Shown here: piece by piece, positions 1-64,000 of the stretch
Layout of the letters: the number at the start of each line of letters is the position of its first letter
How positions within the stretch are numbered: position 1 is the first letter of the stretch
NCBI RefSeq assembly: GCF_900115555.1
Contig: NZ_FOWX01000003.1
Location: 62,001 to 126,000 of the forward strand
Source: Pseudomonas borbori
GTDB lineage: Bacteria > Pseudomonadota > Gammaproteobacteria > Pseudomonadales > Pseudomonadaceae
Direction: 5' to 3'
Length of the DNA: 64,000 bases
Position numbers and translations under genes: made by a program
Notes under the pieces: generated by a model
Databases searched by the model: none
What the model was told of the DNA's origin: nothing
The model's input: only the letters and a program-made list of their open reading frames with translations

Positions 1-39
1 CGTATCCGCCGCTGATTTCAGCCTTTTATAAGAGCCGTC

Positions 40-993
40 ATGTTCAAACGAAGCACCCCAGGCCTTGTCGGCGCCGCACTCTGCGGCGCCCTCTTTTTGA
101 GTGGCTGCGCCAACCAGTTGCCGCAACGCAGCGAACATGAGGAGCGCGTCGAGCGCAAACTGCTGGATCACAGCCTGCAAATCGACATCGGCGAGCCGCG
201 CGTACTGGAACTGCCGCAACGACGGGTGCGGGTGCACGAACAGAAGACCTTCGAGGTGACCGCCTTCGAGGTCAGCCGTCGCTACGACCGCTACACGCCT
301 TACCAACCCTGGCGCGAACTCTACGAAGTACCGCTGGGCGCAGTTGCCGTAATCGCCGGCATCGGCGCCAACGCACTCAACGTGGTGCTGCTCGGCAGGC
401 TGCCGGACAGCGCCACCAAAGACTGGATCAGCTATGGCTTCGCCGGGCTCAATCCGCTCATGAACGTCGAGTCCAACGGACGCTCGCAGCAGAACCTCGC
501 CAGCCTCGACGAGCAACGCCAGGACGCCCGCATGGAATACTCCAGCCTGCCCTGGGCCGAGCGCTCGGTACGGGTCAAAGCCAACGAACAAACCCATGAG
601 CTGCTGACCGACCGCAATGGCGTTCTACGCCTCAACCTGCTCGACAGTCCCTTTGCCGAGCAGGATGTCAGCCGCATCGGCACCTTGCAGCTGAGCGTCG
701 AAGACCCGCAAGGCTCGACCCGGGCGGATGCCGCCTTATTGGTCAGCCGCACCTTGCGCGGCAAGCTGCAGGAAGCGCATAAGCTGATCTACGATGATCT
801 GGAAGACGACGAGGTCGAACAGTGGGTGCACCGGGTCAAGCGCTTGTCCGAGCTGGGCCTGGAGGAAGAAGCCAGCGAGCTAGAACAGAGCCTGATCGAA
901 CTGACCCGCAACGACCCCGAACTGCAGGAAAGCTTCCTGCTGGCCCTGATGCGCGATGCCGGGCGCCTGGTTGCCGACCCCGGCAACGACTGA
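40..993 (+). CDS. Predicted outer-membrane lipoprotein of unknown function
   Basis: 317 aa. The N-terminus is a lipoprotein signal peptide with lipobox LSGC (residues 20-23, Cys23 lipidated), so the mature protein should be membrane-anchored in the periplasm. There is one hydrophobic Gly/Ala/Val stretch near residues 105-125. The C-terminal third is acidic and helical, rich in Glu and Leu, as in coiled-coil or repeat helices. I recognise no enzymatic motif. A lytic transglycosylase gene starts 8 bp after its stop, so the two are probably cotranscribed, which would fit a cell-wall role; that role is inference only. The start is the first ATG of the open frame and leads directly into the signal peptide. 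Confidence 0.85.
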   Translation: MFKRSTPGLVGAALCGALFLSGCANQLPQRSEHEERVERKLLDHSLQIDIGEPRVLELPQRRVRVHEQKTFEVTAFEVSRRYDRYTPYQPWRELYEVPLGAVAVIAGIGANALNVVLLGRLPDSATKDWISYGFAGLNPLMNVESNGRSQQNLASLDEQRQDARMEYSSLPWAERSVRVKANEQTHELLTDRNGVLRLNLLDSPFAEQDVSRIGTLQLSVEDPQGSTRADAALLVSRTLRGKLQEAHKLIYDDLEDDEVEQWVHRVKRLSELGLEEEASELEQSLIELTRNDPELQESFLLALMRDAGRLVADPGND

Positions 994-1001
994 ACGCGAG
1001 C

Positions 1002-1574
1002 ATGGCCTTGCGCCTGTGCCTGACCCTGCTGCTGACGCTGCTGTGCCTGCCCGGCCATGCCAGCCTGCGCCAGGCACCCGAGCCGGAACTGCGTACGCTG
1101 CTGCAGCGCACGGTAGCCGAGGCCGACAGTTTCCAGGACCGCTTCGATGCCGAGGTCTGGCTGCTGGACATGTCGACCCGCCTGACCCGCTACATCCCTG
1201 CCGCCGAAGAACGTCTGAGCCTGCTCCGGCTGGTGCACCGCGAAGCCAGCAAGGCCGGCTTGCGCCCCGACCTGGTTCTGGCCCTGATCCACACGGAAAG
1301 CCATTTCGACCGCTTCGCCATTTCCTCGGCCGGCGCCCAGGGCATGATGCAGGTGATGCCTTTCTGGAAAGCCGAACTCGGTCGCCCGCAGGACAACCTC
1401 ACCGATAACGCCACCAATCTGCGCTACGGCTGCACCATCCTCAGCTTCTATCTGCGCAAAGAGAACGGCAACCTGAGCCGCGCCCTGGCGCGCTACAACG
1501 GCAGCCTCGGCAAACAGGCCTATCCGGCCAAGGTCATCGGTTTCTGGCACGACTTCTGGTACGTCAAGCCGTGA
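1002..1574 (+). CDS. Lytic transglycosylase, SLT family
   Basis: 190 aa. Residues 1-20 form a cleavable signal peptide ending in GHA, followed by a single SLT (goose-lysozyme-like) domain. The family hallmark is visible: HTES with catalytic Glu99, then SSAGAQGMMQVMP at about 108-120, and a late ARYNGS motif. It should cleave the MurNAc-GlcNAc bond of peptidoglycan in the periplasm, giving 1,6-anhydro products. The frame is open further upstream, but ATG 1002 is the only start giving a signal peptide, and it lies 8 bp after the lipoprotein gene. There is no LysM or other binding domain, so it is a minimal enzyme. The link to the lipoprotein is inferred from spacing. Confidence 0.9.
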   Translation: MALRLCLTLLLTLLCLPGHASLRQAPEPELRTLLQRTVAEADSFQDRFDAEVWLLDMSTRLTRYIPAAEERLSLLRLVHREASKAGLRPDLVLALIHTESHFDRFAISSAGAQGMMQVMPFWKAELGRPQDNLTDNATNLRYGCTILSFYLRKENGNLSRALARYNGSLGKQAYPAKVIGFWHDFWYVKP

Positions 1575-1634
1575 TTCGCGGATGGCTGGACCCATCCGGG
1601 AAATCCCAAGTTCATGTGCAAGGTCTGTCGCATC

Positions 1635-1735
1635 GTAGGGTGGATCGGGGCGCGTAGCTGACGTTTTACCCATCTACCAACGGCGATGGCAGCGAATGAA
1701 TAAGGCGTCATCCACCCACAGCTCTCGTAGCCCAG
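1635..1735. repeat. REP-like dispersed repeat (GTAGGGTGGAT type)
   Basis: The gap after the transglycosylase gene holds GTAGGGTGGATCGG near 1636 and the partly complementary GGCGTCATCCACCC near 1705-1720. The same kind of element, GTAGGATGGGTCGG with AACCCATC, lies at 7601-7685. Such paired-end repeats are common between Pseudomonas genes. I see no coding sequence here. Confidence 0.5.
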
Positions 1736-1749
1736 GCCACTTTAAGCCA

Positions 1750-2025
1750 TCAGCGCCGCACGATGAACCCAGTGATCCCTTGCAACGCCTGTTCCTCCAG
1801 CGCGAGCGCGGTGACCTTGGCCTTCGCCGGCCCTTGTTCCAGCCAGGCGGCCAGTTCGCGCACCGCGGGCTCCTCACCTTCGAGCAACACCTCGACGCGA
1901 CCGTCGCCGAGGTTACGCACCCAGCCATCCACATCCAGGCGTTCGGCTTGTTCGGCAGTGGCCTGGCGGAAGAACACCCCCTGCACCCGACCACTGACAT
2001 AGCCATGTAAACAGATTCGCTGCAT
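1750..2025 (-). CDS. acyP: Acylphosphatase
   Basis: 91 aa, the usual acylphosphatase size. It hydrolyses acyl phosphates such as carbamoyl phosphate and 1,3-bisphosphoglycerate in the cytoplasm. The signature GRVQGVFFR includes the phosphate-binding loop and Arg20, and the catalytic Asn sits in WVRNLGDG (Asn38). The ferredoxin-like fold continues through the RVEVLLEGE strand. The frame is open upstream, but those residues overlap the neighbouring thioredoxin-like gene; ATG 2025 gives the family's standard N-terminus. It lies 4 bp downstream of the TlpA-like gene on the same strand and is probably cotranscribed. Confidence 0.93.
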   Translation of the reverse strand: MQRICLHGYVSGRVQGVFFRQATAEQAERLDVDGWVRNLGDGRVEVLLEGEEPAVRELAAWLEQGPAKAKVTALALEEQALQGITGFIVRR

Positions 2026-2029
2026 GCCA

Positions 2030-2509
2030 CTACCCTCCAGTCCGCAAGGCCTGCACCCGCGCGGCCAAGCCGGCCGCCGTCTGCTCGCCGAGCAAGCGCT
2101 CGCGCATCTGCCCCTGGTCATCGACGATATAGGTGACCGGCAACACGGCACTGGGCGGTAGCCCATAGCGCGCGCCCGGGTCTTGCTCGAGCACGGTGAA
2201 TTCGATCCCCATCGCCTGCGACGCCTTGGTCAATTCCGCACCCTGCAGGCCATCGAAATTTACCCCCAACACGCTCACCGATTGCGCCTCGAGCTGCACG
2301 GCGAGGGCATTCAGTTGGGGAATTTCGCTACGGCAGGGTGCACACCACTCGGCCCAGTAATTAATCACCAACCACTGGCCTTCCAGACGCTCAGCCGGTA
2401 CCTTTCGTCCATGCTGATCGACGCCGATATCTTCGGCGCAACCAGCCAGGATCAAGCCGGCGCAAACTCCCATCACCGTACGAATCACGACCCGGAATCG
2501 CGTTCCCAT
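2030..2509 (-). CDS. TlpA-like thioredoxin-fold lipoprotein
   Basis: 159 aa. Lipobox LAGC (Cys24) predicts a membrane-anchored periplasmic protein. The thioredoxin-like fold carries the redox motif WCAPC (Cys56 and Cys59) and a cis-Pro loop VLPVTY. Proteins of this TlpA/ResA type act as periplasmic thiol-disulfide reductases, for example for apocytochromes or damaged proteins. The partner here is unknown. I chose ATG 2509 over the longer frame (2530) because GAGGAG lies 7 nt upstream. The PilZ-type gene diverges from it with only 30 bp between the start codons, so each promoter must lie at least partly inside the other gene. Confidence 0.9.
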   Translation of the reverse strand: MGTRFRVVIRTVMGVCAGLILAGCAEDIGVDQHGRKVPAERLEGQWLVINYWAEWCAPCRSEIPQLNALAVQLEAQSVSVLGVNFDGLQGAELTKASQAMGIEFTVLEQDPGARYGLPPSAVLPVTYIVDDQGQMRERLLGEQTAAGLAARVQALRTGG

Positions 2510-2539
2510 GCATTCGCTCCTCGTCCACATTGGGTTGAT

Positions 2540-3949
2540 ATGACGCTAGATGCCTTGCGCCTTGAAGTGCCGGACATCCTCGAAGAAGACGCGGCGCCTT
2601 TGGCCGACCTCAACGAGCGGTTAGCCCAAGCTCGTTCGCTGCCGCATGAAGATGCACTGCAACAGCTGCTCGGCCTGCTGTTCAGGCTCAACCGCAATGC
2701 CATGACCTTACTCGAAAGGCAGCGTGCGCTGCAAAACTGCAGCGACGAATATCGCCACTATGCCGCGGTCTACCTTGAAGGCAAGCTCCCGTCGCCGCTG
2801 TTCGTGCGTCTGTGCAACGAGCTGGCTATCGGCTTCAAACGCCTGCTGCTGCAGATACTCAAAGGCCGGCAACCCTCGCGTCCGCATTTGGCCTGGTGCC
2901 TGTACATGGCCCAGCATTTCCTCGCGCATAGCCTGTTGCGCCACTACCAGTTGTATCAGGAGCCGCCACCCAGCCTGTGGCGCGACAGTCATCTGCTGTA
3001 CTGGATCGGCGAACACCAGGAGTGCCTGGACGAGCCGGTCGCAGCCGCCTTCCAGCCAGCACCGGCGAGCACCTTGCGCGGTCTTTATCAGCAGATGCTG
3101 CTGCTCGCCCTGAGCAACCCCTTTCACCTTGCCGAAGGCGAATGTCCCCAATTGTTTGGCGCCCTCGCCCCCCTGGCAGGCTTGGCGCGCTTGCTGCCCT
3201 GGGATGACGAGGGCGACAGCGAAGCGCCGATCGTCGACCTGACCGAGTCGCAGCCTTGTCTCGGCTATGCGCAACAACCCGACGGCAGCCGCGACGTCCT
3301 GCGGCGTTTCGAGCTGGGCGCCTTGCTGGTCGCCCTGCATGATCCAGCTCCACTGCAAAGTGCCCACGAGCGGCAACTGCTCGAGCGCGTTCAGCACCAC
3401 TGGATGGGCCAGCAACAACGCCGCCACCCACGCGAAGAGTTTGATGTGGCCTGCAACCTGCTGGTTGGCTTGCCCGCCATCCACGCCCAACTGCTGGAGC
3501 AGCGGCCTTGCTCCTCGCCAGCCCAGATGCTCGATGCCAGTACCGGCGGCGCGCGCCTGCTGTGTCACCCGGATCAGGCGGCGCAGGTAGCAGTGGGGCA
3601 ACTGGTGCTCTTGCTGACCGGCAGCGCGACACCGCGCCTGGCACTGGTGCGCTGGCGCCATCTCAATATCGAAGGGCTGCACCTCGGTTTGCACTACCTG
3701 AAAGGCCTGGCGAAACCGGTCTGGCTGCGCCGCGCCCCCAGCGCACAAACTCACTCAGGTATTTTGCAGAGCACGCCAACACCCGGCAATGGCTGGCTTC
3801 ACGGCCTGTGGCTACCCAATGGGGAATTCGGCGAAGGGGAAAACCTCTGGCTGCAACAGGCCAATGTGCATAACCAGGTGATCATGCCGCTCCCGCCGGC
3901 CAACCTCAGCACCGCCTCGGTCACGCGCCACCCACTGCAACTGGCCTGA
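2540..3949 (+). CDS. PilZ-domain protein with a large uncharacterised N-terminal region
   Basis: 469 aa. The C-terminal part (about 290-400) has a PilZ pattern: a basic RRHPREE stretch near residues 293-299 and, after a spacer, DASTGG starting at Asp332, which fits the DxSxxG half of the c-di-GMP-binding motif. The spacing between the halves is longer than usual, so binding needs testing. The first 280 residues are mostly helical, Leu/Gln-rich, without signal peptide or membrane segments, and I do not recognise them. It is probably a cytoplasmic c-di-GMP effector. The start ATG 2540 matches the divergent arrangement with the TlpA-like gene. An ORF extension upstream overlaps that gene antisense and is not believed. 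Confidence 0.8.
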   Translation: MTLDALRLEVPDILEEDAAPLADLNERLAQARSLPHEDALQQLLGLLFRLNRNAMTLLERQRALQNCSDEYRHYAAVYLEGKLPSPLFVRLCNELAIGFKRLLLQILKGRQPSRPHLAWCLYMAQHFLAHSLLRHYQLYQEPPPSLWRDSHLLYWIGEHQECLDEPVAAAFQPAPASTLRGLYQQMLLLALSNPFHLAEGECPQLFGALAPLAGLARLLPWDDEGDSEAPIVDLTESQPCLGYAQQPDGSRDVLRRFELGALLVALHDPAPLQSAHERQLLERVQHHWMGQQQRRHPREEFDVACNLLVGLPAIHAQLLEQRPCSSPAQMLDASTGGARLLCHPDQAAQVAVGQLVLLLTGSATPRLALVRWRHLNIEGLHLGLHYLKGLAKPVWLRRAPSAQTHSGILQSTPTPGNGWLHGLWLPNGEFGEGENLWLQQANVHNQVIMPLPPANLSTASVTRHPLQLA

Positions 3950-4075
3950 GCGACAGGAACTGCGAGACGGATCACAGCGAGCAGTGGTCGAGCGCACAGT
4001 TTGCTCGGCAGCCCCCTGCCTATAATTCGCTGCCATCGCCTCGATACACTCCGTTATAAGCCTGGGAACAGCGCA

Positions 4076-4468
4076 ATGACCAACGCCCACGACAAGTTGA
4101 TCGGCCCTGTGCCATTGCGCATCGTCGATGCCGCCCGCCTGTTGGTCACGCCCTACGAAGGACGTGTAGCCGAATACAACATCGCCACCTGGCTGCAATT
4201 GCCGGGGCTGGCCAATCTGCCGGTATCCTTGCTGGTCAGCTACCGTGATGGCGACAGGCGCCGCGAGGTCAGCGTGGATCACGGCAAAGTCAGCCCACAC
4301 GACAAGATCCTGCTGTCCGGGGTCGCCAGACTCCCGGTCAAACAGAAGATCGAAGATATGCAGATACGCCTGCGCTCTGCGGTGCCGGCGACTACCCTGG
4401 TGGTCGAAGAGCTGTTTATCCAGGCGGTCGACGCGACTCGCCAAGACAGGCATCAAGCTTTAGCCTGA
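4076..4468 (+). CDS. Conserved hypothetical protein
   Basis: 130 aa, probably soluble and cytoplasmic. It has no signal peptide, membrane segment or metal-binding motif. It reads as a compact beta-rich domain with alternating hydrophobic residues (VPLRIVDAARLLV, LPVSLLVSYRDGD, TLVVEELFIQAVD). I do not recognise the family. Codon use matches the neighbouring core genes, and in PAO1 a small hypothetical gene occupies the equivalent place. ATG 4076 is preferred over the upstream frame start at 4001, which would add 25 residues unlike a protein N-terminus. It is a monocistronic unit between the PilZ gene and a convergent small gene. Confidence 0.75.
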   Translation: MTNAHDKLIGPVPLRIVDAARLLVTPYEGRVAEYNIATWLQLPGLANLPVSLLVSYRDGDRRREVSVDHGKVSPHDKILLSGVARLPVKQKIEDMQIRLRSAVPATTLVVEELFIQAVDATRQDRHQALA

Positions 4469-4507
4469 GCCTGCAGATCGCCAAACCGCGGGAGGTTCTT
4501 GCTTTGC

Positions 4508-4714
4508 TCAGACGCTGACCTGCGCCGTAGCGCCGTTTGGCTCGGCTAACGGCTCTGCGCCGGGTTCAGCCAGCTGCGGCACCAGCGACTCGGGCCAGCG
4601 CGCAAAATGCAGCCCGGTAATCCGATTCAGTCGCTCCAACGCTTCTTGCGGATCGCGTTGATGCAAGTGGATCACCTTGCCATGAGCGGCTTCGCTAAAA
4701 CGTTCAATTGTCAT
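4508..4714 (-). CDS. Small conserved hypothetical protein
   Basis: 68 aa. It starts MTIERFSEAAHGKVIHL and continues through DPQEALERLNRITGL to a Pro/Ala/Glu-rich tail. It has no cysteine, membrane segment or signal peptide. A small gene of this kind is recalled at the same place in other Pseudomonas (between the yihY homologue and the PA0952 equivalent), which is the main reason for believing it. Function unknown. It converges with the 130-aa gene across a 39-bp gap. Confidence 0.65.
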   Translation of the reverse strand: MTIERFSEAAHGKVIHLHQRDPQEALERLNRITGLHFARWPESLVPQLAEPGAEPLAEPNGATAQVSV

Positions 4715-4870
4715 GAAACGCCTTCAATCCCCATCAATGCCGACAACCTGATTGCAATCTGCCATAACGATAGCCAGAAGCGTGCCAGCCTGCTTTGGCC
4801 CCACTGAGAGCAGCCAGTGCCAATAGCTATGAGCGGAGACCGACGCCATGCCGCAAACCGACGTTTTTTG

Positions 4871-6091
4871 TCACTCGGCCGCCGGGTTCAGCCAGTCCGC
4901 CAGACTGCCCTCGAACAACGTTGCCTGCTCCTCGTACAGCCTCTCCAGCGCCTGACGCAGCGCGGGGTACCAGGGCTCATCGAGCTGTTCCGGCAGCTGA
5001 CTGAGCTGTGGCAGCGGCCAGGGGCTGCGGTTCAATAGCTGTTGCAAGCTGTAACGACCGAGATCACGGCTCAGCACCCAGGCTCCCGCACTGGTCGGCG
5101 CGACCAACTGCTGCTGCTCGAGAAACTCGAGCACCTCCTCCCACTCATGCTCCGGCAACTGCCAGCCCTGGCGCTGCACATCGCGATGGCGCACTTTCAG
5201 ACCCGACTGCTGACGCGCATAAAACACCCGCAAGACCCCCATCACCACCAACAACCGCGGCATGGCGCGTTTGCGCCACTGCGGCGACGAACTCAGGTTG
5301 CAGACCAGTTCGGCCCCAAACAACACGATCAGCCAGGACAGGTAGATCCACAGGAGGAATAAAGGCACCGTGGCAAAGGCGCCGTAAATCAACTGATAGC
5401 CCGGGAAACGCTGCACATAGAGACCGAACAGCGCCTTGGCCACCTCGAACAGCACCGCCGTGAACAACCCACCCAACAGTGCATGCAGCACTGGCACCCG
5501 CGCGTTGGGCACCGAGGCATAGAGCAGGGTGAAGGCGGCCACGCTGAACAGCAGCGGCGCGAAACCCAGCAGGGTTTTTGCGCCAATCAGCGCATCGGGC
5601 CCGGAGAGTAGCGACAGCGAAGCGATATAGGTACTGACCGCGAAGCCGGCGCCCAGCAGGATCGGCCCCAGGCTCAGAATGGCCCAATACAGCAGAAAGC
5701 TCGAGACGCCGCGGCGCGGCTGACGTACTCGCCAGATGGTATTGAAGGCTTTTTCGATAGTGACCAGCATCAGCAAGGCGGTAACTGCCAGTACGATCAC
5801 CCCGATCCAGGTCAACTGACGGGCCTGCGCCGTGAAGTTACGCAGGTATTCCTGGACCATTTCACCGGCCGAGGGCACGAAGTTACGGAAAATAAACGCC
5901 TGGATCTGCTCGCCAGTACCCTGAAAGGCCGGCACGGCAGAGAGCATGCTGAAGGTCACGGTCATCATCGGCACCACCGCAAACAGCGTGGTGTAGGTCA
6001 ACGCAGCGGCATTGTTGGCGCCGCGATCGGAGAGAAAGCGCTGCAGCAGAAAGCGCCAGAATTCCAGCCAATTGTTCAAGCGCTGACGCAT
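4871..6091 (-). CDS. YihY/UPF0761 family inner-membrane protein
   Basis: 406 aa. Six or so transmembrane helices occupy about residues 40-260, including the typical [16 protein letters not shown] stretch early on and [15 protein letters not shown] near 245. The C-terminal 140 residues are a soluble helical region. The family was long annotated as ribonuclease BN (Rbn), but that assignment is known to be wrong: the true RNase BN is a metallo-hydrolase. The function of YihY proteins is unsettled. The gene is on the opposite strand to arsC and starts about 120 bp from it. Confidence 0.9.
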
Positions 6092-6192
6092 TCCCTCTCC
6101 TTAGCTATCAACTCACGCCCCCGTTGCAGGCCACAAATACTCAGCCCTGTTCAGACAAGGGCGTCGACGCGGTTAGAATAGCTGCCACCTGA

Positions 6193-7567
<1,375 letters not shown>

Positions 7568-7600
7568 CCGCAAGCGTGCTGCCCGTCCAGACAGTCCGTA

Positions 7601-7685
7601 GGATGGGTCGGGCCGCGTAGGTTAGCCGCCTGCAGGCTAACCCGGCGACATCACGGATATAGGCGCGGCGTAACCCATCAAACGC
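7601..7685. repeat. REP-like dispersed repeat
   Basis: Between the convergent DUF2069 and hda genes. GTAGGATGGGTCGGGCCGCGTAGG is partly complementary to GGCGTAACCCATC, with an inner hairpin TTAGCCGCCTGCAGGCTAA at about 7622-7640. It is the same class as the element near 1635-1735. It may also act as a terminator for both convergent genes. Confidence 0.55.
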
Positions 7686-7712
7686 TAGTGGCGACGACCA
7701 ACCAATCGACCA

Positions 7713-8417
7713 TTACCAACCCAGTGTCTCTTTAAGAAAGGGAATGGTCAGCTTGCGCTGGGCCTGCAGGGAGGCCTGATCCAGGCGTTCGAGCAACTCG
7801 AACAGCGCACTCATGCTGCGCTCGCCCCGGGTCAGGATAAAACGGCCGACCTCATCACTGAGGTGCAGGCCGCGGCGCGAGGCGCGCAACTGCAGGGCGC
7901 GCAACTTGTCTTCATCGGACAGCGACTGCAACTGGAAGACCAGCGCCAGGGTCAGGCGCGACTGCAGATCGGCCAGCTTGACCGGCAGCTCGCGCGGCGA
8001 ACTGCCGGCCGCCAGGAGCAAACGCCGACCGCTATCGCGCAAGCGGTTGAACAGGTGAAACAGCGCTTCTTCCCACTCGCTGCGCCCGGCCACGGCATCC
8101 AGGTCGTCGAGGCAGACCAGCTCGCACTGTTCCAGGTTATCCAGCATGGCCGGGCCGTACTCGACCAGTTCGGCCAGCGGCAGATACACCGCCGGCTCGC
8201 CGCGCTGCTCGAAACGCAGGCAGGCCGCCTGGAGCAGATGACTGCGCCCCACTCCCGCACCGCCCCAGAGGTAGATCAGGCTCTCCGCCCAGCCGGCCTC
8301 GGCTTCGCACAGACGCTCGACATAGCCAAGCGCCGCGGCATTGGCGCCGGGATAGTAGTTGGCAAAGGTGGCGTCATCACGCAGACGCACGCCCAAGGGC
8401 AGTTGAATGGGTCTCAT
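7713..8417 (-). CDS. hda: DnaA regulatory inactivator Hda
   Basis: 234 aa, DnaA-like AAA+ protein without the DnaA DNA-binding domain. With the DNA-loaded beta clamp, Hda stimulates ATP hydrolysis by DnaA and prevents re-initiation of replication. The N-terminus carries the clamp-binding motif QLPLGV (residues 4-9). The P-loop is the Hda-type variant GGAGVGRSHLL, Walker B is LVCLDDLDAV, and the sensor region has LLLAAGSSPRELP. The start overlaps the end of the AI-2E permease gene by 4 bp (ATGA), so it is translationally coupled. Confidence 0.95.
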   Translation of the reverse strand: MRPIQLPLGVRLRDDATFANYYPGANAAALGYVERLCEAEAGWAESLIYLWGGAGVGRSHLLQAACLRFEQRGEPAVYLPLAELVEYGPAMLDNLEQCELVCLDDLDAVAGRSEWEEALFHLFNRLRDSGRRLLLAAGSSPRELPVKLADLQSRLTLALVFQLQSLSDEDKLRALQLRASRRGLHLSDEVGRFILTRGERSMSALFELLERLDQASLQAQRKLTIPFLKETLGW

Positions 8418-9505
8418 GCGGGGTTGATCGGCTCGTCTGACGCGCTGGGGGGCTCCCCATAAAGGTCGGAAAGTTTATATAAATCATGCGCATGACGCAC
8501 TAAAACCATGATCACCGCCGCCACTGGCAGAGCCAGGAGCACGCCGGTGAAACCGAATAGCTGGCCGCCGGCCATGATCGCGAAGATCACCGCCACCGGA
8601 TGCAGGCCGATGCGGTCACCGACCAGCCAGGGTGTCAGCAGCATGCCTTCGAGCAGCTGGCCGACGGTGAACACCGCGGCAATCGCCAGCAACGGGTAGA
8701 AATCACCGCCGAACTGGAACAGGCCGGCAGTCAGCGCCGCGCCGATCCCCACCACCACGCCCAGATAAGGCACGATGCTGGCCAGGCCGGCCAGCAAACC
8801 GATCAACAGCCCCAGCTCCAGGCCGATCAGCATCAGGCCGACGGCATACATCACCCCCAGCGCCAGCATCACCAGGAGCTGCCCGCGCAGGAAGGCGCCG
8901 AGCACTTCGTGGCATTCGCTGGCCAGTTGCACCACCAGACCTTCGCGGTCGCGCGGCAGCAGACCACGCAGCCTGGCGACCAGCAGATCCCAGTCGCGCA
9001 GCAGATAGAAGCTGACCACCGGGATCAACAGCAGGTTGACCAGCCAGGCCAGCAGGGCCAGGCCCGAGGCAGTGGCCTTCGACAGGAGCATGCCGAGAAT
9101 ATCGGTGGTTTTACCCAGGTGTTCGGAGAACACCGCCTTGAGCTGATCGAAACGCCAGAAACCATCGATCAGGCCGAGCCTGGCCTGCACCCAAGGCAGC
9201 GCTTGATGCTGCGCCCAGTCGAGCATCTGCGGCGCCAGTTCGTAGAGGCGCATCAGCTGCTTGCCGAGCATCGGCACCAGCACCAGCAGCAAAACCGCCA
9301 GGATCAGGCTGAACAGGGCGAAGACCACGATCACGCCCCAGGTGCGCGAGAGCTTCCAGCGCTCGAGCCGATCGACCAGCGGATCGCCCAGGTAAGCCAG
9401 CAGCACGCCGATCAGGAACGGCGAGAGAATCGGTTGCAGCAGATACAGCAGCCAGCCGAGCAGGAGCAGCCCAGCCATCCATAGCCAGCGACGTGAATCA
9501 ATCAT
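8414..9505 (-). CDS. AI-2E family membrane transporter
   Basis: 363 aa polytopic inner-membrane protein of the AI-2E/TerC-like permease family (PerM, TqsA, YhhT). There are two helices within the first 40 residues and a central pair around 55-80. A loop region at 80-145 precedes the conserved C-terminal block of four or five helices with LASIVPYLGVVVGIGAAL. The substrate is not predictable: family members range from AI-2 exporters to Na+/H+ antiporters. ATG 9505 is taken rather than 9535 because it starts the charged MIDSRR N-terminus before the first helix. It is the first gene of an operon with hda. Confidence 0.88.
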   Translation of the reverse strand: MIDSRRWLWMAGLLLLGWLLYLLQPILSPFLIGVLLAYLGDPLVDRLERWKLSRTWGVIVVFALFSLILAVLLLVLVPMLGKQLMRLYELAPQMLDWAQHQALPWVQARLGLIDGFWRFDQLKAVFSEHLGKTTDILGMLLSKATASGLALLAWLVNLLLIPVVSFYLLRDWDLLVARLRGLLPRDREGLVVQLASECHEVLGAFLRGQLLVMLALGVMYAVGLMLIGLELGLLIGLLAGLASIVPYLGVVVGIGAALTAGLFQFGGDFYPLLAIAAVFTVGQLLEGMLLTPWLVGDRIGLHPVAVIFAIMAGGQLFGFTGVLLALPVAAVIMVLVRHAHDLYKLSDLYGEPPSASDEPINPA

Positions 9506-9628
9506 GCTCAACCCTCGATTGGTGCAACCAGGCAATCTGCCGGCTCATGCACAGAGCCTGACAGTGCCACGCACGCACTGACGTGCCGATGGCGGCTTGC
9601 AAGCTGCCGCTTGGCGATTCGCGGCAGT

Positions 9629-10672
9629 CTACCAGCGAAAACGCAACACATCGTCACGCCGCAACACCTGGGGCGCCGGCTCGCCGATCGGCGGCTGCGG
9701 CGACTGGCTGGCATCAACCGGCTGAGGGTCAACGGTCACTTCCTGCAAATTCACCAGCGCCAATTGCGCGCGCAGCTGTTCGGCACTGGCGTTGACGCGG
9801 TAGATCAGGCGATCGCCCTCGACCTTGTGCAACTGCGCGGCCAGCGGTTCGAGAATGCGCTGCAGCTCGGCATAGCGCGCCAGATCGGCGCCCTGCACCT
9901 CCAGGGTCAGGTTGGTCGCCGCGCCCGGGGCAACCACGTAGCGTTGCGCCAGCCGCTCGCTCACCAGCAACAGCACGGCATCGGCCAGTGCCGCCTGATC
10001 GGCGCCCTGGGCCTTGCCTTGCTCGCGCGTATCGCCCAACCACAGACGCCATTGGGCCTGCCACTGACCGTTATCTTCGCGCGCCTGCACGGCCAGCAGG
10101 GCATCGGCGGCATAGCGCTCGGAGGCAGTGCGTAGCGCCTGCGGCTCGGCCGCGCCGAGGTTCTCGGGTGTCGCCAGCAACTGCTCGTTCAAGTCGGCAA
10201 TCGGCAAGCGCAGCGGCAAACCACGGTGTTGCGCCGCCTGATGCAAGGCTGCGGCGCTGCTCTGGCCATCGCCGACCAGGCTCGAACCGTCGCTGCCATC
10301 GTTCAGCCACCAGGCCAGAATCGCCGGGCGATTAGCGCCCCACAGCGACAACCCGGCCTGACGCAGGCTGCGGTCGGTGCTGACGGGGTCAAAATCGACC
10401 AGCAGGCTGTCCTCTTCGTATCCGTACTGGCTGATGATCTGCTGCGGATCCTGGCGCAGCTCGGCCAGCGCCGGGTTGTTCACTGCCTCGCGGTCGCCGG
10501 TCAAACGCAGCACCAGGGTCTGCAGGGCACGGCCCAGGGCATTGTCACGTTCCTCCGGCTGCTGGCTGGCGACCGGCTCGCGGACCTGATACAGATCGCT
10601 CACCGTCGCTGCCTCACTGGACAGGCTGAACAGTGGCAGACAGCAAATCAACAGACGGGCGATCAGGCGCAT
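9629..10672 (-). CDS. DUF2066 periplasmic protein
   Basis: 347 aa with a Sec signal peptide (residues 1-21, cleavage after SEA). It is the DUF2066 family, whose gene sits divergently from purM in Pseudomonas. Features are LQTLVLRLTGDREAVNNPAL near 45, SLLVDFDP near 90, and a Pro/Gln-rich C-terminal tail. Function unknown. The gene is separated from purM by about 200 bp that must hold both promoters, and it lies upstream of the permease-hda pair on the same strand with a 123-bp gap. Confidence 0.87.
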   Translation of the reverse strand: MRLIARLLICCLPLFSLSSEAATVSDLYQVREPVASQQPEERDNALGRALQTLVLRLTGDREAVNNPALAELRQDPQQIISQYGYEEDSLLVDFDPVSTDRSLRQAGLSLWGANRPAILAWWLNDGSDGSSLVGDGQSSAAALHQAAQHRGLPLRLPIADLNEQLLATPENLGAAEPQALRTASERYAADALLAVQAREDNGQWQAQWRLWLGDTREQGKAQGADQAALADAVLLLVSERLAQRYVVAPGAATNLTLEVQGADLARYAELQRILEPLAAQLHKVEGDRLIYRVNASAEQLRAQLALVNLQEVTVDPQPVDASQSPQPPIGEPAPQVLRRDDVLRFRW

Positions 10673-10871
10673 GACTAGGTTCTCGACAGACGGAAGGCGG
10701 CGTGCAGGCCATGGTACAGGCTTTATACCTTAAACAGCCGCCCGCGCCCCGGCAACCAGCGCACGCCGCGGGTGGTCGCTGCCCGGCAAGCCTGATAAAA
10801 TCGCGCGCCTTCGCAGACCGACCGCCGCAGCGCCGGTGCACATCCGAACTTCCCCTTAAAGGCCTGGATCT

Positions 10872-11930
10872 ATGAGCAAGCAACCCTCCATCAGCTACAA
10901 GGACGCAGGCGTAGACATCGACGCAGGCGAAGCCCTGGTCGAGCGCATCAAAAGCGTGGCCAAACGCACCGCGCGTCCGGAAGTCATGGGTGGCCTGGGT
11001 GGCTTCGGCGCCCTTTGCGAGATTCCGGCCGGCTACAAGCAACCGGTCCTGGTGTCCGGCACCGATGGCGTCGGCACCAAACTGCGCCTGGCGCTGAACC
11101 TCAACCGCCACGACAGCATCGGCCAGGACCTGGTCGCCATGTGCGTCAACGACCTGGTGGTGTGTGGCGCCGAGCCGCTGTTCTTCCTCGACTACTACGC
11201 CACCGGCAAGCTCAACGTCGACGTGGCCGCCACCGTGGTCAGCGGCATCGGTGCCGGTTGCGAACTGGCCGGCTGCTCGCTGGTCGGCGGCGAAACCGCC
11301 GAGATGCCGGGCATGTACGAGGGCGAGGACTACGACCTGGCCGGCTTCTGCGTCGGCGTGGTGGAGAAGGCCGAGATCATCGACGGCTCCAAGGTCGCCA
11401 GCGGCGATGCCTTGATCGCCCTGCCGTCCTCCGGCCCGCACTCCAATGGCTACTCGCTGATCCGCAAGATCATCGAAGTCGCCGGCGCCGACATCGAAAC
11501 CATCCAGCTCGACGACACGCCGCTGACCGACCTGCTGATGGCGCCGACGCGCATCTACGTCAAACCGCTGCTCAAGCTGATCAAGGACACCGGCGCGGTC
11601 AAGGCCATGGCCCACATCACCGGCGGCGGCCTGCTCGACAACATCCCGCGGGTGCTGCCGGAGGGCGCCCAGGCCGTGGTCGACGTGGCCAGCTGGACGC
11701 GCCCGGCGGTATTCGACTGGTTGCAGGAGCAAGGCAACGTCGACGAAACCGAGATGCACCGCGTGCTCAACTGCGGCGTCGGCATGGTCATCTGCGTGGC
11801 CCAGGACCAGGTCGAACTGACCCTCAAGACCCTGCGCGATGCCGGCGAGCAGCCGTGGGTCATCGGCCAGATCGCCGCGGCCGCCGCAGGCGCCGAGCGG
11901 GTCGTGCTGAACAACCTGAAAAGCCACTGA
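10872..11930 (+). CDS. purM: Phosphoribosylformylglycinamidine cyclo-ligase
   Basis: 352 aa, full length. PurM makes aminoimidazole ribonucleotide (AIR) from FGAM with ATP, step 5 of purine synthesis. The conserved [14 protein letters not shown] loop at about 57-70, the [18 protein letters not shown] block and [11 protein letters not shown] are all intact. The C-terminal domain has [16 protein letters not shown]. The stop overlaps the purN start (TGATG), giving translational coupling in the classic purMN operon. A 437-aa antisense frame across this gene is a GC-rich shadow. Confidence 0.98.
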
Positions 11931-12580
11931 TGCCAGCAGTCTGCAATGTAGTGGTGCTGATCTCCGGCTCCGGCAGCAACCTGCAGGCGCTGATCGACAG
12001 CAGCCAGGCGGACGATAGCCCGGTACGCATCCGCGCGGTGCTCTCCAACCGCGCCGATGCCTATGGCCTGGAACGCGCCAAGGCCGCCGGCATCGACACC
12101 TGCGTGCTCGACCACAAGGCCTTTGCCGGCCGTGAAGCCTTCGATGCCGCTCTGATCAAGGCCATCGACGCCTGCGAACCGCACCTGGTGGTGCTGGCCG
12201 GCTTCATGCGCATCCTCAGCAGCGACTTCGTCCGCCACTACGCCGGACGCCTGCTCAACATCCACCCCTCGCTGCTGCCCAAATACAAGGGCCTGCATAC
12301 CCACCAGCGGGCACTCGAGGCGGGCGACGGCGAGCATGGCTGCAGCGTGCACTTCGTCACCGAGGAACTCGACGGTGGCCCCCTGGTCGTACAGGCAGTG
12401 ATTCCCGTACGCTCGGGCGACACGCTGGACAGCCTGGCGCAGCGGGTGCACGAGCAGGAACACCTGATCTACCCATTGGCCGTGCGCTGGTTCGCCGAAG
12501 GCCGCTTGCGTCTGGATGCGCAAGGCGCAATGCTGGATGGCCAGCCACTGCCGGGCACCGGCCACCTGATCCGACCCTAG
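11930..12580 (+). CDS. purN: Phosphoribosylglycinamide formyltransferase
   Basis: 216 aa. PurN transfers a formyl group from 10-formyltetrahydrofolate to GAR. The phosphate-binding loop is LISGSGSNLQALI near residue 12. The catalytic core has LAGFMRILS with the conserved NIHPSLLPKYKGLHTH (active-site Asn and His) and the late Asp in EELDGGPLV. The start overlaps the purM stop by 1 bp. The gene is followed 8 bp later by a DUF3108 gene, likely in the same transcript, with a terminator behind that. Confidence 0.98.
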   Translation: MPAVCNVVVLISGSGSNLQALIDSSQADDSPVRIRAVLSNRADAYGLERAKAAGIDTCVLDHKAFAGREAFDAALIKAIDACEPHLVVLAGFMRILSSDFVRHYAGRLLNIHPSLLPKYKGLHTHQRALEAGDGEHGCSVHFVTEELDGGPLVVQAVIPVRSGDTLDSLAQRVHEQEHLIYPLAVRWFAEGRLRLDAQGAMLDGQPLPGTGHLIRP

Positions 12581-12588
12581 GAGATACC

Positions 12589-13305
12589 ATGCGTCGCGCC
12601 CTACTGTTCGCCCTCGCCTTATTCAGCCTGCCGGCCCTGGCCAGCGAGCTGAAGCCGTTCTCCGCCAGCTATACCGCCGACTGGAAGCAGCTGCCGGTCA
12701 GCGGCACCGCGCAGCGCAGCCTGCAGGCCCTGGACAACGAGCGCTGGCAGCTCAGCTTCGAAGCCTCCATGCTGGTCGCCAGCCTCAACGAGCAGAGCAC
12801 CTTCCGTCACGACAACAGTGCCTTTTTGCCCCTGACCTATCGCTTCGAGCGCAGCGGCCTGGGCAAAGGCAAGAAAATCGAACACGACTTCGATTGGGCC
12901 GGCAAGCGAGTGACCGGTAGCGACCGCGGCGATCCGGTGAGCTTTCCGCTCGATCGCGGCCTGCAGGACAAGTCGACCTATCAGTTGGCGCTGCAATATG
13001 ACGTCGCCGCCGGCAAGAAAAGCATGAGCTACCAGGTGATCGACGGCGACGAAATCGAAACCTACGACTTCCGCGTCCTCGGCGAAGAAGTGGTACGCAC
13101 CAAAGCCGGTCAGGTCGACGCGATCAAGGTCGAGCGCGTGCGTGACCCGACGCAAAGCAGCCGCAAAACTGTACTCTGGTTCGCCAAGGACTGGAGCTAC
13201 CTGCTGGTACGCCTGCATCAGGTGGAGAAGGACGGCAAGGAATACCAGATCATGCTCAAGGACGGCACTGTCGACGGCAAACCGGTCGAAGGCCGCCGCG
13301 ACTGA
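12589..13305 (+). CDS. DUF3108 periplasmic protein
   Basis: 238 aa with a signal peptide (MRRALLFALALFSLPALAS; cleavage near residue 19). The mature part fits DUF3108: LKPFSASYTADWKQLPVSGTA, and a later SYQVIDGDEIETYDFRVLG. These are beta-rich periplasmic proteins of unknown function. It is the last gene of the purM-purN transcript, 8 bp after purN, and is followed by a strong terminator 23 bp beyond its stop. The link to purine synthesis is positional only. Confidence 0.88.
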   Translation: MRRALLFALALFSLPALASELKPFSASYTADWKQLPVSGTAQRSLQALDNERWQLSFEASMLVASLNEQSTFRHDNSAFLPLTYRFERSGLGKGKKIEHDFDWAGKRVTGSDRGDPVSFPLDRGLQDKSTYQLALQYDVAAGKKSMSYQVIDGDEIETYDFRVLGEEVVRTKAGQVDAIKVERVRDPTQSSRKTVLWFAKDWSYLLVRLHQVEKDGKEYQIMLKDGTVDGKPVEGRRD

Positions 13306-13327
13306 TCTCCAGACACTAGAAATAGAG

Positions 13328-13351
13328 AAGCCGGGCGATGCCCGGCTTTTT
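13328..13351 (+). terminator. Rho-independent terminator of the purMN operon
   Basis: Perfect 9-bp stem AAGCCGGGC / GCCCGGCTT with GAT loop, running straight into a T tract. It ends the purM-purN-DUF3108 transcript. Confidence 0.9.
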
Positions 13352-13399
13352 CATGCACCAGAAACTAGACCCTATGTCTAGGCGCCAGCCTCTGCGGCT

Positions 13400-13494
13400 G
13401 TAGGAGCGGGGGGGGACGCCTAGTTCCATACCCGCGATGCTTTTATTGCGGGCGCGCTATCGCGGGCATGGGCTAGGCGCCCCGCCGCTCCTAC
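13400..13494. repeat. Inverted repeat with GTAGGAGCGGG / CGCTCCTAC ends
   Basis: The left arm GTAGGAGCGGGGGGGACGCC is largely complementary to the right arm GGCGCCCCGCCGCTCCTAC, with further pairing inside (CCCGCGATGC / GCGGGCATGG). It is a typical Pseudomonas REP-like element lying beside another one at 13514-13574. Confidence 0.6.
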
Positions 13495-13513
13495 GAAATG
13501 CCCGGAGACCAAA

Positions 13514-13574
13514 TACGGATGCAATCCGGGAGCGATGCCTGGCGCTAAGCCGTCCCCGGATTTCATCCGGGCTT
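13514..13574. repeat. REP-like inverted repeat, copy 1 (CGGATGCAATCCGGG type)
   Basis: CGGATGCAATCCGGG and CCCCGGATTTCATCCGGG flank a short spacer and can fold into a long hairpin. A second copy with nearly the same arms lies at 15031-15092, so two copies bracket the DUF2058-mazG gene pair. No gene lies in the 280 bp between the terminator and the DUF2058 gene. Confidence 0.7.
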
Positions 13575-13586
13575 GCACCGCTTGGC

Positions 13587-14126
13587 TTACCACATCAGAT
13601 CATCCGGTACCTGGTAGGCGGCGTATGGATCGTCGGCATCCGGAGCTTCGGTCGGGGTATTGAGCAAGACCACCCGGCGCGGATCGCGCTCCTGAATCTT
13701 CAGCGCCGCCTCGCGCGGGATCACCTCGTAACCGCCGCCGCTGCGCACGATGGCCAGCGTGCCGCTGCTGAGCTTGTCGCGCATCAGCTTGTTCACCGAC
13801 AGGCGCTTGACCTTCTTGTCGTCGACGAAATTGTAGTAATCCTCGGTGGTCAGCTTGGGCAACCGGGACACTTCGATCAGTTGCTTGACCTGCGCGGCCC
13901 GGGCCTTCTGCTCGGCCTTTTCCTGCTGCTGCCGATTGAGCTCCTGATCGCGCGCGGCCTTCTCGGCCATGGCCTGCTGGGCGGCGAGCTTTTGCGAGTC
14001 GTCCTTCTCGATCTGGCCCTTGTGCTGCAGGCGCTGCTGCTTCTGTTTTTCCTTGCTGACCTGCTTGGCCTGCTTTTCGTTGACCAGCCCGGCTTTGAGC
14101 AACTGATCGCGTAGTGAGATCGCCAT
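13587..14126 (-). CDS. DUF2058 protein (YaiL-like)
   Basis: 179 aa cytoplasmic protein of the DUF2058 family. Residues 15-95 form a highly charged Lys/Gln/Glu-rich coiled coil (EKQAKQVSKEKQKQQR and following). The C-terminal half is globular with VKRLSVNKLMRDKLSSGTLAIV and a short acidic tail. E. coli YaiL is described as nucleoprotein- or polysome-associated, but the function is unproven. It begins 53 bp downstream of mazG on the same strand. Confidence 0.87.
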   Translation of the reverse strand: MAISLRDQLLKAGLVNEKQAKQVSKEKQKQQRLQHKGQIEKDDSQKLAAQQAMAEKAARDQELNRQQQEKAEQKARAAQVKQLIEVSRLPKLTTEDYYNFVDDKKVKRLSVNKLMRDKLSSGTLAIVRSGGGYEVIPREAALKIQERDPRRVVLLNTPTEAPDADDPYAAYQVPDDLMW

Positions 14127-14179
14127 AACCTACCTTTCCGAACAATAAATAATGGATGGATGGAACCAATCCAGTGCAA

Positions 14180-15013
14180 TCAGCAATCCGGTGCTTGCTG
14201 CTTTTCCAGCTTCTTGGCTTCGCCCCAGAGCGCATCCAGTTCTTCCAGGCCGCAATCTTCCATGGCCCGCCCCGCTTCGCGCAATGCCTGTTCGATAAAA
14301 CGAAAGCGCTGCTCGAACTTGCCATTGGCCGCGCGCAGTGCCGATTCGGGATCGACCTTGAGGTGACGGGCGAGGTTGGTCACCACGAACAGCAGGTCGC
14401 CGACCTCCTCGGCAATCGCCTGCGGATCATTCTCGCTCATGGCCTCGAGCACTTCATCCAACTCTTCACGCACCTTGTCCACCACCGGCAAGGCTTCTGG
14501 CCAGTCGAAACCGACCTGGGCGGCGCGCTTCTGCAATTTGACCGCGCGGCTCAGGGCCGGCAAGGCGTTGGGCACATCGTCGAGCAACGACAACTGCTCG
14601 GGCGCGGCGGCCTTCTCGGCACGCTCCTCGGCCTTGAGCTCTTCCCAGCGCTGCTTGACCGCAGCCTCTTCCAGCCTGGCCATATCGGGGGCGCCATACA
14701 GGTCGCCGTCGACGAACACATGGGGATGGCGTCGAATCAGTTTGCGGGTGATGCCATCGACCACCTCGGCAAACTCGAAGCGCCCTTCTTCGCGCGCCAA
14801 CTGGCTGTAATACACCACCTGGAACAGCAGGTCGCCCAGCTCCCCCGGCAAATGTTCGAAGTCGCCGCGCTCGATGGCATCGGCCACCTCGTAGGCCTCT
14901 TCGATGGTGTGGGGCACGATGCTCGCGTAGGACTGCTTCAAGTCCCACGGGCAGCCATGCTGCGGGTCGCGCAGACGGGCCATCAGGTGCAGCAGGTCGT
15001 CGAGTTGGTACAT
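14180..15013 (-). CDS. mazG: Nucleoside triphosphate pyrophosphohydrolase MazG
   Basis: 277 aa with the tandem MazG layout. MazG hydrolyses NTPs and dNTPs to the monophosphate and PPi, and in E. coli it lowers ppGpp during starvation. The first domain has CPWDLKQSYASIVPHTIEEAYEV; the second carries EELDEVLEA, EEVGDLLF and a helical end. The Glu/Asp metal ligands EEAYE and GELGDLLFQ are present. ATG 15013 is chosen; an upstream extension of 31 residues is encoded by a REP-like repeat and is rejected. Its place after relA on the same strand mirrors the functional link through ppGpp. Confidence 0.95.
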   Translation of the reverse strand: MYQLDDLLHLMARLRDPQHGCPWDLKQSYASIVPHTIEEAYEVADAIERGDFEHLPGELGDLLFQVVYYSQLAREEGRFEFAEVVDGITRKLIRRHPHVFVDGDLYGAPDMARLEEAAVKQRWEELKAEERAEKAAAPEQLSLLDDVPNALPALSRAVKLQKRAAQVGFDWPEALPVVDKVREELDEVLEAMSENDPQAIAEEVGDLLFVVTNLARHLKVDPESALRAANGKFEQRFRFIEQALREAGRAMEDCGLEELDALWGEAKKLEKQQAPDC

Positions 15014-15030
15014 GGAAAATCCTTGGTAAA

Positions 15031-15092
15031 CGTAGCCCGGATGCAATCCGGGAATGCCCTGACACAATTCCCCGGATTTCATCCGGGCTACG
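15031..15092. repeat. REP-like inverted repeat, copy 2
   Basis: CGTAGCCCGGATGCAATCCGGG at the left is complementary to CCCCGGATTTCATCCGGGCTACG at the right with a 17-nt loop. It matches the element at 13514-13574, and lies just upstream of the mazG start. Confidence 0.75.
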
Positions 15093-15137
15093 GCTATAAC
15101 AGTCACCTGAGCGTCGCGAGCGAATAGCTGGCTAGGC

Positions 15138-15197
15138 GAAGGCCTACCGAAAACGCGGAGTTGGCTCTAGCCAATGAGCATTTTTCGGTAGGCCTTC
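15138..15197. repeat. Perfect 16-bp inverted repeat with an inner hairpin
   Basis: GAAGGCCTACCGAAAA (15138-15153) and TTTTCGGTAGGCCTTC (15182-15197) are perfect complements. Between them TTGGCTCTAGCCAA (15161-15174) forms a second hairpin. The A/T runs on the inner side of the arms give a T tract to the hairpin on neither strand in the usual place, so it may be a terminator after relA, a processing site or a small mobile repeat. Confidence 0.7.
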
Positions 15198-15223
15198 AAC
15201 AACGCCAGATAGAGCGCAGCAGC

Positions 15224-17467
15224 TCAGGAGGCGCGGTGGCGGCGGGCCTCGATGATATTGGGCAACTGCGAGATGCGCCCGAGCAAGCGGCCCAGGGCAT
15301 CCAGCCCGGGGATCTCGACGGTGATCGACATCGACGCGGTGTTGTCTTCCTTGTTCGAGTGGGTATTGACCGCCAGCACGTTGAGTTTCTCGTTGAGCAG
15401 CACCTGGGTCACGTCGCGCAGCAGACCGGAACGGTCGTAGGCACGGATGATGATGTCGACCGGGTAGGTCTGCACCGGCACCGGCCCCCAGTTGACCTGG
15501 ATGATCCGCTCCGGCTCGCGGCCAGCCAGTTGCAGCACCGAGGCGCAATCCTGACGGTGGATGCTGACGCCGCGGCCGAGGGTGATGTAGCCGACGATCG
15601 GATCGCCCGGCAACGGTTTGCAGCACCCGGCCATCTGCGTCAACAGGTTGCCGACCCCCTGGATCTGGATATCGCCGCGCTTGCCTGGGCGGAAGCCCGT
15701 GGCCTTGCGCGGAATCAGCTCGAGCTGCTCGTTGCCGCGCTCCGGCTCGACCAACTGCTGCGCCAGGTTGACCAGGTGGGCCAGACGCAGGTCGCCGGCA
15801 CCTAGACTGGCGAACAGGTCTTCGGCATTTTTCAGGTTGGCCTTGTCGGCCAGCTTCTCGAAATCCACATGGGGCAGCGCCAGGCGCGCCAGTTCGCGCT
15901 CGAGCAGCGCCTTGCCGGCGGCGACATTCTGGTCGCGGTCCTGCAACTTGAACCAGTGGACGATCTTCGCCCGCGCGCGCGAGGTGGTGACGTAACCCAG
16001 GTTGGAGTTCAGCCAGTCGCGGCTCGGCGTGCCGTGCTTGCTGGTGATGATCTCGACCTGCTCACCGGTCTGCAGGCTGTAGCTGAGCGGCACGATGCGC
16101 CCGTTGATCTTGGCGCCACGGCAGTTGTGGCCGATCTCGGTGTGCACCCGGTAGGCGAAATCCAGCGGCGTGGCGCCTTTCGGCAGGTCGATGGCGTGTC
16201 CATCCGGGGTGAACACATAGACCCGGTCCGGTTCGATATCGACGCGCAACTGCTCGGCCAGCCCACCGATATCACCCAGTTCCTCATGCCACTCAAGCAC
16301 CTGACGCAGCCAGGAAATCTTCTCTTCGTAATGGTTGGAGCCGGACTTGACGTCGGTGCCCTTGTAGCGCCAGTGCGCGCAGACGCCCAACTCGGCCTCC
16401 TCGTGCATGGTCTGGGTGCGGATCTGCACCTCCAGCACCTTGCCTTCCGGGCCGAGCACCGCGGTGTGCAGCGAGCGGTAGCCGTTTTCCTTGGGGTTGG
16501 CGATGTAGTCGTCGAATTCCTTGGGGATGTGCCGCCAGAGGGTGTGCACGATGCCGAGGGCGGTGTAGCAATCGCGCACCTCCGGCACCAGCACGCGCAC
16601 CGCGCGCACGTCGTAGATCTGACTGAACTGCAGGCCCTTTTTCTGCATCTTGCGCCAGATCGAATAGATGTGTTTGGCCCGCCCGCTGATGTCGGCCTTG
16701 ACCCCGGTGGCTTCCAGTTCCAGGCGCAGGTGGCTCATCACGTCATTGATGTACTGCTCGCGATCCAGCCGGCGCTCGTGCAGCAGCTTGGCGATCTGCT
16801 TGTACTGCTCCGGCTCCAGGTAGCGGAACGACAGGTCTTCCAGCTCCCACTTGATATGGCCTATCCCTAAGCGGTGGGCCAGGGGGGCATAGATGTCGAA
16901 GACCTCGCGGGCCACGCGCTGACGCTTCGCGTCGTCGGCATGCTTGACCGCGCGGATCGCACAGGTGCGCTCGGCCAGCTTGATCAGGGCGACGCGCACG
17001 TCGTCGACCATGGCCACCAGCATCTTGCGCAGGTTCTCCACCTGGGCCTGGGAGCCGAGTACCAGGGAGTCGCGCGGGTTGAGGCTGGCGCTGATCGCCG
17101 CCATGCGCAACACGCCGTCGACCAGTTTGGCCACCACCGGGCCGAAGCGCTGGTGCACGGCGGCCAGGGTCACCTTGCCCTCGCGTACGCCGCGGTAGAT
17201 GACGGCGGCGACCAGCGAATCCTGGTCGAGCTTGAGGTCGGCGAGAATCTCCGCGATCTCGAGGCCGGCACGGAAGCTCGAGGAGCCTTCCGACCACAGA
17301 TTCTGTGCCGCATTGGCCTGCTGCTCGGCCTCGCGAGCGAACTCGCAGGCCTCTAGCAAGGCGTCGTGTTCGAGCGCCGGATCGACGCTGAGCACATGGG
17401 CCAGCCAAGCCTCTAGGTTGATACTGCCGTCATCGTTGATCGGCTGGTGCGCTCTAACCTGAACCAT
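15224..17467 (-). CDS. relA: (p)ppGpp synthetase RelA
   Basis: 747 aa, the length recalled for P. aeruginosa RelA. It is the ribosome-associated GTP/GDP pyrophosphokinase of the stringent response. Order: a degenerate hydrolase domain (about 30-190, lacking the HD pair), a synthetase domain with YDVRAVRVLV and the EFDD motif that marks synthetase-only RelA, then TGS (VYVFTPDGHAIDLP), a zinc-finger-like conserved Cys region with MAGCCKPLPGD, and a C-terminal ACT domain. ATG 17467 starts MVQVRAHQP, the family N-terminus; the frame extends 11 codons upstream. mazG lies downstream on the same strand. Confidence 0.97.
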   Translation of the reverse strand: MVQVRAHQPINDDGSINLEAWLAHVLSVDPALEHDALLEACEFAREAEQQANAAQNLWSEGSSSFRAGLEIAEILADLKLDQDSLVAAVIYRGVREGKVTLAAVHQRFGPVVAKLVDGVLRMAAISASLNPRDSLVLGSQAQVENLRKMLVAMVDDVRVALIKLAERTCAIRAVKHADDAKRQRVAREVFDIYAPLAHRLGIGHIKWELEDLSFRYLEPEQYKQIAKLLHERRLDREQYINDVMSHLRLELEATGVKADISGRAKHIYSIWRKMQKKGLQFSQIYDVRAVRVLVPEVRDCYTALGIVHTLWRHIPKEFDDYIANPKENGYRSLHTAVLGPEGKVLEVQIRTQTMHEEAELGVCAHWRYKGTDVKSGSNHYEEKISWLRQVLEWHEELGDIGGLAEQLRVDIEPDRVYVFTPDGHAIDLPKGATPLDFAYRVHTEIGHNCRGAKINGRIVPLSYSLQTGEQVEIITSKHGTPSRDWLNSNLGYVTTSRARAKIVHWFKLQDRDQNVAAGKALLERELARLALPHVDFEKLADKANLKNAEDLFASLGAGDLRLAHLVNLAQQLVEPERGNEQLELIPRKATGFRPGKRGDIQIQGVGNLLTQMAGCCKPLPGDPIVGYITLGRGVSIHRQDCASVLQLAGREPERIIQVNWGPVPVQTYPVDIIIRAYDRSGLLRDVTQVLLNEKLNVLAVNTHSNKEDNTASMSITVEIPGLDALGRLLGRISQLPNIIEARRHRAS

Positions 17468-17580
17468 CTTGCTTACCTTCCCTAGGGTGCGCGCAGGCAC
17501 ACCGGACAGTCGCCGGACTTCTTCGACCCGGTCGGTTTAACCACTTAAGGTGCACTCCTTGTGCACCCCTGCTGCACTTA

Positions 17581-17626
17581 GATAAGGGCGGGGGCGGAAA
17601 AACCAAGCACCCTGCCGCCTTATCCA
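17581..17626 (-). terminator. Possible terminator hairpin after rlmD
   Basis: GATAAGGGCGGG (17581-17592) is nearly complementary to CCGCCTTATC (17615-17624). It would fold in the minus-strand transcript just after the rlmD stop. The long loop and lack of a clear T tract make it uncertain. Confidence 0.35.
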
Positions 17627-17637
17627 GGCGCACTCAT

Positions 17638-18990
17638 CTACCGCCTGACAAACAGCGCCATCGCTTCGACGTGCGCGGTCTGCGGAAACATATCGAGGAT
17701 GCCTGCCCGTTCGAGCCGATACCCCTGCCCCAGCAACTCGACGCTGTCACGGGCCAGCGTAGTCGGGTTGCACGACACATAAAGCACACGTTTGACGCCC
17801 AATGTGGCCATTTGTCTGACCAGCTGCAACGCGCCGTCACGCGGCGGATCGAGCAGCACGGCAGCAAAACCGCCTTGCGCCCAGCCGCTCTCGGCCAGCG
17901 GGTTGGACAGGTCGGCCTGGAACACCTGCAGGTTGTCGAGGCCGTTGCTCGCGGCATTGCGCGCCGCCCGCTCGACCATCGCCTGCACCCCTTCCACCGC
18001 CACCACTTCACGAGCCCGGAGCGCCAGCGGCAAGGCAAAATTACCCAGACCGCAGAACAGATCCAAGACCCGCTCGTCCGCCTGCGGCGCCAGCCAGTCC
18101 AGCGCCTGGGCGACCATCGCCTCGTTGACCGGCGCATTCACCTGAACAAAATCGCCGGGCCGGTAGGCCAGCTGCAGATCCCAGCGCTGCAGGCGGTAAC
18201 CCAGGTTCTCTTCGGGCTCGAACGGCTGCGGCGCGCCGATGCCATGCAGCCAGAGCTGCGCAGCCTGGGCCAGGCAGAATGCCTGCAAGCGCGCCAGATC
18301 GGCCTCGCCCAAAGCCGCGGTGTGACGCACCAATACGGCGCTGGCGCTGCCATGAAACAGCTCGACATGGCCGATGGCCCGCGGGTTTTCCAGCGCCCGC
18401 AGGACCGCCGGCAATGCGCGCAGGATTGGCTGCAAGGGCTGTACCAGCACCGGGCAATCGGCGATGGCGACGATGTCCTGGCTGGCCGTGGCGCGAAAGC
18501 CGACGTCCAGCCGCTTGTGTTTGACGTCCCAGCGCACGGCGATGCGTGCGCGGCGACGGTAGCCGAACTCCGGCCCGACCAACGGGGACGCCCACTCGTC
18601 CGGTTGCAGACCGGCCAGGCGGCTGAACTGCTCGCCGAGCATGCGCTGCTTGAGGGCGAGCTGATCGGCATGACTCATGTGCTGCACGCTGCAGCCGCCA
18701 CAGGTGCGCGCATGGGCACAGGGCTCGTCGCGCCGTTCCGGGCTGGCGCTGATGATCCGCTCGCTGCGCGCCTCGACCACCTGGCTGCGCGCAGCCAGGA
18801 CCCGGGCTTCGACCTGCTCGCCGGGCAAGGCGCCGCTGACGAACCAGGTGCGCCCCTGGGCGAAGGCAATGCCGCGACCATCGCTGGCCAGGCGTTCGAT
18901 GCTGAGCTGCTGCTTTTTGCCCAGTGGAATTTGCGTCGCACGCACGCCGCCACTGGGCTGGAAGCGCAAGCCGCCGGCTTTCTTGGCCAT
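17638..18990 (-). CDS. rlmD: 23S rRNA (uracil-1939-C5)-methyltransferase RlmD
   Basis: 450 aa. RlmD methylates U1939 of 23S rRNA using SAM. The N-terminal TRAM domain ([13 protein letters not shown]) is followed by a [4Fe-4S] cysteine cluster [11 protein letters not shown]. The methyltransferase domain has [15 protein letters not shown] for SAM binding and the catalytic Cys in [12 protein letters not shown]. All key residues are present. The start overlaps the cysM stop by 1 bp (TGATG), so it is translated after cysM from the same transcript. Confidence 0.96.
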
Positions 18991-19895
18991 CAGAGCCCCG
19001 GCGTGTCGTACACGCCCGTCGACAGGTAGCGGTCGCCGCGATCGCAGATGATCGCCACCATCACCGCGTTCTCCACTTCCGCCGACAGGCGCAACATCGC
19101 CGCCACCGCCCCGCCGGAGGACACCCCGCAGAAGATGCCTTCTTCACGCGCCAGACGGCGCATCGCATCCTCGGCTTCGCGCTGGGCCATGTCGATGATC
19201 CGGTCGACGCGGCTGGCCTGGTAGATCTTCGGCAGATACTCCTCGGGCCAGCGACGGATACCGGGAATGGTCGCGCCTTCCATCGGCTGCAGGCCGACGA
19301 TCTGCACCTGCGGATTCTGCTCCTTGAGGTAGCGCGAGACGCCCATGATGGTCCCGGTGGTGCCCATGGAGCTGATGAAGTGGGTGATCTGGCCCTGGGT
19401 CTGGCGCCAGATTTCCGGGCCGGTGCCCAGGTAGTGGGCCTCGGGGTTGTCGCCATTGGCGAACTGATCGAGTACCTTGCCGCGACCACCGCGCTCCAGG
19501 CTGTCGGCCAGATCGCGGGCGCCCTCCATGCCCTCCTCGCGCGACACCAGCACCAACTCGGCCCCGTAGGCGGTCATCGCCGCCTTGCGCTCGGCGGTGG
19601 AGTTGTCCGGCATGATCAGGATCATCTTGTAACCCTTGATCGCCGCAGCCATCGCCAGGGCGATGCCGGTGTTGCCGGAGGTGGCCTCGATCAGGGTATC
19701 GCCGGGGCGGATATCGCCGCGCAGCTCGGCCCGGGTAATCATCGACAGCGCCGGCCGGTCCTTCACCGAGCCGGCCGGATTGTTACCTTCCAGCTTCAAC
19801 AGCAAGGTATTGGAAGTATTGCCGGGCAGGCGCTGCAAACGCACCAGCGGCGTATTGCCGACGCAATCGGCGATAGTAGGGTAGTGCAAGGTCAT
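18990..19895 (-). CDS. cysM: Cysteine synthase B
   Basis: 301 aa, PLP fold type II. CysM makes cysteine from O-acetylserine and sulfide or thiosulfate. The PLP lysine is in [11 protein letters not shown] near residue 46, the phosphate-contact loop TSGNTG near 72, and the substrate loop [15 protein letters not shown] near 180. The late GVSSGGA motif is intact. The longer open frame to 20096 overlaps the gacS promoter region and lacks homology, so ATG 19895 is chosen. It diverges from gacS across 242 bp. Confidence 0.96.
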
Positions 19896-20137
19896 GGCGT
19901 CGATCAGGTCCAGATGGCTGGAAGGGTCCCTATGATAGCGGCAAACGGGCAACGGCCATAACACGACTATGGCGCGCCTTGTTGCAACTTGCTGCCGGAG
20001 CGACGCCACTGTTGTTCCGTCAAGGCCAGCCGCTACACTGCCAGCCGGAGAGCTTGTGAGATAACTCGCGCCTATTGCGGCGCCCGATACTTTCATAGCC
20101 TCCGGGTTCAGCCAACCGGCAACGAGGAAGGAAGTTC

Positions 20138-22891
20138 GTGTTCAAGGATCTAGGCATAAAAGGCCGCGTGCTCATGCTCACCCTGCTGCCCACCAGCCTG
20201 TTGGCACTGGTGCTGGGCGGCTACTTCACCTGGGTGCAATTGTCCGACCTGCAGGCACAACTGCTGCAACGCGGGCAGATGATCGCCGAACAACTGGCGC
20301 CGCTGGCCGCACCCGCCCTGCAGCGCCATGACGCCGCCCTGCTGCAACGCATTGCCACGCAGACCCTCGAACAGCCCGACGTAAGAGCCGTCAGCTTCCT
20401 CGGTGCCGAACGCAAACGTCTGGCCCATGCCGGCCCGAGCATGCTCGATCAGCCGCCCCGCGACGAGCAGAACCAAGCGCTGCGGCGCAGCAGTACGGAT
20501 GCCACGCGCTTTCTCCTGCCGGTGCTGGCCCAGCACCTGAGCCTCACCGGCGAGGCGTCGGCGCAACCCGACAGCAAGCTGCTCGGCTGGGTCGAACTGG
20601 AGTTGTCGCACCAGGGCACTCTGCTCAAGGGCTACCGCAGCCTGCTCGCCAGCCTGCTGCTGATCAGCGCCGGACTGACCGTTACCGCCCTGCTCGCCCT
20701 GCGCATGAGCCGCAGCATCAACGAGCCCTTGCGGCAGATCAAATACAGCGTCGCCCAGCTCAAGGACGGCCACCTGCACACCCGCCTGCCGCCGCTCGGC
20801 AGCCATGAACTGGACGAACTGGCCTCGGGCATCAACCGCATGGCTGAATCCCTGCTCAATGCCCAGGAAGAGCTGCAGCACAGCGTTGACCAGGCCACCG
20901 AAGACGTGCGGCAGAATCTGGAGACCATCGAGATCCAGAATATCGAACTGGACTTCGCCCGCCGCGAAGCCCTGGAGGCCAGCCGGATCAAATCCGAATT
21001 CCTCGCCAACATGAGCCACGAAATCCGCACCCCGCTCAACGGCATTCTCGGCTTTACCAACCTGCTGCAGAAAAGCGAGCTGACCCCACGCCAGCAGGAC
21101 TACCTGGGCACCATCGAGAAATCCGCCGACAGCCTGCTCGGGATCATCAACGAGGTGCTCGACTTTTCCAAGATCGAGGCCGGCAAGCTGGTCTTGGAGA
21201 GCATCCCCTTCAACCTGCGCGACCTGCTGCAAGACACCCTGACCATCCTCGCCCCGGTCGCCCATGAAAAACACCTGGAGCTGCTCAGCCTGGTCTACCG
21301 CGACACGCCACTGACGCTGGTGGGCGATCCGTTGCGGCTCAAGCAGATCCTGACCAATCTGGTCAGCAACGCGATCAAGTTCACCCGTGAAGGCAGCATC
21401 GTCTTGCGCGCCATGCTCGAAGACGAGAGCGCCGACCGCGCCCAACTGCGCATCAGCGTGCGCGACACCGGTATCGGCCTGTCCAACGAAGACCTGCGCG
21501 CACTGTTCCAGGCCTTCAGCCAGGCCGATAACTCGCTGTCGCGCCAGGCCGGCGGCACCGGCCTGGGTCTGGTGATCTCCAAGCGCCTGACCGAGCAGAT
21601 GGGCGGCGAGATCGGCGTCGACAGCACGCCCGGCGAGGGCTCGGAGTTCTGGATCAGCCTGAGCCTGCCCAAAGCCCGGGATGACGCCGAAGACCTGCCC
21701 CGCCCGCCCCTCCTCGGGCGCCATGCGGCCATCCTGGAGAGCCATGAGCTGTCACGCCAAGCCCTGCAACATCAACTGGAAGACTGCGGCTTGCTGGTCA
21801 GCGCCTTCGGCGATCTCGACAGCCTGCTCGCAGCGGTCGCCAGCGCACACCACAGCAGCCAGCCAATAAGCCTGGCCGTGCTCGGCGTCAGCGCTCAGCA
21901 CCTGCCACCGGAGCGCCTTGGCCAGCGGATCTGGGACCTCAAGCGTCTCGCCTGCAAGGCCCTGGTGCTTTGCCCGACCACCGAACAAACGCTCTACCAC
22001 GAAGTCCTGCCCGACGCGCACAGCCAACTGCAAGCCAAACCGGCCTGCACCCGCAAACTGCAACGCGCGCTGGCCGAACTGGTCAGCCCGCGGCCAACAC
22101 GCCCGGAGACCAGCCAGCTCGCCCCGAGCCGCCCACCGCGGGTGCTCTGCGTCGACGACAACCCGGCCAACCTGCGGCTGGTACAAACCCTGCTGGACGA
22201 CATGGGAGCCAAGGTCAGCACGGCCAGCAGCGGCTACGAAGCCCTGGAAAAGGCCCTACAGGAAAACTTCGACCTGATTCTCATGGACATACAGATGCCC
22301 GGCATGGACGGCCGCCAGACAACCGAAGCGATTCGCCAGCATGAGAGTGAACGCGGCCAGCCCGCGGCCCCCATAGTGGCGCTGACCGCCCATGCTCTGG
22401 CCAACGAAAAACGCGTGTTATTACAAAGCGGCCTGGACGACTACCTGACCAAACCCATCAGCGAACGGCAACTGGCCCAGGTAGTGCTCAAATGGACCGG
22501 CCTGACCCTGCGCCATCAAGGCCCCGAGCAAGCCCACAAAAGCGTCGGCACAGGCCACGCCCTGCATGTACTGGACAGCGAGGAAGGCCTGCGCCTGGCA
22601 GCCGGCAAGGCCGATCTGGCCGCCGACATGCTGAGCATGCTGCTGGCCGGCCTGCCGGCCGATCGCCAGGCCATCCGCCAGGCCCGCGACGCAGGCGAAC
22701 GCAACACCCTGATCGAACGCGTGCACCGCCTGCACGGCGCCACCCGCTATTGTGGCGTGCCGCAACTGCGCGCCGCCTGTCAGCGCAGCGAAACCCTGCT
22801 GAAACAGAATGACCCCGCCGCCTCCAGCGCACTGGACCTGCTCGAGGCGGCGATAGAGCGACTGGCCGAAGAGGCACAGATCAGCGTCTAG
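20138..22891 (+). CDS. gacS: Hybrid sensor kinase GacS
   Basis: 917 aa tripartite kinase of the GacS/BarA type that phosphorylates GacA to switch on rsmX/Y/Z small RNAs. Order: TM1 (about 10-33), periplasmic sensor, TM2 (about 167-190), HAMP, HisKA with [10 protein letters not shown] (His294), HATPase with DTGIGL and GGTGLGL, a degenerate receiver-like segment (about 530-640), a true receiver with [11 protein letters not shown] (Asp717), and a C-terminal Hpt with [12 protein letters not shown] (His863). The start is GTG 20138, giving the family N-terminus [10 protein letters not shown]. gacA is not in the window, as is usual in Pseudomonas. Confidence 0.96.
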
Positions 22892-22933
22892 CAACCTGGC
22901 GCGTGATAGCATTTGCGCTGACTTGGAGGAACC

Positions 22934-23371
22934 ATGGCCGAACACGATTTCCGCTACAACCTGCTCAACCCCGAGCACACCCTGATCGAATGCCGTGCCC
23001 TGGCACCGGGCCGCTACCAGGTGACTGGCAACGGCGGCTCGATGCGCAGCGGAGACAGCCTGCTGGTCACTCTCAAAGGCAGCCGCGAGCTGAGCATGCG
23101 TCTTGAGGTCGAGAAAGTACGCCACCTGATCAATCCGCCCGGACAATGGGTTGCGGTCGCCAAAGGTCCGGTCTTTGGCGAATTAGCGATCTTCAATTGG
23201 CAAGTCAACTGCGACGGCTGCGCCGCACAGCTCGACTTCGAATTTGCCGTCGATGCCGCCCTGGGCAAGAAAGCCCAGGCGCCTGCCGCCGAAGCACGAA
23301 TCAAACAACTGGGCTGGCACAGCCAGAACGGCCAGCACCTGTGCCCCAAATGCCGAAAGGATGTCGCATGA
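22934..23371 (+). CDS. Hypothetical protein with two CxxC pairs
   Basis: 145 aa, cytoplasmic. It has no signal peptide or membrane segment. Two Cys pairs, CDGC near residue 96 and CPKC near 139, could form a zinc ribbon or a redox site. The first 80 residues are beta-rich (RYQVTGNGGSMRSGDSLLVTL). I do not recognise the family. It follows gacS by 42 bp and overlaps the next lipoprotein gene by 4 bp (ATGA), so it is likely cotranscribed with both. Confidence 0.8.
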   Translation: MAEHDFRYNLLNPEHTLIECRALAPGRYQVTGNGGSMRSGDSLLVTLKGSRELSMRLEVEKVRHLINPPGQWVAVAKGPVFGELAIFNWQVNCDGCAAQLDFEFAVDAALGKKAQAPAAEARIKQLGWHSQNGQHLCPKCRKDVA

Positions 23372-23772
23372 AACGCGCCCTCGCCGCCGGCCTGCTCAGC
23401 GCCAGCCTGCTCGGCTGCGCCAGCGCGCCATTGCAGCTCGAGACCGAACGAACCTATCGGGTGGAATGGCTTGGCGAACGCCCGCTGATCGACCGCAGCC
23501 ACCTGACCATCACCCTCGGCGCTGACGGTCGCGCCTACGGCAACGCCGGTTGCAATCACTGGTTCGCCAGTTACACCCTGGCCGGCGAACGACTCAGCTT
23601 CGGCGCTGCCGGCAGCACCCGGAAAATGTGCGCCCCGGCGCTGATGGAACAGGAAGCACGCTTCCTCGACAGCCTGGGCCAGGTGCAACGCTGGGATGTC
23701 TCGCCGATCGAGCAACTGCGTCTGTGGCCGGCAGAAGGCAAGCCGCTGCGTCTGTGGCCGGACCAAGGCTGA
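23368..23772 (+). CDS. META-domain lipoprotein (HslJ-like)
   Basis: 134 aa. Signal peptide with lipobox LLGC (Cys near residue 17). The mature part matches the META/HslJ fold: YRVEWLGERPLID, LGADGRAYGNAGCNHWFASYTL and the STRKMCAPALMEQEARFLDSL block, which is the family hallmark. Such proteins sit in the periplasm, and E. coli HslJ is linked to heat shock and novobiocin resistance. ATG 23368 overlaps the previous stop by 4 bp. Confidence 0.9.
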   Translation: MKRALAAGLLSASLLGCASAPLQLETERTYRVEWLGERPLIDRSHLTITLGADGRAYGNAGCNHWFASYTLAGERLSFGAAGSTRKMCAPALMEQEARFLDSLGQVQRWDVSPIEQLRLWPAEGKPLRLWPDQG

Positions 23773-23792
23773 GCGGGCGCCATCTGGGCTTT

Positions 23793-23822
23793 TCGTAGGA
23801 GCGGCCCATGGCCGCGAAATCC
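23793..23822. repeat. Half of a GTAGGAGCGG-type repeat
   Basis: TTTCGTAGGAGCGGCCCATGGCCGCGAAAT folds on itself (GCGGCC / GGCCGC) and resembles the GTAGGAGCGG ends at 13400. The 168 bp between the META lipoprotein and dinB hold no gene. Confidence 0.5.
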
Positions 23823-23940
23823 TGTTGCCCTCAACTCACCTGTTCGCGGTATGGGACTCGGCGCCGCCGCTCTACAAAACCAGTCCTGCTACATCCAGGG
23901 GAGCATGTCTGCACGCGGACCATCACAAATGCCGGCCCGG

Positions 23941-25002
23941 CTACCGCGCAAACAACTCCAACTGCTCATGCCGTCCACGCAAGTCGTGCAGACGCACACC
24001 GACCCCCAACAAACGCACCGGCTTGTTGCCACGAGCGAAGGCGGCGCTGAGCAGCCGCTTGTAACTGTCCAGATCACGACCCGCGCCGGCCTGCTCCAGG
24101 GTGGTCTGGGTGAAGTCGTGAAACTTGACCTTGACGAAGGGTTTGTCCGGCCGATAACTCGCATCCAGCCGCGCCATGCGCCGCGCCAGCTCGTCGAGCA
24201 GCTGCGGCAGTTGCGCCAGGCAGGCCGGCAAATCCGCCAGATCCTGATCGTAGGTGGTTTCCACGCTGACCGTCTGCCGACGGCTGTCGGTCTGCACCAC
24301 GCGCTCGTCGATACCGCGAGCCAGCCCCCAGAGGCGCTCGCCGAAGCTGCCGAACTCCTTCACCAGGCCCAGCTTGCTCCACTCGCACAGTTCGGCGCAG
24401 GTGCGAATGCCGAGCCGCTCCAGCTTGTCGGTGGTCACCTTGCCGACCCCGTGCAATTTACTCACCGGCAAGGCCGCCACGAACGCCTCGACCCGATCCG
24501 GGGTGATCACGAACAGGCCGTTGGGTTTCTTCCAGTCGCTGGCGATCTTGGCCAGGAACTTGTTCGGCGCCACACCCGCCGAGACGGTGATATGCAGCTC
24601 CTGCGAGACCCGCCGGCGAATATCCTGAGCAATCCGCGTGGCGCTGCCGGCAAAGTGCGGACTGTCCGAGACATCCAGATAGGCCTCATCCAGCGACAAT
24701 GGCTCGATCAGCTCGGTGTAGTCACGGAAGATCGCCTGGATCTCGCGCGACACGGCCTTGTAGGCATCCATCCGCGGCTTGACGATCAGCAAGCCCGGGC
24801 ACAGCTTTAACGCATGCCCGGAGGCCATGGCCGAACGCACCCCGTAGGCACGGGCCTCGTAATTGCACGTAGCGATCACCCCGCGACGATCCGCAGCACC
24901 GCCCACCGCCAGCGGCTTGCCGGCCAGGCTCGGATCGTCACGCATCTCGATGGCGGCATAGAAACAGTCGCAATCGACGTGGATGATTTTTCTTTGATTC
25001 AT
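23941..25002 (-). CDS. dinB: DNA polymerase IV
   Basis: 353 aa, Y-family translesion polymerase. The palm metal ligands are in IIHVDCDCFYAAIEM (Asp at residue 10) and SLDEAYLDVS near 105. The steric-gate tyrosine region CDCFYA is intact. A helix-hairpin-helix thumb segment is LHGVGKVTTDKLERLG, and the C-terminus ends in RHEQLELF, a likely beta-clamp contact. There is no clear LexA box before it, only a weak AT-rich match. It converges with the META lipoprotein gene. The 319-aa plus-strand frame over it is a shadow. Confidence 0.96.
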   Translation of the reverse strand: MNQRKIIHVDCDCFYAAIEMRDDPSLAGKPLAVGGAADRRGVIATCNYEARAYGVRSAMASGHALKLCPGLLIVKPRMDAYKAVSREIQAIFRDYTELIEPLSLDEAYLDVSDSPHFAGSATRIAQDIRRRVSQELHITVSAGVAPNKFLAKIASDWKKPNGLFVITPDRVEAFVAALPVSKLHGVGKVTTDKLERLGIRTCAELCEWSKLGLVKEFGSFGERLWGLARGIDERVVQTDSRRQTVSVETTYDQDLADLPACLAQLPQLLDELARRMARLDASYRPDKPFVKVKFHDFTQTTLEQAGAGRDLDSYKRLLSAAFARGNKPVRLLGVGVRLHDLRGRHEQLELFAR

Positions 25003-25263
25003 AAGATATTGATTTTACTTGTATAAATCAAAGAGACATGACAACTGATGCCCGTTTCAATACCCACTACTTTCTCGGCTGGATTTTCTGCAACGGAGGC
25101 TACCAAGCCGCTCGCAATCCGACCAACGGTAGAGAAACAATCGAACAGCCTATCTAGCTGGGCTGGCCAGATCAGGGCTTGAAGCAACAGGCAAATAGCT
25201 GCATTGCTGGTGCAGTGATGGAGTTGGACAGATCCTTGGTTTTTCTCTTTTATCTTCAGATGC

Positions 25264-25653
25264 CGCGCCCGGCTGACGGTCTATGAATCGGTGCTGCTGG
25301 CACGCAAACAGCTGGTGTCGATTGCACGAACGCTGGTACGCGAACCGGAAATCCTGCTCATGGACGAGCCGACCAGCGCCCTCGATATGCACCGGCAAGT
25401 GCAAGTGCTGGACTTCATGCGCGCCCTGGCCAGAAAACGTGAGGTCATAGTGTTCATCGCCATCCACGACCTGAATCAGGCGTTACGCTTTGCCGATCAA
25501 GTATTGGTCATCGCCAATGGCACAACCCAGGGCAGCGGCCCCAGCGATGAAGTGATCACCGAGCAGATGCTGCGCAACGTCTACCAGGTCGAGGCACGGA
25601 TCGAGAAATGCAGCCGCGGACAGCGCCATATCCTGATCGACGGTATGCTTTGA
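25264..25653 (+). pseudogene. Internally deleted ABC-transporter ATPase (FecE-like) remnant
   Basis: The open frame reads RLTVYESVLLARK, the region after the Q-loop of iron/siderophore ABC ATPases. It then jumps directly to QLVSIARTLVREPEILLMDEPTSALDM, which normally follows the LSGGQ signature. Walker A, most of the helical domain and the signature Gly residues are missing, while Walker B (LLMDEP), the D-loop and the switch His (IAIHDLNQAL) remain. Nothing homologous lies upstream of 25264. It is about 130 codons against the usual 250-270, so it cannot be a functional ATPase. No permease gene survives nearby. Confidence 0.8.
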
Positions 25654-26055
25654 TGAAGCTGTCATCTCACATGTAAATAGCGAAAATTCCTCTCAGAGCC
25701 AACCCAGTAAACATCCCCTGGCGTTGCCGGGTGCCGCTACCGACCGAAAACTGACCCGGCCGCGGCGACTCACACTCAAGTCCTCACCTAGCCTCGTCCG
25801 TCTCATCGCCGTTCGGCGGCATCTCATGAGAAGCCTCCAGGCTAGCCTAAAAGCGCTCGGGGAGGGCCTGAGCTTTGGTTACCCATGTCAAATGGTCACA
25901 GGCCCTGGCAATCGCTCCGCTCACGTGCGCTCCTCAAGAATGAATATCACGCCCACTTGATAATTATCATTCTCAAGCCAAAAGCATGCTGAATATACTC
26001 GAATCCTTTGGATCCCAACGATCGGGGTCCACATGCCCTCCACGTGGAATGCCAA
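25654..26055. other. Gene-free stretch with a Fur-box-like site
   Basis: About 400 bp between two transporter remnants. I see no gene, only short frames with no recognisable product. It holds the Fur-like site at 25956-25974 and a weak GC-rich hairpin near 25720. It is probably scar sequence from loss of transporter genes. Confidence 0.6.
25956..25974 (-). promoter_or_regulatory. Fur-box-like operator
   Basis: On the minus strand GAGAATGATAATTATCAAG matches 14 of 19 positions of the consensus GATAATGATAATCATTATC. It lies 82 bp before the surviving start of a binding-protein gene, so iron control of the original operon is likely. Confidence 0.6.
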
Positions 26056-26214
26056 GTGACATCGACCAGTGCCTCCCGCTTCAAGCGCCTCATACTACTG
26101 ACAATGCTCGCGTTGGCCTTTGGGCCATGTCTGCCGGCGATGGCCGATACGCAATCCACCGCCCGGTCACGGCTGGTACTGGCAGGTCCGCCAGCCTCGG
26201 TTTCGTATCCGCTG
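26056..26214 (+). pseudogene. Truncated ABC-transporter substrate-binding protein (N-terminus only)
   Basis: GTG 26056 opens a convincing Sec signal peptide (about residues 1-29, cleavage at AMA). It is followed by RLVLAGPPASVSYPL, the opening of periplasmic ABC substrate-binding proteins. The similarity stops at about residue 53; the frame then runs through unrelated sequence and a terminator, so some 250 or more residues are missing. The Fur-like site upstream suggests the parent system imported iron or an iron complex. It may belong to the same lost operon as the ATPase remnant upstream, but that is inference. Confidence 0.7.
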
Positions 26215-26237
26215 CGCCATGCCTGGCGCACAACGAC

Positions 26238-26263
26238 AAAAGGGCCTGATTCAGGCCCTTTTT
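26238..26263. terminator. Bidirectional rho-independent terminator
   Basis: AAAAGGGCCTGA-T-TCAGGCCCTTTT is a 12-bp complementary hairpin with A and T tracts at the two ends. It lies between the binding-protein remnant and the convergent dksA-like gene (stop at 26281) and can end both transcripts. Confidence 0.88.
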
Positions 26264-26280
26264 GCATGTGCGCAAGCCGC

Positions 26281-26685
26281 TCAGGCCTGACTCATGTGCC
26301 GCTCCAGCAACTCTCGGCGTTGCTTGGCCTCGACGGACAAGGCCGTGGTGGGACTCAACAGCAGCCGCTGCAGGCCAATCGGTTCGCCGGTCTCGTCACA
26401 CCAGCCATAACTACCATCGTCGACCCGCGCCAGGGCTTGCTGGAATGCGGGAAGCATCCTGCGGTCGCGATCGATCAGGTGCAGCAGCGTCATGCGCTCC
26501 TCTTCGATAGAGGCGACATCCGCCACATCGATCGGCCGTTCCAGCTCGGCCAGACGCGCCTTGCCGCTCTCGACACGCTCGTTGCACGCGTCCAACTGGG
26601 CGAGCAGCAGCGCCTTGAAAAAAGCCAACTGGGCTTCGTTCATGTAGTCGGACTCAGGGGCCGAAAGTAGTTCGTCTCGTGTCAT
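26281..26685 (-). CDS. dksA2: Zinc-independent DksA paralogue (DksA2-like)
   Basis: 134 aa. DksA proteins bind RNA polymerase and, with ppGpp, repress rRNA genes. The fold is complete: an N-terminal helix, a coiled coil with the conserved acidic turn DVADVASIEEER, and a C-terminal globular part. The zinc finger is degenerate: GWCDETGEPIG has one Cys where CxxC is expected, and the second pair reads TALS. That pattern is the mark of P. aeruginosa DksA2, which works when zinc is scarce. ATG 26685 is chosen since AAGAGG lies 9 nt before it. No convincing Zur box was seen upstream. Confidence 0.88.
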   Translation of the reverse strand: MTRDELLSAPESDYMNEAQLAFFKALLLAQLDACNERVESGKARLAELERPIDVADVASIEEERMTLLHLIDRDRRMLPAFQQALARVDDGSYGWCDETGEPIGLQRLLLSPTTALSVEAKQRRELLERHMSQA

Positions 26686-26958
26686 GCCATGCATCCTCTT
26701 CACCCATCTGCTCCGCGTTCTGGATAGCTGAGCCCATGCTCATCTCGCCGCTCCAGCGCCTTGTGGGCCAATTATCCTACATTGATCGTCATCGGAGCCA
26801 ACCAGAATGGCAAAGCACCAAGCCACGGCTACCGACCTTTATCCTTCCCCAAGCCTGATTGATAGCGGAACAACATCGATTCGCCTTGGCGAGAGGCTCA
26901 ACCGGACAGTGATAGTGCAAGGCACAAACTGCTATCAATATCTGCTAGCACTTACTCC

Positions 26959-27213
26959 ATGAAGAGCCGACACCGCAAAACCCTCGAAGCCATCTTCCGC
27001 ACGCCGACCAGTGCCGCAGTGGTGTTCTCCGACATCGAAGCCCTGGTTATTCACTTGGGCGGTCAGGTGCTGGAGCGCGAAGGGTCACGGGTCAGGCTCG
27101 TACTGGGAGACGTGCAATGGCGCTGTCATCGACCGCCCTCTGGGAAAGAGGCAAAGAAGTACCAAGTAGAAGAGGCCCGCGAGTTCTTGCAGCGGGCAGG
27201 AGTTGAACCATGA
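26959..27213 (+). CDS. hicA: HicA-family toxin
   Basis: 84 aa. HicA toxins are small mRNA interferases with a dsRBD-like fold. The N-terminus SRHRKTLEAIF and the later WRCHRPPSGKEAKKYQVEEAREFL match HicA. The usual GSH motif reads GSR here (EREGSRVRLVL), a known subclass variant in which the strand His is replaced, so activity needs testing. The stop overlaps hicB by 4 bp (ATGA). The toxin-first order is normal for HicAB. Confidence 0.88.
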   Translation: MKSRHRKTLEAIFRTPTSAAVVFSDIEALVIHLGGQVLEREGSRVRLVLGDVQWRCHRPPSGKEAKKYQVEEAREFLQRAGVEP

Positions 27214-27542
27214 ACAGCATGAGTTACAAGAGCTACACGGCCCGTATCGAGTTTGATGAGCGTGACGACATCTTCGTCGGCCGAGTGCTGGGCGTGCGGG
27301 ACATCATCAGCTTCCATGCCGACTCGGTAGCTGAGTTGCGCGCCGAGTTCCACTTGGCGGTGGATGACTACCTGGCCGATTGTGCCGAGCGCGAGGTCAG
27401 CCCGGAAAAGCCGGCTTCCGGCAAGGTGATGCTGCGCATTCGCCCTGAAGTGCACGCTGCCGCCACCATCGCCGCTCAGGCGGCCGGCAAAAGCCTGAAC
27501 CAATGGGCGGACGAGGTGTTCGAGCGTGCGGCGCATAGCTGA
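27210..27542 (+). CDS. hicB: HicB-family antitoxin
   Basis: 110 aa. The N-terminal HicB-like domain (YTARIEFDERDDIFVGRVLG, then SVAELRAEFHLAVDDYLADC) binds the toxin. The C-terminal ribbon-helix-helix (VMLRIRPEVHAAATIAAQAAGKSLNQWADEV, about 80-105) should bind the operon promoter for autoregulation. Translation is coupled to hicA, and a terminator follows at 27616. Confidence 0.9.
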   Translation: MNSMSYKSYTARIEFDERDDIFVGRVLGVRDIISFHADSVAELRAEFHLAVDDYLADCAEREVSPEKPASGKVMLRIRPEVHAAATIAAQAAGKSLNQWADEVFERAAHS

Positions 27543-27615
27543 TGCAAATGCCTCCACTGGTCTGCTGAATCAAAGGGTGGCTCACATTACTTCGGACAGG
27601 ACGACTTGGCTTTCT

Positions 27616-27639
27616 GGCTGCCCTTGGAGGCAGCCTTTT
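27616..27639 (+). terminator. Rho-independent terminator after hicAB
   Basis: GGCTGCC-CTTGGA-GGCAGCC stem-loop followed by TTTT, 73 bp beyond the hicB stop and 27 bp short of the dnaE2 stop on the other strand. Confidence 0.75.
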
Positions 27640-27665
27640 CCCGCCTGCCGAGCCATCCCCCGGCG

Positions 27666-30600
27666 TCACTGAAAATCCCGACTGCGCACATCCAGTCCAA
27701 CCAGCAGCGGCGTCAGGTCGCTCAGACGCCCCGCGATCAGATGACACACACCGTCCTTGGACTCCAGATGGCCATCCACCCGGAGCAATTGCGAGCCGAG
27801 CAATACCCGCCGCTGACGCTCGGCGAGATCATGCCAGACCACCACATTGACCATGCCGTACTCATCCTCCAGGGTGACGAAGATCACCCCGCTGGCAGTC
27901 TGTGGCCGCTGCCGGCCAATCACCAGGCCGGCCACGCTGACGTTGCGCCCATGCTCGACGCTGAGCAGCTCGCGCGAACTACGGCAGCGTTGAGCCTTGA
28001 GCTGGCAGCGCAGTATGGCCAGTGGATGCGGGCCCAGGGTGGTACCGACGGTGGCGTAATCGCTATGCAAATCCTCGCCCACCGTCGGCAATGGCAACGC
28101 TACCTGGGTCTCTTCTCGCGCCGGCAGGTTGGCGAACAACGGTGGCTGCACCTCGACACCGGCAACCGCCCAGCGGGCGCTGTGGCGATGCCCGGCCAGG
28201 CCGCGTAAGGCGCCGCAATCGGCCAGCAGTTCACGCGCCCGGGCATCGAGCCCGGCGCGGTAGCAGAGGTCGGCGACATCGGCGAAGGGCCGCTCGCGCC
28301 GCGAGTCTTCGATGCGCCGAGCATCCTCCTCGCGGAACCCGCGCACCAGGAGCAGGCCCAGACGAATGGCCAAGGTCCCCTCCTGGTCTGGCTCCAGCGA
28401 GCAATCCCAGTCGCTGTGGCGTACGTCCAGCGGGCGCACTTCGATGTCGTGACGGCGCGCGTCCTGTAGCACCTGGTCGGGGCTGTAGAAGCCCATCGGC
28501 CAACTGTTGATCAGCGCGCAGGCGTAGATGGCCGGCTCGTGGCATTTCAGCCAGCAACTGGCGTAGGTCAGCAAGGCGAAGCTGGCCGCGTGGGACTCCG
28601 GAAAACCATAGCTGCCGAAGCCCTTGATCTGCTCGAAGATGCGCGCGGTGAAGTCCGCCGTGTAACCCTTTGCGAGCATGCGTTCGGTCAGGCGCTGGCG
28701 ATGCGGCTCCAGGCCGCCGTGGCGCTTCCAGGCAGCCATGCAGCGCCGCAACTCATCGGCCTCGCCCGGCGTGTAGTCGGCGGCGACTATCGCCAGTTGC
28801 ATGACCTGCTCCTGGAACAGCGGAACCCCCAGGGTGCGTTTGAAGACGACCTCGAGTTCCGCGGAGGGATAGACGACCGCCTCCTCGCCATTACGGCGGC
28901 GCAGGAAGGGATGAACCATGTCGCCCTGGATCGGCCCGGGGCGGACGATGGCGACCTGGATCACCAGGTCATAGAAAGTCTGCGGCCGCAGGCGCGGCAG
29001 CATCGCCATCTGTGCGCGCGATTCGATCTGGAACACGCCGATGGTGTCGGCGCGGCTGATCATCGCGTAGGTGGCGGGGTCTTCCACAGGCAGGGTCGCC
29101 AGGGTCCAGCGTTGACCTCGATGACGCACGATCAGGTCGAAGCTGCGGCGCAACGCACTGAGCATGCCCAGAGCGAGGATGTCGACCTTGAGCAGGCCGA
29201 CCAGGTCGAGGTCGTCCTTGTCCCACTGGATAATGGTGCGCCCGGCCATGGCCGCGTTCTCCACCGGCACCAGGGTATCCAGCGGTTGCTCGGCGATGAC
29301 GAAGCCGCCGGGGTGCTGCGAGAGGTGACGGGGAAAGCCGATCAGCTCGCCGGTCAGCGCCAGTACCCGGCGCAGCACCGGGCTGTCCGGATCGAAGCCG
29401 GCTTCACCTAGCCGCTCGAGCGGCGGTTCCCTATCGCTCCAGCGGCCACAACAATCAGCCAGGGCGTTGACCTGGTCCGGCGGCAGGCCGAGAGCCTTGG
29501 CGATATCGCGTACCGCGCCGGCGCCGTGATAGGTGCTGGCGACGGCGGTGAGCGCCGCCCTGCCCCGGCCATAGCGGCGGAAGACGTACTGCAGCACTTC
29601 CTCGCGCCGCTCGTGCTCGAAGTCCACATCGATATCCGGCGGCTCGTTGCGCTCCCTGGAGAGGAAGCGCTCGAACAGCATGTTCATGCGCGCCGGGTCG
29701 ATTTCGGTGATGCCCAGGACGTAGCACACCGTCGAGTTGGCCGCCGAGCCGCGACCCTGGCAGAGGATGCTCTGGGTGCGGGCGAACTGGACGACATCGT
29801 GCACGGTGAGGAAATAGCTTTCATACCCCAGCTCGGCGATCAGCCCCAACTCCTTCTCAGCCTGTTCGCGGCACTTCGCCGGTATGCCCTTGGGCCAACG
29901 CCAACGCATGCCCTGCTCGGTCAGCTCGCGCAGCCAGGTGGTCGGTGTATGGCCTTCAGGCACCAGCTCGCGGGGGTACTGGTAACGCAACTGGCCGAGG
30001 TCGAAGGTGCAGCGCACGGCGATACGCAGCGTCTCGGCCAGCAGCTCCGGCGGGTAGAGCTCGGCCAGCGCCTGGCGTGAACGCAAATGCCGTTCGCCAT
30101 TAGCGAACAGCCGCTGACCGGCGTCGGCCACCGTGCAGTGGTGGCGGATGGCGGTCATGCAGTCCTGCAGGGCGCGGCGACCACGGGCATGCATGTGCAC
30201 ATCGCCAGTGGCCACCATCGGTATGCCCAGCGTGACGGCCAGTGCCTGCAGACGTGTCAGGCGCTGCGCATCGTCCGCGCCATGGTGCAGTTCCACCGCC
30301 AACCACAGGCGCTCGCCGAAAAGGCGGCGCAGCCACGGCCCTGGCGCCGGATCGGGCGCCTCGTCGGCGATCCATAATGCCAACAGCCCCTCCAGCGGTG
30401 CGCTGAAATCCTCGCGCAGCAGGCGGTACTCGCCCTTCGCCGCGCGCCGCCGCGCCAGGGTGATGAGCCGGCACAAACGCTGGTAGCCGGCGAGGTTCTC
30501 GACCAGTAGCACCAACTTGGGGCCGTCTTCGATACGCATCTCGCTGCCGACGATCAATGGCAGCCCAGTTTCCTTCGACGCTTGCCAGGCGCGCACGATG

Positions 30601-30743
30601 CCGGCCAGGGTGCATTCGTCGGTGATCGCCAAGGCCCGGTAACCGTGGCGCTTGGCCCGCTCGAACAGCTCACGGGCGCTGGAGGCGCCGCGCTGGAAGC
30701 TGAAGTTGGACAGGCAATGCAGCTCGACGTATTCGCCGTTCAT
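27666..30743 (-). CDS. dnaE2: Error-prone DNA polymerase DnaE2 (ImuC)
   Basis: 1025 aa, C-family polymerase of the SOS mutasome. It begins with a PHP domain ([18 protein letters not shown]) and carries the polymerase palm with the acidic motif [13 protein letters not shown] near residue 370. It then has the fingers, a tandem helix-hairpin-helix and a C-terminal OB fold ([21 protein letters not shown]). It acts with ImuB and ImuA in damage-induced mutagenesis. ATG 30743 overlaps the imuB stop by 4 bp, giving the normal DnaE2 N-terminus; the frame extends 41 codons upstream inside imuB. Confidence 0.95.
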
Positions 30744-32155
30744 GCGAACCAGCCCTGCAACATCAACGGCCCGCTTTCGCCAAGCGGGCGATAGGCCCAG
30801 GCACGTTGCCCGGAGCGGGTTTCGATCAGGTAGTAGTCGCGGCGCACATCGCCACCGTCCCACCAACCGGATTCGATGCGCTCGGGGCCAGCCAGGATGC
30901 GCGGGGCGGATTCGCGCAGCGGCACGGGTTGGCGCAACAACCAGCCCGGGCGCGGCGGACCTTGCAGGATGGACCCCGGCTCGGCATCGCCAGCCGTCTG
31001 CCAGGCATGCTCGGGACGATGGTCGGCCTGGGCGCGCAGGCCCTGTACCGATTCGTCACCCAGGCGCGCGCGCAACCTCTCGCGCAGTTGCTCCCAGGGC
31101 AGCGATTGCTGGGGGCGCTCGTCGAACAGTTCACGATGCTCGGGTACGAAGGCCGGCAGCTCGCGCGCCATCAGGCGCACGCCGCGTACCGGGGCAACCA
31201 CCTGCACCTGCTCCAGGCGGCCGCGCGCCAGTTCGAAGAGCATGGCCGGGTCGCGTTCGGCACTCAGCAGGCCGACCTGGATGATGCTGTCCACGGCCTC
31301 CGCATGCTGCAGGTGCAAGGCGAAGCGCTGCACGCCGCTGTCGCGTCCGGCGAGGAAGGCGGCCAGGTCTGCGGTCAGCCGGCGCAACGGGAACAGCAGG
31401 GCCTGGTGCGACGCGACCTCGAAGTTCAGCTCGATGCGCACATCGAACTCGTCCGGCGGCACGTAGCACTCCAGGGCCAGCGCACGCTCGCCAAGCAAGG
31501 TATCCAGATGCTGCTGCACCTGGACCGGGAAGCGCCGCGCCAAGGTGTCGCGCGGCAAGGCCAGCACCTGACTCAGGGTGCGCAGACCCATACGGGCAAA
31601 GGCCGTGGCCACCTCGCGGGCAAGGCCGATGCGCTCGACGGGCATCTTTCCCAGTGTTGCTCGCATGACCTCGTCGCTGGCGATGGCCAGACCGTCATGG
31701 GCGTTGGCCAGGATGCGCGCGGCCAGCGGATTCGGCGCGGCGACGATGCGGTGACGAAAGCCCAGGGTCGTTAGCTCCTCGCGCAAGCGCGCCTCGAAAC
31801 GGGGCCAGGGGCCGAACAGCGCCAGACTGGATTCGATTTCCAGCAGCAGGGTGCGCGGGTAGCACAGGCTGACGTGGGAGCTGAAGCGATAGCCCCAGGC
31901 CGCGAGGAACTGCTGCCAGCGTTCGATCTCATCGGGGTCGTACTCGACCAGGGTGAAGTCGTGGGTCAACGCATTGGCCGCGATCAGCGATTGCCCGGGG
32001 CGTAGACCGAGCGCACGGGCCGCCGGGTTGACCGTCTGCAGCACCCGGCGCTGCGCCGTACCGGTGACCAGCGCCAACGGCGCGTCGGGATCGCTGCGAC
32101 GGCGCAGCACGCCATCCAGTGCCAGTTGTGGCAGCACTACACAAGCCCAGCGCAT
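30740..32155 (-). CDS. imuB: Y-family polymerase-like mutasome protein ImuB
   Basis: 471 aa. It has the fold of a Y-family polymerase but lacks the catalytic carboxylates: the position of the Pol IV metal motif reads [14 protein letters not shown]. ImuB is an inactive hub that joins DnaE2 to the beta clamp and ImuA. The finger/thumb region has [24 protein letters not shown], the helix-hairpin-helix part. A possible clamp contact QQSLPW lies near residue 345. ATG 32155 gives the family start and sits 8 bp after imuA; the larger frame to 32446 runs antisense-like through imuA and is rejected. Confidence 0.92.
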
Positions 32156-32162
32156 GCTTACC

Positions 32163-32780
32163 TCACTGCCCCGCCGCAAGCGGGATGGCGGCAGACGGAG
32201 GCAAGCCACCACGGCACTTGAGCACACGCACCTGCGCCGGGCGCGCATCGACGGCAATCCGCAACGCCGCCGGCGAGGGGTTGATCGCCTCCTGCAACGG
32301 ACGATAGGCGAAGGCCAGCGTCTGTCCGGTTTCCGCCGCCACCTGCAGCCGGCGCAGGGCGCGGTCGTCGGCCCGCTGCGGCCAGCACAACACCGCGCCG
32401 CAACTGCCCGAGCGCAGGCATTGCTCGCTCGCCCACAGGGCATCACGGCCGCTGGCCTGGATGATCACCAGCCAGCGCAGATCCACTCCGGCGGCCTGCC
32501 AGGCCTGCGGGTACGGCACATGGGGCGGCGCCACCAGCACCACCCGCTCGCCACTGCGGGTCAAACGCGCCAGGGTCGGCCACAACAGCTGCAACTCGCC
32601 AAGCCCTTCGCCGGGCATGAGGATCTCGCTCAACGCCGATTCCGGCCAGCCACCCGTCGGCAGCAGCGCATCCAGCGCGGCATGCCCGGTGGGCTGGGCA
32701 CTCGGCGGCAATGGTGTCGACTGAGCTTTCCAGATCCGCCGCTGCTGCAACAGATCATCCAGCGCCACGACAGCGCCCAT
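32163..32780 (-). CDS. imuA: RecA-like mutasome protein ImuA
   Basis: 205 aa. It resembles the core of RecA (LDALLPTGGWPESALSEILMPGEGLGELQLLWPTLARL) but has no proper Walker A, as usual for ImuA. It binds ImuB and probably RecA filaments to steer DnaE2. It heads the operon imuA-imuB-dnaE2, with 7-bp spacing to imuB. A LexA box lies 148 bp upstream. Translation may be coupled to a short upstream frame whose TAA overlaps its ATG (TAATG). Confidence 0.92.
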   Translation of the reverse strand: MGAVVALDDLLQQRRIWKAQSTPLPPSAQPTGHAALDALLPTGGWPESALSEILMPGEGLGELQLLWPTLARLTRSGERVVLVAPPHVPYPQAWQAAGVDLRWLVIIQASGRDALWASEQCLRSGSCGAVLCWPQRADDRALRRLQVAAETGQTLAFAYRPLQEAINPSPAALRIAVDARPAQVRVLKCRGGLPPSAAIPLAAGQ

Positions 32781-32908
32781 TAGCCTCGCCTCGCCACTGC
32801 CCAGGGAAAACCTGGGGCCAGCGTGGTGTACCAGGACCTGCCCGGCAACGAATGATGTCCATGCCGGACACGGACTGAAGAGGCGGGGGGTTGCCAGGGA
32901 TCGGGCAT
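32780..32908 (-). CDS. Possible 42-aa leader ORF before imuA
   Basis: ATG 32908 lies 20 bp after the LexA box and opens a 42-codon frame (MPDPWQPPASSVRVRHG and on) that ends TAATG on the imuA start. There is no strong Shine-Dalgarno and no homology I recognise. It could be a coupled leader peptide or chance. Listed because its stop position is exact. Confidence 0.25.
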   Translation of the reverse strand: MPDPWQPPASSVRVRHGHHSLPGRSWYTTLAPGFPWAVARRG

Positions 32909-32927
32909 ATCGGCGAGCTCAAAATAA

Positions 32928-32943
32928 CTGTATTTATATACAG
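32928..32943 (-). promoter_or_regulatory. LexA box (SOS operator) of imuA-imuB-dnaE2
   Basis: CTGTATTTATATACAG (plus strand) keeps both CTGT/ACAG ends and is one base off the perfect palindrome CTGTATATATATACAG. It is 148 bp upstream of imuA, in position to control the mutasome promoter. Confidence 0.93.
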
Positions 32944-33488
32944 TACACGCAGACCTTGGCCCCATCAATGCCGGCACGAGACCGGCAGACCAGAGGAGGA
33001 TCAGCCGTAGAATCTTGTGCGGTGCCAGCCGATAACGCTTACAGCTCTCAGACCCGCGCCCATCGGACCAGTCCGCTGCCAGGATCCAACCAGCTTGCGG
33101 ATATGATTGTCGCGTCATGACCGCTCGCCGTCAGTCGCCACCAGCCGTTTCGCGTCGATTTTGCCTGTTGTGCCCCGTCGCCTCCCCCTTGCTTGCAGCC
33201 GGTCACAGATCAGATTCTGGGCAAAATACCGCCCTGCCGGCGAGGAGGCTGTCTCGCGATAATCATCGCTCAAACGGTTGCGGCTGGCCTGTGCAGGGCG
33301 CGCGGGGCCGCCTAGGCTGCGCGCACCACTGATAACCCCTGGTGCGCAGGGCGCACCCTACGAGCCGGTATCATCGAACAATCGGGAACAAGGTATTGAT
33401 GCGAATGGGCCGCTCCTGGCCGCTTTCTGCCGCCACCGTAGACTGCTACGGGTCGACTCCGGCCCGTCACGACCGGCACAGTCGACTC
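32944..33488. other. Gene-free stretch upstream of the mutasome
   Basis: About 550 bp with no recognisable gene. It contains a REP-like pair ending GGTGCGCAGGGCGCACCCTACG near 33340-33362 and several GC-rich short palindromes. Short open frames on both strands show no protein-like composition. It is probably non-coding remnant sequence adjoining the recombinase fragment. Confidence 0.5.
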
Positions 33489-33544
33489 TTATGAAAAGCG
33501 TTCCATGAGAGTCGTTATGCAAAGTCGTGGATTATCGCAAGTCG
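33489..33544. repeat. Three short direct repeats (TTATGCAAAGTCG type)
   Basis: TTATGAAAAGCG (33489-33500), TTATGCAAAGTCG (33515-33527) and TTATCGCAAGTCG (33532-33544) are imperfect copies in the same orientation. Similar tandem motifs can mark the ends of elements moved by tyrosine recombinases; a remnant of such a recombinase begins about 100 bp further on. Confidence 0.5.
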
Positions 33545-33640
33545 CCGTCTTGATAGTAGTTCAGGGGTAGGCCGCAAGCGGCTTAATCGCTGCTGACGCG
33601 GCGGCAAGCTCGACATAATTTCGCGGGCCTCCTGACGTCC

Positions 33641-33875
33641 CCCGGTGTCAACCTTCGCCGCCCCACGGCGATGCATCTGTTGCAGGCTGGCATCGAGATC
33701 GGCGTGGTCGTGCTCTCTGGCTGGGTCACGAGAGTCCGGTGATGCCCCATCAGTACGTCGAGGTCGATCTTGCCATGAACGAAAGGGCGCGGGGCTGGCC
33801 AGACTGGTGACGGCGGCCCAACTGATGGACCGCCTGCGGCAGAACTCCGTCGCGGAGTGCCTGCCCGGCCGCTGA
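33641..33875 (+). pseudogene. Tyrosine recombinase/integrase fragment, frameshifted
   Basis: One frame reads RRPTAMHLLQAGIEIGVVVL from about 33656. The next frame continues LGHESPVMPHQYVEVDLAMNERA from 33721. Together they reproduce the catalytic C-terminus of a tyrosine recombinase: HTTAMHLLQ around the second Arg, LGHES with the His, and HQY with the nucleophilic Tyr. The break is a 2-bp gain (CTCTCTGG where CTCTGG keeps the frame). The Arg-His pair of the RxxH motif is altered (RRPT). The N-terminal two thirds are missing. It is a dead mobile-element end. Confidence 0.75.
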
Positions 33876-33975
33876 GCCGCCGCGGCTGACCACGGTACCG
33901 TCCGGCCCGTGGAACCCGGTGTCCGGTCGGCGGCTCTATACTCAAACCAGGTCGTGCATGAGTCGGAGGCGTACC

Positions 33976-36396
33976 ATGCCAGTGCCAGGTTCCGTCAGCC
34001 CAGAGCATCCCTATCTCAACCGCGCGTTGCGCACCCTGAGTGGCTGCAACCGGGCGCTGCTGCGCGCCGAAGACGAGGCGACCCTGCTCCAGGAGATCTG
34101 CCAGGTCATAGTCGAGCAGGCCGGTTACCGCATGGCCTGGGTCGGCCGCGCCGAGCACGACGCGGCGAAGACGGTCATGCCGGTGGCCCATGCTGGGGTC
34201 GAACAGGCCTACGTCGATTCGCTGAACATCTCCTGGGCGGACAATGAACGCGGTCGCGCCGTCACCGGCAGGGCGATCCGCACCGGCCGCCTGAGTCTGG
34301 TGCGCAATCTGTTGACCGATCCCAAGACCCTGCCCTGGAGCGAGGGCGCGCGCAAACACGGGATCGCCTCGTTTCTATCGCTGCCGCTGCGGGTCGAGGG
34401 CGAGATCTTCGGTGCCCTCGGCATCGGCGCCCCGGAACCCGATGCCTTCGGCGCCCAGGAAGAGGAGCTGCTGACCCAAGCCGCCGAGGACCTGGCGTTC
34501 GGCCTGCAGGCCCTGCGCACCAAGGCCAAGCGCGCCCAGGCCGAGCAAGAGATCCAGCGCCTCAACCGCGCCCTGTCGACGCGGGTGGCAGTCAACCATG
34601 CGCTGATCCATGCCAACGAGGAGCCCGCGTTGCTCGAGGAAGTCTGCCGGGTACTGGTGGCCGAATGCGGCTACCGCCTGGCCTGGGTCGCCTACCTCCA
34701 GGAAGACCCCGCCGAGCCGGAACGCCAGGTCGCCTACGCCGGCGACGATCACGGTTACCTGGCGCGGGCCGAGGTCTGGGCCGGCAGTGCCGAGGGCAAG
34801 GCCTACATCCAGCGCTTCGACGCCGAGCTCGCGGCCGGCCGGCCACAGGTCATCCGCAACCTCCTCGATGAACCGGTAGAGGCGCTGAAAGACGTAGCCA
34901 TCGAGCACGGCATTGCCGCGGTCATAGTGCTGCCGCTGCGGGTCGACGAAGTGCTGATCGGCAAGCTGGTGATCACGGCCGCAGAGAGCGACGCCTTTGA
35001 CGAGCAGGAAGTCGAGCTGCTGCTGGCCACCGCCAACGATCTGGGCTTCGGCATCGTCACCCTGCGTACCCGGGCCCGGGCGCTGCAGGCCGAAGCGACC
35101 ATCAGGCGCATGGCTTATACCGACGAGCTGACCGGCCTGCCCAACCGCCTGCGCCTGCGCGAACTGCTGGAGAACGCGATCAGCGAGGCCAGGTACGAGC
35201 ATCGGCCGCTGGGCCTGCTGCACCTGGAGGTCGGCCGTAGCCAGGAGATCAGCGAGGCCATTGGCTACCGCGAAGGCGACCGCATGCAGCAAGCCATCGC
35301 CGCGCGCCTGACCCAGGCGGTAGGTCCAGACACCCCTCTGGCGCGCCTAGGCGAGTGTCAGTACGCGGTGTTGATGCCCAACGGCGGCGCCGAGCAGGCT
35401 TCGCAGCTGGCGCAGAAAATCCTGGTGGCGCTCTACGAGCCAATCGACCTGGCCGGAGTGCTCCTCGACGCTCGCGCCAACATCGGCATCGCCCTCTACC
35501 CCGGCCACGGCACCGACCCGGACGCCCTGATCTGCCGCTCGGCCAGTGCCATGGATCAGGCCAAGCGCTCCAGCAGTGGTTACGCGCTGTTTCAGGGTGG
35601 CCTCGATCGCGAATGCGCCCAGCACCTGACCCTGATGAGCGAACTGCGCCGGGCGATCGAAGGCAACCAGCTGCTGCTGCATTACCAGCCGAAACTGCAG
35701 ATCGCCACCAACAAGGTCTGCGGCAGCGAGGCCCTGGTGCGCTGGCAGCATCCGCAGCATGGCCTGCTGCCGCCCAACGACTTCATCAAGCTGGCCGAGA
35801 GCACCGGGCTGATCACCCCGCTCACCTACTGGGTGCTCGACGCCGCGCTGGGCCAACGCTATGCCTGGCACGAGGAAGGCGACGAGCGGCCGATCTCGGT
35901 CAATCTGTCGGCGCACGACCTGCGCGATCCCAAGCTGCTTGAGCGGATTCGCGGCTCCTTCACCACCTGGGGCGCGCAAACGGACTGGATCGAGTTCGAA
36001 CTGACCGAAAGCGCGCTGATGGAAGACCCGGTGGCGGCGCTGGACACCCTGACCAGGCTGAAGAGCCTCGACACCCGCCTGACCATCGACGATTTCGGCA
36101 CCGGCTACTCCTCGCTGGCCTACCTGCAGAAGCTGCCGGTGGATTCGCTGAAGATCGACCAGTCCTTCGTCACCCGCATGCTCAGCGATGACGATGACTC
36201 GGCGAAGATCATCCGTTCCATCGTCGAGCTGGCGCACAACCTCGACCTCGAGGTGGTCGCCGAGGGCGTGGAGAACCAGGAGACCCTGACCCGCCTGGGC
36301 AACTTCGGCTGCGACATCGCCCAGGGCTTCTCCATCAGCCAGCCGATTCCCGGCGACAAGTTCCGCGCCTGGGAAGCGCTGTCGACCTGGCACTGA
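33976..36396 (+). CDS. GAF-GAF-GGDEF-EAL c-di-GMP phosphodiesterase
   Basis: 806 aa, soluble. Two GAF sensor domains (about 25-185 and 205-370) precede a GGDEF domain (about 380-540) and an EAL domain (about 550-800). The GGDEF signature is degenerate (LGECQY), so no cyclase activity is expected. The EAL domain keeps its metal and substrate residues: SEALVRWQHP, ELTES, DDFGTGYSSL, KIDQSFV and VAEGVEN. Active c-di-GMP breakdown is therefore likely, perhaps tuned by GTP at the dead GGDEF site. ATG 33976 has GGAGG 6-7 nt upstream and is chosen over 33919. It is not in an operon. The ligand is unknown. Confidence 0.92.
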   Translation: MPVPGSVSPEHPYLNRALRTLSGCNRALLRAEDEATLLQEICQVIVEQAGYRMAWVGRAEHDAAKTVMPVAHAGVEQAYVDSLNISWADNERGRAVTGRAIRTGRLSLVRNLLTDPKTLPWSEGARKHGIASFLSLPLRVEGEIFGALGIGAPEPDAFGAQEEELLTQAAEDLAFGLQALRTKAKRAQAEQEIQRLNRALSTRVAVNHALIHANEEPALLEEVCRVLVAECGYRLAWVAYLQEDPAEPERQVAYAGDDHGYLARAEVWAGSAEGKAYIQRFDAELAAGRPQVIRNLLDEPVEALKDVAIEHGIAAVIVLPLRVDEVLIGKLVITAAESDAFDEQEVELLLATANDLGFGIVTLRTRARALQAEATIRRMAYTDELTGLPNRLRLRELLENAISEARYEHRPLGLLHLEVGRSQEISEAIGYREGDRMQQAIAARLTQAVGPDTPLARLGECQYAVLMPNGGAEQASQLAQKILVALYEPIDLAGVLLDARANIGIALYPGHGTDPDALICRSASAMDQAKRSSSGYALFQGGLDRECAQHLTLMSELRRAIEGNQLLLHYQPKLQIATNKVCGSEALVRWQHPQHGLLPPNDFIKLAESTGLITPLTYWVLDAALGQRYAWHEEGDERPISVNLSAHDLRDPKLLERIRGSFTTWGAQTDWIEFELTESALMEDPVAALDTLTRLKSLDTRLTIDDFGTGYSSLAYLQKLPVDSLKIDQSFVTRMLSDDDDSAKIIRSIVELAHNLDLEVVAEGVENQETLTRLGNFGCDIAQGFSISQPIPGDKFRAWEALSTWH

Positions 36397-36500
36397 CCAA
36401 CGCCCGCACGGCCGGTACACCCACACTCACATAGAGGCTCGGTACGCACGGCGCACTCCCCGCCGGTAGCGAGTTGACCATGCAAGCCTTCGGCGGAAAT

Positions 36501-36989
36501 TCAGTGACTCAAGAGTTTACGCAGCGGCACGCCATCCTTGAGTACCGGCGACTTGATGACGATGTAGCTGAAGTACTTGGATATGCCGATGTTCTTGTCC
36601 AGCAGCCCCTCCATCACGTCCTGATAGTGCTGAATGCTGCGGGTCATGAAACGTGCCAGGTAGTCATAGCCGCCGCTGATCAAGTGGCACTCGAGCACCT
36701 CATCGACCAGGCGGATATTGGACTCGAATTTGGCGAAATCCTCGCGCTTGTGGTCATGCAGGGTGATCTCTGTGAATACCGTGACCGACTCGGTGATCTT
36801 GGCCAGATTGAGATGGGCACTGTAGCCGGAGATATAGCCTGCTGCCTCGAGCCGCTTGACCCGCTGCAGGCATGGGCTGGCCGACAGGCCAACGGCGTCG
36901 GCCAGACTGACGTTGGTGATGCGACCGTCTTTTTGCAATTCGACCAGAATATTAATGTCGATTCGGTCCAGCTTGACTAAAGCTTCCAT
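36501..36989 (-). CDS. Lrp/AsnC family transcriptional regulator
   Basis: 162 aa. The N-terminal winged helix-turn-helix (DRIDINILVELQKDGRITNVSLADAVGLSASPCLQRVKRLE) is followed by an RAM/AsnC effector domain with LISGGYDYLARFM and a flexible C-terminus. Such proteins sense amino acids and form octamers. ATG 36989 is supported by GAGAGG 6 nt upstream. It is the third gene of a minus-strand unit after an aminotransferase and a HAD protein, so it probably regulates that unit and perhaps the divergent ghrA-type gene. Confidence 0.92.
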   Translation of the reverse strand: MEALVKLDRIDINILVELQKDGRITNVSLADAVGLSASPCLQRVKRLEAAGYISGYSAHLNLAKITESVTVFTEITLHDHKREDFAKFESNIRLVDEVLECHLISGGYDYLARFMTRSIQHYQDVMEGLLDKNIGISKYFSYIVIKSPVLKDGVPLRKLLSH

Positions 36990-37034
36990 CGCGTACCTCT
37001 CGATCGCCATTCACAGGCAGTCTTTCTAGCAAAG

Positions 37035-37691
37035 TCAGCTGCGCAAAGACAGCTGATGTTGCGCCACCAGGTCGGCCATGCTGTTGATGCAATAGTCCGC
37101 CGGACATGGCTGAGTATAACGGTTATGGTCACGCTGAATCAGGCACAAGCCGGCAGATGTGGGCGACTCGATGGGGTACCTGGACACCTGCAGGATCTCT
37201 TCGGCTTTGAGGTCGTTGGCGAGCAGCCAGGCACGGTCCTCCAGTGGCTTGCTGGCCGGGGAAAGCAGATCTTCGGGCATGATCCCCAATCGTTCGCAGA
37301 GCGGTTCGCGATCCTCGGCATCACGGTCGCCATGCACCAACAGGCGATAGAACTTGCGCAGATACAGCATGGCGCCGGGCGCGTCTTCGAACAGCGACCA
37401 GTTGCGTACCGAACGGGCGAAGGTCATCCCCTCCTCCCAGCTGACCTTGCGCCCCAGGCGCTCGGCCAATTGACGATGGGCGAAGCACAACAAGCCACCG
37501 AAACCCAGTTCGGGGAAACGTGGATAGAGCGCACGTACCGCTTCGTTGAACTCGGTCAGTACCTCTTCCCGTCCCAGCATGCCGGGACGGTTTTCCAGCA
37601 GCGGCTGCAAGGCCGTCCAGATACCGGAACCCCGATCGACCAGAACGTCGTCGCAGTCGATCAGCAGCGCACGATAATCAGTCAGGTCCAT
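37035..37691 (-). CDS. HAD-superfamily protein with degenerate motif IV
   Basis: 218 aa. Motif I is present (LLIDCDDVLVDRG, nucleophile Asp12), and motif II-like LLVHGDRD and a motif III Lys (ASKPLEDRAW) can be placed. The motif IV region, normally two acidic residues, reads VSRYPIESPTSAG, so the magnesium site looks incomplete. It may be an altered phosphatase or a non-catalytic partner. It lies between the aminotransferase (81 bp) and the Lrp gene (45 bp) on one strand. The substrate is unknown. Confidence 0.8.
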   Translation of the reverse strand: MDLTDYRALLIDCDDVLVDRGSGIWTALQPLLENRPGMLGREEVLTEFNEAVRALYPRFPELGFGGLLCFAHRQLAERLGRKVSWEEGMTFARSVRNWSLFEDAPGAMLYLRKFYRLLVHGDRDAEDREPLCERLGIMPEDLLSPASKPLEDRAWLLANDLKAEEILQVSRYPIESPTSAGLCLIQRDHNRYTQPCPADYCINSMADLVAQHQLSLRS

Positions 37692-37772
37692 GGCTCTCGC
37701 CTCCTCTAATACATTTCATCAACCCATGCTCCCCGGTCGGCGCGAACCCGCAGGCGCCGACCGAGACTTGGC

Positions 37773-39071
37773 TCAACTCAACACGCGTGCCAGGGCCGCC
37801 TCGAGAATCTCCAACGCTTCGTCGATCTGCGCCTCTTCGGCGACCAAAGGCGCGAGGAAACGCAGCACGTTGCGGTACACGCCGCACTTGATCACCAGCA
37901 GACCGCCATTGCGCGCCTCGTCGATCAGCTTCTGATTGAGTTCGGCATCGGGGCTGCGCGCCGCATCGTCCTTGACCAGTTCGATCGCCAGCATCAGGCC
38001 GGTGCCGCGTACGTCACCGATCTGCTGCGGGTAACGCGCCTGCAGGCGCTGCAGGCCCTGACGCAGGCGCTCGCCCAACTTGGCGCCGCGTGCCAGCAAT
38101 TGTTCCTGCTCGTAGGTCTCGATCACCGCCAAGGCCGCCGCGCAAGCCAGGGCGTTACCGCCGTAGGTGCCACCGAGGCCACCAGGGGCTGGCGCGTCCA
38201 TGATGTCCGCACGACCGACCACGCCCGAGATCGGCAGGCCAGCGGCCAGGCTCTTGGCCACGGTAACCAGATCCGGCTGAATCCCAGCGTGCTGGAAACC
38301 GAACCAGGTGCCGGTGCGGCCGAAGCCGGTCTGGACTTCATCGAGAATCAAGACGATGCCATGTTGCTCGGTCAGCGCCCGCAGCGCGCGGAGGAACTCG
38401 ACTGGCGCAGAGAGGAAACCGCCGTCGCCCTGTACCGGCTCGATGATGATCGCGGCGACGCGGTCCGGGGAAACCTGGGTGGCGAACAGCTCGTTGAGGG
38501 CCTGCAGGGCCATCTCGCTGGTGAAACCGCGATAGGCATTCGGGTACGGCGTGTGAAATACCTCGGGGGCCATGCCGAAGTTCTGCTTATAGGGCTGGCT
38601 CATGCCGGTCAGGGTGGTACCGAGCAAGGTACGGCCGTGGAAGCCGCCACGGAAGGAGATGACCGCCGGGCGCTTGGTATGGGCGCGGGCAATCTTCACC
38701 GCGTTCTCCACCGCTTCCGCACCCGAGGTGAACAGCGCCGCTTTATGAGCGATGCCACTGGAGCCACCAACCAACTCGCACAGGCGTTGTACCAGATCGA
38801 GATAGGGCTGATAGGCCACCACCTGGAAACAGGCGTGGGTGACTTTCTGCATCTGCGCCTGCACCGCCGCTACCACCTTCGGGTGGTTGTGACCGATGTT
38901 CATCACACCGATGCCACCGACGAAATCCAGGTAACGCCTGCCCTCCACGTCCCAGACTTCGGCGCCCTGGGCCCGATCGATCACCAGCGGGTGGGCAGTG
39001 ACCAGGCCACGCGGCACGAACTGATCACGCTGCTGGAGCAGATAAGGGGTTTCTTCGACTTTACTGTTCAT
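37773..39071 (-). CDS. Class III aminotransferase (4-aminobutyrate/omega-amino acid type)
   Basis: 432 aa, PLP fold type I. It resembles GabT: GGIGVMNIGHNHP near the N-terminus, TSGAEAVENAVKIARA, the ILDEVQTGFGRTGTW Asp loop and the PLP lysine in LVTVAKSLAAGLPISG near residue 275. GGTYGGNALACAAALA is the family phosphate loop. It should move an amino group from GABA or a related omega-amino acid to 2-oxoglutarate. The exact substrate is uncertain because it is only moderately like canonical GabT. ATG 39071 has GGGAG 5-6 nt upstream. It leads the HAD-Lrp operon and faces the ghrA-type gene divergently. Confidence 0.9.
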   Translation of the reverse strand: MNSKVEETPYLLQQRDQFVPRGLVTAHPLVIDRAQGAEVWDVEGRRYLDFVGGIGVMNIGHNHPKVVAAVQAQMQKVTHACFQVVAYQPYLDLVQRLCELVGGSSGIAHKAALFTSGAEAVENAVKIARAHTKRPAVISFRGGFHGRTLLGTTLTGMSQPYKQNFGMAPEVFHTPYPNAYRGFTSEMALQALNELFATQVSPDRVAAIIIEPVQGDGGFLSAPVEFLRALRALTEQHGIVLILDEVQTGFGRTGTWFGFQHAGIQPDLVTVAKSLAAGLPISGVVGRADIMDAPAPGGLGGTYGGNALACAAALAVIETYEQEQLLARGAKLGERLRQGLQRLQARYPQQIGDVRGTGLMLAIELVKDDAARSPDAELNQKLIDEARNGGLLVIKCGVYRNVLRFLAPLVAEEAQIDEALEILEAALARVLS

Positions 39072-39202
39072 GGCATCTCCCATAAGTGAGCCCGGCAACC
39101 GGGAGGCGGCTGCGATGTGCTTCAGGTTAAGGCTTCGACGCAACGCTCTAAGCCGAACTTGGCCCCTGAGAAATCCGGATCGACTGTTTTCACCCCGGCA
39201 AA

Positions 39203-39234
39203 CGGCAGAATCCTTCAATCCACGGAATCTGCCG
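39203..39234. promoter_or_regulatory. Inverted repeat between divergent genes, candidate operator
   Basis: CGGCAGAATCC and GGAATCTGCCG are complementary at 10 of 11 positions, separated by 10 bp. It sits in the 272-bp divergent region between the aminotransferase and the ghrA-type gene, so it may be the binding site for the Lrp-type regulator encoded nearby. Confidence 0.5.
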
Positions 39235-39343
39235 GAATCCGCGCTATACAAACTTACGCAATGCGTTTGCCGCGGCTCTTTCGACATTTACTGCTTTGCC
39301 GCTCGGGCATGCTGGTTATTTCCGTTCATATGAGGAACAGCCC

Positions 39344-40270
39344 ATGGCTCTGCTCTACAAAGCCGACCCGGTGCGCGGCGAACAGTGGCAAGCGCTGTTC
39401 GCCGAACAGGCCGCGGATATCGAATGGCGCGCCTGGCCGGATATCGGCGATCCCCGTGACATTCGCTATCTGGCGGCCTGGCAGGCGCCGGACGATCTCG
39501 AAACGCTGCTGCCGAACCTGCAGGTGCTGTTCGCCCTGTCGGCAGGCGTCGATCAGCTCGACCTCGGCCGCTTGCCGGCGAGCTTGCCGGTGGTGCGTTT
39601 GCTCGACCCGGGCATCACCCAGGGCATGTGCGAATACGCGAGCTTCGCCGTGCTCGGCCTGCATCGGGAGATGCTGCGCTATCGTCAGCAGCAGGCCGAA
39701 AAGCACTGGCAAGCGCACCGGCTGGTGCCCGCGTCGAAACGCCGGGTCGGGGTCCTCGGTCTCGGCCTGCAGGCCCGGCAGATACTCGCCAGCTTGCAAC
39801 CCTATGGCTTCGCCCTGTCGGGCTGGGCGCGCAGCCAGCACCGCATACCCGGAGTCGAGTGTTTTGCCGGCGCCGAGCAACTGCCGGCCTTCCTCGGCCA
39901 GTGCGACATTCTGCTGTGTGTCCTGCCGCTGACCGAGCAGACCCAGGGGATTCTCAACCGCCAGTTGTTCCAGCACCTGCCCGAAGGCGCCGCCCTGGTC
40001 AATATGGGCCGTGGCGGTCACCTGGTGGAGGAGGATTTGCTCGCAGCCCTGGCCAGCGGCCAGCTCAGCGCCGCGGTGCTCGACGTGCTGCAACAAGAAC
40101 CCGCCGCGCCGGACCATCCCTTCTGGCAACACCCGCAGATCCTGCTGACGCCGCATATCGCCGCGATGACCCAGCCGGAAAGCGCGTTCGGCGTGTTGCT
40201 GGACAATATCCGCCGGCATCAACGCGGCGAGCCGATGCTCGGGCAGATCGACCGCAAGCAGGGCTACTAA
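39344..40270 (+). CDS. ghrA: Glyoxylate/hydroxypyruvate reductase A type dehydrogenase (copy 1)
   Basis: 308 aa, D-2-hydroxyacid dehydrogenase of the GhrA group. The NAD(P) loop is VGVLGLGLQARQIL (the third Gly is Ala). The catalytic triad is visible: Arg in NMGRGGHLVEEDL, Glu in QQEPAAPDHPF and His in TPHIAAMTQPESA. It should reduce glyoxylate, hydroxypyruvate or a related 2-oxo acid. ATG 39344 has GAGGA 7 nt upstream. A clear paralogue lies at 62408-63334 with the same length and motifs. It diverges from the aminotransferase, suggesting reduction of its oxo-acid product. Confidence 0.9.
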   Translation: MALLYKADPVRGEQWQALFAEQAADIEWRAWPDIGDPRDIRYLAAWQAPDDLETLLPNLQVLFALSAGVDQLDLGRLPASLPVVRLLDPGITQGMCEYASFAVLGLHREMLRYRQQQAEKHWQAHRLVPASKRRVGVLGLGLQARQILASLQPYGFALSGWARSQHRIPGVECFAGAEQLPAFLGQCDILLCVLPLTEQTQGILNRQLFQHLPEGAALVNMGRGGHLVEEDLLAALASGQLSAAVLDVLQQEPAAPDHPFWQHPQILLTPHIAAMTQPESAFGVLLDNIRRHQRGEPMLGQIDRKQGY

Positions 40271-40325
40271 TGGCTATGTAGCCGTTATGTGTTGAAACCT
40301 GTGGGCCCGCTAGATAATGCCTGGG

Positions 40326-40415
40326 GCTGCGATGCCTTGTGGAGGCGCGCCCCGCGGCGAATGCAGCCCGCAGGGCTGCCCGCTCAGCGGTTCGCGGATA
40401 CAGCGAAAAGCTCGC
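40326..40415. repeat. 90-bp dispersed repeat, copy A
   Basis: Starts GCTGCGATGCC, runs through GAGGCGCGCCCCGCGGCGA and TGCAGCCCGCAG, and ends TACAGCGAAAAGCTCGC. A second copy of nearly the same length, with most bases identical, lies at 51155-51245. GGGCTGC and GCAGCCC make an internal hairpin. Confidence 0.75.
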
Positions 40416-40615
40416 GCGCTGACCGAGTAAGGCGCGCGGCCCGCCACGCGCAGTGCGCGCTCGACGCACTGTGACAGAAGCCAACGCAAGATCGAGCCCC
40501 TCCCCCGCGTGCAGAAAAGATTCTGCCGAATATCCCTCGCATACGGCAGCGCCAGATCGTTTTCACAGCCTAAACGACAACAGCTATCGGGCCAGCCAAG
40601 AATAATAGTCAAAAA

Positions 40616-40632
40616 AATAATGATTCTTATTT
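40616..40632 (+). promoter_or_regulatory. Fur-box-like site before TonB receptor
   Basis: AATAATGATTCTTATTT shares about 12 of 19 positions with the Fur consensus and lies 55 bp before the receptor start in an AT-rich promoter. This is weaker than the site at 25956, but placement before a siderophore-type receptor fits. Confidence 0.5.
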
Positions 40633-40686
40633 GATTTAATATTCAAATAAAATCAATGCCCTACCCATCCAAGGAACCCGACATCA

Positions 40687-42804
40687 ATGCGCCTTACCCC
40701 CATGGGGCTCTGCCTCCTCCATGCTCTCTCGCCTGTCGCCTGGGCCGAGCAAGCAAGCGAAAAAGACGCCTCTTCGTTGCAGCTTGAATCCATGGTTATC
40801 CGCTCGGAACGTGCCGACGGCCCGGTGGACGGCTACCGGGCCACCCGATCGGCCAGTGCGACCCGCACCGACACTGCACTGCACGAAACGCCGCAGTCGG
40901 TTAGCGTCATCCCCCGGGATGCGATCGAGGACAGCGGTGCGACTCGCCTGCGCGATGCGCTCGACTACGCCGGCGGGGTCGGTCGGGCCAACAATTTCGG
41001 TGGCCAGGGCCTGACCACCTTCACCGTGCGCGGTTTCACCACCGGCGAGTTCTATCGCAATGGCTTCCCCATCAACCGCGGTTACCCGAACGCACCGGAC
41101 GCTTACACCATCGAACGCCTCGAGGTGCTACGCGGCCCGGCCTCGGCCCTCTACGGCCGGGGCGATCCGGGCGGCACCTTCAACGTGGTCACCAAGCGGC
41201 CCCAGGCCGAAACGCAAGTGACGCTCGGCAGCCAGCTCGACGACCAGGGCCTGCAGCGCGCGACCCTCGACGCAACCGGGGCCCTGGATGAACAAGGCCA
41301 GCTGACCTACCGCCTTAACCTGCTGGGCGAAGGCGGCGAGACCTTCCGCGAGCATGTCGAAACCGAGCGCTACGGCGTGGCGCCGGTGCTCAGCTGGCAG
41401 CTTTCCGATGCCACGCGCATCACCCTGGAAGGCGACTTCATGCGCAACAACCATCCGCTGGATCGCGGCCTGACCCGCTTCCCCAACCAGGCCGGCAACG
41501 CCTCGCGCGATACCAATGTCTGGGAGAAAGGCAGCGACAACCTCCTGCACAACGACAACGAGATGCTGCAGCTGCGCTTCGAGCATTGGCTCAACGACAA
41601 CTGGACGCTGGCCGGCGGGGTGCAGCAGCTGAACGGCACCCTGCAAGGCAATGCGGTGGAAGCCAACGGTCTGCAGACCGATGGCCGCACCCTGGGACGC
41701 AACTTCAGTTACCGCGAGCTGGAGTGGAGCGACCGCGATGTGCAGCTGAACCTCACCGGCTACTTCAACGCCCTGGGCCTGCAACACACCCTGCTCACCG
41801 GCGTCGAGTACGAGGACTTCCACTACAAGTCGCTCATTCGGCGCTCCAGCGGAGCGCTCACCGCCTACCCGATCGATATCTTTGCTCCGGTACTGGGCCA
41901 GCCGCGCCCGGCATTGACCCGCACCACGACCCACGACAAGGAAAATCTCAAGACCTGGGCCGCCTTCGTGCAGGATCAGCTGACCCTCAGCGAGCAGCTC
42001 AAGGTCCTCGCCGGCGTGCGTATCGAGCGCTTCGAGCACGACTACCGCAATTACCTGCCGGGCAGCCGCAGTTGGGACATGGCCGACAATGCCGTAACCC
42101 CGAGGGCCGGGTTGATCTACGACCTGACCGACAGCCTGGCCGTCTATGCCAACGCGGCGCGTTCCTACAAGCCCAACAGCGGCGCCAGCCGTCTCGGCGG
42201 CGGCTTCGAGCCCGAGCAAGGCAAGTCCTACGAAGTCGGGGTGAAGTGGCAAGCGCTCGACCGGCAGCTGAGCGTCGATGCCGCGGTTTACCACATCGTC
42301 AAGCAGAACGTCCTGACCCTGGATCCGCTCGACCCGACCTTCAGCGTCGCGGCGGGCGAGGTACGCAGCCGCGGTTTCGACCTGAATGTGGCCGGCAACA
42401 TCACGCCCGAATGGCGCATGATCGGCGGTTACGCCTTCGTCGATGCCGAAGTGAGCAAAGACAACAGCCTGCGCCCCGGGACGCGGCTGGCCAATATTCC
42501 ACGCAACAGCTTCAGCCTGCTGAACGTCTATGAGTTCCAGGACGGTGCCGCCAAGGGCCTGGGGCTGGGCCTGGCGGTGAAGCACGTCGACGAACGCGCC
42601 GGCCAGACCAGCGCGACCGCCTACGACATGCAGGGCTATAGCGTCGTCGACCTGCTGAGCTTCTACCAGCTCAACGAACAGGTGCGCCTGAACCTGGATG
42701 CGAAGAACCTGTTCAACGAGGAGTACGAGGAAGGCGCGTGGAACCTCTACGCCTACCCGGGAGCGCCACGCACCGTGCAGCTCGGCATCGCCTACACATT
42801 CTGA
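40687..42804 (+). CDS. TonB-dependent siderophore receptor
   Basis: 705 aa outer-membrane receptor. It has a short signal peptide (cleavage near AWA-EQ), a TonB-box-like start (LQLESMVIRSERAD) and a plug with QSVSVIPRDAI and TIERLEVLRGPASALYGRGDPGGTFNVVTKRP, the siderophore-receptor signature. The C-terminal barrel ends in an aromatic residue (GIAYTF). It should take up a ferric siderophore with TonB energy. There is no N-terminal signalling domain, so it is not an ECF-sigma-coupled type. A Fur-like site lies upstream. It converges with the second receptor. Confidence 0.92.
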   Translation: MRLTPMGLCLLHALSPVAWAEQASEKDASSLQLESMVIRSERADGPVDGYRATRSASATRTDTALHETPQSVSVIPRDAIEDSGATRLRDALDYAGGVGRANNFGGQGLTTFTVRGFTTGEFYRNGFPINRGYPNAPDAYTIERLEVLRGPASALYGRGDPGGTFNVVTKRPQAETQVTLGSQLDDQGLQRATLDATGALDEQGQLTYRLNLLGEGGETFREHVETERYGVAPVLSWQLSDATRITLEGDFMRNNHPLDRGLTRFPNQAGNASRDTNVWEKGSDNLLHNDNEMLQLRFEHWLNDNWTLAGGVQQLNGTLQGNAVEANGLQTDGRTLGRNFSYRELEWSDRDVQLNLTGYFNALGLQHTLLTGVEYEDFHYKSLIRRSSGALTAYPIDIFAPVLGQPRPALTRTTTHDKENLKTWAAFVQDQLTLSEQLKVLAGVRIERFEHDYRNYLPGSRSWDMADNAVTPRAGLIYDLTDSLAVYANAARSYKPNSGASRLGGGFEPEQGKSYEVGVKWQALDRQLSVDAAVYHIVKQNVLTLDPLDPTFSVAAGEVRSRGFDLNVAGNITPEWRMIGGYAFVDAEVSKDNSLRPGTRLANIPRNSFSLLNVYEFQDGAAKGLGLGLAVKHVDERAGQTSATAYDMQGYSVVDLLSFYQLNEQVRLNLDAKNLFNEEYEEGAWNLYAYPGAPRTVQLGIAYTF

Positions 42805-42821
42805 TCTGCCAGCGAGTCCTG

Positions 42822-42856
42822 CATGGCCCCTGCCAGATGCTGTGGCAGGGGCGCCA
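42822..42856. terminator. Hairpin between convergent receptors
   Basis: GCCCCTGCCA-GATGCTG-TGGCAGGGGC is a perfect 10-bp stem, extended with ATGG and CCAT. It lies between the two convergent TonB-receptor genes and could stop both. There is no T tract. Confidence 0.55.
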
Positions 42857-42886
42857 TGGTGGAATGTGCTTGTCGTCCGCGCTCGA

Positions 42887-44938
42887 CTACAGCTTCAGAT
42901 TGACGGACAGGTAGGCCGAACGACCGGGGGCCGGCGAGAACATGGGCTGGTCGTCGCCACCCCAGAAGAAATTGTCGTACCACACGTATTCGTACTCGTA
43001 GTTCGTCAGGTTCTTCAGCTGCAGGTCGAGGCTGGTGGTGTCGGACAGCTGATAGCGCACGTTGGCGTCCAGCACCGCGAAGCCGCCGTATTTGCCTTGC
43101 TCGTTCGACTCCTCGATGTAGTAGTCGCCTTGCGCGCGGGCCTGCAGGCCGAAGCGCCAGGCGTGGTTGAATTGATAGTCGACGCCCGCGTTGCTGATGT
43201 AACGCGGCGTGGAGAACACCTCCTTGCCGGCCAGCGACTGCCCGCCCGCGGTGAAGGCGCTGACCACCTTGGCCTCCTGGATGGCGTGCGAGCCCCATAC
43301 CGTCCACTGCTCGTTGAGCTGCGCGGTGAGCTGCATGTCGATGCCGCGCCGCTTAGTTTCGCCCAGGCCGACCGTGGTGCCGGTGGCGGGCATATTGGCC
43401 ACTTCGTCGGTGGCCTCCTGCTGCCACACGGCAATGCGCGCTTCGGCGCCGGCGAAGGGTTTGAACTTCACGCCCACTTCCTTGCCGGTGTTGATCGACG
43501 GGTCGAATTCGGCCTGCCCGGCGGTCAGGTAGGCCGGGGCGGTCGAGCCGGTGAGAATCTGGAAGGTGCGCCCCCAGTTGGCGTAGACGTTGATGTCCGG
43601 CGTGACGCTGTACACCACGCTGAACTTGGGCTGTTCGATCCAGCCGTAGTCCTGCAGTTCGGCTGTCACGCCGTTCTGCAGCTCGGTATTGCCGGAGAAC
43701 CTGTCGACCCGGAAGGCCGGGATGATCTTCAGCGACTCGATGGGCTGGATGATTGCCTGGGCATAGGCACCGGTGTTGTACAGGGTGTAGCTGTCGTCGT
43801 TCTGCGTGCGCGCCGGGGTGGCATCGAAATCGGTAGGGATGGCGAAGTTGTAGCGGTAGCGGCGGTACTCGTTGTCCTGCTGCTCGTAGTTGATGCCGCC
43901 ATCCAGGGTCAGCATCTCGTGGGCGCGCCAGGTCAGGTTGCTCAGCACGCCTGTCTGCCGCTCCTGCCACTGGCGGCGCTGGCGCGGCGCATTGCCGACC
44001 GGGACGCTGGTGAAGGTGATGGTGCGGTCGTCGTCGTAGCTGTTGAAGTGCAGCTTGTTGCTCAGACTCAGCTCATCGCTGAGCTGGAAATCGGCATGGA
44101 CGCCGAGGTGTTTCATGTCACGGTCGTCGCCGTCGTTGGCGTTCTTTTCCGGCGACTGCGAGCGGCTTGCGGCCAGTTCCTGCGCGGTGAGAAAGCCCGG
44201 CTCCTCGGCCTGATGGTGATAGAGACGGGCGACCAGGCCGAGCTTCATGGTCTGCTCGTCATCGCTGACGAACCACTTGCCGCCCAGGGAATACTTGTTG
44301 GACTGGCTGTTGTCACGGAAGCCGTCGGAGTCCTGCTTGGCCAGGAAGTAGTTCTGCGCGAAGTTGCCTTCCTCATGGCCCACCGCCAGCTGGAATTCGC
44401 GGGTGTCGAAGCTGCCGTAGGTCAGGCGGCCATCGGTGTAGTTGCCCCCCTGGCGGGTGGCGAAGTTGATGTTGCCGCCGATGTTGTGCAGGCCATAGCG
44501 CGGGTCGTTGGTGCCGCGCACCACCTCGATATAGTCGAGATCCAGCGGGAAAATCATGTCGATGAAGCGTTGGTTGCCGCTGTTGACGTTGCTCGGCACG
44601 CCGTCGATCAGCGTCTTGATGCCGTTGATGTAGCCCTCGCCGTTGAAGGCACGGAAGGTCACCTTGCCGGACTCGGCGCCCATGCGCGTCTCGGTCAGCT
44701 GAATGCCGGGCATCTGGCCCAGCAGTTCCCAGCTGTTCATCACGGTTTTGTCCTCGATCTTGTCGAAGCCCATGATGTCGACCGAGGTCAGGATGCTGGT
44801 GGTGTTCAAGGCTCCACTGGCTTTGGACGTGACGTAGACGTCACCCAGGGTAGTGGTGGAGTTGCCGGACTGGGCGGCGTAGAGGTCGGTGGTGACTAGG
44901 GCGGTCACGACCGCGAGGGAGGCCGATGTGGCTTTCAT
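42887..44938 (-). CDS. TonB-dependent receptor, possibly zinc-regulated
   Basis: 683 aa. Signal peptide (about 1-22), TonB-box-like TLGDVYVTSKAS, then a plug with LGQMPGIQLTETRMGAESGKVTFRAFNGEG and YIEVVRGTNDPRYGLHNIGGNINFATRQGG. A C-terminal barrel ends in SAYLSVNLKL (a terminal Leu rather than the usual Phe). It looks FecA-like in domain plan but lacks a signalling domain. A Zur-type palindrome lies about 205 bp upstream, so zinc or a zinc chelate is a possible substrate. No histidine-rich loop typical of ZnuD is obvious. The 733-aa plus-strand frame over it is a shadow. Confidence 0.9.
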   Translation of the reverse strand: MKATSASLAVVTALVTTDLYAAQSGNSTTTLGDVYVTSKASGALNTTSILTSVDIMGFDKIEDKTVMNSWELLGQMPGIQLTETRMGAESGKVTFRAFNGEGYINGIKTLIDGVPSNVNSGNQRFIDMIFPLDLDYIEVVRGTNDPRYGLHNIGGNINFATRQGGNYTDGRLTYGSFDTREFQLAVGHEEGNFAQNYFLAKQDSDGFRDNSQSNKYSLGGKWFVSDDEQTMKLGLVARLYHHQAEEPGFLTAQELAASRSQSPEKNANDGDDRDMKHLGVHADFQLSDELSLSNKLHFNSYDDDRTITFTSVPVGNAPRQRRQWQERQTGVLSNLTWRAHEMLTLDGGINYEQQDNEYRRYRYNFAIPTDFDATPARTQNDDSYTLYNTGAYAQAIIQPIESLKIIPAFRVDRFSGNTELQNGVTAELQDYGWIEQPKFSVVYSVTPDINVYANWGRTFQILTGSTAPAYLTAGQAEFDPSINTGKEVGVKFKPFAGAEARIAVWQQEATDEVANMPATGTTVGLGETKRRGIDMQLTAQLNEQWTVWGSHAIQEAKVVSAFTAGGQSLAGKEVFSTPRYISNAGVDYQFNHAWRFGLQARAQGDYYIEESNEQGKYGGFAVLDANVRYQLSDTTSLDLQLKNLTNYEYEYVWYDNFFWGGDDQPMFSPAPGRSAYLSVNLKL

Positions 44939-45142
44939 GCGCGCTCCTGGTGTTGGTTTTCTGAGGGGAGTGGTTTGGATCTGTCGATTCGTGCTTGCGT
45001 CAGGCCTGGCTCGGATGGCGGAGGTCGCGCACGTTTTCTGTCGCCTTCTGAACCCGGTATGGAGCAGCTGGGTCGCGTTGGCTTTTCGATAAAGCCGATA
45101 GGCCGAGGGCTCCAGGCTAGAGCGTTATAGCCGGCAAAAAAG

Positions 45143-45158
45143 ATGTTATACCGTAACA
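45143..45158. promoter_or_regulatory. Zur-box-like palindrome
   Basis: ATGTTATACCGTAACA matches the left half ATGTTATA of the gammaproteobacterial Zur consensus exactly and five of seven positions of the right half (ATAACAT). It lies in the AT-rich gap upstream of the minus-strand receptor gene. Confidence 0.55.
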
Positions 45159-45230
45159 AAATAAACTCGCTGTTTCAGCTCGTAATACTGCTGAAATGCA
45201 GATGGAAACCCGGGCCCGTTGGTGCGGCCG

Positions 45231-46061
45231 CTAGATTCCGGCAGACCGTAGGTGAAGCGCATAGATCGCGTCATAACGACTGACGATGCGGTAGATGACG
45301 CCCTCCCGCTCGAGGTCGGTCAGGACGGCGTCGAGGCGTTGCTTGAAGTCTTCCTTGTAGGGATAGGCCTGCGGATTGCGACGGGTATAACCGAGGTGCC
45401 CCTCCTCCCCGGTGAGCCAGGGCCCCTCGACTATCCAGCTGAGGCCGTTGTCGCCGAGGACGCCGTCGCTGTGCATCCGCTCCAGCTCCCAGAGGACCGC
45501 ACGGCGATCGTTGATATAGGCGTCCAGTCGCCCGCGATAGAGCATGGCCAGGCTGGTGCGGTTGTCCTTGCCGTAGACCTGCTGCAGTTCGCCCCTGGCC
45601 AGCATGCGCTGGTAATCCTGGTCCGGGATGTTGATGAAGCCGCTGTTCTGGCCGATGCGCAGGCCGCCATAGGCCTGCGGGAATCGCTCGTCCGGGAGTG
45701 TGCGCGCCACCTCGGCACGCAGGAAGACCACCAGTTTTTCTCTCAATATGGGCCGCGAGTAGTCCATCCACGGCCGCTCTGCGGGCCGGTGGTAAGGCGG
45801 GTAGAGCGCAAAGGCGCGGCCCTTGGCCAATTCCGCCAGCGCCCGCGCCCACGGCAAGGGACGGATGTGCACGCGGTACTCCGGCATGCGGGCGAAGGCC
45901 ACGCGCAGGATATCCTGGTACAACCCCCTGGCCTGATAGCCCTCGGCATAGCTGTACGGCGGGTAGCCGGCGTCGCAGAGAATGGTCACCTCGATGGGCG
46001 GGCTCGCCCAGCTGCCGGCATGCAGCACGCACGCCAGCAGCCCGATCAACAACCTATGCAT
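45231..46061 (-). CDS. Periplasmic substrate-binding protein, solute-binding family 3-like
   Basis: 276 aa. Signal peptide 1-21 (cleavage near SWA) followed by the SBP family 3 start EVTILCDAGYPPYSYAEG. It continues GLYQDILRVAFARMPEYRVHIRPLPWARALAEL, typical of polar amino-acid-binding or related sensor proteins. ATG 46061 is chosen because the frame up to 46310 has no protein-like N-terminus. No permease or ATPase is nearby, so it may serve another transporter. It lies 42 bp beyond the terminator of the dehydrogenase transcript on the same strand, so it has its own promoter. Confidence 0.85.
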   Translation of the reverse strand: MHRLLIGLLACVLHAGSWASPPIEVTILCDAGYPPYSYAEGYQARGLYQDILRVAFARMPEYRVHIRPLPWARALAELAKGRAFALYPPYHRPAERPWMDYSRPILREKLVVFLRAEVARTLPDERFPQAYGGLRIGQNSGFINIPDQDYQRMLARGELQQVYGKDNRTSLAMLYRGRLDAYINDRRAVLWELERMHSDGVLGDNGLSWIVEGPWLTGEEGHLGYTRRNPQAYPYKEDFKQRLDAVLTDLEREGVIYRIVSRYDAIYALHLRSAGI

Positions 46062-46102
46062 ATCCAGCCCTCGAACGGCGCGACCGCTGCCGAATCTCAC
46101 GC

Positions 46103-46130
46103 AAAAAAAAGCCCGCAGTGTGGACGGGCT
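46103..46130 (-). terminator. Rho-independent terminator after the dehydrogenase pair
   Basis: In the minus-strand transcript AGCCCGTCCACACTGCGGGCT is followed by eight T. It ends the transcript whose last gene stops at 46168. Confidence 0.88.
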
Positions 46131-46167
46131 AAAAAGGGTGACACACCAACACAAGCTAGGTAGGCGC

Positions 46168-47247
46168 TCAGAGCGCCGCGGCGATCGCCTTGCCGACGTC
46201 CTGGGTCGAACCCTGGCCGCCGAGATCGGGGGTGATCGGGCCTTCGGCGATGATCCGCTCGATGGCCTTGAGGATGCCGTCGTGGGCGGCGCGGTAGCGC
46301 TCATCGCCATTGCCGAGGAAGTCCAGCATCAGCGCGCCGGACCAGATCATCGCGATCGGGTTGGCGATGTTGCGGCCGTAGATGTCCGGGGCCGAACCGT
46401 GCACCGGCTCGAACAGCGAGGGGAAGCGCCGCTCGGGGTCCAGGTTGGCCGACGGCGCGATGCCGATGGTGCCGGCGCAGGCCGGGCCGAGGTCGGAGAG
46501 GATGTCGCCGAACAGGTTGGAGGCCACCACCACATCGAAGCGGTCCGGCTGCAACACGAAGCGCGCGCAGAGGATATCGATGTGCTGTTTGTCCCAGGTG
46601 ATTTCCGGGTACTTCTCGGCCATCGACGCGGTGCGCTCGTCCCAGTAGGGCATGCTGATGGAGATGCCGTTGGACTTGGTCGCCGAGGTCAGGCGCTTGC
46701 GCGGACGGGTCTGGGCCAGGTCGAAGGCGAACTTGAGAATGCGGTCGACGCCGCGGCGGGTGAACACCGCCTCCTGCAGCACCAGCTCGTTCTCGGTGCC
46801 CTCGAACATCTTGCCGCCCACCGAGGAGTATTCGCCCTCGGTGTTCTCGCGGATCACCACGAAGTCGATGTCGCCCGCCTCGCGCCCGGCCAGCGGGCAC
46901 GGCACGCCGGGGAACAGGCGCACCGGGCGGATGTTCACGTACTGGTCGAAGTCGCGGCGGAACTTGAGCAGCGAGCCCCACAGCGAGATGTGATCCGGCA
47001 CCTTGTCCGGCCAGCCCACGGCGCCGAAGTAGATGGCATCGAAGCCTTTCAACTGCTCGAACCAATCGTCGGGCATCATCTGCCCGTGCTCCAGGTAGTA
47101 ATCGCAGTGCGCCCAATCGAGCACTTCGATGCTCAGATCCAGATCCCACTTGCGCGCCGCCTGCTCCAGTACCCGCAGCCCCTCGGGCAGCACTTCCTTG
47201 CCGATGCCGTCGCCGGCGATCGCGGCGATTTTGAATGTCTTGCTCAT
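46168..47247 (-). CDS. Tartrate/D-malate dehydrogenase (isopropylmalate dehydrogenase family)
   Basis: 359 aa, beta-decarboxylating dehydrogenase. It starts KIAAIAGDGIGKEVLPEG and carries the family VVIRENTEGEYSSVGG motif, then the metal-binding NLFGDILSDLGP near residue 250 and EPVHGSAPDIYG. The pattern is that of TtuC/DmlA tartrate or D-malate dehydrogenases rather than LeuB, because of the PVRLFPGVPCPL substrate loop. It would give oxaloglycolate from tartrate or pyruvate and CO2 from malate. ATG 47247 gives MSKTFKI. It lies 33 bp after the semialdehyde dehydrogenase stop and is probably in its operon. Confidence 0.87.
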   Translation of the reverse strand: MSKTFKIAAIAGDGIGKEVLPEGLRVLEQAARKWDLDLSIEVLDWAHCDYYLEHGQMMPDDWFEQLKGFDAIYFGAVGWPDKVPDHISLWGSLLKFRRDFDQYVNIRPVRLFPGVPCPLAGREAGDIDFVVIRENTEGEYSSVGGKMFEGTENELVLQEAVFTRRGVDRILKFAFDLAQTRPRKRLTSATKSNGISISMPYWDERTASMAEKYPEITWDKQHIDILCARFVLQPDRFDVVVASNLFGDILSDLGPACAGTIGIAPSANLDPERRFPSLFEPVHGSAPDIYGRNIANPIAMIWSGALMLDFLGNGDERYRAAHDGILKAIERIIAEGPITPDLGGQGSTQDVGKAIAAAL

Positions 47248-47280
47248 GTCGTCACCTTGTCGAATTCGCGTCAATCAGGC

Positions 47281-48738
47281 CTACAGCCCACCGATATGGA
47301 AGGCTTTGACTTCCAGATACTCGTCCAGGCCGTACTTGGAGCCTTCACGGCCCAGGCCGGACTGCTTGACGCCGCCAAACGGTGCCACCTCCATGGAGAT
47401 GAGCCCGGTATTGAGGCCGACCATGCCGAACTCCAGGGCCTCGCCGAAGCGCCACGAGCGGCGTAGATCCTGGGTGAAGAAGTACGCGGCCAAGCCATAG
47501 GGCGTGGCATTGGCCAAGGCCAGCGCTTCAGCCTCGTCGGTAAAGCGCATCAGCGGTGCCACTGGGCCAAAGGTTTCTTCGTTGGCCAGCAACATGCCGG
47601 CATGGGCCTCGCCGAGCACGGTCGGCTCGACGAACTGGTCGTCGCCCGCGGGAATACCACCGCAGAGCAAACGGCCGCCTTTACTCAGGGCATCGTCGAT
47701 ATGCTTGGCGACCTTGCTCACCGCCGCCGCGTTGATCAGCGGGCCGGTGGTCACGCCCTGCTCCAGGCCGTTGCCGACCTTGAGCTTGCCGACCTCCTCC
47801 ACCAGACGTTGGGCGAAGCGCTCGTAGATGCCCTCCTGCACCAGGATCCGGTTGGCGCAGACGCAGGTCTGTCCGGCATTGCGGAACTTGCTCTGCATGA
47901 CCCCGGCCACCGCCTGTTCCAGGTCGGCGTCGTCGAATACGATGAAGGGCGCGTTGCCGCCCAATTCGAGGCTGAGGCGCTTGATCTGATCGGCGCTCTG
48001 GCGCATCAGCAAGCTGCCCACTGCGGTCGAGCCGGTGAAGGAAATCTTGCGCACCGTCGGGTTGCCGGTCAGCTCTTCGCCGATACCCACCGGCATGCCG
48101 GTGACCACGTTGAACACCCCGGCAGGAATGCCGACCCGCTCGGCCAGCACCGCCAGCGCCAGCGCCGACAGCGGGGTCAGGTCCGAGGGCTTGACGATCA
48201 CCGGGCAGCCGGCCGCCAGGGCCGGCGCGCACTTGCGGGTGATCATCGCGTTAGGGAAGTTCCACGGGGTGATAGCGGCGCAAACTCCGACCGGCTGCTT
48301 CAGGGTCAGCAGGCGGCGGTCGCCACTGGGCGCCGGAATGGTCTCGCCGTAAATCCGGCGGGCCTCCTCGGCGAACCATTTGACGAAGCTGGCCCCGTAG
48401 CGAATCTCGCCCTGGGCTTCATGGAGCGGCTTGCCCTGCTCGCAGGTCATGATCAAGGCCAAATCGTCGAGGTTATCGAGCATGGCCTGATACCAACGCT
48501 CCAGCAGCGCCGCGCGTTCGGCGGCCGGGCGCGCCCGCCAGGCCGGCCAGGCGCGTTCGGCGGCCTCGATGGCGCGACGGGTTTCGCCGCCTTGCAGAGC
48601 CGGCACCCGCGCCAGGCATTCGCCGTTGGCCGGGTTGATGACATCCAGGGTGGCTGCGTTATCGGCAGCGATCCACTGCCCGTCGATATAAGCGAGTTCT
48701 GCCAGCAGGCTGGGGTCTTTCAGACGATTCTTGAGCAT
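47281..48738 (-). CDS. gabD: NAD(P)-dependent succinate-semialdehyde dehydrogenase
   Basis: 485 aa, full-length aldehyde dehydrogenase. It oxidises succinate semialdehyde (or glutarate semialdehyde) to the acid. The N-terminal PWNFPNAMITRKCAPALAAG cofactor loop, the general base Glu in LSLELGGNAPFIVF and the catalytic Cys in NAGQTCVCANRI are all present. GabD-like residues are strong, but gabT is not adjacent; a GabT-like aminotransferase lies 8 kb away. It is upstream of the tartrate-type dehydrogenase on the same strand. Confidence 0.9.
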   Translation of the reverse strand: MLKNRLKDPSLLAELAYIDGQWIAADNAATLDVINPANGECLARVPALQGGETRRAIEAAERAWPAWRARPAAERAALLERWYQAMLDNLDDLALIMTCEQGKPLHEAQGEIRYGASFVKWFAEEARRIYGETIPAPSGDRRLLTLKQPVGVCAAITPWNFPNAMITRKCAPALAAGCPVIVKPSDLTPLSALALAVLAERVGIPAGVFNVVTGMPVGIGEELTGNPTVRKISFTGSTAVGSLLMRQSADQIKRLSLELGGNAPFIVFDDADLEQAVAGVMQSKFRNAGQTCVCANRILVQEGIYERFAQRLVEEVGKLKVGNGLEQGVTTGPLINAAAVSKVAKHIDDALSKGGRLLCGGIPAGDDQFVEPTVLGEAHAGMLLANEETFGPVAPLMRFTDEAEALALANATPYGLAAYFFTQDLRRSWRFGEALEFGMVGLNTGLISMEVAPFGGVKQSGLGREGSKYGLDEYLEVKAFHIGGL

Positions 48739-48936
48739 GATCGAGTCCTGTTCCGAGACAGCTTCCAGTTTATTCAGCGGCTACAGACGAGGATGCTGAA
48801 AGCGCTCGCCCAGCAGCGTTGGATTGCTGAATATCGGCCGGCGACGGCAGGCTCTACTGGGTGTGCGGGTTGCGTGGCGGGCGCGCGGCTGCGGGAGGGG
48901 CTGCGGGTGTCGCGGCACGAATAAAATGTCGCTTCT

Positions 48937-49004
48937 GTGGGAGGGGCTTTAGCCGCGACTCTTTCAGTACCTTCAAGGTCAATCGCGGCTAAAGTCCCTC
49001 CCAC
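48937..49004. repeat. REP-like inverted repeat (GTGGGAGGGGCTTTAGCCGCGA type)
   Basis: Left arm GTGGGAGGGGCTTTAGCCGCGA (48937-48958) and right arm TCGCGGCTAAAGTCCCTCCCAC (48983-49004) are complementary at 21 of 22 positions. This class is common in Pseudomonas. It lies just after the chemoreceptor stop and may protect or end that mRNA. Confidence 0.8.
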
Positions 49005-49018
49005 GCATGCCTGGTATG

Positions 49019-51058
49019 TCAGACGTTGAAGTGTTTGATCATCCCGCTCAGCTCGCTGGCCAGGCCGGCGAGTTCCAGGCTGGAGGTGCGGGTCTGGTAG
49101 GCCCCGGCCGTGGTCTGCAGGGAAACATCGCGGATATTGAGCAAGTTACTGTCCACCTCGCGGGCCACGTAGGATTGCTCTTCGGTGGCGCTGGCGATGC
49201 TCAGGTTGCGTTCGTTGATCTGGCCGATCGCCTCGACGATGGCAGTCAAGGCAGTGCCCGCGGCGCGCGCGAGTTCCAGGGTGTCCCGGGTTTTCTCATT
49301 GCTGCTTTGCATGGCGCGCAGAGCGCCCTGGCTGCCCTGCTGCACCGAGCCGATGATGGTCTCGATTTGCTTGGTCGATTCCTGGGTTCTTTGCGCCAAG
49401 GCTCGCACCTCGTCCGCTACCACGGCGAAGCCACGCCCGCTTTCGCCCGCGCGGGCGGCCTCGATCGCCGCGTTCAAGGCCAATAGATTGGTCTGCTCGG
49501 CGATGCCGCGGATCACATCCAGCACCGAGCCGATACCGCCTATCTGGCACGCCAGGGCTTGCAGGGCGTCGGCGGTATGCACCATGTCGCCGGTCAGCGA
49601 CTCGATGGCGCCAACCGTGCGGGTGACGCTGCCCTGGCCCTGACGGGCGCAGCGGTCGGCAGCCTGGGACACCTCCGAGGCCGAGGCGGCATTGCGCGCC
49701 ACCTCTTCGATCGCAGTGGTCAGTTCGGTGACCGCGGTCACCGCCTGATCGAGCTCCCCGCTCTGCCGCTGCAGCCCGCGGCTGGTGTCCTCGGTCACCG
49801 TGCTCAAGGCCGCGGAAGTCGAGTTGAGCTGCTCGGCGGAATTCACCACCTGGGTGACGGTGCCGCGCAGGTCCGTTTGCATGCGCTGCAATGCCTGCAG
49901 CAGACGTGCCGCTTCATCCATGCCGGCAGTATCGAGGGTCTGGGTCAGGTCGCCCTTGGCGATCCGCTCGGCCGCGGCCATGGCCATGGACAACTGTTGC
50001 AGCAAGCGCAGGACGATCAACGCCGCCAGCGTGCCGCCGACCAGCAGCAGCGCCAGCAGGCCGGCGGACATCAGCAGCAGATGCTGCCGGTGGCGGTCAC
50101 GCCGCTCGCTCAGCCTCTGCTCGAGCAGCGCCAATGCGGAGTCGCCAAGCGCGTGCATGGCATCGATCGGCCGATCATAAGCGGCCAGGTAGTCCGCGAC
50201 CGGGTAGGTCACCTTCAAGCCGCCACCACCAGCGGAAAAATCCATCTCGGTGACCGAGATCAGTTGCTGATCGGTCAATACCAGAGCCAGTCGGCTCTGC
50301 TCGCGCAGCGCCGCCAGCGGTTGCTCCAGCAGGGCGGCGCTCGCCGGATCGGCGGCAGCGGCCTTGGCGAAGGCCCGGCCCATCCTGTCGGAGCTGGCCA
50401 GCGCCTGGGCGGTCAGCCCCATCAAGGCACCCTGTTGCTCCGGCAGAATACGTCCCTGCACCAGATACAGGGCACCGAAGCCGCGCAATTGGCCGAACAG
50501 CTCGGCGGTTTGCGGCAGCTCGATCAGCGCCGCGTTCATCAGCGAATAGGTTTCCAGAAGCGGATCCAGGGACAGCTCGGAATGATCGAGCAAGGCATCC
50601 TCGATCAGCAGGCTGGAGGCGATCAGTTGCGTATGCCGTTGCAGGCTCGGCCTGGCCTTGATGTTGCCCTGGCCGATCTCTTCGGACAGTGCCTGCCATT
50701 GCTCGCGCACCTGCTGCCAGTCGCTCAATAGATCCGCTTCGACCTCGGCCGCGCGTAGTATCTGCTCGCTCGCCTCGAAGGCACGCTGCAACTCGGCCTG
50801 CTTGGCCAGGCGGGCCTGCTGCAGGCTGCTGTCACCGCCGAGGATGGTGGTGGCCAGACCGCGATGCTGCTGGGTCAGCGCGACCAGGTGCAACAGCGCC
50901 TGCACCGGCGCAATACCCCGCAACTCACGCTCGGCCTGACGTCCGCTATTCAGCGCACCCAGCACGTAGAGGATGGTCGGCACGACGATCAGGGCCAGGA
51001 CCAATGCACCGAGCAAGACGAACTTGCCGGAGAAGGAAAGACGTTCGAGGGCTTTCAT
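49019..51058 (-). CDS. Methyl-accepting chemotaxis protein with NIT-like sensor
   Basis: 679 aa. TM1 at about 12-34 and TM2 at about 325-347 flank a large all-helical periplasmic sensor (about 45-310) of the nitrate/nitrite-sensing NIT type, with [13 protein letters not shown] near 62. HAMP follows ([12 protein letters not shown]), then a signalling domain whose tip is [22 protein letters not shown] and [12 protein letters not shown]. There is no C-terminal CheR/CheB pentapeptide. The ligand is uncertain; NIT domains suggest nitrate but also occur with other ligands. Monocistronic. Confidence 0.9.
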
Positions 51059-51154
51059 GGAAGGACTCCCAGCGTGTTGTCAGGACGCGCGAGGCGGCTC
51101 GGCAGTCCCGCTTTTATGATTATTTTTTTTCTATGTGCCAATTACGTGTTGCGT

Positions 51155-51245
51155 GCTGCGATGCCCTGTAGGAGGCGCGCCCCGCGGCGATTGCAGCCCG
51201 CAGAGCTGCCTATTTATCGATTCATGGGTACAGCGAAAAGCTCGC
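51155..51245. repeat. 90-bp dispersed repeat, copy B
   Basis: Same start GCTGCGATGCC, middle GAGGCGCGCCCCGCGGCGA and end TACAGCGAAAAGCTCGC as copy A at 40326-40415, with scattered differences (for example CCCGCTCAGCGG against CTATTTATCGA). It lies between the chemoreceptor and argE genes. Confidence 0.75.
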
Positions 51246-51326
51246 CCCGAGGTCACGGAACGCCGCCCGGATGAGCATGCGTGACGGCCCTCCCTTGTGC
51301 GCGAGAGCCTGACGAGAAATCTGGCG

Positions 51327-52484
51327 CTACAGCTTCAACGAACCCAGCAACCCCTCGAGAAAGCGCTCGCCGGCGTCCATCTGGCTGACTTCGATGAATT
51401 CGTCGGGCTTGTGCGCCTGTTCGATGGAGCCCGGCCCGCAGACCACCACCGGTACATTCAGGCGCTGGCTGAACAAGCCACCCTCGGTGCCGAAGGACAC
51501 CTTCGCGCTGCCGGTATCCGCCGGGGCGAAGTTCTTCAACAAACGCACCGCTTCCACGCTGGGATGGGTATCGAGGCCGGGGTAGACGTTGAGGGTCTCG
51601 ATCTCGATGTCGGCGACGCTGGACAAGCGCTTGGCCTCGCGCACTATCGTCTCGGCCTGTTCGCGCATCTGATCGAGAAACTGATCGAGGTCATCGGCCG
51701 GCAGATTGCGCACTTCAAAATCCAGGCTGCACAGGTTCGGCACTATATTCAGCGCCTTGCCGCCGACGATTTGCCCGACATGCACGGTGCTATAGGGCAC
51801 GTCGTAGTCCGCATCCTGCGCGCCCTGCTCCTGCAAACGCTGCTGGCTCTGGCGCAGTGCGGCGATAAAGTCGCAGGCCACGTGAATGGCGTTGACCGAG
51901 CGCGGCGCCAGGGACGAGTGCGCTTCCTGGCCCCGGCAGAAGGCGCGGTAGGAACCCTTGCCCTTGTGGCCGAGGACGAACTGCATCTCGGTCGGTTCGC
52001 CGACGATACACAGGAACGGGCGCAACGGCGCCAGGTGCAACACATCGAGCAGGCGGCGCACACCGACGCAGCCGATTTCCTCGTCATGCGACAGCGCCAG
52101 CTGCAACGGCCGGCTCAACGAGGCATCGGCGGCCTCGAGCATGGCGTCGATGGCCAGGGCGATAAAACCCTTCATGTCGCAGCTGCCGCGGCCGTAGATG
52201 CGCCCATCCTTCAGCGTCGCCTGGAACGCCGGCACGCTCCAGGCCTGGCCGGCGGCGGGTACCACGTCGGTGTGCCCGGACAGCAGAATCCCCGGCACAT
52301 CGCGCGGGCCGGTGCTGGCGAACAGATTGGCCTTGCGCCCGCTCTCGTCCTTGACGATCAAGGACTCGATGCCCTTGCTCAGCAGCAGCTCGCGCACATA
52401 TTCGATCAACGCCAGGTTCGACTCCGACGAAACGGTGTCGAAGGCGATCAGCCGTTTGAAAATTTCCAGGACACGGGGTTTCAT
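51327..52484 (-). CDS. argE: Acetylornithine deacetylase-type amidohydrolase
   Basis: 385 aa, M20 zinc peptidase family. It has LLSGHTDVVPAAGQ, YGRGSCDMKGFIAL and LALSHDEEIGCVGVRRL, giving the His, Asp and Glu metal and base residues. The dimerisation lid lies at about 180-290 and the late His motif is GTEGGLF. It resembles ArgE and removes an acyl group from an N-acyl amino acid. In this setting the substrate may be an N-substituted amino acid from the neighbouring importer rather than acetylornithine. The start overlaps the end of the broken oxidase gene by 4 bp, so it is in the same transcript. Confidence 0.87.
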   Translation of the reverse strand: MKPRVLEIFKRLIAFDTVSSESNLALIEYVRELLLSKGIESLIVKDESGRKANLFASTGPRDVPGILLSGHTDVVPAAGQAWSVPAFQATLKDGRIYGRGSCDMKGFIALAIDAMLEAADASLSRPLQLALSHDEEIGCVGVRRLLDVLHLAPLRPFLCIVGEPTEMQFVLGHKGKGSYRAFCRGQEAHSSLAPRSVNAIHVACDFIAALRQSQQRLQEQGAQDADYDVPYSTVHVGQIVGGKALNIVPNLCSLDFEVRNLPADDLDQFLDQMREQAETIVREAKRLSSVADIEIETLNVYPGLDTHPSVEAVRLLKNFAPADTGSAKVSFGTEGGLFSQRLNVPVVVCGPGSIEQAHKPDEFIEVSQMDAGERFLEGLLGSLKL

Positions 52485-52804
52485 GAGGCCTTGCTCCGCT
52501 GCAGGGATGAAGTGGCGAACCGGCGGATATGAAAGGGTTCGATGGCGGTGCTGGTGCTACCGCTGCTGATCAACTCGGCCATCACGCCCCCTACCCCTGG
52601 GCCGAGCTGGAAACCATGGCCGCTGAAACCGAAGGCGTAATACAGGCGATCGATCGTGCCGCTGGGCTCCATGATTGGCAGGGAATCCGGCAGGTAGCTC
52701 TCGATACCGCTCCAGGTGCGGATGATGTTCAGGTTGGCCATCTGTGGCGCCGCGCCCATCAGGCCGCCGCCGACGATCAGTACATCGCTCTGGGCAACGC
52801 TCAC
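52481..52804 (-). pseudogene. Internally deleted FAD oxidoreductase (HcnC/OoxB-like)
   Basis: 107 codons. The frame begins MSVAQSDVLIVGGGLMGAA, the FAD-binding Rossmann start of a DAO-type oxidase. After about residue 19 it switches to PQMANLNIIRTWSGIESYLPDSLPIM and GFSGHGFQLGPGVGGVMAEL, the C-terminal substrate and FAD-binding part. About 250-300 residues between are missing, an in-frame deletion near 52747. It cannot bind FAD properly. The gene stays in frame and couples into its neighbours by 4-bp overlaps on both sides, so the deletion looks recent. Confidence 0.85.
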
Positions 52805-54225
52805 GGTGCCATCTCCTCGGCCTGTTTGAGTTCCTCGGTCAACATCGACAGCGGCTTGACCGGCGCCTGGCCGCGTTGGCGGCCGACCCGTTCGACAGCG
52901 ACGCCGGCTGCCGCGGCTATCACCTCGGCGCCGGCCTGGGAGCAGTAGCGGCCCTGGCAGCGGCCCGTGCCGACCCGGCTGAAGGCCTTGGCGCGATTGA
53001 CCTCGCAGGCGCCCTTCACGTGGACCATGGCGCGCAACTCACCGGCCGTAATCATTTCGCAGCGGCAGACGATCGCCGCGTCCGGCAAGGTCCTGGCCTG
53101 CGCCGCCGGCCAGGGAAAGGCCTGGTACAGGCCGCGACTGAACTCATCCATCACCGTCAGGACGCGACGCTGCAAGGCGAGCGCTTCGCCGTGCACCGGC
53201 TGTTGCAGATCCTGTAACAGGGCCAGCGCAACCAGGCGTCCGGAGTGCTCCGCGGCATCGGCGCCGCGGATTCGTGCACCATCGCCGGCGGCATACACGC
53301 CACTGACCGAAGTGCGCCCTTCTTCATCGGTATCCAGCACCCACTGCTGCGATACCTCTTGGAAGCGCATACGGCAACCGGCCAAGTCGGCCAGCTGGGT
53401 TTCCGGACGCAGGTGATAGCCCATCGCGACCGCATCGCAGTCGAACTCCAGGCTGTCGCCGTGGCTGGTGCGCACCCGCACCGCGCTGACGCCGCTGGTC
53501 GCGTCGCCCAGCACCTGCAGGGGTTCGACCCCCAGGTGCAGCGGGATTCGCGCCAGGTGGAGCTGCGCCAACAGTTTCATCCCGGTGAACAGCAGTCCGG
53601 GACGCGCGAGCAACTTCGGCAGGGCCGCGATGCGCTTGCGCAACGGCGAAGTATCCAGCACCGCGGCCACAGTAGCGCCGGCTTTGAGGTACTGGCTGGC
53701 GACCAGGTACAGCAGCGGCCCGCTGCCGAGGAACACCACCTGGCGGCCGATCGACACCGTCTGCGCCTTCAGCGCTATCTGCGCCCCGCCCAGGCTATAG
53801 GTGCCGGCCAGTTGCCAACCCTCGATCGGCATCAGCCGATCGGTGGCGCCGGTGCAGAGAATCAGCGCATCGTAAGCAACGCTCGTATGCTTGCCCTGGC
53901 TGACGCAGCACAGCTGGCCCGGCCTCAGGTTCCACACCAGGGTATCGGGGCGGTAATCGATCTGCTCGCGCAGGCGGTCGAAGCTCTGGTGCAGCGCCCT
54001 GGCCTTGTCCGCCTCGCTACCGTACAGGGTGGCGTAGTCGCGGCTGAAACCCTCGGGCTGGCGGCGATAGATCTGGCCGCCATCGCGGCGGTTCTCATCC
54101 AGCACAATCGGCCTGATTCCCGCCGCCACCAGGGTTTCGGCGCAGCGGGTGCCGGCTGGGCCAGCACCGACTATCACCACCCGGACGCCGTCTTTCGGCA
54201 GATTTTTCAGCCGCGTAAGGGCCAT
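52801..54225 (-). CDS. FAD/NAD(P)-binding oxidoreductase subunit with BFD-like [2Fe-2S] (HcnB/OoxA-like)
   Basis: 474 aa. An FAD site (VVIVGAGPAGTRCAETL) and a second Rossmann (VVFLGSGPLLYLVASQYL) are followed by a C-terminal BFD-like ferredoxin domain with CRCEMITAGEL and GTGRCQGRYC cysteines. It matches the beta subunit of the HcnABC cyanide synthase, opine oxidase and D-hydroxyproline dehydrogenase group, which pass electrons from an amino-acid oxidase to the membrane. Its partner alpha subunit is broken here. ATG 54225 overlaps the ferredoxin-subunit gene upstream and the broken oxidase downstream. Confidence 0.87.
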   Translation of the reverse strand: MALTRLKNLPKDGVRVVIVGAGPAGTRCAETLVAAGIRPIVLDENRRDGGQIYRRQPEGFSRDYATLYGSEADKARALHQSFDRLREQIDYRPDTLVWNLRPGQLCCVSQGKHTSVAYDALILCTGATDRLMPIEGWQLAGTYSLGGAQIALKAQTVSIGRQVVFLGSGPLLYLVASQYLKAGATVAAVLDTSPLRKRIAALPKLLARPGLLFTGMKLLAQLHLARIPLHLGVEPLQVLGDATSGVSAVRVRTSHGDSLEFDCDAVAMGYHLRPETQLADLAGCRMRFQEVSQQWVLDTDEEGRTSVSGVYAAGDGARIRGADAAEHSGRLVALALLQDLQQPVHGEALALQRRVLTVMDEFSRGLYQAFPWPAAQARTLPDAAIVCRCEMITAGELRAMVHVKGACEVNRAKAFSRVGTGRCQGRYCSQAGAEVIAAAAGVAVERVGRQRGQAPVKPLSMLTEELKQAEEMAP

Positions 54226-54515
54226 ATCGCCTCCGCTTGCCTGGTGACGATATCCAGTCCCTCGCGGACTTCGTTGGAGCAAGCGCGCAGACGCTCGCCG
54301 CTACGGGTCCAGACCCAGCAGTCCTGGCAGGCACCCATCAGGCAGAAGCCGGCGCGTCGGCCCGGATCGAATTCCGACTGACGCAGGGCCGACACCTGGG
54401 TCAATAACGCAACCATCAGAGTGTCGCCCTGCAATGCCTCGATGGGCTCACCATCGACCAGCAGCCTGACGCTTGGCCGCTCACCCTCGGCCAAACGTAC
54501 GAAGCGTCCACTCAC
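54207..54515 (-). CDS. [2Fe-2S] subunit (HcnA/opine-oxidase-like)
   Basis: 102 aa, close to the 104 aa recalled for HcnA. The ferredoxin cysteines are CLMGACQDCWVW with a fourth Cys in RLRACSNEV. It is the small iron-sulfur subunit of the same heterotrimeric dehydrogenase group. The start is GTG 54515, overlapping the ATPase stop (GTGA); the longer frame to 54590 lies inside the ATPase gene and is rejected. Its 3' end overlaps the next gene by 19 bp. Confidence 0.85.
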   Translation of the reverse strand: MSGRFVRLAEGERPSVRLLVDGEPIEALQGDTLMVALLTQVSALRQSEFDPGRRAGFCLMGACQDCWVWTRSGERLRACSNEVREGLDIVTRQAEAIWPLRG

Positions 54516-56344
54516 GCGTAGGTGCCCACTAGCTTCATGCTGTTGACGCTTTCCTGCGCCTTGAGCAGATCGGCACCGCTGTGATGGCAAAGAATCTCAC
54601 TACCGCCGGCGATGTTGCCGCGCGGTGGCGCGCTGCGGTTGCACAGGCCGTCGATGCGCACCGGGCAGCGATCGAGGAACGGACAGAGATTCGCTACGCT
54701 GGCCGGCTCGCCGATCGGCGGCAGCCCGCCTTTAGCAGCCCCGCAGTGTTCCAGCCAGCCCTGGCGCAGCTCCGGCACCGAATTGGTCAACAGGTTGGTG
54801 TAGGGGTGGAACGGCGCCTGGACGAACGCCTGCTGATCGCCGGCCTCGACCTTGTAGCCGCTGTACATCACCACTATGTCGTCGCACAGCGCACGTACGG
54901 TGGAGATGTCATGGCTGATGAACAGGTAGGAGACCCCCAGTTCGCGGCGCAGGTCGCGTAACAGTTCGAGGATCGCCGCGCCCACCACCGTATCCAGCGC
55001 CGAGGTCACTTCGTCGCAGAGGATCAGATCCGGCTCCGCCGCCAGCGCCCGCGCCAGGTTGACGCGCTGTTTCTGCCCGCCGGACAACTCGCCGGGCCGG
55101 CGTTGCGCGATGCTGGCCGGCAACTGCACCAGCTCCAGCAACTCGGCGACCCGGCGCTGCTGCTGCGCGCCCTTCATGCCGTGGTAGAAACGCAGCGGGC
55201 GACCGAGGATCTGTTCGATGCTGTGCTTTGGGTTCAGCGCCGTATCGGCATTCTGGAAGACGAACTGCACACGGCGGAACTGCTCGCGGGTACGCCCGGC
55301 CAGCGTCCTGCTGAGCGGCTGGCCGTCCAGCAGGATATGTCCAGCCGTGGTTGGCGCCAGGCCGGCGATGGCCTGCGCCAGGGTGGTTTTTCCCGACCCC
55401 GACTCGCCGATCACGCCGACCGCCGCGCCGCGCCGAATCTTCAGATCGACGTCCTGCAGCACCTTCTTGGTGCCGTAGCAAATCTCCAGACCGTGAATGT
55501 CGAGCAGCACATCCTCTTCCGTCGAAGCTGCCTCTTGATCGCCCGCGCCCTGGCGCGCCGCCGGCCTTATCGCGGCCAGCAGGCTGCGGGTATAGGGATG
55601 CTCCGGCGCGGCGAGGATCTGTTCGGTAGGGTTGTTTTCCTGAATCTGGCCGTCGCGCAGCACGACGATGCGGTCGGCCATCTGCGCCACCACCGCCAGA
55701 TCGTGGGAGACGTAAATCGCCGTGGTGCCGCGTTCGCGCACCACCTTCTTGAACGCCCGCAGCACTTCGATCTGGGTCGTGACATCCAGCGCCGTGGTCG
55801 GCTCATCCAGGATCACCAGTGCCGGATCGGTGATCAGCGCCATCGCCGCCATCAGCCTCTGCAACTGCCCACCCGAGACCTGGTGCGGATAGCGCGCGCC
55901 GATGCGTTCCGGCTCCGGCAGCGCCAGCTCGCGAAACAGCTCGACGGCCTTGGCCTGCGCCTGCTTGCGCGACAGCACGCCGTGGATCAGCGCGCTTTCG
56001 ATCACCTGATCCATGATGCTCTTGGACGGATTGAATGCCGCGGCCGCGCTCTGCGCGATATAGGCCACGGTGCGCCCGCGCAGCTTTGCCAGCTGGGCAT
56101 TCGACAGTTTCAGCACGTCGACATCACCGACCCGTACCGAGCCGCCGACGATACGGCAACCCGAGCGGGCATAACCCATCAGCGACAGCGCTATGGTGCT
56201 CTTGCCGGAACCGGACTCGCCGATCAGCGCCAGTACCTCGCCTTTGTTCAGGCTGAAATCGGCACCGTGCACGATAGGTACATCGATGCCCTCTTCGTTA
56301 CGTGCGGCCACACGCAGGCCGCTTACCCTGACGATTTCGTTCAT
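54512..56344 (-). CDS. Fused dipeptide/opine-type ABC transporter ATPase (DppD-DppF fusion)
   Basis: 610 aa containing two complete ABC ATPase domains. The first has GESGSGKSTIALSLMGY near 42 and VSGGQLQRLMAAMALITDPALVILDEPTTALD. The second has GESGSGKTTLAQAIAGL near 316 and LSGGQKQRVNLARALAAEPDLILCDEVTSALD. The end carries the oligopeptide C-terminal CPFLDRCPVRIDGLC cysteine motif. The fused form replaces the usual separate DppD and DppF. It powers the two adjacent permeases. Confidence 0.93.
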   Translation of the reverse strand: MNEIVRVSGLRVAARNEEGIDVPIVHGADFSLNKGEVLALIGESGSGKSTIALSLMGYARSGCRIVGGSVRVGDVDVLKLSNAQLAKLRGRTVAYIAQSAAAAFNPSKSIMDQVIESALIHGVLSRKQAQAKAVELFRELALPEPERIGARYPHQVSGGQLQRLMAAMALITDPALVILDEPTTALDVTTQIEVLRAFKKVVRERGTTAIYVSHDLAVVAQMADRIVVLRDGQIQENNPTEQILAAPEHPYTRSLLAAIRPAARQGAGDQEAASTEEDVLLDIHGLEICYGTKKVLQDVDLKIRRGAAVGVIGESGSGKTTLAQAIAGLAPTTAGHILLDGQPLSRTLAGRTREQFRRVQFVFQNADTALNPKHSIEQILGRPLRFYHGMKGAQQQRRVAELLELVQLPASIAQRRPGELSGGQKQRVNLARALAAEPDLILCDEVTSALDTVVGAAILELLRDLRRELGVSYLFISHDISTVRALCDDIVVMYSGYKVEAGDQQAFVQAPFHPYTNLLTNSVPELRQGWLEHCGAAKGGLPPIGEPASVANLCPFLDRCPVRIDGLCNRSAPPRGNIAGGSEILCHHSGADLLKAQESVNSMKLVGTYA

Positions 56345-56345
56345 C

Positions 56346-57260
56346 TCACTTCTCCATCTCGCGCTTGGATCGCCCGCCGAAGCTGTCGATGAGCAAGTTG
56401 ACCCCCATGGTCAGGGTGGCGATGGCGACTGCCGGTGCCAGCACGGCCGGGGCACCCGCCCAAAGGCCCTCGATGTTTTCCCGTACCAGCGAGCCCCAGT
56501 CGGCGTCCGGTGGCTGCACGCCCAGCCCAAGGAAACTCATGGCGCTGAGCAGCAGCACCACGTAGACGAAACGCAGGCCAAAGTCGGTCATCACCGGGCG
56601 CAGCATGTTCGGCAGCACTTCGACGAAGATGATGTAGGGCATGGCTTCGCCGCGGGTACGCGCAACCTGGACAAAGTCCATGGTCATCACGTTCACCGCC
56701 ACCGCACGGGCGATCCGGAAGGAACCCGGCATATAGGCGAATGCGGCCATCAGCAACAACAGCGGCACCGAGGAGCCGAACGAGGCCACCATCAGCAGGG
56801 CAAAAATCTTGTTCGGAATCGCGATCAGCGCATCCTGGGTACGGCTTATGAGTGCATCGACCCAGCCACCGGACGCGGCCGCCACCAGCGCCAGGACCAC
56901 GCCAGCCGTGCAGGCCAGCGCTGTGGCCGCCAACGCCACGCCTATGGTGAAAGGCGCGCCGTGCAACAAGCGGCTGAGGATATCCCGCCCCAGGTAGTCG
57001 GTACCCAAGGGAAACTCCAGGCTGAGCGGGCCGAAGTAGCCGTCGCTGATCATGGCGTTGGCATCGTGGGGCGCGAACAGGGGGCCGGCGACGGCCATCA
57101 GCGCCCAGAAGGTCACGATCAGCAGACCGATGACGCCGCCTACAGACAGCGAGAGCCGGCGCCGGCGGGTCCGCAGCGGCTCATTCAGGCCATCCTGCTT
57201 CAGGGCGTTATCCTTGCCGCTGCCGATGCTCGCTTTAGGTGAAATACTGTTCGGTTTCAT
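56346..57260 (-). CDS. ABC transporter permease (DppC-like)
   Basis: 304 aa. A charged N-terminus precedes five to six membrane helices. The DppC-type loop EARTRGEAMPYIIFVEVLPNM near 210 is the EAA motif that couples to the ATPase. FPLGTDYLGRDILSRLLHGAPF near 90 is the family conserved N-terminal motif. It overlaps the DppB-like gene by 4 bp at its start and lies 1 bp before the ATPase gene. Confidence 0.93.
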   Translation of the reverse strand: MKPNSISPKASIGSGKDNALKQDGLNEPLRTRRRRLSLSVGGVIGLLIVTFWALMAVAGPLFAPHDANAMISDGYFGPLSLEFPLGTDYLGRDILSRLLHGAPFTIGVALAATALACTAGVVLALVAAASGGWVDALISRTQDALIAIPNKIFALLMVASFGSSVPLLLLMAAFAYMPGSFRIARAVAVNVMTMDFVQVARTRGEAMPYIIFVEVLPNMLRPVMTDFGLRFVYVVLLLSAMSFLGLGVQPPDADWGSLVRENIEGLWAGAPAVLAPAVAIATLTMGVNLLIDSFGGRSKREMEK

Positions 57261-58210
57261 TTGCGCAGCCTCGGGTTGGATAGGATTGCACAGAGGTCAG
57301 CCAGCAGAACCAGCATCAGAAAGCCCAAGCTGAACAACATCACGCACGCCTGGATCAACGGCATGTCACGCGTGACCACACCGTTTACCATCAGCGTCGC
57401 GACGCCCGGATAGTTGAAGATCGACTCGACTATGACTACGCCGCCCAACAGGTACGACAGGCTCAGCGCCACGGCGTTGGCAATCGGCCCGATCGCATTG
57501 GGCAGCGCATGACGAAGCACCACCCGGATTGGACGTGCGCCTTTGAGTATCGCCATTTCGACATAGGAGGCGCTGAGCTGATCGACCACCGCGGCCCGCG
57601 TCATGCGCGCCATCTGCGCCGTCAGTACGCAGCACAGCGTCAGCACCGGCAACGCGTAGATGCGCACCAGCTCACCGAACGACTCGACCTCGACGCTACG
57701 CGACAGCGCCGACAGCCAGCCCAGCTTCACGGCGAAGATCAGTACCGCGATGGTGGCGATCAGGAACTCCGGCACGGAGACGGCGAACACCGCCAGCATG
57801 TTGCTGTAACGGTCGAAGATCGAACCGCGGTACATCGCCGACAGAATACCTATGGTCAGCGCCAGCGGCACCGAGACCAACGCGGTAACCGCTGCCAGTT
57901 TCAGGGTATTGGGCAGCCGGCTGGCGATCATCTCGTCGACCGGCATGCCGTTGACCAGGGAGATGCCGGGATTGCCGGTGATCAGCCCGCCCAGCCAGTT
58001 GAAGTAACGCAGGTGCACGGGTAGATCCAGGCCTAACTGCGCACGCAGCGCCGCCAGCGCTTCCGCAGTCGCCTCCTGGCCGAGCTGTTCCTGGACCGCG
58101 TCGCCCGGCAGCAGGCTGGTGAGGAAAAACACCACCAGCGACACGATAAGCAGCGTAAGCACGCCTACAGCCAACCGACCACCAACCAGGCGTGCAATAG
58201 TGCTGTTCAT
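57257..58210 (-). CDS. ABC transporter permease (DppB-like)
   Basis: 317 aa with six membrane helices. The start LVGGRLAVGVLTLLIVSLVVFFLTSLLPGDAV is the DppB N-terminal signature. The EAA loop is YVEMAILKGARPIRVVLRHALPNA near 225. It pairs with the DppC-like permease (4-bp overlap) to form the channel of a peptide or opine importer. A 12-bp stem-loop separates it from the binding-protein gene. Confidence 0.93.
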   Translation of the reverse strand: MNSTIARLVGGRLAVGVLTLLIVSLVVFFLTSLLPGDAVQEQLGQEATAEALAALRAQLGLDLPVHLRYFNWLGGLITGNPGISLVNGMPVDEMIASRLPNTLKLAAVTALVSVPLALTIGILSAMYRGSIFDRYSNMLAVFAVSVPEFLIATIAVLIFAVKLGWLSALSRSVEVESFGELVRIYALPVLTLCCVLTAQMARMTRAAVVDQLSASYVEMAILKGARPIRVVLRHALPNAIGPIANAVALSLSYLLGGVVIVESIFNYPGVATLMVNGVVTRDMPLIQACVMLFSLGFLMLVLLADLCAILSNPRLRK

Positions 58211-58230
58211 AATTCATACCTTCACTTAGT

Positions 58231-58261
58231 GACGCCGCCTGCATGACCCGCAGGCGACGCC
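58231..58261 (-). other. Intercistronic stem-loop after the binding-protein gene
   Basis: In the minus-strand RNA GGCGUCGCCUGC pairs with GCAGGCGGCGUC (12 bp including two G-U pairs) around a 7-nt loop. It lies between the binding-protein stop and the permease start. Such hairpins often keep the upstream mRNA stable so that more binding protein than permease is made. Confidence 0.7.
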
Positions 58262-58292
58262 TTGGTTATCGAGCTATCGTTGCACCAATCGC

Positions 58293-59936
58293 TCAGGCAT
58301 CCAGCCAGACGTGCTCGGCGAACATGTAGCCCATCAACCCACCGAGTGGATGAGGGGTAAGTCCTTTCAACTTGGTATTGTGGCCATCGAGGCTGCTGTT
58401 GAACTGCGAAATACCGACACCGCAGTGTTCATGCACCAGCACCTGCATATCGGCATACATCTGCTTGCGTTTGGCGTCGTCGGTTTCACCGCGCGCGGCC
58501 AGCAACAACTGGTCGAACTGTTCGTTCTTCCAGCCCGATTCGTTGTTGCCGGCGTCGGACTTGAAGAACAGGCTGAACAACAAGTCGGCGGTCGGACGCG
58601 CACCGATGTTGCCGAAGCCCAGCGGATGCTTCATCCAGTGATTGGACCAGTAGCCGTCCGCCGGCACCCGCTTGATATCGAGCTTGAGGCCGATCTGCTG
58701 TCCCGAGAGCTGCAGCAACTGCGCGATGTCCAGCGAGCCGGTAGCGGCTTCGGACGCCACGAGAGGCAGGGAACGCCCGGCCATGCCGGATTTCTGCAGG
58801 TGAAACTTGGCCTTCTCCGGGTCGTACTCACGTTGTGGCAGACCGGCGAAATAGTAACGATTGCTGGGGGCGATCGGCTGGTCGTTGGCGATCTTGCCGT
58901 AGCCACGGAAGGCAGCCCGATTGATCTGTTTGCGATCGAGCAGATGCTTCATCGCCAGGACGAAATCCGGGTTCTGCACCGGGCCCAGATCATCGCGCAT
59001 GATCAGGTTGGTATAGCCACCGGTCGGGGTCTCCATCAACTCTACGTTGGCACTGTCCTGAATGCGCGAAACCGAACGCGGATTGATCGGGTTGATCAGG
59101 TCCACATCGCCGGCGAGCAGGGCACTGATGCGAGCGGCCTCGTCCGGAATCGAGAAGAACTCGATTTCGTCGAGGTAGGGCAGGCCCGGCTTCCAATAGC
59201 TGTCGTTGCGCGCGGCAATCGAGCGCACACCCGGCTGGAATTCCGCGCATTTGAAAGGCCCGGTGCCGTTGGCGAGGGCGAAATCGGTGGTGCCGTCACG
59301 CACGATGAGGAAGTGCGTGGTGGCGAGGATGGCCGGCAGGTCGGCGTTCGGGCTGGCCAAGCGGATCTGCAGCTCATGCGGCCCAACGGCCTTCACCTCC
59401 TCGAACTGCTGCGCGATGGTCAGCACCTTGGAGCCAGTTTCCGGCAGCTTGTGGCGGGTCAACGAATAGACGACGTCGGCCGAGGTGAATGGCTTGCCAT
59501 CGTGGAATACCACGTCCTTGCGCAGCTTGATGGTCCAGGAGATCGCGTCGGCTGTATCGAACGACTCCGCCAGGGCCATCTGCGGCGCCAGTTGCGCGTC
59601 CAGGACCGCCAAACCGTTATAGAACATGTTGTGACGACAGTAGTCGGTGTAGTTACCGCCCTTGGCCGGGTCCAGCGTATCGGCGGTCGAGCTGGTCGCA
59701 GTGGCGACCTTGATACGGCCACCGCGCTTGCCTTTGCCCGTGCTTGCGGAGGTTGCGGCGAACACTTGGCCGGCCGAGCCGAACAGGCTGCCGGCGCCTG
59801 CCACCGCCACCCCAGCCAGCCCCAACATGCGCAGCGCGTCACGGCGTGACATGCCCCGGTTGAGCCCTTCGAAGACACGCAGGCTTTCTTGACCTGTGAT
59901 CAGCTGAGAGTCGATTTTGTTTTTATTGTCAGTCAT
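58293..59936 (-). CDS. Tat-exported peptide/opine-type ABC substrate-binding protein
   Basis: 547 aa, SBP family 5. A twin-arginine signal SRRDALRMLG (Arg31 and Arg32) is followed by a hydrophobic stretch and cleavage near ASA or FAA. The mature domain has DTLDPAKGGNYTDYCRHNMFYNGLAVLD, SWTIKLRKDVVFHDGKPFTSADVVYSL (the family 5 signature), and a late GFGNIGARPTADLLFSLFF. It binds peptides or similar amino-acid derivatives and delivers them to the DppBC-like permeases. Tat export suggests folding before export. It lies 85 bp downstream of the FAD oxidase gene. Confidence 0.92.
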   Translation of the reverse strand: MTDNKNKIDSQLITGQESLRVFEGLNRGMSRRDALRMLGLAGVAVAGAGSLFGSAGQVFAATSASTGKGKRGGRIKVATATSSTADTLDPAKGGNYTDYCRHNMFYNGLAVLDAQLAPQMALAESFDTADAISWTIKLRKDVVFHDGKPFTSADVVYSLTRHKLPETGSKVLTIAQQFEEVKAVGPHELQIRLASPNADLPAILATTHFLIVRDGTTDFALANGTGPFKCAEFQPGVRSIAARNDSYWKPGLPYLDEIEFFSIPDEAARISALLAGDVDLINPINPRSVSRIQDSANVELMETPTGGYTNLIMRDDLGPVQNPDFVLAMKHLLDRKQINRAAFRGYGKIANDQPIAPSNRYYFAGLPQREYDPEKAKFHLQKSGMAGRSLPLVASEAATGSLDIAQLLQLSGQQIGLKLDIKRVPADGYWSNHWMKHPLGFGNIGARPTADLLFSLFFKSDAGNNESGWKNEQFDQLLLAARGETDDAKRKQMYADMQVLVHEHCGVGISQFNSSLDGHNTKLKGLTPHPLGGLMGYMFAEHVWLDA

Positions 59937-60021
59937 ATCAGTTCTTCCTTTCGAAATTGATAAGGCTCGGGTGCTCGCTCATTGGCGAAGCGTTTCTACA
60001 ACGTGACGCAACTGCATAAAT

Positions 60022-61296
60022 TCAGTGTAAGTAGTCCTGCAACCGGTAATACGCACCTACCACCGGCAGGAACCAGGGCTTGCCGAAATGCCCGGGAATC
60101 GCTGGCCAACTCAGCTCGCCCCAGGGGTTCGCCTCGGCCTTGCCATCCATCACCTCGGCCATCACCTGGCCCATGTGCACCGACATCTGCACGCCATGGC
60201 CGCTGTAACCCATGGAGTGGTACACGCCGCCATGCTGGCCGGCGCGTGGCAGGCGGTCCGCGGTCATGTCCACCAGCCCGCCCCAGCAGTAATCGACCTT
60301 GACATGGGCCAACTGCGGGAACATCTGCACCATCGCCGCGTGCAGCACCTTGCCGCTCTTGGCGTCGGAATTGCCGCCGGACATGGCGAAGCGCGCCCGA
60401 CCGCCGAACAGCAGACGGTTGTCCGGGGTCACCCGGAAGTAGTTGCCGATCATGCGGCTGGTGACGTACGAACGCTGTTGCGGCAGCAGGCGGTCGATCA
60501 GCTCTTTGGGCAGCACTTCGGTGGCGATGATGAAGCTGCCCACCGGCACTATCCGCCGCCGATACCAACCCAGGCCGCCATGTTGACTGGCGCCGGTCGC
60601 CATCAGAATTTGCCCGGTCTGCAGGCTGCCCCGGCTGGTATCGACCCGATAGCCACCGGCCTCGGCCTTCCAGCCCTGCACGGTGGTCTGCTGGTAGATC
60701 AGCGCGCCGTGCCGCGCCGCCGCCTCGGCCAGGCCGACACCGAAGCGCCCGACATGCATCTGCACGCCGTTACGCTGCAGTAGGCCGCCATAGAATTGGG
60801 CCGAGTCGACTTCGGCGCGGGCTTCTTCGGCGGACAGCAGCTCGACTTCGGCATCGACCTCGCGGCGAATCAATTCGCAGGTTCGCGCCAGCCCTTCGTA
60901 ATGTTGGGGCTTGGCGGCCAGCTTGAGCTTGCCGCTACGCCTAAAGTCGCAGGCGATCTGTTCCTGCTCGACCAGCGTGACCACGCTCTGCACCGCACTT
61001 TCGTAGGCCTGGTAATAGACCCGCGCCTTGTCGGCACCGAGGCTGGCGACGAGGCCGCTGTAGTCCTGGGCGACCCCGGTGTTGCAATGCCCACCGTTGC
61101 GCCCGGAGGCCTCACCGACCACCCGTCCCGCTTCCAGCACCGCCACGCTCGCACCCTTCAGGGCCAGCGCCCGGGCCGCCGACAGACCGGTAAAACCGCC
61201 GCCGACGACGACAACATCGACTCGCGCCGGCAGCGCGCCGGTCTGAGCGCCGGTGAACGCCGGTGCGGTATCGAGCCAGTAGGACTCACTGCGCAT
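60022..61296 (-). CDS. FAD-dependent amine/amino-acid oxidase (DAO family, PuuB-like)
   Basis: 424 aa. The FAD site is VDVVVVGGGFTGLSAARALALKGASVAVLEAG near residue 30. The conserved SGRNGGHCNTGVAQD block follows, and the C-terminus has YSGHGVQMSVHMGQVMAEVMDG. It resembles gamma-glutamylputrescine oxidase and N-substituted amino-acid oxidases that use FAD. The likely job is to oxidise the imported compound. It is preceded by a HAD gene (39 bp) and followed by the transporter. Confidence 0.9.
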   Translation of the reverse strand: MRSESYWLDTAPAFTGAQTGALPARVDVVVVGGGFTGLSAARALALKGASVAVLEAGRVVGEASGRNGGHCNTGVAQDYSGLVASLGADKARVYYQAYESAVQSVVTLVEQEQIACDFRRSGKLKLAAKPQHYEGLARTCELIRREVDAEVELLSAEEARAEVDSAQFYGGLLQRNGVQMHVGRFGVGLAEAAARHGALIYQQTTVQGWKAEAGGYRVDTSRGSLQTGQILMATGASQHGGLGWYRRRIVPVGSFIIATEVLPKELIDRLLPQQRSYVTSRMIGNYFRVTPDNRLLFGGRARFAMSGGNSDAKSGKVLHAAMVQMFPQLAHVKVDYCWGGLVDMTADRLPRAGQHGGVYHSMGYSGHGVQMSVHMGQVMAEVMDGKAEANPWGELSWPAIPGHFGKPWFLPVVGAYYRLQDYLH

Positions 61297-61335
61297 GGCT
61301 AACCCCTTATCAAGTTGAGAAGTGACGATCGCGGC

Positions 61336-62004
61336 TCAGAGGCCGACCAGGCCGGCCAGCCCGCCGATATCGGCGATCTGCCGGTAGTTGTAGCAGGCGT
61401 TGCCCGGCTGCTCATGGCCGCGGGCGACGAAGGCCTTGTTCTTGATCTTCATGTCTTCGGCCGGCATCAGGTCGTAGCGGAAGCTCGAGGACACGTGCAG
61501 CACGTCCTCCGGACCGCAACCGAGGTTGTCGAGCATGTATTCGAAGGCTTGCAGGCGCGGCTTGTAGGCCTGGGCTTGCTGAGCGGTGAACACCTTGTGG
61601 AAAGGCACGCCCAGCTTGTCGACGTTGGACATGATCTGCTCGTCCATGGCGTTGGAGAAGATCACCAGCGGGATCTTGTCGGCGATCTTCGCCAGGCCGG
61701 CGGTCACGTCGGGATGCGGGCCCCAGGTCGGCACGGCGTTGTAGTAGAGCTGGCCTTCGCCGCGATATTCGATGCCCCAGCGCTTGCACAGGCGCGACAT
61801 GGCGGTATCGAGAATTTCATCATATGGCCGCCAGTCACCCATCACCTGGTCCAGGCGATAGGCGGTGAAATCCTTGACGAACTGGTCCATCTGCTCAGGG
61901 GCAATGCGATCGGCGAACAGCTCGCGCGTCAGGGGGCCCATCTGGAAGTTGGTCAGCGTGCCGTAGCAGTCGAAGGTGATGTACTTGGGGCGCAGAAAGC
62001 TCAT
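61336..62004 (-). CDS. HAD hydrolase of the type II haloacid-dehalogenase group
   Basis: 222 aa. Nucleophile Asp12 in TFDCYGTLTNF, SN pair in IFSNAMDE, Lys in AYKPRLQAFEYML and a motif IV-like HVSSSFRYDLMPAEDM. True L-2-haloacid dehalogenases have SSNxxD here; this reads SSSFRYD, so dehalogenation is uncertain and a phosphatase role is possible. It is the first gene of the HAD-FAD oxidase-ABC unit; its promoter must lie in the 62005-62272 stretch, downstream of a terminator. Confidence 0.88.
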   Translation of the reverse strand: MSFLRPKYITFDCYGTLTNFQMGPLTRELFADRIAPEQMDQFVKDFTAYRLDQVMGDWRPYDEILDTAMSRLCKRWGIEYRGEGQLYYNAVPTWGPHPDVTAGLAKIADKIPLVIFSNAMDEQIMSNVDKLGVPFHKVFTAQQAQAYKPRLQAFEYMLDNLGCGPEDVLHVSSSFRYDLMPAEDMKIKNKAFVARGHEQPGNACYNYRQIADIGGLAGLVGL

Positions 62005-62272
62005 TTGGGCAGTCCTGAAAGTTCGTTGATAAAAGCGACGATACGTCGCAGCACCACGACTTCATTACAGCACCGTGAACCCAGCATATGACGTTAAAAG
62101 CGCGAGCCACCCAACATAAACCACCGTTTTGCCGGCCACGCTCAGCAGACTTTGCGGGGCACTCCAGAACAGGGCATTTCCAGGCTATACGCACCCTTCC
62201 GGGTCACGAATGCCTCTTCTAAAAGTAAGTGTAGACCGCTGCGTCCGCAGAAAATGCGCCCGGCAAAAACGC
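62005..62272. other. Gene-free promoter region of the HAD-oxidase-transporter unit
   Basis: About 270 bp with no gene, between the ghrA-unit terminator and the HAD start. It is somewhat richer in A/T than the flanking genes. I see no firm operator. Together with the terminator and the 105 bp beyond it, it fills the 403-bp gap before the ghrA stop. Confidence 0.55.
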
Positions 62273-62302
62273 AAAACGGGCACCTCCCGAAGGAAGCACC
62301 CG
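62273..62302 (-). terminator. Rho-independent terminator after the ghrA copy 2 gene
   Basis: The minus-strand RNA has an 11-bp stem (CGGGTGCTTCC / GGAGGTGCCCG with wobble pairs) closed by a TTCG tetraloop and followed by TTTTGCGTTTTT. It ends the dehydratase-ghrA transcript 106 bp after its stop. Confidence 0.88.
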
Positions 62303-62407
62303 TGTCATGAGTAGCCGCGATGATTCGCGCACTACCCGGCGCGATCATCGGTCAGCACAATCAGCTGCGGCGCGAGGTGGAACGTCGCGCGATCCCGGCG
62401 GCTCGAC

Positions 62408-63334
62408 TCAATAACCGCGGGAGCGATCGATAACGTTCAAGAGCGCCTCGCCGCGCTGATGCCGGCGAAGATTATCCAGCAGGATCGGCGCGGCCGATTC
62501 AGGCTGGGTCATGCTCGCCACATGGGGAGTCAGGAATACCCGCGGATGGGCCCAGAAGGGATGCTCGGCCGGCAGCGGCTCGGGATCGGTCACGTCGAGA
62601 ATCGCGCGGGACAGTTGGCCCGAATCCAGCGCTTCGAGCAGATCGGCATCCACCAAATGCGGACCGCGGCCGACGTTGATCAGCGAGGCCCCGGCGGGCA
62701 ACGCCGAGAACAGCTTGCGGTTCAGGATACCCTTGGTCGCCGACGTCAGCGGCACCAGACAAATCAGGATGTCGCAACCCTTGAGGAAGTGCTGCAACTG
62801 ATCGGGGCCAGCGAAACTCTCGACGTTATCCAAGTGACGCAGCGAACGATTCCAACCGCGCAACCTGAAACCGTAGTTCGCCAGCCGCTGCAGAACGGCA
62901 CTGCCGAGCGAGCCCATGCCCATGACGCCGATCGTGCGCGCCGAGGCAGGCGGCACTTCGAGCGGGTCCCAGGTACGCGCCGCCTTCGCCGCCACATAGT
63001 CGAAGAAGTCGCGGTGAAGGGCCAGCACGGCGAGGCTGACATATTCCACCATGCCGTCGATGATGCCGGGCTCGACCATCCTGACGATGGGAATGTGCTT
63101 GGGTACGGCGGAAAAGTCGACATGATCGACCCCGGCTCCCGAGGAAAAAAACACCTTCAGCCGAGGCAGCTTGGCGATGAACTCCGCCGGCGCCTGCCAG
63201 GCTATCAGGTATTCGACCTCGTCGAGGTTGCCGGCGTCAGGCCAGACCCGGAAGTCGAGTTCGGGGGCATGCTCGGCGAAGTAGCTCGCCCAAGCGGCCG
63301 CACGGGGTGCATCTGATCGATAGAGAATGCTCAT
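62408..63334 (-). CDS. ghrA: Glyoxylate/hydroxypyruvate reductase A type dehydrogenase (copy 2)
   Basis: 308 aa, same length and plan as the copy at 39344-40270. The NAD(P) loop here is complete (VMGMGSLGSAV). Catalytic Arg in NVGRGPHLVDADL, Glu in DPEPLPAEHPF and His in TPHVASMTQPESA are present. The shared ends DNLRRHQRGE and ID-R-GY show recent common ancestry. It follows the dehydratase by 9 bp in an operon, suggesting reduction of a 2-oxo acid product. Confidence 0.9.
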   Translation of the reverse strand: MSILYRSDAPRAAAWASYFAEHAPELDFRVWPDAGNLDEVEYLIAWQAPAEFIAKLPRLKVFFSSGAGVDHVDFSAVPKHIPIVRMVEPGIIDGMVEYVSLAVLALHRDFFDYVAAKAARTWDPLEVPPASARTIGVMGMGSLGSAVLQRLANYGFRLRGWNRSLRHLDNVESFAGPDQLQHFLKGCDILICLVPLTSATKGILNRKLFSALPAGASLINVGRGPHLVDADLLEALDSGQLSRAILDVTDPEPLPAEHPFWAHPRVFLTPHVASMTQPESAAPILLDNLRRHQRGEALLNVIDRSRGY

Positions 63335-63343
63335 ATTGAAGTC

Positions 63344-64000
63344 CTACCAACCGCCTACCCAGCCGTCGAAGAGCCCTTCGGGAAGGGTGTCTTCGTCGGC
63401 GCCGCGGAGAAAGTCGAAGTCGCAGCCCAGATGGGCTTGCTCGATGTGTCGGTTGTAGAGATTGCGATAGCCGCGCTTGTGCTGGGACGCCGGAGGCTGC
63501 CATTCCTGGCGGCGACGCTCAAGTTCTTCCGGGGCGACGCAGAGTTCCAGCCGGCGAGCCGGAACATCAAGTTCGATGATGTCGCCGTTGCGCACCAGGG
63601 CGAGCGGACCGCCGATGGCGGCCTCGGGGGAAACGTGCAGCACCGCGGCGCCGTAGGCGGTACCGCTCATGCGCGCGTCCGAGATGCGCAACATATCGCG
63701 CACGCCACGTGCCATCAAATGGCGCGGCAGGGGCAGCATGCCCCACTCTGGCATCGCCGCGCCCACCGGGCCGGCGTTGCGCAGAATCAGCACGCTGTTC
63801 TCGTCGATGCCGAGTTCGGGATTGTCGATCTGGTCGGCGATGGTCTGCACATCCTCGAACACCACCGCCGGGCCACGATGACGGAACAGTCTCGGGTCCG
63901 CCGCGCAGGCCTTCATCACCGCCCCATCCGGCGCCAGGTTGCCCCTCACCACGACCATCGTCTCGCCTGACTTCACCGGATTGTCCAGGGCGCGAATAAC
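63344..64000 (-). CDS. IlvD/Edd-family dehydratase, C-terminal part (partial)
   Basis: The frame is open to the window edge at 64000, so the 5' end is missing; about 218 codons are seen. It begins VIRALDNPVKSGETMVVVRGNLAPDGAVMK, part of the dihydroxy-acid or sugar-acid dehydratase fold. It continues GPAVVFEDVQ, ARMSGTAYGAAVLHVSPEAAIGGPLALVRNGDII, the swivel domain of the family. Such enzymes dehydrate sugar acids (arabinonate, xylonate) or 2,3-dihydroxy acids. The C-terminus (PASQHKRGYRNLYNRHIEQAHLGCDFDFL) matches the sugar-acid branch, which is a family-level guess. The gene is followed 9 bp later by the ghrA copy. Confidence 0.87.
   Translation of the reverse strand, partial: VIRALDNPVKSGETMVVVRGNLAPDGAVMKACAADPRLFRHRGPAVVFEDVQTIADQIDNPELGIDENSVLILRNAGPVGAAMPEWGMLPLPRHLMARGVRDMLRISDARMSGTAYGAAVLHVSPEAAIGGPLALVRNGDIIELDVPARRLELCVAPEELERRRQEWQPPASQHKRGYRNLYNRHIEQAHLGCDFDFLRGADEDTLPEGLFDGWVGGW

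Follow-up and report, generated by a model that had tools for sequence, protein, structure and literature searches.

The closest described relatives of one part of the locus reported here are heteromeric dehydrogenases. OdhABC of P. putida, like NoxAB and OoxAB, has a three-subunit plan of FAD alpha, DAO-type beta and 2Fe-2S gamma that our locus shares, as set out in the portion of the source considered (PMC4575208). The same portion states that P. putida OdhABC sets without one or two subunits are almost inactive, whereas the beta subunit of D-hydroxyproline dehydrogenase functions alone (PMC4575208), so subunit rules differ within the family. A second point of contact is L-azetidine-2-carboxylate hydrolase, known from Pseudomonas A2C and as fungal AzhA (PMC8016842), which is a HAD type II enzyme; the A2C enzyme is described as periplasmic. 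In addition, P. fluorescens SBW25 lowers mugineic and deoxymugineic acid in grass root exudate, with genes given only tentatively in the relevant part of that report (PMC7786132).

Results

A conserved operon in Pseudomonas

The window (the whole 64,000-nucleotide stretch of Pseudomonas borbori DNA that was analysed) carries a minus-strand gene run that extends from 46168 to beyond 64000 and is one predicted operon, wider than first described (Table 1). Its core reads, in order, HAD hydrolase, DAO-family flavin oxidase (DAOox), SBP5-type binding protein (SBP), DppB, DppC, DppDF, a gamma-alpha-beta dehydrogenase and ArgE. This order was kept, save for missing parts, in all 80 named loci that were picked with DAOox as bait: 70 are complete and in order, eight lack gamma-alpha-beta and two lack ArgE. 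Because the order recurs in 80/80 of these DAOox-selected loci with the exceptions given, the run is not a product of chance. HAD is present in all 80 (DAOox being the bait), and an importer follows DAOox in every one, though its allele has been swapped.

The original prediction described a single minus-strand run of HAD, DAO oxidase, importer, HcnA/HcnB-like subunits and ArgE with tight spacing, and named absence of this linkage elsewhere as evidence against it. The run is borne out, and the same gene order, sought in other genomes, proved strongly conserved; however, the interval it gave (52481-61296) omits HAD and ArgE, both of which its text names. The gaps are 39 bp between HAD and DAOox, 85 bp between DAOox and SBP and 82 bp between SBP and DppB. 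From DppB down to ArgE, successive spacings are -4, +1, -4 (the overlap of DppDF and gamma), -19, -4 and -4 bp.

Table 1 Features of the predicted minus-strand operon in the window (profile scores are given as score/cut-off where both are available)
Feature	Position	Strand	Basis
TDH, tartrate / D-malate dehydrogenase	46168..47250	-	TIGR02089 551/470 bits
SSADH-like (GabD-type) semialdehyde dehydrogenase	47281..48738	-	TIGR01780 688/646 bits
MCP chemoreceptor, inside gene run	49019..51058	-	PF00015 + PF00672
ArgE-type M20 deacylase	51327..52484	-	NF005710 515.7/412 bits, TIGR01892 359.8/297.7 bits
Beta remnant (HcnC/OdhB-like catalytic subunit), 107 aa	52481..52804	-	deletion junction 52752/52751
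Alpha subunit (HcnB/OdhA-like, FAD)	52801..54225	-	Pyr_redox_2 + Fer2_BFD (Pfam)
Gamma subunit, 2Fe-2S (HcnA/OdhC-like)	54207..54515	-	Fer2_4, E 2e-21
DppDF, two fused ATPase domains, importer type B	54512..56344	-	two ABC_tran stretches + oligo_HPY
DppC permease, importer type B	56346..57260	-	similarity to relatives
DppB permease, importer type B	57257..58210	-	similarity to relatives
SBP, SBP_bac_5 family, importer type B	58293..59936	-	PF00496 245 bits
DAO-family flavin oxidase (DAOox)	60022..61296	-	PF01266
HAD hydrolase, azetidine-2-carboxylate-hydrolase-like	61336..62004	-	TIGR01428 156/125 bits
ghrA-like 2-hydroxyacid dehydrogenase, between two HAD copies	62408..63334	-	best NCBIfam match GhrA, below cut-off
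edd, IlvD/Edd-family (L-arabonate-type) dehydratase, cut by window end	63344..64000	-	PF24877

On one side the run extends to ghrA and edd and then past the window to a second close HAD copy (C58:127243-127908; the two copies are 96.0% identical in DNA), ALDH and Lrp. The ghrA-like gene sits in the same place in G403 and G148. The best NCBIfam match of edd, of which the window holds only part, is L-arabinonate dehydratase, and the full gene encodes 585 aa in L051. A GNAT gene lies upstream in 59/69 relatives.

On the other side, ArgE is followed by a chemoreceptor, SSADH and TDH. Of the 74 named loci whose sequence runs more than 0.3 kb past ArgE, 65 show SSADH, or at least the beginning of it, after ArgE. 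The window SSADH is 91% identical to its counterpart in the type-A operon L053, and TDH is 94% identical to the gene after SSADH there. TDH scores above the TIGR02089 cut-off and falls short of a second tartrate dehydrogenase model, NF006048 (480 vs 501); we take its substrate range to be tartrate and D-malate. In this genome, G010 and G259 (L097/L098), ArgE and SSADH flank the chemoreceptor, whose start also follows ArgE in G403 (L103, L107) and L186; it is absent from G148 and L128. Among the loci checked, it thus occurs in the run only in part of the importer-B lineage.

The enzymes of the core

The AlphaFold model of DAOox (mean pLDDT 81.5) ranks glycine oxidase first in likeness, sarcosine oxidase beta second, L-proline dehydrogenase beta fifth and the iminodiacetate oxidase IdaA 33rd; DAOox had no match among solved structures at a limit of 1e-15. 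ArgE exceeds the cut-offs of both NF005710 and TIGR01892, in the acetylornithine deacetylase family, and its nearest solved structure is the acetylornithine deacetylase 7rsf.

For HAD, the nearest solved structures are 3smv (92.3 bits) and 8hp5 (93.3 bits), ahead of CESH 8wmt (56.5) and L-DEX 1jud (42.1). It scores 82-92 bits against 3smv, compared with 37-42 bits against classical L-2-haloacid dehalogenases, and the nucleophile aspartate and the segment round the last acidic motif align with the A2C-type hydrolase; the roles of these motifs are those we assume for the family. The likeness to the A2C hydrolase is nevertheless distant and equalled by that to 8hp5, a "(S)-2-haloacid dehalogenase" whose natural substrate is not known. 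In contrast to the A2C enzyme, described as periplasmic, the window HAD shows on inspection by eye no signal peptide.

Exchange of the whole importer

The importer has the complete SBP5/Dpp-Opp-Nik plan of an SBP_bac_5 protein, two permeases and two ATPase domains with the oligo_HPY extension; SBP and the ATPases were assigned by Pfam, and the permeases by sight and by similarity to relatives' genes. The SBP N-terminus looks twin-arginine-like by eye. SBP is 85-97% identical to its counterparts in six other genomes and 59-66% to those of the 11 first relatives. DppB and DppC are 62-67% and 51-53% identical, respectively, to those of the same 11 relatives, and each is 99% identical to G259. Measured against G259, the four importer genes have dS values of 0.08-0.16, compared with 0.49-0.50 for HAD and DAOox and 0.23-0.31 for gamma, alpha and ArgE.

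With clade groups picked after the trees were seen, AU tests reject a single type-A clade on the enzyme data (p-AU 0.0003, 42 rows) and the enzyme-derived grouping on the importer data (p-AU 6e-40, 22 rows). Since the enzyme and importer trees conflict, the importer is read as a replacement: judged from these trees, the whole SBP-DppB-DppC-DppDF unit is exchanged in this lineage for a distant homologue. A plasmid search returned 54 records; among the 20 matches listed, at 72.0-78.7%, solely the ATPase/permease part of the query was covered.

Truncation and repeated loss of the dehydrogenase module

The original prediction recognised HcnA/HcnB-like subunits and an opine or D-hydroxyproline dehydrogenase subunit plan. 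Gamma, alpha and the plan are present; the third subunit, a 107-aa HcnC-like beta remnant at the very start of its interval, was overlooked, and most of this catalytic subunit is missing here. Alpha and gamma are open and 92 and 95% identical to G259; alpha is 71-81% identical to ten relatives and 62% to the eleventh (L063), and had no match among solved structures at a limit of 1e-10. The Fer2_4 match of gamma was computed on the longer ORF 54207-54590, and the Pyr_redox_2 and Fer2_BFD matches of alpha on ORF 52801-54282.

The beta remnant covers only positions 298-353 of the 353-position DAO profile and compares with ~384 aa in relatives, beta being full length in 72/72 module-bearing named loci (72/80 of all named). 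Relative to the G259 gene, an in-frame deletion of 831 bp (a multiple of 3) leaves about the first 18 and the last 89 codons; a short repeat, GGCGC, at the junction prevents its edge from being placed exactly. Both the reading frame and the 4-bp overlap into ArgE survive. The electron-transfer subunits therefore stand without a catalytic subunit, and with most of beta missing the heteromeric dehydrogenase has probably lost its activity or borrows another beta. As the remnant is known from one draft genome only, the truncation may be a strain-specific event or an assembly fault.

In relatives, the footprints indicate that the whole gamma-alpha-beta module is deleted repeatedly. Ten loci lack the module, and in seven of them the 30 bases just ahead of ArgE match the beta tail of loci that carry it at 77-97%, against 30-47% for the shifted control. 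Among these seven, G010 retains the gamma start too; in L123, L128 and L104 the match was not above control. The enzyme tree shows six module-state changes, with the window counted as module-bearing, and the outgroup rows carry the module. Module gain in the relatives was rejected on account of these beta-tail remnants and outgroup rows.

One explanation, to which we give roughly even chances, is that the module is just decaying after the importer exchange, with importer, DAOox, HAD, ArgE, SSADH and TDH working without it. The deletions recur and leave footprints, and the module is impaired in 4/8 importer-B rows against 7/79 importer-A rows (Fisher p 0.008), or 3/8 against 7/79 for whole-module loss alone (p 0.046). 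However, the test overstates independence, given the kinship among the rows and the double entry of one type-A genome (L062, L180), and the module is intact in the other four importer-B rows. Such decay is compatible with the function that we favour below and does not exclude it.

Alternatively, alpha and gamma may still be used, partnered by the beta of a second set or by the operon's own DAOox, as in Bradyrhizobium, where the pertinent part of the source has one alpha/gamma pair serving two unlike beta subunits (PMC4575208). Both genes have stayed open and close to G259. Among seven genomes searched, only that of the window has a second alpha of at least 60% identity (64%), and an intact beta (54%; C58:135620-136753) adjoins it about 20 kb away. 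We consider this exchange unlikely: an alpha and a gamma of its own adjoin the second-set beta, and a search of the genome turned up no close beta standing alone. Nor is a second set required, since G010 and G148 lost the module and have no close one.

Proposed function and substrate

Together, our results suggest, with moderate confidence, a conserved Pseudomonas operon that would import an external N-substituted amino acid or small aminopolycarboxylate and break its C-N bonds oxidatively. The substrate is probably an N-substituted amino acid or natural aminopolycarboxylate of outside origin; the chemoreceptor in the run fits an external attractant. The Dpp-type importer would bring the compound in, DAOox would split it oxidatively into an amine and either an aldehyde or a keto acid, and aldehyde dehydrogenases would then oxidise the aldehyde. 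ArgE may take off an acyl group, HAD may hydrolyse at the carbon alpha to a carboxylate, as in small-ring opening, and SSADH with tartrate/D-malate dehydrogenase could pass the product to central metabolism. Gamma-alpha-beta would add a further oxidising branch, of opine-dehydrogenase-like type, that covers part of the range of substrates; in this genome it is most likely inactive. Uptake and oxidation of a modified amino acid, as originally predicted, fits the gene families, and the opine or modified-amino-acid idea gains partial support. The earlier view that no substrate can be named holds insofar as the substrate is unproven, yet a more specific class can be proposed.

It is tempting to speculate, although we hold it only as a doubtful possibility, that pseudomonads use this pathway to eat nicotianamine and mugineic-acid phytosiderophores, or other azetidine-2-carboxylate compounds. 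The azetidine-2-carboxylate ring is part of nicotianamine and the mugineic acids, and the hypothesis builds on the nearest solved HAD relatives, which include L-azetidine-2-carboxylate hydrolase. A sensible path for the ring would run through HAD, an aminotransferase, SSADH and D-malate dehydrogenase. The chemoreceptor would guide cells to the source and the importer would bring in the plant chelator, whose 3-amino-3-carboxypropyl arms could be cut by DAOox and the opine-type dehydrogenase to aspartate- or malate-semialdehyde; aldehyde dehydrogenases would oxidise the released semialdehydes. HAD would open azetidine-2-carboxylate with inversion to (R)-4-amino-2-hydroxybutyrate, which could proceed to malate semialdehyde, D-malate (SSADH, TDH) and pyruvate. 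Yeast Mpr1 N-acetylates azetidine-2-carboxylate; the upstream GNAT might likewise acetylate the toxic ring amino acid, a step that ArgE would reverse.

Ordinary catabolism of octopine/nopaline-type opines would account for the alpha/beta/gamma plan of OdhABC, NoxAB and OoxAB and for its clustering with an ABC importer. We find this very improbable: this genome has a truncated beta, and 8/80 relatives lack the module while HAD is kept in 80/80. Moreover, judged against the pertinent part of the source (PMC4575208), the octopine scheme has no step for HAD, SSADH or TDH, and this genome lacks an equivalent of the opine-synthase family gene that adjoins the P. putida cluster. The opine synthase family PF02317 had no match in this genome and occurs in 3/17 carrier genomes, outside the operon.

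The importer might also carry an unrelated cargo (nickel chelate, heme, glutathione or ordinary peptides) and stand beside the enzymes by chance. The best NCBIfam matches of SBP are nickel, glutathione and oligopeptide binders, and its solved relatives include YliB (which we take to be a glutathione binder) and AgaA, as well as proteins that bind nickel, heme, dipeptides or agrocinopine. Yet no named substrate class reaches its curated cut-off, all 11 NCBIfam matches being far below (best score 136 vs 600 bits), and the fixed position after DAOox despite the allele swap makes this a slim prospect. Family names in the run as a whole cover many substrates, the nickel and glutathione binders matched by SBP included. 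A simple pseudogene array was rejected, as all operon genes except beta have open reading frames and the importer genes show low dN relative to G259.

Discussion

The operon is a recurring Pseudomonas gene set without prior explanation; no description of it was found in the open-licence literature searched. Close relatives of SBP occur in 88/398 sampled Pseudomonas species and those of HAD in 66/298, so about a fifth of the sampled species carry close marker-gene relatives. Some of these lie in other clusters, and the operon itself is therefore rarer. Several named carriers are, we presume, plant-associated species. If the substrate is a plant chelator, the operon would supply genes for the SBW25 observation, which the source, in the part considered, assigns only tentatively (PMC7786132). 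The locus also illustrates clearly how operons evolve by modules: a whole importer was swapped in place. The three-subunit dehydrogenase, in turn, was lost again and again with readable footprints, and here the catalytic subunit alone was removed.

Compared by description with the pertinent part of the OdhABC report, the locus also shares overlapping genes and an ABC importer alongside, and the subunit order differs, being gamma-alpha-beta here and B-C-A in P. putida (PMC4575208). The locus has the FAD/BFD alpha and 2Fe-2S gamma of the OdhABC type and lacks a full-length DAO-type beta and a nearby PF02317 gene. It further differs from OdhABC in its SBP5/Dpp-type importer, its 107-aa beta and its joining to HAD, DAOox, ArgE, SSADH and TDH.

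HcnABC and D-hydroxyproline dehydrogenase have by description the same subunit families, to which we take alpha, beta and gamma to belong, and the gene company differs here. HcnABC proper was rejected as a label, given this company and the truncated catalytic subunit. EDTA degradation in Chelativorans BNC1 offers a resemblance only, through its DAO-type iminodiacetate oxidase (rank 33 for the DAOox model) and, presumably, a Dpp-like importer with an SBP5 protein. The putrescine (Puu) pathway comprises a DAO oxidase, a PuuC-like aldehyde dehydrogenase, an amide hydrolase and SSADH, all shared with the operon, in which the hydrolase is instead of the M20 type and the importer of the Dpp type.

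Results

Gene content and conservation of the operon

The window spans bases 62001-126000 of contig C58 in a 5.27 Mb genome (96 contigs). Its minus-strand genes run, in transcription order, edd, ghrA, an azetidine-2-carboxylate-hydrolase-like hydrolase (HAD), a DAO-family flavin oxidase (DAOox), an importer (SBP, DppB, DppC and the fused ATPases DppDF), gamma, alpha and a beta remnant of an opine-dehydrogenase-like module in which beta is catalytic, the M20 deacylase ArgE, a chemoreceptor (MCP), SSADH and TDH. Adjacent genes from DppB through ArgE overlap or are separated by 1 bp. TDH scores above the curated cut-off of the tartrate/D-malate dehydrogenase family. The window end interrupts edd, which is incomplete; past it, outside the window, come another HAD copy, an ALDH and a regulator of the Lrp type.

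Coordinates of features in the operon, on its contig (C58) and at related loci
Feature	Coordinates	Strand	Remark
MCP, 679 aa	49019-51058	minus	between ArgE and SSADH, a placement restricted to part of the importer-B lineage
Beta remnant (ORF)	52481-52804	minus	DAO profile match confined to the last 56 positions
HAD, first copy	61336-62004	minus	flanks edd-ghrA
HAD, second copy	C58:127243-127908 (L051:14244-14909)		flanks edd-ghrA
Second amine-catabolic cluster (L052)	C58:131000-150000		adjoins the operon
Second complete gamma-alpha-beta set	near C58:135620-138420		
Lone extra beta	L117:2733-3914	opposite to operon	upstream of HAD
HyuA/HyuB-type pair (G022)	L063:2555-6613		between ALDH and HAD of the operon

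All 11 relatives first picked by alpha identity of at least 65% (L053-L063) carry HAD, DAOox, the four importer genes, gamma, alpha, beta and ArgE in the same order, and their beta is full-length (384-389 aa). We then scanned named genomes, one per species, with DAOox and retained the best 80 of 556 loci (the set is thus conditioned on DAOox). Record titles assign 78 of them to Pseudomonas; the other two are Pokkaliibacter (L183) and a 'Gammaproteobacteria bacterium' (L150). The general interpretation, import and oxidation of a modified amino acid, holds. The cluster is real and conserved, and the gene order sought in other genomes is complete at 70 of these DAOox-selected loci, L107 among them with additional HAD matches. 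ArgE is absent from two (L139 and L147). Of 74 loci whose sequence extends over 0.3 kb past ArgE, 65 continue into at least the start of SSADH. Among 69 loci extending over 5 kb upstream of HAD, 59 have a GNAT acetyltransferase there, 57 an EutQ-like cupin and 30 ALDH1. Across the genus, SBP was found in 88/398 genomes (E ≤ 1e-200) and HAD in 66/298 (E ≤ 1e-60); across the class, HAD was found in 2/369 (E ≤ 1e-25), this genome being one of the two. Literature searches of open-licence papers found no description of the operon.

One relative (L063) has a hydantoinase/oxoprolinase/caprolactamase-like gene pair within the operon. A smaller core, GNAT-ALDH1-DAO-HAD (HAD 66%), occurs in another family of the order (L195, G093), with neither importer nor dehydrogenase module matched within the 19.9 kb fetched.

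The importer is interchangeable

Identity between the window's importer (type B) and the importers of nine core relatives with the other allele (type A) is only 51-69%. Among themselves those type-A importers average 86-91% (range 80-98), and for HAD, DAOox, gamma, alpha and ArgE the window reaches 74-89% against these nine. Type-B SBP occurs at 85-97% in six other genomes and lies in this operon in five of them (G259, G220, G010, G403 and G148). In the sixth (G056, C26; L100/L101), the type-B importer belongs to a separate gene cluster alongside a DAO other than DAOox, GNAT, cupins, a sugar-acid-kinase-like gene and a gene that by eye resembles PdxA; this cluster is a possible source pool for the exchange.

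The eight type-B rows nest within type A on the enzyme tree (HAD, DAOox and ArgE; 85 rows, L139 and L147 omitted for want of ArgE), while the importer tree places type B outside all type A, Pokkaliibacter included. With groups defined after the trees were inspected, the enzyme data reject type A as a single clade (p-AU 0.0003, 42 rows) and the importer data reject the enzyme-derived grouping (p-AU 6e-40, 22 rows, simpler model). The dS to G259, an importer-B relative, falls to 0.08-0.16 across exactly the four importer genes, a sign of further recent importer exchange involving the window and G259 lineages.

The importer could alternatively carry nickel, heme or peptides; against such an assignment, its SBP reached no curated NCBIfam class.

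The catalytic subunit is truncated

Alignment to the intact G259 gene shows an in-frame loss of 831 bp from the beta remnant; 53 and 271 bases flank the junction, which carries a GGCGC repeat. Its tail differs from G259 at 17 synonymous and 8 non-synonymous codons of 90, and the 4-bp overlap of its stop with the ArgE start is retained. Of the HcnA/HcnB-like subunits in the original prediction, gamma and alpha are present, but the remnant had gone unrecognised as the third subunit, and without the 831 bp a working HcnABC/opine-type oxidase in this genome is unlikely. In P. putida, according to excerpts of PMC4575208, incomplete OdhABC sets, including alpha plus gamma, are almost inactive, and loss of dehydrogenase activity is therefore the default reading. 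Subunit exchange with the second complete set (beta 54%, alpha 64% identity) is possible and would leave alpha and gamma useful.

Lone extra beta copies share 81-84% identity with the L053 operon-type beta and occur at L117 and similarly in, for example, L125, L139, L143 and L182. The L117 copy is near a 3-hydroxy-D-aspartate aldolase-like gene scoring below that family's cut-off.

The module has been lost repeatedly

The gamma-alpha-beta module is missing from ten loci: eight in the DAOox-selected set of 80, which otherwise keep the gene order, together with G010 and G148. Their DppDF-to-ArgE gap is 70 bp (L108), 43 bp (L122, L131), 34 bp (L135), 89 bp (L155), 204 bp (L102, G010) or -4 bp (L123, L128, L178 and L104, the last in G148). 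At seven of the ten, the last 30 bases agree at 77-97% with the beta tail found in module-bearing loci, whereas shifting by 45 bases, as a control, gives 30-47%; L123, L128 and L104 show no such footprint there (43-47% versus 47-57%). The gamma start is also retained in G010 (E 1e-7). Module state changes at least six times on the enzyme tree, with the window scored as module-bearing, and the outgroup rows carry the module. Together, these results indicate repeated deletion of the module. The window is the one case seen in which the catalytic subunit alone was removed.

The module is impaired in 4/8 importer-B rows versus 7/79 others (Fisher p 0.008, with related rows and one type-A genome counted twice; p 0.046 for whole-module loss, rows again non-independent). 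An intact module is kept in the other 4/8 importer-B rows, which counts against a simple story.

HAD duplicates and the adjoining cluster

Paired HAD copies share 96.0% DNA identity in the window genome, 99.6% in G403 and 99.0% in G148, versus 88-92% across these genomes despite the common arrangement. This excess within genomes points to concerted evolution, probably by gene conversion. G243 also has a HAD pair (99.1%), placed elsewhere in the operon, with one copy lying between DppDF and gamma.

The adjoining cluster contains a HAD paralogue (52%), an APH kinase-like gene, a class III aminotransferase, a cupin, a full gamma-alpha-beta set, two more DAO oxidases, EutB/BhcB-like and EutC-like enzymes scoring below cut-offs, and a 3-oxo-tetronate kinase and decarboxylase scoring over cut-off.

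Discussion

An azetidine-2-carboxylate-type compound (nicotianamine or mugineic acids, in which azetidine-2-carboxylate is the end ring) is a conceivable but rather improbable substrate. Inverting ring opening would give an (R)-hydroxy acid and then D-malate, the form accepted by tartrate/D-malate dehydrogenases. Among solved structures, HAD is nearest to the L-azetidine-2-carboxylate hydrolase of Pseudomonas (several entries, 3smv included) and to 8hp5, titled '(S)-2-haloacid dehalogenase' (92-93 bits for 3smv and 8hp5, versus 37-42 for the classical dehalogenases 1jud, 1zrm and 1qq5). The companions of HAD are SSADH and TDH in the window and GNAT in relatives. Excerpts of PMC8016842 describe this Pseudomonas hydrolase as converting azetidine-2-carboxylate in the periplasm to 2-hydroxy-4-aminobutyrate, which is then imported and transaminated, and such a HAD acting with an Mpr1-type acetyltransferase against the azetidine-2-carboxylate toxin in Aspergillus nidulans. 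Six of ten extra regions (L200-L205) place HAD beside class-III-aminotransferase-like genes, 29-33% identical to the one adjoining the window operon, and a DAO oxidase lies nearby. L206 represents the operon proper, carrying an additional DAO and a second HAD, and the regions fetched for L197-L199 held no further gene from the query set.

However, identity to the azetidine hydrolase is low and 8hp5 scores equally high, no signal peptide could be made out by eye in the window HAD although the known hydrolase is periplasmic, and an APH kinase-like gene, which has no place in the azetidine scheme, accompanies HAD in six regions; all count against this substrate. As excerpted, PMC7786132 reports that SBW25 lowers root-exudate mugineic acids through genes as yet unknown and cites P. 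putida strains as non-degraders of phytosiderophores; the iron-responsive SBW25 genes it gives belong to other Pfam families, a further count against. Nicotianamine synthase was over cut-off in 0/17 carriers (6/17 with weak sub-cut-off matches) and an opine-synthase family gene was found in 3/17; the food is therefore probably of outside origin.

Plain octopine/nopaline catabolism does not account for HAD, DAOox, SSADH and TDH. The cluster is a Dpp-type catabolic operon with an interchangeable importer and a disposable dehydrogenase.
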